The notes: a model not told the origin generated them from the sequence alone. DNA of 34,849 nucleotides from a virus (IMGVR_UViG_3300042446_000807:1-34849), one strand, 5' to 3'; numbered from the stretch's first letter, positions 1-34,849 are shown. A program made the numbers and translations.

Positions 1-539
1 GTAAAAAAGGAATAGTATTTCCATACACCCCAGTAATAACTTCTTCTATGACTACTGAATATAGTCAATACGATCTAATCCATAGTAACTATCCTATTCA
101 AAGTTTTGTAAGACACAGACCAGGTAATATAAATATAACTGCACAATTTGTTAATCAAACATTGGAAGATTCACGATATACTGCTGGAGTTTTGCATTTT
201 TTAAGTGTGGTTATGAAAATGCACTTTGGAACTCAAGATACTAATGCCGGAACACCGCCACCATTGTTAGAATTTTCTGCATATGGGTTGACTAATTTTA
301 GTCGTGTTCCAGTATTTGTTAGTACTTTTTCTACAACTTATCCAGACGATGTAGATTATGTTTCGTTCAACGTGAATACAACAGGTAGAACTGATGAGGC
401 TGGTTCGTATAATATAAATCTACCAGCAATGATGTCAATAACTATAGAATTATTACCACACTATCCAGCCAATATACAAAATACATTTGATCTTACTACT
501 TTTGCAAATGGTAATCTTTATTCAGCAGGATTTATTTAA
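1..539 (+). CDS. Baseplate tail-tube cap/junction protein, T4 gp48/gp54-like, 5'-truncated
   Basis: Partial gene: the frame is open from base 3, upstream of the first in-window ATG at 48, and reads K-K-G-I-V-F-P-Y-T-P-V-I before it. The real start therefore lies before the window and the ATG at 48 is internal. The recognisable pattern is FPYTP, then HSNYPI, a TAQF strand, a helix with KMHFG, GTPPPLLEFSAYG, and DDVDYV, ending in a beta-rich tail. I know this pattern from T4-like baseplate proteins that cap the baseplate and start the tail tube. By family knowledge it joins the central hub to the tube and sheath. gp48 is favoured over gp54, but the two cannot be separated on this fragment. The stop overlaps the gp53 start as TAATG, suggesting translational coupling. 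Confidence 0.7.
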   Translation, partial: KKGIVFPYTPVITSSMTTEYSQYDLIHSNYPIQSFVRHRPGNINITAQFVNQTLEDSRYTAGVLHFLSVVMKMHFGTQDTNAGTPPPLLEFSAYGLTNFSRVPVFVSTFSTTYPDDVDYVSFNVNTTGRTDEAGSYNINLPAMMSITIELLPHYPANIQNTFDLTTFANGNLYSAGFI

Positions 540-832
540 TGGCAACGCAATATAAAAATAACAGCGTATATAAAAACACAAAGTTAAGAAAATATTATTT
601 GGATATATTCGAACCCCCAATAATGTCTAATTTAGAAAATTATAATACTATTACATTAGAATCAAAATATAATTATAGACCAGATTTACTAGCATATGAT
701 TTGTATGGGCAAAGTGAATTATGGTGGATTTTTACATTTTATAATAGAGATACAATAAAAAATCCAATATATGATTTTAAAACAGGAACACAAATAAAAA
801 TACCAAAAAATATATCAGATATAGGATTTTAA
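539..832 (+). CDS. 53: Baseplate wedge subunit gp53
   Basis: 97 residues; the T4 protein is about twice as long, so this is the compact form seen in divergent T4-like phages. The diagnostic stretch is Y-N-Y-R-P-D-L-L-A-Y-D-L-Y-G followed by SELWWIFTFYN and a C-terminal G-T-x-I-K-I-P. This is the gp53/LysM-like core in which a short segment says which subunit to bind. In T4, gp53 completes the wedge and bridges wedges around the hub. The start ATG overlaps the preceding stop by one base (TAATG), with an AGGA about nine bases upstream inside the previous gene. It is followed two bases later by the GTG start of the hub-like gene, so the three appear co-translated. Confidence 0.88.
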   Translation: MATQYKNNSVYKNTKLRKYYLDIFEPPIMSNLENYNTITLESKYNYRPDLLAYDLYGQSELWWIFTFYNRDTIKNPIYDFKTGTQIKIPKNISDIGF

Positions 833-834
833 CA

Positions 835-2745
835 GTGAGCTATTTACCAAACCCTTTGAATAATTATTCAACTTATTCCTATAATATTGCATTATATATG
901 GTTAATCCAACAAAAGTCGGTAACATAAATGATTTGTCTAACAAAATATTAATTGCTGATAATTCAAAAATAGCAAACTATAATATACAATCTGTTGAAC
1001 AAATACATACTGTAGGAAATGATATCGTAAGAGCATCATATGCGAATAGATTTGATATAACAATAACAGAACCGAATGGAACTACATTTTTTAGCAAAAT
1101 AGTAATGTCGGCACAGGAGTTACAGATATACAATCATATATCTGCAATGTATATAATTGAAATAACATTTCCTGCAAGAGACAATCAAAATAAACCAACT
1201 AGATATCCTTCTAAATTTTATTATCCAGTAATTTTTACTACAGTGACTGCAAATATAGATAAAGGTGGTAGCACCTATAATATAGTTGCATATGAAAATT
1301 CTACTACAGGATATAGTTACTTAAATGTAGTTTCAAAATCAACACTTTCTATAACAGGAAGTACAGTTGGAGAAGTTATAACAGAACTTAATAATGCATT
1401 AAATCGTGCAGAAGAAATAAGTTGGATAACTGATATTAATACACAACACAAAAATGAATATGAAATAACATTTGATGCCGATACCAAAGATTGGGAACGC
1501 TGGCCTATAGAATCTGCTGGTGAAAAAATAAATTCAGATTATATAAGTACAGATGGTGACAAAATAATATTTAACATGATCTATGGAACAGATATAACAG
1601 AATTTATCGGGATCATATTAAAATCAACGGTCGAAGGTAAAAAAATACCAGCATATGCTGGTGGCACTATTCGTGCAAATCCAAGTGAGCCAGCTACTAG
1701 TGGAGCATCTAAAATTCCATATACATACAAAGTTATTTCAAATATAACAAATACCCAATATGATTTTTTAAAAAACGATTATGCTAAAAAAATAAATTAT
1801 AAAATAAAAAAACATTTAGCTACAAGTTTAATAGTTGATCCAGCATATGTCGCACAAACAGTAGGAAAGCCTGCCGAACAACAAGTTAGAATATCTAGCT
1901 TAAGAGATTCTGGAATGCTTCGTAAAAGATACGATTATTTATTTACTGGTCGCAATACAGAAGTGATAAATTTAGATATGAAATTGCAAAATACATTTTA
2001 TACAATGACACCAGTATATGGTGGACAAATTAATGATCCTATTCAAAATGCAACACAGGGAAATACTCCTACCGCAATACAAGAAAAAATAAAAAATATG
2101 TCTCAATTAAAAAGTAGAATTGTAGAATTTTCCAGAGCAATATCTTCCCGAATTGATCCATTTGTTAAAAGAGAATTAGAACGACAACTTGAAAATGCCA
2201 AACAAGAATTCCAAACAATGTTTGTTCCAGAAGATATATTGTCATGTAAATCTCCTATTATGCCATGTCATCCAGATAAGTCGGCACAAGCAACAACATC
2301 AGGACCAAATACCAATTCAAATGAGAGTAGCGAACTTATGATGGGTGCAGTTAATGCAAATATTCAAAATAGTGGTGATTTACTAGAAATAGAAATAAAT
2401 GTAAAGGGAGACCCATACTGGTTGGGAAAACCAAATAGTTTTTATTCTTATAGTATAGCAGATGATTTGGCAGATTATGAAATTGGTGGAAATATGTTTT
2501 ATCTACGAGTTAATTTACCAACAAACGAAACAGCTAATGGAAGAAGGCTAGTTCAACCAGACTTTACATTAACTGGTGTATATCGCGTAATAAATATAAT
2601 ATCACAATTTAGAAATGGCATGTTCACTCAATTTTTAAAAGCGTATAGAGATACGAGCATACAACCTGAACTAGTTTTGTCAGAGTTAGAAAATAATAAT
2701 AATAAAACTAAACCGTATTCAGAACCAATTGTTGGCCCACGATGA
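835..2745 (+). CDS. Baseplate hub-like virion structural protein
   Basis: 636 residues with a GTG start; TAGGA lies eight bases upstream. The N-terminus has the NPLNNYSTYSYNIALYM pattern I associate with large structural proteins located just before the gp5 spike gene in marine T4-like phages. Residues about 420-465 are helical and charged, possibly a coiled coil. The C-terminal part carries E-I-N-V-K-G-D-P-Y-W-L-G followed by a VNLP strand, a G-V-Y-R-V motif and a long final strand, a layout common in tail hub proteins. By position between gp53 and gp5 it probably does the job of T4 gp27 (trimeric hub ring holding the spike), but I see no direct gp27 sequence match. Function is inferred mainly from context. 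Confidence 0.6.
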   Translation: MSYLPNPLNNYSTYSYNIALYMVNPTKVGNINDLSNKILIADNSKIANYNIQSVEQIHTVGNDIVRASYANRFDITITEPNGTTFFSKIVMSAQELQIYNHISAMYIIEITFPARDNQNKPTRYPSKFYYPVIFTTVTANIDKGGSTYNIVAYENSTTGYSYLNVVSKSTLSITGSTVGEVITELNNALNRAEEISWITDINTQHKNEYEITFDADTKDWERWPIESAGEKINSDYISTDGDKIIFNMIYGTDITEFIGIILKSTVEGKKIPAYAGGTIRANPSEPATSGASKIPYTYKVISNITNTQYDFLKNDYAKKINYKIKKHLATSLIVDPAYVAQTVGKPAEQQVRISSLRDSGMLRKRYDYLFTGRNTEVINLDMKLQNTFYTMTPVYGGQINDPIQNATQGNTPTAIQEKIKNMSQLKSRIVEFSRAISSRIDPFVKRELERQLENAKQEFQTMFVPEDILSCKSPIMPCHPDKSAQATTSGPNTNSNESSELMMGAVNANIQNSGDLLEIEINVKGDPYWLGKPNSFYSYSIADDLADYEIGGNMFYLRVNLPTNETANGRRLVQPDFTLTGVYRVINIISQFRNGMFTQFLKAYRDTSIQPELVLSELENNNNKTKPYSEPIVGPR

Positions 2746-2759
2746 TAGGAACAATATAA

Positions 2760-4502
2760 ATGGCATCAACAAAAAACACATATAACAAAAAAGTAAGAGA
2801 CAATTATAATCAGAATATTAATACCAATGGTATCAATATTCCAGCAGGAATATATTTAGGTATAGTAGTTTCAAACATAGACCCCCAACCAGAATTGGGG
2901 CTAGGCAGAATTAAAGTTCATATAAGTAGTTTATATTCTCCAATTACCCCAATGGGAATGACAGGTGCTTCTAGTTCTACTAATTCAAGTGCAACGCCAA
3001 GTCAGTCAAGTAATCCAAATATTAGTGCAACCGCAGAAGAATTTTTAGGTGCAGTTTGGTGTCTTAGAATTACTCCATTTGGCGGAACATATACAGATGG
3101 TGGAAACCAAATGTCTAGTGGTATGTTTTATCCTGCCCCAGATATTGGTAATCGTGTGGTTGTAGCGTTTTCTGGCGACTTTGACAAAGGTATTATTTTA
3201 GGAGTAATACCAAATCGTGTAGAAAACATGGCTGGTCCTACTGCAAAACAAACAACAGAAGGAACTATTACTGCTGCATATGATATTCCTAATACTAGAA
3301 CAAGAGAAGGAGAAAAAGCACCAGAGCATCCGCAAGCAACTGCATTGCGAGAACAAGGATTAAATGATGATTCTATTCGCGGCCCAAGTCAATCAAATCC
3401 TTTACGAGATTCTAATGCAAAAATAGTTGCTATTAGTTCTCCAAAAGGTCATTCTATGACATTAGATGATGGAACTTTTGAAGATGATACTAGCAATAAT
3501 ATAAGAATAAGAACTGGACGCGGTGCACAAATGCTAATGGACGATAATCATGGTTTTATTTATATTATAAATCAAAATGGATCGGCTTGGATGGAACTTA
3601 ATAGAAATGGTGATATTGATATATTTTCTGGTGGAAGTATTAATATTCACACTGCGGGAAATTTTAACGTACACTCTGATGGTAGTATAAATTTTCAAGC
3701 ACAAGCTGGAATTAATATGAAAACTTGTGGAAATTATCGTGTAGAAACGTCTGGTGGAAATATAGATATGTATTCTTCTAATAATGTTAATATTACTGCG
3801 GATGTTAATGGTAATTTAAAAATGCCAGGTGGCATTAAAGTAACTTCAGATCGTATAGATTTAAATGGTGCAGTTGCAGAAACGGCAGCAAAGCCAGAAT
3901 CAGGTTCATTGATTGGAAACAAAAATGTAACAGAAAGTATTTCTAGCAGAGTCCCAGAGCGAGAACCATGGAGTGGGCATTTGGATTATGGTTTAGTAAA
4001 TGTATCTACTGGTGGATTAACTGAAGATCAATCTACTTATCCCGGTGCACCAATTGACCCACAAGGTGCAAACGTAGAATACCCTCCTGCCGATCCCAAT
4101 TTTCCAAGTGGGTATATAAGATTTAGGGACAGTGTTAATAGAAGAATTGATCCATCGTTGTTATCAGTAGTAGAAGATATAGCTAGACAATTTGGAAGAC
4201 CATTAGTAATTTCAAGCGGTTTTAGAACACCAACTACAAACACTGGTGCAAAAAACAGTATGCACTTAAAAGGTCGTGCGGTTGACATCAGTTCAGAAGG
4301 ATTATCTAATGCCGATAGATTAGAATTAATAGCTATTGCAAGTAGCAAAGGCATTGGTGGCATTGGAGTATATAGTGGTGGTAGCCTTCACTTTGATAAT
4401 GGTAGCCGCAGAGCATGGGGCGATAGTTTTAGCTATGATAGATCAATTCCAAGCTATGCCAGAGCCGCATTGGCATCACATGCAGGAAAGGCATCGGTAT
4501 GA
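2760..4502 (+). CDS. 5: gp5-like central spike protein with C-terminal M15 peptidase domain
   Basis: 580 residues. Domains in order: an OB-fold at about 28-155 (GIYLGIVVSN ... GRIKV ... PDIGNRVVVAFSGDFDKGIILG); a VgrG/gp5-type strand region at about 220-285 (SPKGHSMTLDDG, RTGRGAQMLMDDNHGFIYI); a beta-helix at about 285-370 with short repeats such as GSINIHTAGN; and a C-terminal D-Ala-D-Ala carboxypeptidase-like M15 domain at about 450-560. The M15 signature is intact: SGFR (R489), SMHLKGRAVDIS giving zinc ligands H502 and D509, and SLHFD with H544. In T4 gp5 the lytic domain is a lysozyme placed between OB fold and beta-helix. Here no lysozyme lies inside, and a peptidase is attached after the helix. 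It likely pierces the outer membrane and cuts peptide cross-links. TAGGA precedes the ATG. The stop overlaps the next start (ATGA). Confidence 0.88.
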   Translation: MASTKNTYNKKVRDNYNQNINTNGINIPAGIYLGIVVSNIDPQPELGLGRIKVHISSLYSPITPMGMTGASSSTNSSATPSQSSNPNISATAEEFLGAVWCLRITPFGGTYTDGGNQMSSGMFYPAPDIGNRVVVAFSGDFDKGIILGVIPNRVENMAGPTAKQTTEGTITAAYDIPNTRTREGEKAPEHPQATALREQGLNDDSIRGPSQSNPLRDSNAKIVAISSPKGHSMTLDDGTFEDDTSNNIRIRTGRGAQMLMDDNHGFIYIINQNGSAWMELNRNGDIDIFSGGSINIHTAGNFNVHSDGSINFQAQAGINMKTCGNYRVETSGGNIDMYSSNNVNITADVNGNLKMPGGIKVTSDRIDLNGAVAETAAKPESGSLIGNKNVTESISSRVPEREPWSGHLDYGLVNVSTGGLTEDQSTYPGAPIDPQGANVEYPPADPNFPSGYIRFRDSVNRRIDPSLLSVVEDIARQFGRPLVISSGFRTPTTNTGAKNSMHLKGRAVDISSEGLSNADRLELIAIASSKGIGGIGVYSGGSLHFDNGSRRAWGDSFSYDRSIPSYARAALASHAGKASV

Positions 4503-5218
4503 TAAAAATTGTATCGCCACCATATAGAATACAATGGGAAACATTTAGCAATGTAGACAGATTTAAATCTGATTTTAAAGTTTTAACACCTTTAGTTCAA
4601 TGTTCAGATGAATTGATACCTATAGTATTATCTAATTCTAGATTTAGAATGTATAGATATCAAGATACAGTAACAAATTTTTATAAAATAGGATATGGAT
4701 ATGGAAATTCAAATACTCCATATGGTATGACAGAAAGCGAAGCATATGGTGAATGGATAGCAGAATTCAAGAAAAAAGAATCAAGCTTACAAAAACAATT
4801 ACCAATACCGTCTATTACTGTTAGCCAATTCGATGCATTGTTGTCTTTATATTTTACAACTGGTTCGTGGAGAACTATAGAATCTGATGAAGGAATTTAT
4901 GATATAAGTTCTGCTATAAAAAACATGCAATGGTCATTGGTTGCTGATATGATAGCAAATGGAAAAGTCAATAGAACACAGAGACAATTAGAAGCAAAAC
5001 TGTTAATGTTGGGTGATTATAGAACAGATAAATCTAGAAATTGGCTAAGAAACGAAGGCATTCAATATACCAGAACAACATATATTAGAGGAATAACTGA
5101 CGCCTTAGCAAAAAAACAAGCAGAGATTTCATATTACAGACAGACAATGGGTACATATTTACCAAACTTGACTGAAAATAAAAAAAGAGAAATTTCAAAC
5201 CTAGCTACCAAAATATAA
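4499..5218 (+). CDS. GH24 lysozyme-like protein lacking catalytic residues, probably structural
   Basis: 239 residues, overlapping the gp5-like gene by four bases (ATGA). Residues about 45-130 align with the T4 lysozyme fold: MYRYQDTVTNFYKIGYGYG resembles the T4 YKDT...TIGIGH segment, followed by MTESEAYGEWIAEF (EA helix) and a QFDALLSLYFTTGSW helix resembling the QxALxSFxxNxG helix. By manual alignment the catalytic Glu11 of T4 lysozyme is S47, Thr26 is K63 and His31 is Y68; only Asp20 is kept (D56). So it looks like an inactive muramidase. Position directly after the spike gene suggests a detached form of the gp5 lysozyme domain that kept a structural role in the baseplate centre. An alternative is that catalysis uses other residues such as E38. 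Confidence 0.55.
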   Translation: MIKIVSPPYRIQWETFSNVDRFKSDFKVLTPLVQCSDELIPIVLSNSRFRMYRYQDTVTNFYKIGYGYGNSNTPYGMTESEAYGEWIAEFKKKESSLQKQLPIPSITVSQFDALLSLYFTTGSWRTIESDEGIYDISSAIKNMQWSLVADMIANGKVNRTQRQLEAKLLMLGDYRTDKSRNWLRNEGIQYTRTTYIRGITDALAKKQAEISYYRQTMGTYLPNLTENKKREISNLATKI

Positions 5219-5251
5219 AAAAACACATATTTAAACTTCATAAATAGATAT

Positions 5252-5617
5252 ATGGCAAACAAATTTATAGGTTATTCAACAGTAGATAAAGATTTTGGTA
5301 GTGTTACATTGGAAGATGTAGAACTAGCCAAACGAGATTTATTAAATCATTTTAACACTAAAAAAGGCGAAAGATTAGGCGAACCACAGTTTGGTAGTAT
5401 ATTGCCTTTTTTGGTGTTTGAACCATTAGACGACGATACTATATTTGCGGCAGAAGATGACGTAAGAGATGTAGTAAATTTTGATCCAAGATGGAAATTA
5501 CTTAACGTTGATGTTATAGTGGGAGAACATACAATAGAATGCAATCTATTGTTAGAGTATGTTCCTAATACAACTGTTGAGAAATTATATCTAAAATACA
5601 CAACAGAAGAAAGATAA
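5252..5617 (+). CDS. 25: Baseplate wedge subunit gp25
   Basis: 121 residues, close to the T4 length. The protein is clearly gp25/TssE-like: an N-terminal helix (DVELAKRDLLNHFNTKKGER), GEPQFGSILPFLVFEPLDD, and the core motif equivalent to EPR seen as F-D-P-R at 77-80, followed by WKLLNVDV strands. The Glu of EPR is replaced by Asp, a conservative change. In T4 gp25 sits with gp6 and gp53 at the inner baseplate and nucleates the contractile sheath. There is a 33-base gap from the previous gene, unusually long for this cluster. It holds CATAAATA but no clear Shine-Dalgarno sequence. Confidence 0.92.
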   Translation: MANKFIGYSTVDKDFGSVTLEDVELAKRDLLNHFNTKKGERLGEPQFGSILPFLVFEPLDDDTIFAAEDDVRDVVNFDPRWKLLNVDVIVGEHTIECNLLLEYVPNTTVEKLYLKYTTEER

Positions 5618-5620
5618 AAT

Positions 5621-8600
5621 ATGTCACAAATTGCAAGACAACGAAATCTATTTACAGCAGAAGATTTTACAGTAATATATGATAGCTTTAAGCAAGCTAA
5701 TTTTCAATCATATGATTACGATACTATAAGAACTGCAATGGTAGAATATATAAGAAATCGTTATCCAGAAAACTTTAATGATTGGATAAAATCTAGCGAA
5801 TTTGTTGCGTTACTAGAATTAATGTCATTCTTAGGACATAACTTAGCATTTCGGGCAGATTTAAGTGTAAGAGAAAACTTTTTAAGTACTGCAGAAAGAC
5901 GAGAAAGTGTATTACGTATAGCAGATTTTCTTGGATATAATCCAGCTAGACCATATCCTTCTTCTGGATTATTAAAAATAAAATCAATTAAAACAACACA
6001 GAATGTATATGACATTAAAGGAAAGTCTTTAAAAAATAAAACAAAAATGTATTACGACGAAACCGATCAATCTAGCTATCAAGATTTTTTGTTAATATTA
6101 AATGAAGTTTTTTCAGGAACCAATAAATTTGGATCACCATCAAGTACTGCATATATTGATGGAATTGAAACACATGTATATCAACTTAACAATACCACTA
6201 ATACTGCTAGAAATGCAGCTATGTCTTTTAGAGCAAGAGTAAATGGAATACAGCAGAATTTTGAAATACACAATACTGATATTTCATCTGATAAAAAAGT
6301 ATTAATTGAACCATCACCGAATCCATCGCGTGGTTTCAATGTAGTATATAAAAATGATAGACAAGGATTATTAAGCACTGATACTGGATTTTTTGTTTCT
6401 TTTAAACAAGGAACTACTGAAAATTATGATTATGTTATAAATTCACCAATACCAAATATGTCAATTGATGTATTGGCTCAAAATATTAACAATATTGATG
6501 TTTGGGTTCAAAATGTTGATGAAAGTGGATATATTATAAGTGAATGGACAAAAGTAGATAGAGAATATGGTGCTAGTGCATTATTCAATACATTAAATAA
6601 AAATATAAGAAAAATATTTTCCGTAAAGACATTACAGAATAATAGCGTTAGCGTAGTATTTGGTGATGGAAATTTTGCAGAAATGCCTTCTGGAATTATT
6701 AGAATATGGTATAGAAGCAGTTTAAATCAGTCATATGTAATAAATACAGACGATATCGGAACTGTTAGCTTTTCGTTAAATTATGTTGGTTCTGATAATA
6801 ACGAGTATACTGTTACATTTACTGCCGAATTGGAAGATTTGGTGACTAATGCTAGTTCTGCCGAAAGTCTAGTATCAATAAAAGAAAACGCTGGGCGTGT
6901 GTTTTCCACACAAGACAGAATGATTACTGCTGCTGATTATAACGTGTATCCACTATCTGCAACAAATAATGTAATAAAAATAAAAAGCGTAAATCGAACA
7001 TATAGCGGACATAGCAGATTCTTAAAATTAAATGATCCAACGACACAATATCAAAACGCAAACTTGTTTGGAGACGACGGCTATATATATTATGAAAATA
7101 TTTTGGGAAAAGACATAATACCATTTTCTACTACATATACAAAAAATCAGATATACGATCTATATGTTAAAAAAATAATAGAAAATCCAGAATTAATAAA
7201 TTTTTATTATAATAAGTTTAATCCATATGTAATTACTTATCTTACTGCTAACTTTAATGCCACTAAATTTGAATGGCAACAAATAACAAGTGGACCGAAT
7301 TCTAGTTCTGGTTATTTTACAAGAATTGCAGAACCATTTAACACATCTGGAACTGAATCTGTTATACGCCGTGTTGGTATGTTGTCTGATTTCCAAGAAT
7401 TGCAAAACTTTGCAAAAGGATCAATCGTAGAATTTATCGACCCTGTTAATAACAACGAGTCAATATGGGCTAGAGTTATAGATATTTTTCAAGATGGTCT
7501 TGGATTAGATGATTCTTTTGGAAATGTTACTGGAATAGATGCTAAAGGACATGGTTCTATAAAACTATCAAAATTAATTCCAGATGGATTTGTATTAAAA
7601 AGTATGTATTATTCATATAATAAAAAGTTTACTGAGTCTGAAAAAATTGATATTATAGCAGAACTCACAAATAAAAACACATTTGGTATACGTTATGATT
7701 ATAATTCATTATCATGGAAAATAATATCTGCCAGTAATCTTGCTAATTTAACGGCAAATAGTGCAAATAATTTTAGTTTAGATAATGCAGGAAACCTTTC
7801 TGGAAACAACGTAGATAATAGTTGGTTAATTAGATTAGATTATCAAGCAGATAGTTGGTCTATAACTTACAGAAAATTTAGAATAATATTTGGTAGCGAA
7901 AATACATTAAGATTCTATAATCAAAATTATAAACAAAAGTTTAATATCGAAACTGGAAAACCAGAAAGAGATAAAATAAAAATATTAGCTGTAAACACAA
8001 CTAGTTCAACAGTATCAACACCAATAAACCGCTCAATTGATTTGTTTATATATAACTATTTTTCAGAACCCAATGGATATACTGACGATCATAAGGTAAT
8101 TGTAACACTATCAGATATAGATAATGACGGATATCCAGATAATCCAATGGCTTTGGAAACTTTTATAGATGTTAATAAAATAAATCTAGGAAAATTTGTA
8201 GAAGATGGATATTCATATACTGCATATTCTCCTGTAGGAAATATACAAGTCGATGGAAGAAACAATATAAAATATCAGTTTACTCGAATAGCCGATACTG
8301 AACAAAGAATAGACCCTGCTGTATCTAATATCATAGATACTTTTGTTTTAACTAAAAATTATGACACGTTGTATAGAAATTGGATAAAAGTAGATAGAAA
8401 CTTAGAAAATATACCGACAGCACCTACTAGTGATGATTTATCAATTCAATTCAATAATATTGAAAGTAAGAAAAGTATAAGTGATACAGTTATCTATCGG
8501 AGTGTAAAATATAAATCATTATTTGGATCAACATCAGATGTAGGATTACAAGCCAAATTTAGAGTAGTTAAAAGTGCAGGAACTAGCTTAACTGATGTAG

Positions 8601-8884
8601 AAATAAAAAGCAGAGTAATGGAAAATATACAAAACTTTTTTGATATAAATAATTGGGACTTCGGAGAAACTTTTTATTTTACAGAAATGGCTGCTTATAT
8701 ACATAACAAAATGGCTGGTATAGTTGGAAGTATGGTAATTGTACCAGTACAAGAAAGCAGTGCATTTGGAAACTTATTTCAAGTAACACCAAACAGTGAT
8801 GAGTTGTTTATTCCAGATGTTAGCTTAGATAATATAGAACTAGTAACCTCATATACTGAAGACAATTTAAGAATAAGAAGATAA
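5621..8884 (+). CDS. 6: Baseplate wedge subunit gp6 (baseplate J-like), enlarged
   Basis: 1087 residues versus about 660 in T4. The N-terminus carries the gp6 hallmark: an FxAEDF start, YDYDTIRTAMVEYIR, FNDWIKSSEFVALLELMSFLG, AFRADLSVRENFL, and TAERRESVLRIADFLGYNPARPYPS. The central part has the baseplate-J type VVFGDGNFAEMP segment and a TAEDL/T-A-A-D-Y-N-V-Y-P stretch. The C-terminus (SVKYKSLFGSTSDVGLQAKFRV ... FDINNWDFGETFYFTEMAAYIHNKM) matches the gp6/W-family end that dimerises. In T4, gp6 forms the inner iris ring of the wedge. Extra length lies mostly in the middle (about residues 470-900), with serine/asparagine-rich strands. It starts three bases after gp25 and the giant gene follows ten bases later. 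Confidence 0.9.
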   Translation: MSQIARQRNLFTAEDFTVIYDSFKQANFQSYDYDTIRTAMVEYIRNRYPENFNDWIKSSEFVALLELMSFLGHNLAFRADLSVRENFLSTAERRESVLRIADFLGYNPARPYPSSGLLKIKSIKTTQNVYDIKGKSLKNKTKMYYDETDQSSYQDFLLILNEVFSGTNKFGSPSSTAYIDGIETHVYQLNNTTNTARNAAMSFRARVNGIQQNFEIHNTDISSDKKVLIEPSPNPSRGFNVVYKNDRQGLLSTDTGFFVSFKQGTTENYDYVINSPIPNMSIDVLAQNINNIDVWVQNVDESGYIISEWTKVDREYGASALFNTLNKNIRKIFSVKTLQNNSVSVVFGDGNFAEMPSGIIRIWYRSSLNQSYVINTDDIGTVSFSLNYVGSDNNEYTVTFTAELEDLVTNASSAESLVSIKENAGRVFSTQDRMITAADYNVYPLSATNNVIKIKSVNRTYSGHSRFLKLNDPTTQYQNANLFGDDGYIYYENILGKDIIPFSTTYTKNQIYDLYVKKIIENPELINFYYNKFNPYVITYLTANFNATKFEWQQITSGPNSSSGYFTRIAEPFNTSGTESVIRRVGMLSDFQELQNFAKGSIVEFIDPVNNNESIWARVIDIFQDGLGLDDSFGNVTGIDAKGHGSIKLSKLIPDGFVLKSMYYSYNKKFTESEKIDIIAELTNKNTFGIRYDYNSLSWKIISASNLANLTANSANNFSLDNAGNLSGNNVDNSWLIRLDYQADSWSITYRKFRIIFGSENTLRFYNQNYKQKFNIETGKPERDKIKILAVNTTSSTVSTPINRSIDLFIYNYFSEPNGYTDDHKVIVTLSDIDNDGYPDNPMALETFIDVNKINLGKFVEDGYSYTAYSPVGNIQVDGRNNIKYQFTRIADTEQRIDPAVSNIIDTFVLTKNYDTLYRNWIKVDRNLENIPTAPTSDDLSIQFNNIESKKSISDTVIYRSVKYKSLFGSTSDVGLQAKFRVVKSAGTSLTDVEIKSRVMENIQNFFDINNWDFGETFYFTEMAAYIHNKMAGIVGSMVIVPVQESSAFGNLFQVTPNSDELFIPDVSLDNIELVTSYTEDNLRIRR

Positions 8885-8894
8885 GGATAATATA

Positions 8895-11800
8895 ATGGAT
8901 AATAATAAAAATTTTACTCAATCTGGTGAGTCTGCTATACCACAAGAAATTAGAAATTCATCAGATTTTTTACCTTATATTATCAATACAAAAACAAATA
9001 AAAAGTTTTTAGAATCTACATTCGATCAATTAGTTAGTTCTGGTACAACCGAACAAATAAATTACTATTGGGGTAGAGTATCAGGTTCTACATTTGTATA
9101 TAATAACGATGTGTATAATTATGAGCCAAATTCGCTAAGACAAAATTATCAATTTTCTCCAGGATTTACATATCAAGAAAATGATGCTACGCAAGCATTA
9201 TCATATGTAAATATTATAAATCATTTGAAAAATAACGGATATGATATTAACGACGTTGATAGATTATATTCAAATAATGGTTACACCTTAGACTTACCTA
9301 TAAATTCTGATGCATTTATTAATTATATAAATTATTTTTGGATTGATTTGACAATACCAGTATGTTTGATTAATGCTACTCAACAAAATCAAATATATAT
9401 TGAAGATATAATAAATTCACCAAATTACACAACTCCAATACTCAAAAACAACAAATCATTAAAATTACTAAATGGTATGAGAGTATCATTTACAGGAAAC
9501 AATATAAATTTTGGTTCTAATAATATATCACGTGATGCAGTTTATATAGTAGGAGGTGTTGGAAATAAAATATATCTTACTGAAGAAATAGACAAAACTG
9601 GAAAAAATATAAGACCAGGAATAGTATCTTATTCTTTAAAAAATCCAACATTATATGGATCATTGGGTTCTACAGTATTTACATATGACGACTCGATTTA
9701 TACTTCTGGCGAAAAAGAGTATATAGTTATAGATGCGGCATCTACTAATGCAAACCCATGGAGTCGTGTTAATAAATGGTTAAGCAAGTATGCAATTTTT
9801 GAAATATGCAATTATAATGAAATACCATTTAATGAAATTGCAAATATCAATAGTAGAGCAAAACGTCCTATTATAGAATTTAATGCAGATATGGAATTAT
9901 ATAATAGCGGTTTATATCTTCGTGAAACAGTAGAACATATTATAGATTGTAATAACATAATAAATCCAACGATTGATATCGAAGGAAAACCAGAATATAT
10001 TTACTCTAATTCTTCGTTTAATGATACAGACCTTGTTTTATTTTTAAATGCAGATAATACATATTTTAATAATAAAATTTTTACAATACGATATGTTGGT
10101 GGTGAGATAACATTACTTCCATATATAACTTTATTTGAACCAAATGAAAAAATATTAACAAAAACTAGCAATGTAACCGAATACATTGGTGCTGAACTAT
10201 ATTGGAATGGTTCTAAATTTATATTTGGGCAACAGAAAAAATCAAGAGGAAGTAGCCCTTTATTTAATTTATATGACGAACATGGTGTGAATATAAGTCC
10301 TATAATATATAATCAAAATGGTGTGAATATAAGTGCATATCAAAATTCAAATTTTTACGGTGATGCTATATTTTCTTATATAACTAGCACAACATCAGTT
10401 GTAGATCAAGAATTAGGAATTCAAGCTAAAACAAATTCTATGACATCTACTGAATTTATGTTTACTTTTATGAATAAAACATATGGTTCTACTGATGAAG
10501 CCATGCACTATGATAATATAGAAGGGTTGTATTATTATAAAAATAAAGAGAATGATAAGCTATATACAATTTGGAATCCTTTAAAAAATACACAAAGAGT
10601 CCCAGTATTTGAAACAAAAGTATCTGAACAAGATAATATAGAAATACAGTTTGATCTTGGAAATAGCTATAGTGCATCGCTAAATTATATAGTAACAAAT
10701 GAATCCGATTCGTACAAATGGTTTGTTTATGATAAAACTGGAATATCTCTAATTGGTGATAATAGTGAACATGTTATATTCCAAAAAAATAAACAATATA
10801 CAATAACTCCACTTTTAAAAGCAGAAAATATATTACAATTTGTAAACCAATATGGCGAAACAGATAATGATATAACTTATAGTTACCAAACTGATGGTAA
10901 AATAAAACTAAAAATAGAATCAACATATTCTTATAATTCTATCGGATATAAAAATGCAACTAATAATATTAATGGAAAAATATATTTAACAAATAGTGAT
11001 AACACTATTACTTGTTATAAAAATGGAACAAGATTTACACAATATAATATAGAATCAAATATATTAAAAATATCTTCTGATGTGAAAAAAGGTGATGTAT
11101 TTGAACTATCATATATTTCGGATAATGTAAATAAATCACACGATGTTGCTCCAATATTTTCAAATAATCCATTTAATAAAGATATAGATAATATAAGTTA
11201 TAGTGATATTTTAATGCACTTACAAAATCAAATGATAACAAATCCTGCATTTTCTGGATCAGTTACAAATGAAAACAATTATCATTATATCCCAAAAATA
11301 AACACATATGGTGGAATAATTCGTCAACAGTCACATTCACCAGTAATACATAGTGTATTGACTTCTAGAGAAACTAGTGAACCTACTGCTGCAATGCATT
11401 CTGTTGCTATAGATTATGCAAATTTTACACTTTATTTTAAAAACAAAGTAAAACAATTGTGGAATACTCGCAGTTGGGATAATGTAAGAGATTTAGTAAA
11501 CACTGCACTTACAGAAATTAATATAGGAAAATCTTCTGAATTTAAATATGCAAATAGTGATATGGCATATTATGAAAATGGTAAAACTATATCTTATCAA
11601 ATAAAAAATAATACTAACACGTTTTCATTGCTATCAGAAATACATTCTTTTGGATATAATAAAATTCCAACATACATATGGATTTCAGAAAATTCTGGAA
11701 CTGGATATAAGACTAAAATATTAAAGCATAACACAGATTATACTTTTTCAGGAAAATCAGTAGTATTATCTTATGAACCTGTATACAGTGTTCAAAATCC

Positions 11801-14800
11801 TGCGACATTAACAATAACACAATATATAGAGCCATCTTATAGCTTTATACCTTTTAGTTCAGTAAAGTTAGGATTAGAAAAACCATACGATGTAAAAATT
11901 TCAAATGGAAAATTAGAATTGCATGATGGTAGTTTTTATAATTTAACATCAAGTGATATTTTAGATATGAATTCAGTTAACTTTGATGTAGTTGGTGCCG
12001 CATTATATGATCTTGAACTTCGTATATTAAATAATTTACCAGAACAACATAATAATATTGAAAATGTAACCCAATTTATGCCTAAATTTAAAATATATGG
12101 TTCTACTATAGAATGGGAAGAATTTAGAAATAACATTATAAAAGAATTTTATTACTGGAAAAATAGTTTTGATTATGGCAATAAAACTATAATTCCTTGT
12201 GATCCAACTAACGAGTTTTCGTGGAACTATACTACCGTTGGATTTGGTATACCTAGTTGGAGAGGAATATATCTTTATAATTTTGGAACTATTAGACCTA
12301 ACACTCATCCGTGGGAAATGTTAGGACATAATACAAAACCATTGTGGTGGGACACACATTATAGTTGGACTAATTCTACCAAAAGGCAGAAACTAATTAA
12401 TAGTTTAAAATTAGGAATTACAGAAAATCCATCACTTACTACAAGCTATCCTAATCCAAACTATTCATTGATGCATTATGATTGGGATAATAAAACGCTA
12501 GTGACTACTTCTGGTGTTTTGAATGGTCCAGTCTCTGCTGAATTGGTTATTGCTCCAAGTAGTATCAACTATGTAAAGTCATTTGAATATGGCGATATGA
12601 TGTATAACGATGAGTTAAATTGGATGCAATCAAGTGAATACACTTATTCTTTGATAATATCACTAATGAGGTTTATGCCAACAAAAATATTTGAAACTTA
12701 TAGTGCAATAAATTCTATTGAAAAAAAGCAAAATTTATTGTATAACGCAATACAATTAGTATATTCGGATACTGGAACACGAACAACCCCAATACTAAGA
12801 AAAATACATAACGAAACTATTTTAAATTCTGGAATAAGGTCTATTAATATAAAAAATCAAGGATCAAATTATTCAAATCAAACAACCGTAACAGCAAAAA
12901 TATCATCAACTGGTGATGTTGCAAAATTTTTACCAACTATAACAAATGGAAAAATTACTGCGGTAACTATAACTGAATCTGGAATTGGATATAAAAATGA
13001 TATAGAGTTAATAGTAACTGATCCTACTTCTAATGGAAGTGGAGCGTCAATTATTGGAAACATATCTTCTACAAATATTTCTTATATAAATCCAGGAATC
13101 ATGGCAGCTATTGTAGAATATAACAATAATATATACAATCCATCAGAACTTAAAAAAATAATAGAATCTATAAAATTCTCTCCTATTGTTCATATTGGTG
13201 GATATACTAGAAAACAAAATATAGATATTAAGCTAGATGGTAGTTATTTAAAAGGTAACGTATCTATTCCAAAAGAAGATTTTGAAGTAATCTTAACAAA
13301 AAATCCAACTATAAAATCAATATTCTATAGTGGTGTTAGAATTGAAAAAACACAGTCAAACTCATATAGAGTTTGGGGATTTGATATATTAAATCCAAAT
13401 TTTGAAATATACCCACCAAATGTAAACGCATCAGTGGTTGCTGAAAAAATTAATAATTATTCAATTAAAAGATATTTAAAATTTAAAAATAATTCTATAA
13501 AAATTCCATACGGAACAGAGTTTATTAAAAGACAAGATTTGTATAATTTTATGATCGGTCTGGGCGAATTTTATAAAGTAAACGGATTTGAAGTAAATTG
13601 GTATGATGCAGCAAATGATGCCATATCATGGTCAATTGATGAAACCATAGTTGATGATTTTTATCAAAATGGTATAGGTAATTCTATCGTATATAACCAA
13701 GGTTCTCATGGTATTGTTGACCCATTTATTTCTGAAAAAATTTCATTTCCAAAATTGGTTGATAAGAATGGAAAATCAGTAGCTTCTAAAAATATACTAA
13801 TAATACGAAATCAAACTGACACCGAAATTTCAAAAAAGAATCAAAATTTTGATTTATATGGAATCAGCGTAACAGTTAGCGAATATGAACATGTATTAGC
13901 ATTGTCTCCTATAAGTCAATTTGGAGACGTAATATACAATGATGCATTGGGAATTGGACAAAAAAGAATAAAAATTTATGGTGAAAGAACAAGAAACTGG
14001 AATGGCAGAATCGAAGCAAATGGTTATATAGTAACCAGCAATTCTATTTTTGGAAATTTTGAAACTTCTGTAAGAGAAATGGAAAATGATTATGTTAATG
14101 CACAGGGCCGTCCATTAGATTTAAATATTTCAAAAACTTCACGATTTAATGTTGGATATTTAGAACCAAGTTATTTAAATTTAACTACTTCTGATAATAA
14201 CACATTATATCAGTTTTCTATTGGTGAAAGAAAAAGTAAAGGAACGCTTGATGCGATAAATGCATTTACTAGAAATAAAGAATTATTTCAAGGAAATACG
14301 GTTGATTACGAAGTAAGTGAAAATTGGATGGTTAGACTTGGAGATTATGGTGATAAACGTAAGTCAAATCCCATTCAAGTTGAATTAGATAAATCTAGAA
14401 TTAAAACAAACCCACAAGCGGTTCGTCTTAATAAGGTTCCAGTTTTTGATAAATTAGATGACATAGTTATTGATATAAGTGAAAAAGATACCAAATATAT
14501 TGGTGGAGATTTTTCAAAACCTATATCTATAATGCCAATGAAAAATCAAAATTTACAAAATAATAATATATATACTAAAACAGAGTTAGCAAATATTTTT
14601 GAAAATTATTTAACAACTGCTGGACTACCATTAATAACGGAATCAACTCATGCATTCAAATCAATTGATGATATGAATTTGGCATTTGATTCATTAGCAG
14701 ATTATGCCAACATAGAAAATTGGAGTTCTACTAAAGTTTATCGTCAAGGCGATAAAGTAAGATTGAATGGAAAAGTATATCAATTAATAATTGATAGTAC

Positions 14801-17800
14801 AAAACTTAATTATAGTGGTGGAATATTATATGCAAGAGGAAATGTAACATTTCCTACTGCTTCTTCTGGGCAAACTTTTATAATTGGTACAAATTCTAAT
14901 GATATGAAAACCGTAACATTTGAAAAAATAACATCACAAACTATATATGATCCTATAAAAATTAATGGAACTATAACTAATGCAACTACGCTAGCAAACA
15001 AAACTCTCATGTTAGATGGTAAAACTATTATTTTGCAAAAAACAGATAATACTACTGTATATCAACCTATAGAATACATTGGAACAGTAAGTTCACCCAC
15101 ATTCGATGGAACTTCTGGAAAAAGTTTGATTATAGATGGAATAACTATTAACTTAGAAAAAACAATTACCACAAATGAGCAAACAACTGCATTATCTGCA
15201 TTAAATACCGCAATTGAAGATGTAAAAATTTCAACAGCTATTGCATTGGTAATTTCATCTAATAGAATACAAGCATTTAGAAATTTGAGAAGTGAATACC
15301 CAACATATGCGGATTGGACTACTTTCATTGATAATTATTTTAGTGGAATATATGATACATATGGATTAAATATTCCTTATTTAAATACCCAAATTTCAAA
15401 TAGCACTATAGAAAGCAAAACTGAAAAGTTAAATGTATTGCGAAATTCTGACATCGAGTTGATTAATGCTATAAAAAATACTACTTATAGCAATACCGAC
15501 TTGCCTACTCTTTCGGCAAGATCAGAATCAATTGATGCTATAACTAATTCAAGTGTTGCATCTAGAATATTTTCTTCATTTTACGCTGAAATAAAATCAT
15601 CTAGGGCAATAAGTTCTGAAACTATTTTGATTATTGATGTTTTAACATATCCTATAAAATGGAATGTAGACTTATTAGTTGATAAAATTAATTCAATATT
15701 TTTATCATCTGGAAAACCAAGATTAATAGCATCTAAAACTTTATTAAACAACTTAAAAATAACAAAAACAGCAATTGCTCAAGATAATACCCTTGTTATT
15801 AGTTCTGCAACGGCAAATAATGATGTTGGATTTATTGCTTCAACTACCTCATCTAATATATCTGTACCTAATTCTAGTATAATTACATTATCTGAAATTG
15901 TTAATTTAATAAATCTTGCAAAAATTACAAATGTTAGAGCTAGTATAACTAGTGCAAATGGAAATAGTGTATTAACTATTACCAGTAGCAATCCTACACT
16001 TGTTATAGGAACTGCATCTGCCAATACAGATATTGGTATAATTGCTAATCAATATGTCGCTCAAACTACACAATCCAATACAGAATCAGAATTGCAAATA
16101 TACGATATTATTACTCAAATTAATAACGAAAGTATACCTAATATAACCGCGAAAAATGTTAATAACTTCTTGGTAATCGAATCATCAGGCAATTCTCTTA
16201 TTATAGGAAATGGAACTGCTAATATCAAGCTTGGTATATCACAAGTAGAACAAAATGTCAGAGAATATGTAGATAATTTATTTGTCGAAAGCAATTGGCA
16301 ACAAATAACCGATCCTACTGATTTTAAAATATGGGTTCAAGATAATATAGGTTATTTGTTAAATTCAAATACTACATTATCAGGATATAATATGTATCAA
16401 TCATTCGATTTTGATATTAATATCATTGATATATGTCCGGGAGTAGAAGCAGATGATAATGCAATGATAACAGTTGGAAATGATTTGAATGTTTCTGTTG
16501 GTGATTATGTAGTGGTTCTAAATACTAATAGTATTCCAAATATAAATGGTATACATAAAGTTTTAGGCAAAACAAAATCTAATTCTTTCTTAATAGATGC
16601 ATATATTGATACTAATGGATCAAATGGTAAAATATTATTATTAAAACCAACTCGTTTCTCCAGTTCACAAGATTTATTTGATACAATAACAAATGAGTTA
16701 TATTCATCTAATGGCGGTGGATGGAAAGATGGTATGCTTGCATACGTAGACTATGTAAATTATCCTACCGAAGATTTGGATATGGATGGATATAGCAGAG
16801 GTGCTGTTTATAAATGCGTGTCAGATTATACATCCAATAATATATATTTTGAAATCGAAAGATATCAGAATAGAAAGACAAATAATAAAGAAATAAAAAA
16901 TGCAATTATCTATAATGATTTCGTAAATTCATTAAGCTATCTTGAAATTTTTGATCCTGCAAAAGGATTAATACCTGGTGTTGCGGAAAACGAAATTGAT
17001 TTTAAATCGCCATATGACGTTGCAATATATAATAATTCTACTGATATTGATGCATCTTTAGATAATTCTAATTATTGGGGAGAAGAACAGGTTGGAAAAG
17101 TATGGTGGGATTTGGATAATGCAATATATTTAGATTATGAGCAATCGACTTTAGAATACAGACAATCAAATTGGGGTAAACTATATCCAACTGGTAGCAT
17201 TGATGTATACGAATGGGTACGAAGCTCATATTTGCCAGAAGAATATAACCAGTATTCAAATGCAAATATAAAAGTAGATGGTGTAGTTCTTTCAGGACAA
17301 TCAAGATATGAATTAACGTCATATGGCGATACCGTATATTCATGGACAGAAGAAACAACATTTGATCCTATTATTGGTGCTGAAAAAACATATTATTATT
17401 ATTGGGTAAAGAATAAGATTTCTTTACCTAATAATAAAAGAAAATATTCAGTAACTCAATTAAGACAAATAATAGAAGACCCAACCACAGTTGGTATACA
17501 TTGGGTTGCATTTAGTGATTATAATATTTTGTTATTAGGAAATATATCATCATGTGTTTCATGTGCTGGATCAGTATTACAAGTAAACTACGCAAATGAA
17601 AATACTGCATACCATCAAGAATATACATTACTTGCTGAAAATAGTAATGACACATTTATTCCAGAATGGTTGCATATTGGACTTCGTGATAGTGTTGCAG
17701 GTGAAGATAAAAGCATTTATGATTTTAATTATACAAACTGGTCATCAAACATAGTATACTTAACTGGTAATGTAGTAGCATATAATGATCTTTATTATAT

Positions 17801-19478
17801 TTGCCTACAAACCAATAGTTCAAAAAACCCAAAACAAAATATAACTTATTGGAAAAAATTATACTCTGCTAAAGAAATATTTGATGATAAAACACAAACT
17901 AATGTAATAAGAGTATCGGCTCCAAGACAAGTGCCAGATATCTGGCTGCATCGTTTTTCAAGATATGGAAATTTAGTAACACCAAGACAATCTTGGATTA
18001 TGAACCAAATCGAAGCAAGAAGAGTGTTTATAAGTAAAATTAATAAGTTAGTTTCTAAAATAAATGTTGTTAGTGAAATAACAGCATGGGACAAAGTATT
18101 AAATTCTAACATAACAGTTGATAATACTGTTTATAATATGAATGATTATTGGAAGTTTATTGATTGGAAAGACGAATTATTTGATTCTTCTAAAAAAATT
18201 GATAAAATAGTAAATTATAAAGATGATTTGTATGATATAGTAAATCCAATTCAAGGATATTCTGTAAAAGTAAACTTTGCAAATATATATGATGGAATAT
18301 ATAATTATTCGATTTACAAATATGATTTTGGTATTTGGAAAATTGTGTATAAAGAACGTGGGACATTCCAGTTTATAGATGAACTATGGAATTCATATCT
18401 AACTGGTGCAGGATGGGATACTGCATCGTGGGATAGAACTGGATGGGACAATGTTCCTGCGATAGTTTTACAAAGTATTTTTGATACTTTAAAAAATGAC
18501 ATATTTGTAGAAAATTACGAAGCTATGTATGCAGATTTGTGGTTTACTATGGTAAAATATATCATCAGCGAACAAAATTCTATTGATTGGATAATCAAAT
18601 CTACACTAACCGATGTAACTGTAAAATATGCAATGAAAGAGACAAAATCGTATATACCAGATATGGTCGATAGTCTAATAGATTATTTTAACGATATAAA
18701 ACCATTCCATACAAAACTCAGAAACTTTACTGCAAAAAGAAGTATAAGTGATGATTTTATTGTTTCTGTACAAGATCATGGAAAAAAAGCATCAATGACA
18801 TTACAATATAATCAACATACTGAAAAAAACTTTACAGAACTAAATCTAAATGGTGGAAATAATTGGAATTCTTCTAATGATATAGATTATAGTAATTTCA
18901 ATACAACCACATATGATTACATATATGATGGTAATAAATTTATACAACCTAAAGAAGAAGGATGGGCATCTGAACTATTTCCTATGCGTATGACTGATGC
19001 AGTTAGAATTCTAATAACTAGAAATACAAACGGCAGTGTAGAAAATAGTAATTCAGTATACCCAATAATTTTTTCTGATAAAGACGATAAACTAGAATAT
19101 TCAAAATCTACAGCAAATACTATTACTACATTATCTAATGCAGTTCTGTCAACTGATACTATAATCCAAGTAACTGATATTACTAAATTATGGAATCCAG
19201 CTATTTCTGGTGTTGCTTCGGTCAGAGGTATCATATGGATAAATGGTGAGCGTATAACTTATAGAAATATAGAAGGAAACAAACTATTAAATTGTATAAG
19301 AGGAACCAAAGGAACAGTAGCAAGAGGGTATGCATTAAATGATTTGGTGTATTCTGCCAATTCAGAATATGTAACTATAACTCCACCTGAATTTGAATTA
19401 AAAGTTCATGACTGGGACACTGATCTGTGGGATGCTACACTATGGGATAACCCACCAGTGCTTATCGTAAAGATATAA
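8895..19478 (+). CDS. Giant virion structural protein (3527 aa), gp7-position baseplate/tail protein
   Basis: One uninterrupted 3527-codon gene after an AAGGA site. The N-terminus (SSDFLPYIINTKTNKKFL, then EQINYYWGR, and later a INYINYFWI segment) and the C-terminal ADLWFTMVKYIISEQNSID segment plus KPFHTKLRNF belong to a family of giant virion proteins I know from T4-like marine phages, located after gp6. By position it replaces gp7 and perhaps following wedge proteins. Internal modules: G-x-G-Y strand repeats at about 1310-1395; three copies of a ~37-residue IDG unit at about 1980-2095; three copies of an LVIxxxTAN unit at about 2255-2450, resembling flagellin-hook-IN-type repeats; two W-D-rich stretches (WDTASWDRTGWDN near 3175 and WDTDLWDATLWDN at the very end). 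No enzymatic motif seen. Exact role is inferred. Confidence 0.7.
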   Translation: MDNNKNFTQSGESAIPQEIRNSSDFLPYIINTKTNKKFLESTFDQLVSSGTTEQINYYWGRVSGSTFVYNNDVYNYEPNSLRQNYQFSPGFTYQENDATQALSYVNIINHLKNNGYDINDVDRLYSNNGYTLDLPINSDAFINYINYFWIDLTIPVCLINATQQNQIYIEDIINSPNYTTPILKNNKSLKLLNGMRVSFTGNNINFGSNNISRDAVYIVGGVGNKIYLTEEIDKTGKNIRPGIVSYSLKNPTLYGSLGSTVFTYDDSIYTSGEKEYIVIDAASTNANPWSRVNKWLSKYAIFEICNYNEIPFNEIANINSRAKRPIIEFNADMELYNSGLYLRETVEHIIDCNNIINPTIDIEGKPEYIYSNSSFNDTDLVLFLNADNTYFNNKIFTIRYVGGEITLLPYITLFEPNEKILTKTSNVTEYIGAELYWNGSKFIFGQQKKSRGSSPLFNLYDEHGVNISPIIYNQNGVNISAYQNSNFYGDAIFSYITSTTSVVDQELGIQAKTNSMTSTEFMFTFMNKTYGSTDEAMHYDNIEGLYYYKNKENDKLYTIWNPLKNTQRVPVFETKVSEQDNIEIQFDLGNSYSASLNYIVTNESDSYKWFVYDKTGISLIGDNSEHVIFQKNKQYTITPLLKAENILQFVNQYGETDNDITYSYQTDGKIKLKIESTYSYNSIGYKNATNNINGKIYLTNSDNTITCYKNGTRFTQYNIESNILKISSDVKKGDVFELSYISDNVNKSHDVAPIFSNNPFNKDIDNISYSDILMHLQNQMITNPAFSGSVTNENNYHYIPKINTYGGIIRQQSHSPVIHSVLTSRETSEPTAAMHSVAIDYANFTLYFKNKVKQLWNTRSWDNVRDLVNTALTEINIGKSSEFKYANSDMAYYENGKTISYQIKNNTNTFSLLSEIHSFGYNKIPTYIWISENSGTGYKTKILKHNTDYTFSGKSVVLSYEPVYSVQNPATLTITQYIEPSYSFIPFSSVKLGLEKPYDVKISNGKLELHDGSFYNLTSSDILDMNSVNFDVVGAALYDLELRILNNLPEQHNNIENVTQFMPKFKIYGSTIEWEEFRNNIIKEFYYWKNSFDYGNKTIIPCDPTNEFSWNYTTVGFGIPSWRGIYLYNFGTIRPNTHPWEMLGHNTKPLWWDTHYSWTNSTKRQKLINSLKLGITENPSLTTSYPNPNYSLMHYDWDNKTLVTTSGVLNGPVSAELVIAPSSINYVKSFEYGDMMYNDELNWMQSSEYTYSLIISLMRFMPTKIFETYSAINSIEKKQNLLYNAIQLVYSDTGTRTTPILRKIHNETILNSGIRSINIKNQGSNYSNQTTVTAKISSTGDVAKFLPTITNGKITAVTITESGIGYKNDIELIVTDPTSNGSGASIIGNISSTNISYINPGIMAAIVEYNNNIYNPSELKKIIESIKFSPIVHIGGYTRKQNIDIKLDGSYLKGNVSIPKEDFEVILTKNPTIKSIFYSGVRIEKTQSNSYRVWGFDILNPNFEIYPPNVNASVVAEKINNYSIKRYLKFKNNSIKIPYGTEFIKRQDLYNFMIGLGEFYKVNGFEVNWYDAANDAISWSIDETIVDDFYQNGIGNSIVYNQGSHGIVDPFISEKISFPKLVDKNGKSVASKNILIIRNQTDTEISKKNQNFDLYGISVTVSEYEHVLALSPISQFGDVIYNDALGIGQKRIKIYGERTRNWNGRIEANGYIVTSNSIFGNFETSVREMENDYVNAQGRPLDLNISKTSRFNVGYLEPSYLNLTTSDNNTLYQFSIGERKSKGTLDAINAFTRNKELFQGNTVDYEVSENWMVRLGDYGDKRKSNPIQVELDKSRIKTNPQAVRLNKVPVFDKLDDIVIDISEKDTKYIGGDFSKPISIMPMKNQNLQNNNIYTKTELANIFENYLTTAGLPLITESTHAFKSIDDMNLAFDSLADYANIENWSSTKVYRQGDKVRLNGKVYQLIIDSTKLNYSGGILYARGNVTFPTASSGQTFIIGTNSNDMKTVTFEKITSQTIYDPIKINGTITNATTLANKTLMLDGKTIILQKTDNTTVYQPIEYIGTVSSPTFDGTSGKSLIIDGITINLEKTITTNEQTTALSALNTAIEDVKISTAIALVISSNRIQAFRNLRSEYPTYADWTTFIDNYFSGIYDTYGLNIPYLNTQISNSTIESKTEKLNVLRNSDIELINAIKNTTYSNTDLPTLSARSESIDAITNSSVASRIFSSFYAEIKSSRAISSETILIIDVLTYPIKWNVDLLVDKINSIFLSSGKPRLIASKTLLNNLKITKTAIAQDNTLVISSATANNDVGFIASTTSSNISVPNSSIITLSEIVNLINLAKITNVRASITSANGNSVLTITSSNPTLVIGTASANTDIGIIANQYVAQTTQSNTESELQIYDIITQINNESIPNITAKNVNNFLVIESSGNSLIIGNGTANIKLGISQVEQNVREYVDNLFVESNWQQITDPTDFKIWVQDNIGYLLNSNTTLSGYNMYQSFDFDINIIDICPGVEADDNAMITVGNDLNVSVGDYVVVLNTNSIPNINGIHKVLGKTKSNSFLIDAYIDTNGSNGKILLLKPTRFSSSQDLFDTITNELYSSNGGGWKDGMLAYVDYVNYPTEDLDMDGYSRGAVYKCVSDYTSNNIYFEIERYQNRKTNNKEIKNAIIYNDFVNSLSYLEIFDPAKGLIPGVAENEIDFKSPYDVAIYNNSTDIDASLDNSNYWGEEQVGKVWWDLDNAIYLDYEQSTLEYRQSNWGKLYPTGSIDVYEWVRSSYLPEEYNQYSNANIKVDGVVLSGQSRYELTSYGDTVYSWTEETTFDPIIGAEKTYYYYWVKNKISLPNNKRKYSVTQLRQIIEDPTTVGIHWVAFSDYNILLLGNISSCVSCAGSVLQVNYANENTAYHQEYTLLAENSNDTFIPEWLHIGLRDSVAGEDKSIYDFNYTNWSSNIVYLTGNVVAYNDLYYICLQTNSSKNPKQNITYWKKLYSAKEIFDDKTQTNVIRVSAPRQVPDIWLHRFSRYGNLVTPRQSWIMNQIEARRVFISKINKLVSKINVVSEITAWDKVLNSNITVDNTVYNMNDYWKFIDWKDELFDSSKKIDKIVNYKDDLYDIVNPIQGYSVKVNFANIYDGIYNYSIYKYDFGIWKIVYKERGTFQFIDELWNSYLTGAGWDTASWDRTGWDNVPAIVLQSIFDTLKNDIFVENYEAMYADLWFTMVKYIISEQNSIDWIIKSTLTDVTVKYAMKETKSYIPDMVDSLIDYFNDIKPFHTKLRNFTAKRSISDDFIVSVQDHGKKASMTLQYNQHTEKNFTELNLNGGNNWNSSNDIDYSNFNTTTYDYIYDGNKFIQPKEEGWASELFPMRMTDAVRILITRNTNGSVENSNSVYPIIFSDKDDKLEYSKSTANTITTLSNAVLSTDTIIQVTDITKLWNPAISGVASVRGIIWINGERITYRNIEGNKLLNCIRGTKGTVARGYALNDLVYSANSEYVTITPPEFELKVHDWDTDLWDATLWDNPPVLIVKI

Positions 19479-19481
19479 ATA
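19474..19481 (+). promoter_or_regulatory. T4-type late promoter box (TATAAATA)
   Basis: Exact TATAAATA, the T4 late consensus, overlapping the TAA stop of the giant gene. The expected transcript start about six bases downstream would leave a leader of roughly 20 bases containing the AGGTGA ribosome site before the ATG at 19508. In T4 such boxes are read by RNA polymerase with gp55, gp33 and the gp45 clamp. AT-rich sequence makes chance matches possible, but the intergenic placement fits well. Confidence 0.6.
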
Positions 19482-19496
19482 AACATATATAAAGTT

Positions 19497-19502
19497 AGGT
19501 GA
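19497..19502 (+). promoter_or_regulatory. Ribosome binding site AGGTGA deciding the 19508 start
   Basis: AGGTGA ends five bases before the ATG at 19508. The in-frame GTG at 19499 lies inside this site and so is a poor start candidate. Confidence 0.65.
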
Positions 19503-19507
19503 ACGGA

Positions 19508-20116
19508 ATGTATAATTTAGAAGAAAAATCAATAGCCAAAATAGTAGGTCATGTAAAAATAATTGATCCTGATACTGGCGAAGAAATATTAAACAAGAGA
19601 AATGCAATAAATTATGAAAATATGAGCATTTCTCTTGCTTATCTATTAGGCGGAACACAATCTGGTCTAGGGCAAATGTTTGGTATATCACAAATGGCAT
19701 TTGGAAATAGTGGTGTAGTAGTAGATTCTTTAGGAACTATCAACTACCAACCGCCGAATACAGGGACTACAACTGGGTCATTATATAATCAAACATATAG
19801 TAAACTAGTGGCAAATTTGGCATCTGCTAATCCAGAAAACAATATTTCAGTATTGCATACTGCGGGAACATCATATTCTGATATAGTGGTAACGTGCACT
19901 TTGGGATATAGTGAACCATTAGACCAAGATTCTACAGATTTATCTACCACATTTAATGGAAATTATATTTTTAATGAAATTGGACTACTTGAACCTAATA
20001 TAGATAGTATTACACAAGGTGCTACACTAACTCACATAGTATTTCATCCAGTTCAAAAAAGTGCAAATCGTAGAATTCAGGTTATATATACTATAAGAAT
20101 TTCAGTAGGATCATAA
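19508..20116 (+). CDS. Virion structural protein, baseplate/tail-fibre linked
   Basis: 202 residues from the ATG at 19508, chosen over an upstream in-frame GTG (19499) because AGGTGA sits just before the ATG. The protein reads MYNLEEKSIAKIVGHVKI, then a DPDTGEEIL turn, an AINYENMSISLAYLLGG helix, SQMAFGNSG, VTCTLGYSEP, a FNEIGLLEP motif and a VFHPVQKSANRRIQVIYTIRI terminal strand pattern. I recognise the IxxEIGL and TYTIRI pattern from structural proteins located just before tail fibre genes in marine T4-like phages, where it may connect fibres to the baseplate. I know no named T4 equivalent. It has its own late box and directly precedes the first fibre gene by three bases. Confidence 0.55.
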   Translation: MYNLEEKSIAKIVGHVKIIDPDTGEEILNKRNAINYENMSISLAYLLGGTQSGLGQMFGISQMAFGNSGVVVDSLGTINYQPPNTGTTTGSLYNQTYSKLVANLASANPENNISVLHTAGTSYSDIVVTCTLGYSEPLDQDSTDLSTTFNGNYIFNEIGLLEPNIDSITQGATLTHIVFHPVQKSANRRIQVIYTIRISVGS

Positions 20117-20119
20117 AAT

Positions 20120-21604
20120 ATGCCATATACAGTAAATTATACAAACCCAAGTAGAACGCCAATATCTATACTAGATACTACTGCTAATAATTCGACTTCG
20201 TTAACATTAATCGGAAAACAGTATGATCAATATGGAGAAGTCATAGCAGAAAATTTTGTAAAATTATTAGAAAATTTTTCTTATACATCTGCTCCAAATA
20301 ATCCAACACCCGGCCAAGTATGGCACGATTCTGGAAATAAGAAATTAAAAGTGTTTGATAATGCTGGTATATGGAAACCGTTGTCCGCAGTTTATACAGG
20401 AATAACATCGCCAGTTACTAATGCTGCACAAGCTAGTGGTGATTTATGGGCAAATACTGCTACTGGAGAAATATTTATTTACAATGGTAGTGCTTGGATA
20501 GAATTGGGCACACAAACTCAAAATACTGGATTAAGAACAACTAGTAGAATTGACAATAATACATCAGCAACTCATTATACCATAGAAGCAGTTAATGATA
20601 CTAAGACTGTTTTTGTTATTTCTACTGAAGATGGATGGACCCCTGCTGCTAGTGAAAAATTACCAGACAATTCTGTTATGAATTTGTCATATCCAATAAT
20701 ATACAAAGGCATAAATTTTGATATAACTGGTGCATATGGTGTGCACAATCTTTCTACTACTAGAATAAACGTTGGTCGTGGTAATGTTATATTGCAAAAT
20801 AATAGCTTTGATGCAGTCGATGGTGCAGGAATTACATTAAAAACTTCTGATAATCCGATTAACGGTAGTATTTTTTCGGTAAGAAGTTCTGGCGATACAA
20901 GCAGATTATGGGTAGGGCAAACTATTACCACCACAGGAAAAAATGACTTTTATGTTGGATTTGATGGATCAACTGGGCAAGAGTATGATGCAACAAAATA
21001 TAATATAATGTTGGGATTAGACGGAAATATTTCTGCAAAATCAATAACAGGAAATTGGATAGCCACATCTGCTGAATCAATTACCGGAACTATATCAAAT
21101 AAAATAGTAACTCCTTCTACTCTTAAAGCAGCAACAGATGCCAGAATAACAGCACATATATCTAGTGATGATTTATCTCGTGCAACACAGGCTGAAGCTA
21201 CTAGTTCTCTGGCTATAGCCAATATGGCAAATGATAAAGTTATGACACCTGCAAGAACAAGACAAGCCATTGAACAATATTCTCCTAGTATAGTTTTACA
21301 GCAAATAAATACTTATATGTCTGGTAGTTTAAATCCAAATGGATATCAACGTTTTGCAAATGGATTATTATTGCAATGGGGAAAGGCAACAGTTAGTGGG
21401 AATTCTTCCATAACAGTAACATTTACACAACCATACACATCTAACGAAACTGTTTTTGCAGTAATATCTACCCCAATCGGGACAACGGCGGGCGGTGGAA
21501 CAGAAGATTTTTGGGGAGTATTTAACATAACAAAAACTACTTTCGAACAACATACTAGATATGATGGAACCCGATCATTTTATTGGGTTTCTCTTGGTAT
21601 ATAA
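20120..21604 (+). CDS. Tail fibre protein A with gp53-like C-terminal domain
   Basis: 494 residues. The N-terminal about 90 residues (VNYTNPSRTPISI, YDQYGEVIAENFVKLLENF, APNNPTPGQVWHD) are the fibre-attachment module shared with the next two genes. Two GDLW/GQVW...Y...W units follow at about 65-130. A central domain at about 195-345 (INVGRGNVILQNN, GSIFSVRSSGDTSRLWVGQ, NKIVTPSTLKAATD) is shared only with fibre B. The C-terminus (GLLLQWGKATVSG ... FWGVFNITKTTF ... FYWVSLGI) matches the putative phage tail fibre gp53-like C-terminal domain, a receptor-binding tip fold. AGGA lies upstream of the ATG within the preceding gene end. Predicted role: trimeric fibre contacting the host surface. Confidence 0.8.
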   Translation: MPYTVNYTNPSRTPISILDTTANNSTSLTLIGKQYDQYGEVIAENFVKLLENFSYTSAPNNPTPGQVWHDSGNKKLKVFDNAGIWKPLSAVYTGITSPVTNAAQASGDLWANTATGEIFIYNGSAWIELGTQTQNTGLRTTSRIDNNTSATHYTIEAVNDTKTVFVISTEDGWTPAASEKLPDNSVMNLSYPIIYKGINFDITGAYGVHNLSTTRINVGRGNVILQNNSFDAVDGAGITLKTSDNPINGSIFSVRSSGDTSRLWVGQTITTTGKNDFYVGFDGSTGQEYDATKYNIMLGLDGNISAKSITGNWIATSAESITGTISNKIVTPSTLKAATDARITAHISSDDLSRATQAEATSSLAIANMANDKVMTPARTRQAIEQYSPSIVLQQINTYMSGSLNPNGYQRFANGLLLQWGKATVSGNSSITVTFTQPYTSNETVFAVISTPIGTTAGGGTEDFWGVFNITKTTFEQHTRYDGTRSFYWVSLGI

Positions 21605-21607
21605 ATA
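21600..21607 (+). promoter_or_regulatory. T4-type late promoter box (TATAAATA)
   Basis: Exact TATAAATA overlapping the stop codon of fibre A. The predicted transcript start near 21613 lies just before the AAAGGA ribosome site of fibre B (ATG 21624). Same geometry as the box at 19474. Confidence 0.6.
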
Positions 21608-21623
21608 GTATAAAGGAAAAAAA

Positions 21624-23192
21624 ATGTCTTATAATGTAAATTATTCCGATAATACCAAGTCTCCTCTAATTGTAGACGATAATTCTGTTAATTCTCAAAC
21701 TAGTGTAAATTTAGTTGGAAGAAAATATTCTCGATATGGAGAAGCAATATCTGAAAACTTTCTTCATCTTTTAGAAAATTTTGCTAATGGTACTGCACCA
21801 CAATCTCCAATTGAGGGACAATTATGGTATGATAAAACAAATAATATAATGAAATATTATACTAAAAATAATAAGTGGCAGTCATTCTCGAATATATTCA
21901 CAACTAATGAACAGCCTCTTAATGTCGATAGCAGAGTAGGGGATATATGGGTTAAGCCTTCAACTGGAAAAATACATTTTTATAACAATAATGAATGGAC
22001 AGAATTAGGTAGCAGCACTACTGTAATAATTAATGAATCTGGTGGTTCTTCTACTCCAACTCCCACCATAGTTAGTAATGGTATTGCTACTAAAACTCGA
22101 AAAGACACTCAAGGAAATTCTCATGTAACTTTAGAATTTATAGTAAATTCAAAAACAGTTTCTATTATTTCATCAGATGATGCATCGTGGATTCCTGCCA
22201 GCGTAGGTATAAATTCAGAATATCTAGAAGGCAGTTCAACGGTATTATTGGTAAGTCAGTTTCCATCAATTAAAAAAGGTATAAACTTAAATCCATCGGG
22301 AACAACAAAATATAATTTACATAATTATATTATATCAGAACTTGGTCCAGTAAAAATAAATGTTGGCCGAGGCGATGTATATATTGAAGAAAATCAATAT
22401 GATAATTTTAATGGTGCGGGATTAACAATACGAACTTCGTCAAATCCAGTAGAAGGAAGTATTTTTTCAGTAAGAAGTTTTAATAATACAAGTAGATTAT
22501 GGGTAGGACAAAATATCACATCAGTTCCGTCTAACGATTTTGGTGTTGGATTAGATGGAATATTAGGTGAAGAATATAAAGATTTATATAATATAAAACT
22601 TACTACTACAGGAACCATATATGCAAAATTTGCTGGTGGAGATTGGCTTGCAACCGAACAAGAAGCAAAAACAGGATCAATAACAAATAAATTAATGACA
22701 CCAGCTACTACCAAACAGTTAGTTGACACTTATAATTTTGTTCCTTCTGGTGCAATTATGGCATTTGCTATGGAAACAATTCCTACTGGATGGTTAAAAT
22801 GTGACGGAAGTTCAAGATTGCGTTCTGCCTATCCTTTACTTTTTGCAGCAATAAATACATTATATGGTCAAGGTAGTAGTAGTAATTCAACTACATTTAA
22901 TTTGCCAGATTTTCGTGGTGCTTTCTTAAGAGGAAAAGATGATGGAAGAGGACTTGATCCAAATAGAAATTTTGGTAGTTATCAAGAAGATGAATTCAAA
23001 TCGCATACTCATAAAATAACAGATACATCTAGCGGATCAAATGGAGATATGAATAATAGCTTTGATACTTCAGAGAATCTCAACCAAGGACAACCTGGTG
23101 ATCCTAGCAGACCATATGTAGAAACTACTGCATCTGGTGGAATTGAAACAAGACCTAAAAACTATGCAATAGTATATTGTATTAAAGAATAA
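21624..23192 (+). CDS. Tail fibre protein B with phage tail collar domain
   Basis: 522 residues. The N-terminal attachment module (YNVNYSDNTKSPLIV, YSRYGEAISENFLHLLENF, GQLWYDKTNN) and the central INVGRGDV...GSIFSVRSFNNTSRLWVGQ domain are paralogous to fibre A. The tip differs: VPSGAIMAFAMETIPTGWLKCDGS, a YPLLFAAINTLYG helix, and FNLPDFRGAFLRG are the phage tail collar domain, followed by a loop with HTHKI and a terminal Y-A-I-V-Y-C-I-K-E strand. Such tips are found on short tail fibres (T4 gp12 type), where HxH clusters can bind metal; here the H-T-H is at about 459-461. Own late promoter box and a strong AAAGGA site. Probably an adhesin for a different receptor than fibre A. Confidence 0.85.
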   Translation: MSYNVNYSDNTKSPLIVDDNSVNSQTSVNLVGRKYSRYGEAISENFLHLLENFANGTAPQSPIEGQLWYDKTNNIMKYYTKNNKWQSFSNIFTTNEQPLNVDSRVGDIWVKPSTGKIHFYNNNEWTELGSSTTVIINESGGSSTPTPTIVSNGIATKTRKDTQGNSHVTLEFIVNSKTVSIISSDDASWIPASVGINSEYLEGSSTVLLVSQFPSIKKGINLNPSGTTKYNLHNYIISELGPVKINVGRGDVYIEENQYDNFNGAGLTIRTSSNPVEGSIFSVRSFNNTSRLWVGQNITSVPSNDFGVGLDGILGEEYKDLYNIKLTTTGTIYAKFAGGDWLATEQEAKTGSITNKLMTPATTKQLVDTYNFVPSGAIMAFAMETIPTGWLKCDGSSRLRSAYPLLFAAINTLYGQGSSSNSTTFNLPDFRGAFLRGKDDGRGLDPNRNFGSYQEDEFKSHTHKITDTSSGSNGDMNNSFDTSENLNQGQPGDPSRPYVETTASGGIETRPKNYAIVYCIKE

Positions 23193-23210
23193 GAATATAA
23201 GGATCAATAC

Positions 23211-25343
23211 ATGACATATAGAGTTAACTATACGGACGACACTAAATCCCCAATAATAGTGCAAGATGGCGATGTTGACACCACTACTAATATAGGTATG
23301 GTTGGTAGAGGATATACTGGATTTGGAGAAGTTGTTGCTGAAAATTTCTTACATTTGTTAGAAAACTTTGCAGATGAAACACCTCCATCACGTCCAGTTG
23401 AGGGACAAATATGGTATAACAATGCTAATTCTTCAATGTATTACTACACTGTTGCAGAAACATGGAAAAAAGTAGGAAATGTAAGATCAGAAACATTTGA
23501 ACCTATAATAAATGATGGAGAAGTAAATGGAGATTTTTGGCTACATACTACCAAAAATGATCTTTACATGTTTAGTAGCCCAAATTGGGTTTTAATGACT
23601 AATGGTGATATAAGCACAAAAATATATTCTAGAACAAGAAAAGACAACGCAACTCCTATCGGAATACATAAAACTTTAGAAGTAGTTGTTAATAATAAAG
23701 TTGTTGCTGTATTTTCTAGTGATATAGCACCATGGACTCCAAATTCTACCGGAACCAATGCAGAAATTCTAGATGATGGTTTTACTCCTATGGTTAATGT
23801 TTATAATTCAATAAAATTAGGCATAAATCTTATAGATAGAAAAACAATATCAGAAGTAACAGTTTCTACCTCTAATCCAACTACACAAACCACTAGTCAA
23901 TATGTGCGTGAAGGTGACATGTGGATAAATAAAAATTCAAATAGATTATTCACATATACTACGAATGCGTGGCAACGAGTTAATAATTATGTAAAAGTTC
24001 GTGCCGCTGTTCCTGTAGTAGAAAATGATGAACAAACTGGTGATCTTTGGATTAATACATTAACAGACAGTATACATTATTATAATACTGCAAATAGTGC
24101 ATGGGAAATATTAACACCAAATACGACATTTGCTATTACATCGCCTACTATAGCAAATGTCAAAAATACTGGAGATTTTTGGATTAATACTGTTACTCAA
24201 CAATTATTTTCATATAATGGAAATCAGTGGATTAATTTGTCGTTCCAAGAAACAGGAACATTTATTATAACTAAAGACAGGTTAGATATTAATAATGTGT
24301 TACATAAAACATTAGAAACCATAGTTGGAGGAAAAACATTATCAGTATCTTGTGGCGATAACTCGACTTGGGTTCCAAATCAATCAGAACTATTATATGA
24401 AGGTGGCATATACGCTCAGAAATTTTTAAAAATAGTTCCTGGAGAAAATATGTCAAATGAAGTTGGTGAGATTATTATAACTACTACACCAGGCGATGCT
24501 CCTGCTGCTGCAGTAGAATATGATATATGGAAAAATTATGGATTGGTCCCTGCTTCTAGAATAAAAGTAAGAACGACTTCTGCTTGGATTACCCCACCAC
24601 GCATTACAAATAGTGATACTGAACCAACCTCCCCAGCCCCAGCTAAATACGATGTATGGATAACTTTGTCTCGTTACATAATAAAAGTTTATAATGGAAC
24701 TACATGGATATATCCAACTACTATTTACGAAAATGGAACTACCTCTGCCAGTTCAACAAGTGATAATAAAATATTCAACGGTATTGCCGCAAAACAAGCA
24801 ATATCAGGCTCTATGGTAATAGACTATTTAGAAACTACGGTAAGCACAAATTTATATGAGTCAACTTACTTAGATGGTGAAGAGGTTAAAACAACAACAT
24901 CCGTCGCAGGGGCGTTAGTTTATTTAGATCAAAGGCAATGGAGACCTGTCATAAAAGGAAATATTGTTGTTCGAATGACTATGACTGGATTAACTGGATA
25001 TGAATATGAAGTCCATCGTTCCCCAATCGACGCAAACGGAAATGCGTTAGATAGTGGCAGAGTAGCCTACGAAACTTGGTCTACTAGCACTCCAGTTTCT
25101 GGAATTCAGACTTTAGTAATACCATTTATAGATGTAATTTCAGTATATCTACCAAGCTATTATCCAACTAATTTGGTAGGACCATATGAGGTAGTATACA
25201 GGCTACGAATGAAAAAGACTGGGACTTCGTTGAAAACAAAGATGGTTTCTATAGATTTACAACCATTATACGTTACTCCTGACAGTGTTGTTAGTGTCGG
25301 AAATGGCGACTTAGATTTATATCTAAACAATTATATATTATAA
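23211..25343 (+). CDS. Tail fibre protein C with expanded GDxW repeats and unknown tip
   Basis: 710 residues. It starts with the same attachment module (YRVNYTDDTKSPIIV, YTGFGEVVAENFLHLLENF). It then carries seven copies of a short unit of the form G-D-x-W-(I/L)-N/H-T ... Y ... W, at about 65-86, 107-128, 235-257, 277-300, 321-342, 437-461 and 480-501, where fibres A and B have two. A second module (HKTLE...V...K...W-x-P-N) is duplicated at 142-181 and 354-393. The INVGRG/SVRS/LWVGQ domain of A and B is absent. Residues about 510-710 form a C-terminal region unlike either sister and unlike a collar domain. I infer a longer fibre with an unrecognised receptor-binding end. An AAGGA site lies upstream. 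Confidence 0.72.
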   Translation: MTYRVNYTDDTKSPIIVQDGDVDTTTNIGMVGRGYTGFGEVVAENFLHLLENFADETPPSRPVEGQIWYNNANSSMYYYTVAETWKKVGNVRSETFEPIINDGEVNGDFWLHTTKNDLYMFSSPNWVLMTNGDISTKIYSRTRKDNATPIGIHKTLEVVVNNKVVAVFSSDIAPWTPNSTGTNAEILDDGFTPMVNVYNSIKLGINLIDRKTISEVTVSTSNPTTQTTSQYVREGDMWINKNSNRLFTYTTNAWQRVNNYVKVRAAVPVVENDEQTGDLWINTLTDSIHYYNTANSAWEILTPNTTFAITSPTIANVKNTGDFWINTVTQQLFSYNGNQWINLSFQETGTFIITKDRLDINNVLHKTLETIVGGKTLSVSCGDNSTWVPNQSELLYEGGIYAQKFLKIVPGENMSNEVGEIIITTTPGDAPAAAVEYDIWKNYGLVPASRIKVRTTSAWITPPRITNSDTEPTSPAPAKYDVWITLSRYIIKVYNGTTWIYPTTIYENGTTSASSTSDNKIFNGIAAKQAISGSMVIDYLETTVSTNLYESTYLDGEEVKTTTSVAGALVYLDQRQWRPVIKGNIVVRMTMTGLTGYEYEVHRSPIDANGNALDSGRVAYETWSTSTPVSGIQTLVIPFIDVISVYLPSYYPTNLVGPYEVVYRLRMKKTGTSLKTKMVSIDLQPLYVTPDSVVSVGNGDLDLYLNNYIL

Positions 25344-25354
25344 AAGGAAAAAAA

Positions 25355-25747
25355 ATGTTAGAATTTTATGCATATAGTAAAACAAACGGAAAAATTGGAA
25401 ATTCTGGATATTTTTCTCAAGGGTTTTCGCCAGTCTTACGAGAAAATCAAAAAATCATTTTAGGAAAACGTGCATCACCAGAGCAATATCATGATCTAGA
25501 TACCGACAAATTGACACCACGACCAACGTTAAATATAGATGATATTACCCTAATAGTTGATCAAGAATATAATCCACCAAATATACCATCGGGAACTATA
25601 GTGAATGTAGATGACGAAGATGTTGGGATAGTGGATAATACTGGACTTATTTTGGTTTTCCCTGTTGCAAAAACTTATAAATTACAATTAAAGCCACCAT
25701 TCCCATATTTTGAAAAAACTATAACAATAGAGGTTATTACAGAATGA
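25355..25747 (+). CDS. Small tail-fibre-linked protein, function unknown
   Basis: 130 residues with a strong AAAGGAAAA site seven to eight bases before the ATG. The protein is beta-rich, begins MLEFYAYSKTNGKIGNSGYFS, has LTPRPTLNIDD in the middle, and ends with FPVAKTYKLQLKPPFPYFEK and a terminal strand. No signal peptide, membrane segment or catalytic motif is visible. It follows fibre C by eleven bases and overlaps the next start as ATGA. The position suggests a fibre accessory, chaperone or cap protein, by context only. Confidence 0.5.
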   Translation: MLEFYAYSKTNGKIGNSGYFSQGFSPVLRENQKIILGKRASPEQYHDLDTDKLTPRPTLNIDDITLIVDQEYNPPNIPSGTIVNVDDEDVGIVDNTGLILVFPVAKTYKLQLKPPFPYFEKTITIEVITE

Positions 25748-25938
25748 CTAAAATAATTATTAACAAACAAAAAGTCATAGACAAACAAATAGTCGAATTA
25801 AAAAAATTAAGAAATATTGCTTATATAAACGAAGCTGATCCAATATTTTTTAAATCACAACGTGGAGAAGCTACGGTAGCAGAGTGGCAAGCTAAAATAG
25901 AAGAAATAAAACAAAGATATCCATATCCGGGAGAATAA
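25744..25938 (+). CDS. Short conserved phage protein (64 aa) after tail fibre genes
   Basis: 64 residues, start overlapping the previous stop by four bases (ATGA). An N-terminal lysine-rich helix (KVIDKQIVELKKLRNIAY) is followed by EADPIFFKSQRGE and a WQAKIEEIKQRYPYP ending. I recognise the EADPxFFKxQRGE...W...I...RYP pattern from short ORFs beside tail fibre genes in other phages, where they have no assigned function. Its last codons (GGAGAATAA) also provide the ribosome site for the endolysin. A fibre-assembly role is possible but unproven. Confidence 0.5.
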   Translation: MTKIIINKQKVIDKQIVELKKLRNIAYINEADPIFFKSQRGEATVAEWQAKIEEIKQRYPYPGE

Positions 25939-25944
25939 TAATTA

Positions 25945-26823
25945 ATGTTAGAATTAACAGTAAGTCAACTATCTAGTATACTACCAAACAATAGAGAAAT
26001 TAATCAATGGTATGAAGCCATGATAAAAATATTGCCAAAATATAACATAACAACTGATAAAAGATTGGCTGCATTTTTATCACAAACTAGTCATGAAAGC
26101 TTAGATTATACGGTTTTATCAGAAAATTTAAACTATAGTGCAACTGGATTGAACACCGTATTTTTTAAGTATTTTAAAAATGCCGGAAGGGATGCAAATC
26201 AATATGCTAGACAGCCTGAAAAGATAGCAAATGTTGTATATGATGATGCAAATAGAACTAATAAACTAGGAAATACTGCACAAGGAGACGGATGGAAATA
26301 TCGCGGTCGTGGTATAATCCAGCTTACTGGCAAAAATAATTATATTGCTTTTGCTAAAGATATTGGCATGACGCTAGACGAAGCAGTTGATTATGTACAA
26401 ACTAAAGAAGGTGCATTAGAAAGTGCGGCTTGGTTTTGGAAAGAAAGAAATATAAATCTTGTCGCAGACACTGGAGATGTTGTTGCTGTTACTAAATTAG
26501 TAAATGGTGGCACACATGGACTAGCAGATAGAACTACTAGATACAATCGTATTATAAAAATATTAAATTCCAGCAATGTTCAAAGTCATGTGATTGATGA
26601 AGAAAAAGTAGAACCTGTAGTAGCAAAAAATAAATTACCAATTATAAAATTAGGTAGCAATGGTGAAGCTGTATCAAGAGTTCAATTATATTTAAAAATT
26701 CCAGTAACTGGAATTTTTGATAAAAATACACATGATTCTATTGTTAAATGGCAAAAATATAACGGATTATCGGCTGATGGTGTTGTTGGACCCAACACTT
26801 ATAAAAAAATGAATATATCTTAA
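25945..26823 (+). CDS. Endolysin: GH19 chitinase-like muramidase with peptidoglycan-binding domain
   Basis: 292 residues. The GH19 catalytic domain spans about 1-210: the helix FLSQTSHESLDY places catalytic Glu at E51, LSENLNYS gives the second acidic residue (E60), and WKYRGRGIIQLTGKNNY (about 117-133) and AAWFW-type segments complete the family pattern. Residues about 234-291 form a PG_binding_1 domain (IKLGSNGEAVSRVQLYL ... GIFDKNTHDSIVKWQK ... DGVVGPNTYKKM). It would cut glycan strands of peptidoglycan for host lysis. No signal peptide is present, so export needs a holin; none is recognised in this window. GGAG lies upstream in the preceding gene. An intergenic promoter follows the stop. 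Confidence 0.9.
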   Translation: MLELTVSQLSSILPNNREINQWYEAMIKILPKYNITTDKRLAAFLSQTSHESLDYTVLSENLNYSATGLNTVFFKYFKNAGRDANQYARQPEKIANVVYDDANRTNKLGNTAQGDGWKYRGRGIIQLTGKNNYIAFAKDIGMTLDEAVDYVQTKEGALESAAWFWKERNINLVADTGDVVAVTKLVNGGTHGLADRTTRYNRIIKILNSSNVQSHVIDEEKVEPVVAKNKLPIIKLGSNGEAVSRVQLYLKIPVTGIFDKNTHDSIVKWQKYNGLSADGVVGPNTYKKMNIS

Positions 26824-26832
26824 CGATAACTC

Positions 26833-26861
26833 TTGACATCTGTGCGATTCTTGTATATAGT
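26833..26861 (+). promoter_or_regulatory. Sigma70-type promoter for dsbA
   Basis: TTGACA at 26833-26838, exactly 17 bases, then TATAGT at 26856-26861. Predicted start near 26868, 27 bases before the ATG of dsbA. Near-consensus for the host housekeeping RNA polymerase, as expected of an early or middle phage promoter. Confidence 0.8.
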
Positions 26862-26894
26862 TTACTTACATTATGAAATATAACGGAGACATAT

Positions 26895-27149
26895 ATGACC
26901 AGAGTTTTTTCTGACGTTGAGAGAACAAAAATTAAGCAAATAATTACTGAAGGTGTTCATGTTACGAATGAAATAGAAGCACTTAGAGGTGGCTTAAACG
27001 ATACTGTAAAGGCAGTTGCTGAAGAACTAGATATTAAACCAGCATTGCTGAAAAAAGCAATCAGAATTGCTGCAAAAGCAAATCGCGAAAAACAGCGAGA
27101 AGAATTTGATGAGCTAGAAGCGATACTAGAATCTGTATCATTGGGTTAA
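26895..27149 (+). CDS. dsbA: DsbA-like double-stranded DNA-binding protein
   Basis: 84 residues, mostly helical. It has a DTVKAVAEELDIKPALLKKAIRI segment followed by a charged helix KANREKQREEFDELEAIL. This is the pattern of T4 DsbA and its short relatives in marine T4-like phages. T4 DsbA binds dsDNA, with a preference near late promoters, and modulates late transcription. A GGAG site lies eleven bases before the ATG. The gene stands alone between a sigma70-like promoter and a strong terminator, so it is probably made early and at a high level. The match rests on the C-terminal half; the N-terminus is divergent. Confidence 0.75.
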   Translation: MTRVFSDVERTKIKQIITEGVHVTNEIEALRGGLNDTVKAVAEELDIKPALLKKAIRIAAKANREKQREEFDELEAILESVSLG

Positions 27150-27169
27150 TTAAAAACTCATAATAAATC

Positions 27170-27197
27170 AAAACGGGCATACAAGTGCCCGTTTTTT
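27170..27197 (+). terminator. Rho-independent terminator after dsbA
   Basis: Perfect hairpin AAAACGGGCA / TGCCCGTTTT (27170-27179 with 27186-27195), loop TACAAG, merging into a T run to 27197. It sits 20 bases after the dsbA stop and only seven bases before the gp43 ribosome site. Confidence 0.88.
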
Positions 27198-27203
27198 ATT
27201 CAC

Positions 27204-27210
27204 AGGAGAA
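27204..27210 (+). promoter_or_regulatory. Ribosome binding site AGGAGAA supporting a TTG start for gp43
   Basis: AGGAGAA lies five bases before TTG at 27216. No in-frame ATG or GTG lies close by, and the protein N-terminus starting at this TTG has the expected polymerase length. Confidence 0.7.
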
Positions 27211-27215
27211 GATAT

Positions 27216-29987
27216 TTGAGTTATACAGATGCGTTCTTAGATAGAGATAAAGATATTATTCATGTTGTTGAACGTAGAAACAGCAAAAGACATTTTTTAC
27301 AACATCCTGCAGTATATGTTTTTTATTATCCAGATAATAAGGGTAAGTATAAAAGTATATTTGGAGAAAATCTTACAAAAGTAGTATGCAACGGGAAAAA
27401 GCAGTTTAACAAAGAGAAAAGAATACATTCTAATAAGAAATTATATGAAAGCGACGTAAATCCAGTATTCAGATTTTTAGAAGAAAATTATCCAGAACGT
27501 ATTGCTCCTGAATTAAATTTAGGATTTTTCGACTTGGAAGTTGCCTTTAATAAAGAACTAGGCTTTGCACCACCAGATGATCCATTCAATCCTATAACAG
27601 CAGTCGCGTTACATCTAAGTAACTTGGAAAAAACTATATGTTTGGTGGTAAAGCCTGATTCTTTTTCGAAGGAAATGGCTGAAAATATAGCAAATTCATT
27701 TCCTGATACATTTTTAATGGACAGCGAAGAACAGTTACTTCTTACGTTTTTAGATTTAATTGATGATGTTGATGTATTAAGCGGATGGAACAGCACAGGG
27801 TTCGACATTCCATATCTAGTTAATCGTATTGCTAGAACTTTGGGAAAAGAATATACCCGTCAGTTATGCTTATGGAACCAGTTTCCTAAAAAAAGAGAAT
27901 ATGAAAAATATGGCAAAGTAAATGAAACATACGATTTAGTAGGTAGACAGCATCTTGACTATTTGGAGTTGTATAGAAAATATACATACCATGAAATGCA
28001 CAGTTATAGCTTAGATGCTATTTCTGAATATGAATTAGATGAGAAAAAGATTGCATACGAAGGAACGCTAGATCAATTATATAATCGTGATTTTCATACA
28101 TTCATTGATTATAACAGACAAGACGTTGAACTATTAGTTAAATTAGATAAAAAACTACAATTTATTGATCTTGCTAACGTTATTGCTCATGATAACTGCG
28201 TAATATTGCCTACTACAATGGGTTCAGTTGCACAAATTGACCAAGCCATCATAAACGAAGCACATGCTCGTGGTATGATAGTTCCTGATCGTGTAAGAGA
28301 AAAGAAAAAAATACAAAAAGTCAAAGAAGTAGAAGAAGATTCATTTGAATATTATGACGACAGAAAATACTTTTCTGAGTTTAATGAAGATGATGAAACT
28401 GCGGAAGATTCTGATACAGTAGCTGGTGCATATGTTGCACAGCCAAAGATTGGAATTCATAAATGGATTGGTAGTATCGACTTGAACTCACTATATCCAA
28501 GCATTTTGCGTGCATTGAATATGAGCCAAGAAACACTTATTGGACAAATCAGACTAGAATTGACTTCGGAAATGTTATCGAAGTTTGAAACTGTTGTAAA
28601 AGCATGGGATGGAAAGTTTGCCACCCCAGAATACGAACTTGTTATGAGTAAAGATAAAGTAACTACTCTTCATTTAGATATGGAGAACGGAGAAAGTTAT
28701 GACTTAACAGGGGCAGAGATATATGATTTGATCTATCATCGTGGATATCCATGGATGATAACTTCCAATGGAACTATTTTTACTACCGAAATTAAAGGGA
28801 TAATACCCGGACTATTGGAGCGGTGGTATAAAGAACGTAAAGAATTGCAGAAGAAAGCAAAGTCATTTAAAGGCATAGATGATAAAGAATTTGTATTTTG
28901 GGATAAAAGGCAATTAGTTAAAAAGATTCTTTTAAACTCACTATATGGTGCGTTGCTAAACATAGGAAGTAGATTCTTTGATGCACGACTAGGACAAAGC
29001 ACTACCTTAACTGGTAGATGTATTGATCGCCATATGGCTGCTACTGTGAACGAAATACTTACTGGATCGTATGATTATAAAGGTGATACTATCATATATT
29101 GTGATACCGATTCTAGTTATTTTTCTGCATACACTGTTTATAAAGATAAAATTGATAGTGGAGAAATTGTCTGGAATAAAGATACTGTTATCGAATTCTA
29201 TGACGCAGTATGTGAAGAAGTTAATAAAACTTTCCCAGAATATATGAAAAACTACCATAATAGTCCTGATTCTTTTAATTATACTATTGCGGCTGGTCGT
29301 GAAATAATAGCTAGCAATGGTCTTTTTATTAAAAAGAAAAGATATGCCATCATGGTATATGATACGGAAGGTTATCGCGAAGATGCAAATGGTCCCGGTA
29401 AATTAAAAGCCATGGGACTTGATTTAAAACGAAGTGACACTCCTTCATATATGCAACAATTTTTGAAAGAAATACTTTTAGATGTTCTAATGGGACAAAC
29501 AGAAATTGAAATACTTTCAAAAATAAAAGATTTTAGAAAAACATTCAGAGCAATGAATCCATGGGATATGGGAACACCAAAACGTGTTAACAAACTAACC
29601 TATTATTATTCGACTGAATATAAAATTGCAAAAGATGGATCAGAAGAATATAAAGGAAAATCACGTATACCGGGGCATGTAAGGGCAGCAATAAATTATA
29701 ATAGATTGTTGAAATTACATAATGATAACTTTAGTATAAAGATTTCAGATGGAATGAAAACTATAGTTTGTAAGCTAAAAGACAATCCGCTTAACATAAC
29801 AAGTGTTGGAATACCAACTGATGAATCTAGAATTCCAGAATGGTTTAAAGAACTGCCATTTAATACAGTAGAAATGGAAAATGCAATAATTACTAAAAAA
29901 ATACAAAACCTATTAGGTGTATTGAAATGGGACTTGAAAAGTAGCTTAGAAAATACTACTTTTAATTCATTGTTTTCATTCGAATGA
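27216..29987 (+). CDS. 43: DNA polymerase gp43 (family B)
   Basis: 923 residues, near the T4 898. Proofreading 3'-5' exonuclease motifs are complete: Exo I FFDLEV (D106, E108), Exo II SGWNSTGFD (D197), Exo III YNRQD (D303). Polymerase motifs: A at 422-429 (DLNSLYPS), B near 570-580 (KKILLNSLYGA), C at about 629-633 (C-D-T-D-S), and a KKKRYA block after it. An acidic stretch lies between exonuclease and palm (about 372-400). It replicates the phage genome with clamp gp45, encoded next. TTG start with AGGAGAA upstream. No promoter is visible between the terminator hairpin and this gene, so expression may need read-through. No intein or split, although gp43 genes often carry these. Confidence 0.97.
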   Translation: MSYTDAFLDRDKDIIHVVERRNSKRHFLQHPAVYVFYYPDNKGKYKSIFGENLTKVVCNGKKQFNKEKRIHSNKKLYESDVNPVFRFLEENYPERIAPELNLGFFDLEVAFNKELGFAPPDDPFNPITAVALHLSNLEKTICLVVKPDSFSKEMAENIANSFPDTFLMDSEEQLLLTFLDLIDDVDVLSGWNSTGFDIPYLVNRIARTLGKEYTRQLCLWNQFPKKREYEKYGKVNETYDLVGRQHLDYLELYRKYTYHEMHSYSLDAISEYELDEKKIAYEGTLDQLYNRDFHTFIDYNRQDVELLVKLDKKLQFIDLANVIAHDNCVILPTTMGSVAQIDQAIINEAHARGMIVPDRVREKKKIQKVKEVEEDSFEYYDDRKYFSEFNEDDETAEDSDTVAGAYVAQPKIGIHKWIGSIDLNSLYPSILRALNMSQETLIGQIRLELTSEMLSKFETVVKAWDGKFATPEYELVMSKDKVTTLHLDMENGESYDLTGAEIYDLIYHRGYPWMITSNGTIFTTEIKGIIPGLLERWYKERKELQKKAKSFKGIDDKEFVFWDKRQLVKKILLNSLYGALLNIGSRFFDARLGQSTTLTGRCIDRHMAATVNEILTGSYDYKGDTIIYCDTDSSYFSAYTVYKDKIDSGEIVWNKDTVIEFYDAVCEEVNKTFPEYMKNYHNSPDSFNYTIAAGREIIASNGLFIKKKRYAIMVYDTEGYREDANGPGKLKAMGLDLKRSDTPSYMQQFLKEILLDVLMGQTEIEILSKIKDFRKTFRAMNPWDMGTPKRVNKLTYYYSTEYKIAKDGSEEYKGKSRIPGHVRAAINYNRLLKLHNDNFSIKISDGMKTIVCKLKDNPLNITSVGIPTDESRIPEWFKELPFNTVEMENAIITKKIQNLLGVLKWDLKSSLENTTFNSLFSFE

Positions 29988-29993
29988 TTTTTC

Positions 29994-30020
29994 TTGACAA
30001 ACGACACAAAGTAGTATAAT
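29994..30020 (+). promoter_or_regulatory. Sigma70-type promoter for the clamp gene
   Basis: TTGACA at 29994-29999 and TATAAT at 30015-30020, both perfect hexamers, with a short 15-base spacer. It starts a few bases after the gp43 stop and about 30 bases before the gp45 ATG. A TATAAA shifted to 30020-30025 gives a 20-base spacer and is less likely. Confidence 0.65.
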
Positions 30021-30051
30021 ATAAACATAACATAAAATTGGAGAACACTGT

Positions 30052-30801
30052 ATGTTAGAAATCAAAGATGTTATAAGCGACATCGTTAAACACACAGCCG
30101 TTGGGTTTATAGAACATGTTAAAATAACTGGTTCTGCCAACGAAACACTTATAGATGCAATGGATACCGATAGGACTGTAATTTTAAAAGCAAGGTTACA
30201 TCAACCAATAACAGAATTTAATGGCGAAATTGGATTTGGCAACTTAGGTTTCCTAAAAGGTCTGTTGAATTTATCAAATTATAAACAAGAAGGAACTACA
30301 TTATCTGTAGTTTCTCGTGAAAAAAATGGAATTACTATACCTGATCATCTTGTATTTAAAGACGAAACAGGAAATTCTGACAGATATCGCTTTATGAATA
30401 AAGAAACAATTGATCAAGTATTGCAAACTGTAAAGTTCAAAGGTGCAAAATGGGACGTGGTTATAGAACCAACTAAACAAAAAGTATCCGAATTACAAAG
30501 TGCTGCATCTATATATGGTGGCATAGAACCAAACTTCACTATTAAATTGGATAGTGGAGATATGATTGTTAATATTGGTGCAAATACTGGAAACTTTACT
30601 GCACGACGTGTGTTTGCAAAAGATGTTAAAGGTGATTATAAAGAAAATCATCCATGGCCCTTGTCTAAAGTATTAACTATATTAAACCTTGGGATGAGTG
30701 CAAAATGCACTATGTCGTTTTCTAAAATCGGAGCATTGCAAATTTCAGTTGATAGTGGAATTGGGCAATACGATTACATACTACCAGCATTAACTATATA
30801 A
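30052..30801 (+). CDS. 45: Sliding clamp gp45, DNA polymerase accessory protein
   Basis: 249 residues (T4 228). The sequence shows the gp45 pattern: an N-terminal helix and HTAVGFIEHVKITG, FNGEIGFGNLGFLKGLLNL, a NSDRYRFMNKE stretch, FTIKLDSGDMIVNIG, and a C-terminal ISVDSGIGQYDYILPALTI strand pair. In T4 the trimeric clamp tethers gp43 to DNA and also activates late promoters with gp33 and gp55, which fits the TATAAATA boxes elsewhere in the window. It has its own perfect-hexamer promoter and a GGAG site. Unlike T4, no clamp loader genes 44 and 62 follow directly; the next gene is a 99-residue unknown. Confidence 0.93.
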   Translation: MLEIKDVISDIVKHTAVGFIEHVKITGSANETLIDAMDTDRTVILKARLHQPITEFNGEIGFGNLGFLKGLLNLSNYKQEGTTLSVVSREKNGITIPDHLVFKDETGNSDRYRFMNKETIDQVLQTVKFKGAKWDVVIEPTKQKVSELQSAASIYGGIEPNFTIKLDSGDMIVNIGANTGNFTARRVFAKDVKGDYKENHPWPLSKVLTILNLGMSAKCTMSFSKIGALQISVDSGIGQYDYILPALTI

Positions 30802-30819
30802 TTTAAAAAAGGAAATATA

Positions 30820-31119
30820 ATGTCTAACACAATTAGTATTAATGATATAAAGTTTGATTTACTAAAGATGATTGAATCATGGGATGGTATCCTAATGCAA
30901 AATCAATGGAAACCTATCTTTAATTTATTCGACGCATACCTGCGTGACCTTAAAGACGCCGGAACTATACGCGAATATAATGTCATTTATTCAGTTAGAG
31001 AAAATAGCATAACATATGATGTTAATGTTAAAATCAGCAATGAACGAAGCCCAAAAAAATTAAAAATACACGTTGGAACATTTCAGCATCCTTGGATTTC
31101 AAAAACTGAGAATGCATAA
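30820..31119 (+). CDS. Hypothetical protein downstream of the clamp
   Basis: 99 residues with an AAAGGAAA site before the ATG. The N-terminal half is helical (DIKFDLLKMIESWDG, then IFNLFDAYLRDLKDAGTI) and the C-terminal half is alternating strands (REYNVIYSVRE, ITYDVNVKIS, KKLKIHVGTF). I do not recognise the family. The helix followed by I-x-E-Y-x-V and strands faintly recalls the end of sheath-like or baseplate proteins, but that is too weak to name. It is the last gene before the terminator at 31125 and probably shares the clamp transcript. Confidence 0.5.
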   Translation: MSNTISINDIKFDLLKMIESWDGILMQNQWKPIFNLFDAYLRDLKDAGTIREYNVIYSVRENSITYDVNVKISNERSPKKLKIHVGTFQHPWISKTENA

Positions 31120-31124
31120 CTAAT

Positions 31125-31152
31125 GCGAGGGCTAATTGCCCTCACATTTTTA
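31125..31152 (+). terminator. Rho-independent terminator after the clamp operon
   Basis: Stem GAGGGC (31127-31132) with GCCCTC (31138-31143), loop TAATT, followed by ACATTTTTAT. It separates the gp45 transcript from the block starting at 31167. Confidence 0.75.
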
Positions 31153-31166
31153 TATAAGGATATAAC

Positions 31167-31586
31167 ATGGCTACTATTGATTATAAAGATTTAACTGTCC
31201 CGTCAACTTCGTCAATTTATAGTATAATAGATGATAGTTCTGTATATAATAACAATATTTTATGGGGTAATTCTGGGAGTAATCCTACTTGGCAAAATAA
31301 TGGAACCATTCCAACTTATTCACAACCAATAACTTCTATTACTCCCAATACTACTTTAACGATTCCTACATCATTGACTGTAGATGGAGAAATAACGCTT
31401 AAAGGGGAAAAGCTATCAGAGATTATACAAGAAATACGTGATGCATTGTATCTATTAAAAAGAGACAAAATGCGTGAAGAAAAATATAAAGAATTAAAAT
31501 TAGCAGCAGAAGAATATATTAAAATTCTAAATCGTATACAAGCAATGGAAGTTGTCGTTGGAGAAGATAGTATAAATGATTCATAA
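31167..31586 (+). CDS. Phage protein with DGEI-KGxxL helix domain, function unknown
   Basis: 139 residues with an AAGGA site. A low-complexity serine/asparagine/threonine-rich N-terminal half (about 1-70) precedes LTVDGEITLKGEKLSEIIQEI, a pattern I know from many small phage proteins, then a charged C-terminal helical segment (EKYKELKLAAEEYIKIL...AMEVVV, about 103-130). The same type of C-terminal segment recurs in the next gene. The N-terminal composition resembles virion proteins, yet the gene sits among replication and nucleotide genes. It overlaps the next gene by eleven bases. No enzyme motif seen. Confidence 0.5.
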   Translation: MATIDYKDLTVPSTSSIYSIIDDSSVYNNNILWGNSGSNPTWQNNGTIPTYSQPITSITPNTTLTIPTSLTVDGEITLKGEKLSEIIQEIRDALYLLKRDKMREEKYKELKLAAEEYIKILNRIQAMEVVVGEDSINDS

Positions 31587-31938
31587 ACTAGAGACTAATT
31601 CAAGTTTTTTTACAATTTATAATTATTCTAATATAGATAATAACCAATATTTTAAACAAAATGTAGAAAGTGGATCAGTAAAATACGAAGGCGATACTTT
31701 GTATATTCACAATGGCATAGATTATATACCATTGTTTGAAAATTCTTCAATTGATTTTGCTCCACAATGGAAGTTAGTTTTAGAATGGGCCAGAGATAAA
31801 ATGTATGAAGAATGGGAAACTAAAAAAATGATGGAAAAATATCCAGAAGCAAAGCAGTCTTTTGAAATGCATTCTCAAATATTAAAAACATTAAAAGCAA
31901 TGGAAGCATTAGTTAATGGAGAAAAAAATCTTGATTAA
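31576..31938 (+). CDS. Hypothetical protein sharing its C-terminal segment with the upstream gene
   Basis: 120 residues; the start lies eleven bases inside the previous gene. A beta-type N-terminal half (SSFFTIYNYSNID, VKYEGDTLYIHNGIDYIPLF) is followed by a helical half with KKMMEKYPEAKQSFEMHSQ and ILKTLKAMEALV. The last part lines up with the C-terminus of the upstream protein (EKY-x-E-x-K ... I ... AME). The N-terminal Y-E-G-D-T-L-Y-I-H-N-G segment resembles the strand-turn units in the tail fibres of this phage, suggesting a virion-related origin. Function unknown. Its end overlaps thymidine kinase by 23 bases if the kinase starts at 31916. Confidence 0.45.
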   Translation: MIHKLETNSSFFTIYNYSNIDNNQYFKQNVESGSVKYEGDTLYIHNGIDYIPLFENSSIDFAPQWKLVLEWARDKMYEEWETKKMMEKYPEAKQSFEMHSQILKTLKAMEALVNGEKNLD

Positions 31939-32506
31939 TGGAAAAATCGAATCAATATTTGGACCAATGTATGCTGGAAAAACAAGTGAATTGTTAAAGA
32001 GAATTCTATGGTTGAAACATCAAAATTTAGAAATTTTAGTAATAAAGCCTAAAATAGATAATAGATATTCAGATGATGAAATAGTAACACATACTGGACA
32101 CCGATTTCCATGTATTTATACCAATAAACTTATGGATTTGTTGGAAGTAAATCCTATCTTAAATCGACAAATTCCAAAAATAATGCTAAATCACACAATA
32201 TTCATTGATGAAGTTCAATTCTTCGAAATTGAGGATTTGAAAGAATTTGTAAAAATTTTACAAAATAATGGGATTTGTATAGTATCTGCTGGATTAGACC
32301 AAGATAGTTCTGGTGTTCCATTTGACAGTTCTGCTTATATGCTAGCTATAAGTGATGAAGTAACTAAAATTAAAAGCTTTTGTAGTGTATGTGGGCAACC
32401 TGCTACTAAAACTTATAAAATATCCAATAGTGGAAATAGAGTAGAAGTCGCAAGTGTGGGAGTATATGAGCCAAGATGCTTAGAACATTGGAAACCAGTA
32501 AGATGA
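31916..32506 (+). CDS. tdk: Thymidine kinase
   Basis: 196 residues, the normal length for the TK1-type family. P-loop GPMYAGKT at 16-23, the catalytic/Mg site F-I-D-E-V-Q-F-F (E99), the SAGLDQD lasso region at 124-130, and zinc ligands C156, C159, C188 and H191. It phosphorylates thymidine to dTMP, feeding dTTP synthesis for replication of this AT-rich genome. The start is uncertain: ATG 31916 has GGAAG nine bases upstream, while TTG 31931 has GGAG nine bases upstream, and either keeps the P-loop. It overlaps the cytidylyltransferase gene (ATGA), consistent with a salvage and precursor operon. Confidence 0.93.
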   Translation: MEKKILINGKIESIFGPMYAGKTSELLKRILWLKHQNLEILVIKPKIDNRYSDDEIVTHTGHRFPCIYTNKLMDLLEVNPILNRQIPKIMLNHTIFIDEVQFFEIEDLKEFVKILQNNGICIVSAGLDQDSSGVPFDSSAYMLAISDEVTKIKSFCSVCGQPATKTYKISNSGNRVEVASVGVYEPRCLEHWKPVR

Positions 32507-32913
32507 CAGTTGGTATAACATTTTCTGCATTTGATTTATGCCATAGTGGGCATATACAAATGCTTAGAGAAGCAAAATCTCAATGCGATTATTTGATATG
32601 CGGTTTGCAAGTTGATCCTAATATGGAAAGACCTGATAAAAACAAACCTATTCAAACTTTGATAGAAAGATATACACAATTAAAAGCGGTAAAATATGTA
32701 GACGAAATAATACCATATATAACAGAACAAGATATTTGTGATATATTAGAAATGTATCCAATAAACATTCGAATTATTGGTGAAGAATATCGTGACAAAG
32801 AATTTACTGGCAAAAATATATGTGAAAAACTAGGTATTTCGGTCTATTTTAACAGAAGAAATCATAGATTTTCCAGTAGAGAATTAAGAAATAGAATAAA
32901 GGATTTAAAATGA
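32503..32913 (+). CDS. TagD-like cytidylyltransferase (nucleotidyltransferase fold)
   Basis: 136 residues from the ATG at 32503, chosen over an in-frame ATG at 32476 because it overlaps the kinase stop as ATGA and the fold starts immediately (MTVGITFSAFDLCHSGH). Family signature: HxGH as H14-S-G-H17, a CDYLICGLQVDP strand, a ERYTQLKAVKYVDEIIPY segment, and a final F-S-S-R-E-L-R-N-R-I equal to the S-S/T-x-x-x motif of this superfamily. The closest named relatives are glycerol-3-phosphate cytidylyltransferases, which make CDP-glycerol from CTP. The actual substrate cannot be told from sequence. Located between thymidine kinase and a conserved hypothetical. Confidence 0.8.
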   Translation: MTVGITFSAFDLCHSGHIQMLREAKSQCDYLICGLQVDPNMERPDKNKPIQTLIERYTQLKAVKYVDEIIPYITEQDICDILEMYPINIRIIGEEYRDKEFTGKNICEKLGISVYFNRRNHRFSSRELRNRIKDLK

Positions 32914-33182
32914 ATTGGCTAACTAAACTTTTTAATAAAGAAACTCCTGAAGTAGAGAAAAAGATTGATTACACCCTATCTCCTGATCCGCATGTAGAAG
33001 TTGTAAAAATTACAATACCCAATCCAAAAGACCCTACCGTTGGATATTTTGAATTGGATTGGAATGATGCATTTGTCAAACAACTTCGTGAAGCAGGATA
33101 TAGTGGACGTAAAGACGAAGACGTAGTAGATCAGTGGTTTAATGATTTGTGTAGGGGTGTTGTATCTGGCGATGAGTTCTGA
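32910..33182 (+). CDS. Conserved hypothetical protein of T4-like phages
   Basis: 90 residues, start overlapping the previous stop (ATGA). The N-terminus (MNWLTKLFNKE) is amphipathic and basic. The C-terminal part has YFELDWNDAFVKQLREAGY, SGRKDEDVVDQWFNDLCR, a pattern I know from conserved but unassigned proteins of T4-like marine phages. No catalytic or metal motif. It overlaps the DUF1289 gene by eleven bases. Confidence 0.6.
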   Translation: MNWLTKLFNKETPEVEKKIDYTLSPDPHVEVVKITIPNPKDPTVGYFELDWNDAFVKQLREAGYSGRKDEDVVDQWFNDLCRGVVSGDEF

Positions 33183-33339
33183 TATAATCATACCGAATCA
33201 TATCAGAAGTCCTTGTACACGTGTTTGTAAAATTGTTGATACGATTTGTATTGGGTGTAACCGATCAATCGAAGAAATAAGAAAATGGACCAAATATACT
33301 GATCAAGAACGAGAAACCATAATTAAAAGAGTAACATAA
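33172..33339 (+). CDS. DUF1289-type small cysteine protein
   Basis: 55 residues from the ATG at 33172, preferred over the ATG at 33142 because the domain begins after it and the overlap with the previous gene is shorter. The protein has the DUF1289 layout: S-P-C-x-x-x-C, a short spacer, C-x-G-C, then R-S-I-E-E-I-R-K-W and a T-D-Q-E-R helix. Family members are small proteobacterial proteins of unknown function; the four cysteines suggest metal or Fe-S binding. A phage copy probably came from a proteobacterial host. The stop overlaps the RNase H start (TAATG). Confidence 0.75.
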   Translation: MSSDIIIPNHIRSPCTRVCKIVDTICIGCNRSIEEIRKWTKYTDQERETIIKRVT

Positions 33340-34325
33340 TGACTTATATTCTAATTGATACTGCTAATCTATTTTTTAAATCCAAATATGTAGTCCGATC
33401 AAATGATCCAGAACTAAAAGTAGGTATGGCATTTCATATTATTTTTAGCAGTATTGCAAAATCCTTTCGTGATTTTGGTGGCAAACATGTTGTATTTGCT
33501 TTAGAAGGCAGAAGCTGGCGTAAAGACTTTTACGAACCATATAAACGCAATAGAGCAGAATTACGGGCACAACTATCTGCGGCAGAACTAGAAGAAGAAA
33601 AGATGTTCAATGAGGCGTTTTCAAGTCTTATTGAATATTTAAAAACAGAAACTAATTGCACCGTTGTTCGACATCCTCGTTGTGAGGCAGATGATTTTAT
33701 CGCAAGATGGATTCAAACTCATCCAAACGACAAGCATGTAATAATTAGTAGTGATAGTGATTTCTATCAGTTAATCAATGAAAATGTAAGTCAGTATAAT
33801 GGAATTTCTAATCAGCATATCACAATTGATGGGGTTTTTGATGATAGAGGAAAGCCAGTAAAAGATGCCAAAACCAAAATGCAAAAAACAATTGGTGATC
33901 CTAAATGGGTATTGTTTGAAAAATGTATTCGTGGCGATGTAAGCGACAATGTGTTTTCTGCATATCCCGGTGCAAGGATAAAAGGATCAAAAAATAAAGT
34001 TGGATTATTAGAAGCATATGAAGATATGAGTATGAAAGGATTTAACTGGAATAACTTTATGCTACAACGATGGACAGATCATGATGGGGTAGAACATAAA
34101 GTATTAGACGACTATTCCAGAAATAAAACACTAATTGATCTTACCCAACAACCACAACATATTATTGAAGAGTTAGATAAAGTTATAGCTGAATCAATAT
34201 TGCCAAAAGAAGTAACACAAGTTGGTGTTAGATTTATGCGTTTTTGTGGAAAGTATAATTTGCAAAAAATAAGTGACCGAGCAAGTGATCATACTACATA
34301 TCTAAACTCAAGATATAATATTTAA
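33339..34325 (+). CDS. rnh: RNase H / 5'-3' exonuclease (T4 Rnh-like FEN family)
   Basis: 328 residues (T4 Rnh 305). All FEN-type acidic metal sites are visible: D7 (ILIDTANLFF), E116/D118/D119 (CEADDFIARW), D139 and D141 (SSDSDFYQL), and D200/D203 (GDVSDNV). The helical arch region (KDFYEPYKRNRAELR) and a helix-hairpin-helix-like SDNVFSAYPG stretch are present. In T4 it removes RNA primers and adjacent DNA from lagging-strand fragments, working with the clamp and gp32. The start overlaps the previous stop by one base. It belongs functionally with gp43 and gp45 upstream. Confidence 0.92.
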   Translation: MTYILIDTANLFFKSKYVVRSNDPELKVGMAFHIIFSSIAKSFRDFGGKHVVFALEGRSWRKDFYEPYKRNRAELRAQLSAAELEEEKMFNEAFSSLIEYLKTETNCTVVRHPRCEADDFIARWIQTHPNDKHVIISSDSDFYQLINENVSQYNGISNQHITIDGVFDDRGKPVKDAKTKMQKTIGDPKWVLFEKCIRGDVSDNVFSAYPGARIKGSKNKVGLLEAYEDMSMKGFNWNNFMLQRWTDHDGVEHKVLDDYSRNKTLIDLTQQPQHIIEELDKVIAESILPKEVTQVGVRFMRFCGKYNLQKISDRASDHTTYLNSRYNI

Positions 34326-34338
34326 AATCTAAAAAATG

Positions 34339-34346
34339 GATAAATA
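34339..34346 (+). promoter_or_regulatory. Late-promoter-like box GATAAATA
   Basis: One mismatch from TATAAATA, in the 48-base gap after RNase H. If used, transcription would start near 34353, about 20 bases before the ATG at 34374. Overlaps an inverted repeat (TAAATACT 34341-34348 with AGTATTTA 34362-34369). Weak, as the region is AT-rich. Confidence 0.3.
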
Positions 34347-34373
34347 CTTTTATAAAAAATGAGTATTTACCTA

Positions 34374-34673
34374 ATGGCAAGACCTAAACCAAAAGTATTA
34401 TTACGTTTATGTAATGAATACACACATAAAATAGAAGAAGTATTAGCAGTAGATGGAATCTTTGCAGTATTCTATGATAATGTTCCAATTAGTTTAAAGT
34501 GGGCAAGTGAATTTGCTGATGAAGCCCAACCAAAATACAGAAAAACTTTTTTTCCTAGTTATGCTCATGCGAGAAATTTGGCCACCAGATTAAATAAACA
34601 GTTTAATACTACTAATTTTACTGTTGTTAAACTAAATACCGGAACACCGTGCAATGAAGCAGAGAAGAAATAA
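34374..34673 (+). CDS. Conserved hypothetical protein (MARPKP family of T4-like phages)
   Basis: 99 residues from ATG 34374, where the conserved MARPKPKVLL start lies; an in-frame ATG at 34359 would add five residues. The body reads EVLAVDGIFAVFYDNVPISL, then K-Y-R-K-T-F-F, a helix HARNLATRLNKQF and a N-F-T-V-V-K-L-N-T-G-T end. I know this pattern from small unassigned proteins of marine T4-like phages located in the replication half of the genome. No catalytic motif. No clear Shine-Dalgarno site precedes either start. The stop lies inside the next ORF. Confidence 0.6.
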   Translation: MARPKPKVLLRLCNEYTHKIEEVLAVDGIFAVFYDNVPISLKWASEFADEAQPKYRKTFFPSYAHARNLATRLNKQFNTTNFTVVKLNTGTPCNEAEKK

Positions 34674-34849
34674 ACTAGTAAAATTATTATCAGATAATAA
34701 TCCGAATTTAGAAATAACCGAGTTCATTGTATTTGGTAATTATCAAGGAATGAGATTAAGTATGGAAGGTTATACTCTTATGAAAAAAGAATATAACTTT
34801 TACAAATTTCCTATCTCTTATAGAATCACTCCAATTCGCAAGGTAAAAT
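34654..34849 (+). CDS. Hypothetical protein, 3'-truncated by the window end
   Basis: An ATG at 34654 opens a frame of 65 codons with no stop to the last base, overlapping the previous gene by 20 bases. The protein begins MKQRRNKLVKLLSDNNP, then EITEFIVFGNYQGMRLSMEG, then YTLMKKEYNFYKFPI and a basic end (RITPIRKVK). The upstream AACACCG gives no strong ribosome site, but overlapping starts are the rule in this block. The family is not recognised. A phage-type small DNA-related protein is possible; nothing in the visible part decides. Confidence 0.5.
   Translation, partial: MKQRRNKLVKLLSDNNPNLEITEFIVFGNYQGMRLSMEGYTLMKKEYNFYKFPISYRITPIRKVK

Follow-up and report, generated by a model that had tools for sequence, protein, structure and literature searches.

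Three tandem paralogous fibre genes with different tips in the baseplate region of a probable T4-like jumbo myophage

Described multi-adhesin phages

Phages combining several adhesins that have conserved N-termini and exchangeable tips are already known from the Ackermannviridae (PMC11414711) and the phages RaK2 (PMC10253068) and phi-Kp24 (PMC9700779). In Ackermannviridae such as CBA120 and S117, several receptor-binding proteins, namely TSP1-4, have related N-termini, tandem genes and exchangeable receptor-binding domains (PMC11414711). Related N-termini, tandem genes and exchangeable tips are also seen in the locus described here, which belongs to a 34,849-nt stretch of viral DNA analysed as a whole (hereafter the window) and contains three fibre genes designated A, B and C. 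The Ackermannviridae, however, possess beta-helix tailspikes and gp10-like XD docking domains, neither of which was found in the window, and A, B and C gave no Pfam or PHROG match to beta-helix depolymerase bodies at the sequence level. RaK2 and phi-Kp24 resemble the window in being jumbo phages with many receptor-binding proteins per virion, and RaK2 has a single copy (ORF065) of the attachment module shared by A, B and C. Unlike the fibres of the window, the adhesins of both phages form a separate gene cluster of depolymerases that carry D1/XD N-termini (PMC10253068).

The module itself is found in tandem in the Xanthomonas jumbo phage XacN1, where ORF232-ORF237 code for six consecutive module proteins with different C-termini, although these have P/T-rich linkers and are sited among replication genes. 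It was mentioned by the XacN1 authors that no tail-fibre homologues were present and that no fibres were seen by microscopy (PMC5852040). The former statement seems doubtful given the six module proteins. In Pseudomonas phage PA5oct (as well as in MIJ3, Callisto and others) the resemblance extends to a giant structural ORF, a gp8-like gene and adjacent module fibres with different tips, gp358 and gp359. PA5oct differs in having only two copies, whose tips are Gp10_C and a chaperone-like end similar to the Peptidase_G2 tips seen in relatives, and it has neither the gp53-like/collar pair nor an orphan long fibre.

In T4, four trimeric proteins (gp9, gp10, gp11 and gp12) sit at the periphery, every one at a site of its own. 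Their genes follow genes 6-7-8, as the fibre genes do in the window, and the tip of B is gp12-like. In contrast to the window fibres, the T4 proteins do not form a set of paralogues that share one anchor, and profile comparison of the anchor module with gp9, gp10, gp11 and gp12 revealed no similarity. The window adds to these systems a different anchor, the distribution of that anchor across a jumbo-phage group and the rule by which anchors follow their position in the array, all three being new.

Gene layout of the fibre cassette

The region 5' of the fibres encodes a gp5-like hub that includes an M15 peptidase, a lysozyme on its own ORF, gp25, gp6, a structural protein of 3527 aa and a 205-aa protein, with the hub, gp25 and gp6 assigned by PHROG matches. 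The gene order corresponds to 5-6-7-8 in the T4 series 53-5-6-7-8-9-10-11-12, the fibres occupying the place of T4 genes 9-12. The giant 3527-aa ORF (8895-19478) is assigned to the gp7 position by gene order alone; it also contains two CBM5/12 carbohydrate-binding matches (Pfam E 2e-8). Within 2760-5218, the hub carries the M15 peptidase whereas the lysozyme has an overlapping ORF of its own (4499-5218); the tail tip may thus combine two wall-degrading activities.

The fibre genes are three intact ORFs of 494, 522 and 710 aa in tandem on the + strand, separated by 19 bases (A-B) and 18 bases (B-C), with an AGGA-type ribosome-binding site ahead of each. The features are as follows:

19499..20116, +, 205-aa baseplate protein at the T4 gene 8 position, gp8-like fold; the start may be ATG 19508
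20120..21604, +, fibre A, 494 aa: anchor, two G-x-x-W units, D2, shaft shared with B, two K-M-T-P repeats, gp53-like tip
20120..20341, +, attachment module of A, residues 1-74 (module search)
21350..21601, +, tip of A, PF21882 gp53-like C-terminal domain, residues 411-494 (Pfam)
21624..23192, +, fibre B, 522 aa: anchor, two W units, D2, shaft, one K-M-T-P repeat, collar tip
21624..21842, +, attachment module of B, residues 1-73 (module search)
22749..23189, +, B tip, consisting of Phage Tail Collar (residues 376-434) plus a gp12-like C-terminus that has an H-T-H motif at residue 461
23211..25343, +, fibre C, 710 aa: anchor, D2 twice, seven W units, orphan C-terminal domain
23211..23429, +, attachment module of C, residues 1-73 (module search)
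23913..24230, +, C shaft, residues 235-340, with three additional G-D-x-W repeats (DNA repeats D2/D3/D5 and protein units)
24798..25340, +, orphan C-terminal domain of C
25355..25747, +, 130-aa ORF 3' of C with its own AGGA site (weak phrog_18216 match, E 0.002)
25744..25938, +, 64-aa ORF of phage families of unknown function (phrog_2687, E 9e-10)

The original prediction, made from this DNA alone, of three tandem paralogous fibres with one attachment module and three different tips was thus confirmed at its positions. Judging by its location only, the 130-aa ORF is possibly a fibre-assembly protein. Farther along the window (31916-32913), a thymidine kinase gene adjoins one resembling heptose-phosphate adenylyltransferase (phrog_7878, E 6e-32), which may be connected with sugar or LPS metabolism.

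Sigma-70 promoters and terminators were not more numerous in the cassette than in shuffled sequences. T4 late-promoter-like octamers TATAAATA are located at 19474-19481 and 21600-21607, shortly 5' of the 205-aa gene and of B, but are no more than suggestive because the window contains six of them against 13.9 expected, i.e. fewer, with no enrichment. No near-identical DNA repeats connect A, B and C, which means there has been no recent gene conversion; a gene-conversion or phase-variable cassette was considered and rejected, as the copies are too diverged.

The model of the 205-aa protein has a pLDDT of 77. Its five best fold matches, clear of the rest, without exception come from the tail or baseplate and include T4 gp8 (Z 7.2; the chain length and the entry agree with gp8). 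Since there is no sequence-profile match to T4 gp8, the protein is named gp8-like by fold and position only. Among 80 related contigs (IMG/VR loci), 79 have its gene directly 5' of one or more module-bearing fibre genes, and the same holds for named jumbo phages, XacN1 being the exception in gene context, and the protein is conserved in 60 jumbo-phage records.

Anchor, shaft and tips of the three fibres

Within the N-terminal 80 aa, the identity is 42% for A/B, 38% for A/C and 56% for B/C, and the similarity is 31-55 standard deviations above shuffled sequence in segment tests; used as a query, the 74-aa module of A matches the copies in B and C with E values of 4e-22 and 6e-20. The N-terminal motif pointed out previously is present, although it is not the whole of the shared part, which spans about 345 aa between A and B and some 230 aa when C is included. 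The A-B alignment (residues 1-340/368) has 41% identity (E 3e-91), and either of them aligns with C over the ~230 aa. The domain order is an anchor (residues 1-55), G-Q/D-x-W...W units, D2 (~140-210) and a shaft found only in A and B (~210-345), followed in A and B by one or two copies of a repeat ending in K-(I/L/V)-(M/V)-T-P and then by the tip. G/Y-D/Q-x-W...W units number seven in C versus two each in A and B, the repeats of C having been overlooked in the original prediction; with seven W units and two copies of D2, C is a lengthened fibre with an orphan end.

AlphaFold2 modelling of B residues 1-230 (75 rows) gave a mean pLDDT of 91. The anchor had no Foldseek match in PDB at E 0.001, and sequence searches of solved structures with the anchor, the 205-aa protein, A and C returned no relevant match. 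One W unit of B with its neighbours resembles the trimerisation domain of collagen XV/XVIII (Z 5.6 over 50 residues) and, more weakly, the C-terminus of CBA120 TSP3 and the N-terminus of Mtd (Z 2.1-2.2), values in a range where perhaps only a common arrangement is shared; the Mtd_N family PF18454 was matched by a single relative at E 6.5e-5, under the cut-off.

As predicted, A ends in a gp53-like domain (PF21882, E 7e-6, above the cut-off) and B in a collar domain (PF07484, E 5e-19), while the end of C has no Pfam match. For the tip of B there is, in addition, a match to 1ocy, a structure of the T4 short tail fibre (E 4e-8), the likeness to T4 gp12 consisting of the Collar and the C-terminal receptor-binding domain, both present. 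With the N-terminal attachment and shaft of gp12 the hhalign probability is just 0.1%, so B is gp12-like at the tip only. Searches of Pfam, PHROG, PDB sequences and 50,697 phage records, together with the IMG/VR scans made, gave no relative of the orphan end of C. The IMG/VR scans with the C tip and with the A/B shaft yielded nothing related, save L090, the nearest relative of the window, when an alignment query was used.

The module was detected in 61 phage records, nearly all of them from jumbo phages, including the PA5oct group, RaK2, K64-1, 121Q, GAP32, CBB, Atu_ph07, SCTP-2, Phosso and XacN1. A consensus query matches the jumbo-phage records over 80-100% of its length, whereas other phages (cyanophages, streptococcal phages) are reached via the W unit only: the anchor module is limited to the jumbo-phage clade and the W unit (A residues 56-83) is widespread. 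There is one copy in RaK2, SCTP-2 and Phosso, two in PA5oct and six in XacN1; many aquatic contigs have one to four, and arrays of three or four are common in IMG/VR. In predicted viral proteins of uncultured phages the same N-terminal fold is joined to collar, gp53-like, gp10-C, collagen, C1q and self-processing-chaperone tips.

Array position, tip exchange and placement on the virion

The nearest relative found, and the sole close one, is L090/L169, whose 205-aa protein is 65% identical to that of the window and whose second fibre is truncated and contains a gap. A pairs with L090 fibre 1 (98/98) and B with L090 fibre 2 (98/87), and a single clade of A, B and C was rejected (p-AU 0.008). A and L090 fibre 1 are 53% identical over residues 1-340, but the tip of A matches nothing in fibre 1; likewise, L090 fibre 2 runs on into collagen-like sequence in place of the collar of B. 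In all four fibres (A, B and both of L090) the break falls just past the K-M-T-P repeat. A tail-assembly chaperone gene (PF16778, E 4e-21) is located 3' of the L090 fibre 1 tip. Thus, as far as the sequences of this pair go, the anchors keep their place while both tips differ.

The position rule was examined on a module tree of 29 non-redundant three-copy arrays. Array-position labels change five times on this tree versus at least 33 times (mean 41.5) when positions are shuffled within genomes, and module identity is 64% at the same position between genomes versus 49% within a genome. The modules sort by position and not by genome, as dedicated, non-interchangeable sites would give. Tips also follow position (near-duplicates are included in these counts): the collar cluster is first in 43 of 44 cases, the exception being B of the window, all 36 examples of one unnamed tip are in second place, and of 114 Peptidase_G2-type self-processing domains 104 are last or alone. 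The window stands outside this triad, its anchors grouping with those of single-fibre phages and L090 (98/96), and no Peptidase_G2-type fibre was found in the 34.8-kb window, a fragment which may leave out other fibres. In three-copy arrays the Peptidase_G2-type tip is on a different anchor line, so that tip and anchor have different histories. Single-fibre relatives (L092:8819-9880 and similar) carry a Peptidase_G2-type tip on an anchor close to those of the window. A module tree of the whole set (84 columns) leaves the window copies unresolved and is not the basis on which A, B and C are placed.

Homology, positional orthology, tip replacement and gene order are the demonstrated part of the reading we prefer, in which the locus is probably a receptor-binding-fibre cassette of a T4-like jumbo myophage with position-fixed anchors and exchangeable tips, the fibres most likely having their own sites and being displayed together. 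Each of A, B and C would be a fibre subunit, presumably homotrimeric by family resemblance. Docking would take place via the N-terminal ~60-70 residues at the baseplate periphery, probably beside the gp8-like 205-aa protein and the giant wedge protein, partners suggested by the constant gene order and by fold. The short W-containing hairpin units may hold the trimer together and set the shaft length, and the C-terminal domain is expected to contact the cell. By analogy B would be a gp12-like short fibre with an LPS-type receptor, A a second adhesin and C a longer fibre. The tips would be swapped by recombination just past the K-(I/L/V)-(M/V)-(T/N)-P repeat, sometimes along with an assembly-chaperone gene. 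The three anchors would represent diverged lines, each tied to its place in the array, which makes a separate site for every fibre, and joint display of all three, most likely.

As for the virion, the PA5oct record contains ESI-MS/MS notes on both adjacent module proteins with different tips, gp358 and gp359, and on gp357, the gp8-like counterpart by position; purified virions are not stated in the record, and a literature search found no paper reporting PA5oct proteomics. The single module copy of RaK2 is annotated as a virion structural protein. As both PA5oct copies carry such notes, several module fibres can probably coexist in one virion. The suggestion in the original prediction that a virion may carry several adhesins thus gains indirect support from PA5oct and RaK2, while its idea of the same kind of site or of mixed populations is disfavoured by the sorting of modules by position. 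The wider host range that it also proposed is a possible consequence. Competition of the three fibres for equivalent sockets, giving mosaic particles or mixed populations, would agree with the homology of the anchors, which are 38-56% identical and align as one family, but these diverge by position, are conserved by position across genomes and show no recent gene conversion among A, B and C, making it an unlikely arrangement.

Somewhat less probable still is a branched complex, with one baseplate-anchored fibre bearing the other two in the manner of Ackermannviridae tailspikes or phi-Kp24. A branched arrangement is assumed for the multi-fibre jumbo phages RaK2 and phi-Kp24 (PMC10253068, PMC9700779), and distinct anchors would arise likewise; however, the gp10-like XD domain was not found (no profile match to T4 gp10 and a fold match to the TSP4 N-terminus with a Z of just 2.3), and the N-termini of A, B and C are of one kind, none of them showing a recognisable additional docking domain. 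That only one copy functions, the others being reserve cassettes for some conditions or decaying, is very improbable despite the TATAAATA late-promoter-like octamer just 5' of B, compatible with separate control, since A, B and C are all intact with ribosome-binding sites, the arrays are conserved in dozens of contigs and both PA5oct copies bear MS notes.

Going beyond the preferred reading of separate sites and joint display, one may tentatively propose an as yet unnamed class of baseplate adhesin sockets in a jumbo-phage lineage, in which the gp8-like protein and the giant wedge protein offer non-equivalent sockets, one per anchor line, resulting in a fixed multi-receptor layout with tips exchanged singly; in the window, the usual self-cleaving-chaperone fibre might have been replaced by the long fibre with the orphan tip.

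For a large and poorly studied phage group this amounts to a testable rule, in which anchors are passed on according to array position and tips are exchanged at a set seam. It would let adhesins be recognised where annotation misses them, as in XacN1, and sequence could then be used to predict how many receptor-binding proteins there are and where they sit. PA5oct, with close relatives grown on PAO1, makes the question of joint display directly answerable.

Several module-bearing records deserve separate mention. The annotated start of RaK2 ORF065 (L085:5773-7005) seems too early, with the module beginning at about residue 46 and the extra N-terminus overlapping ORF064. Module contigs L175-L183 are placed in GTDB marine bacterial and archaeal metagenome bins and are probably phage contigs binned with their hosts or by mistake. 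The six tandem fibre-like module proteins of XacN1, ORF237-ORF232, occupy L087:8496-17552.
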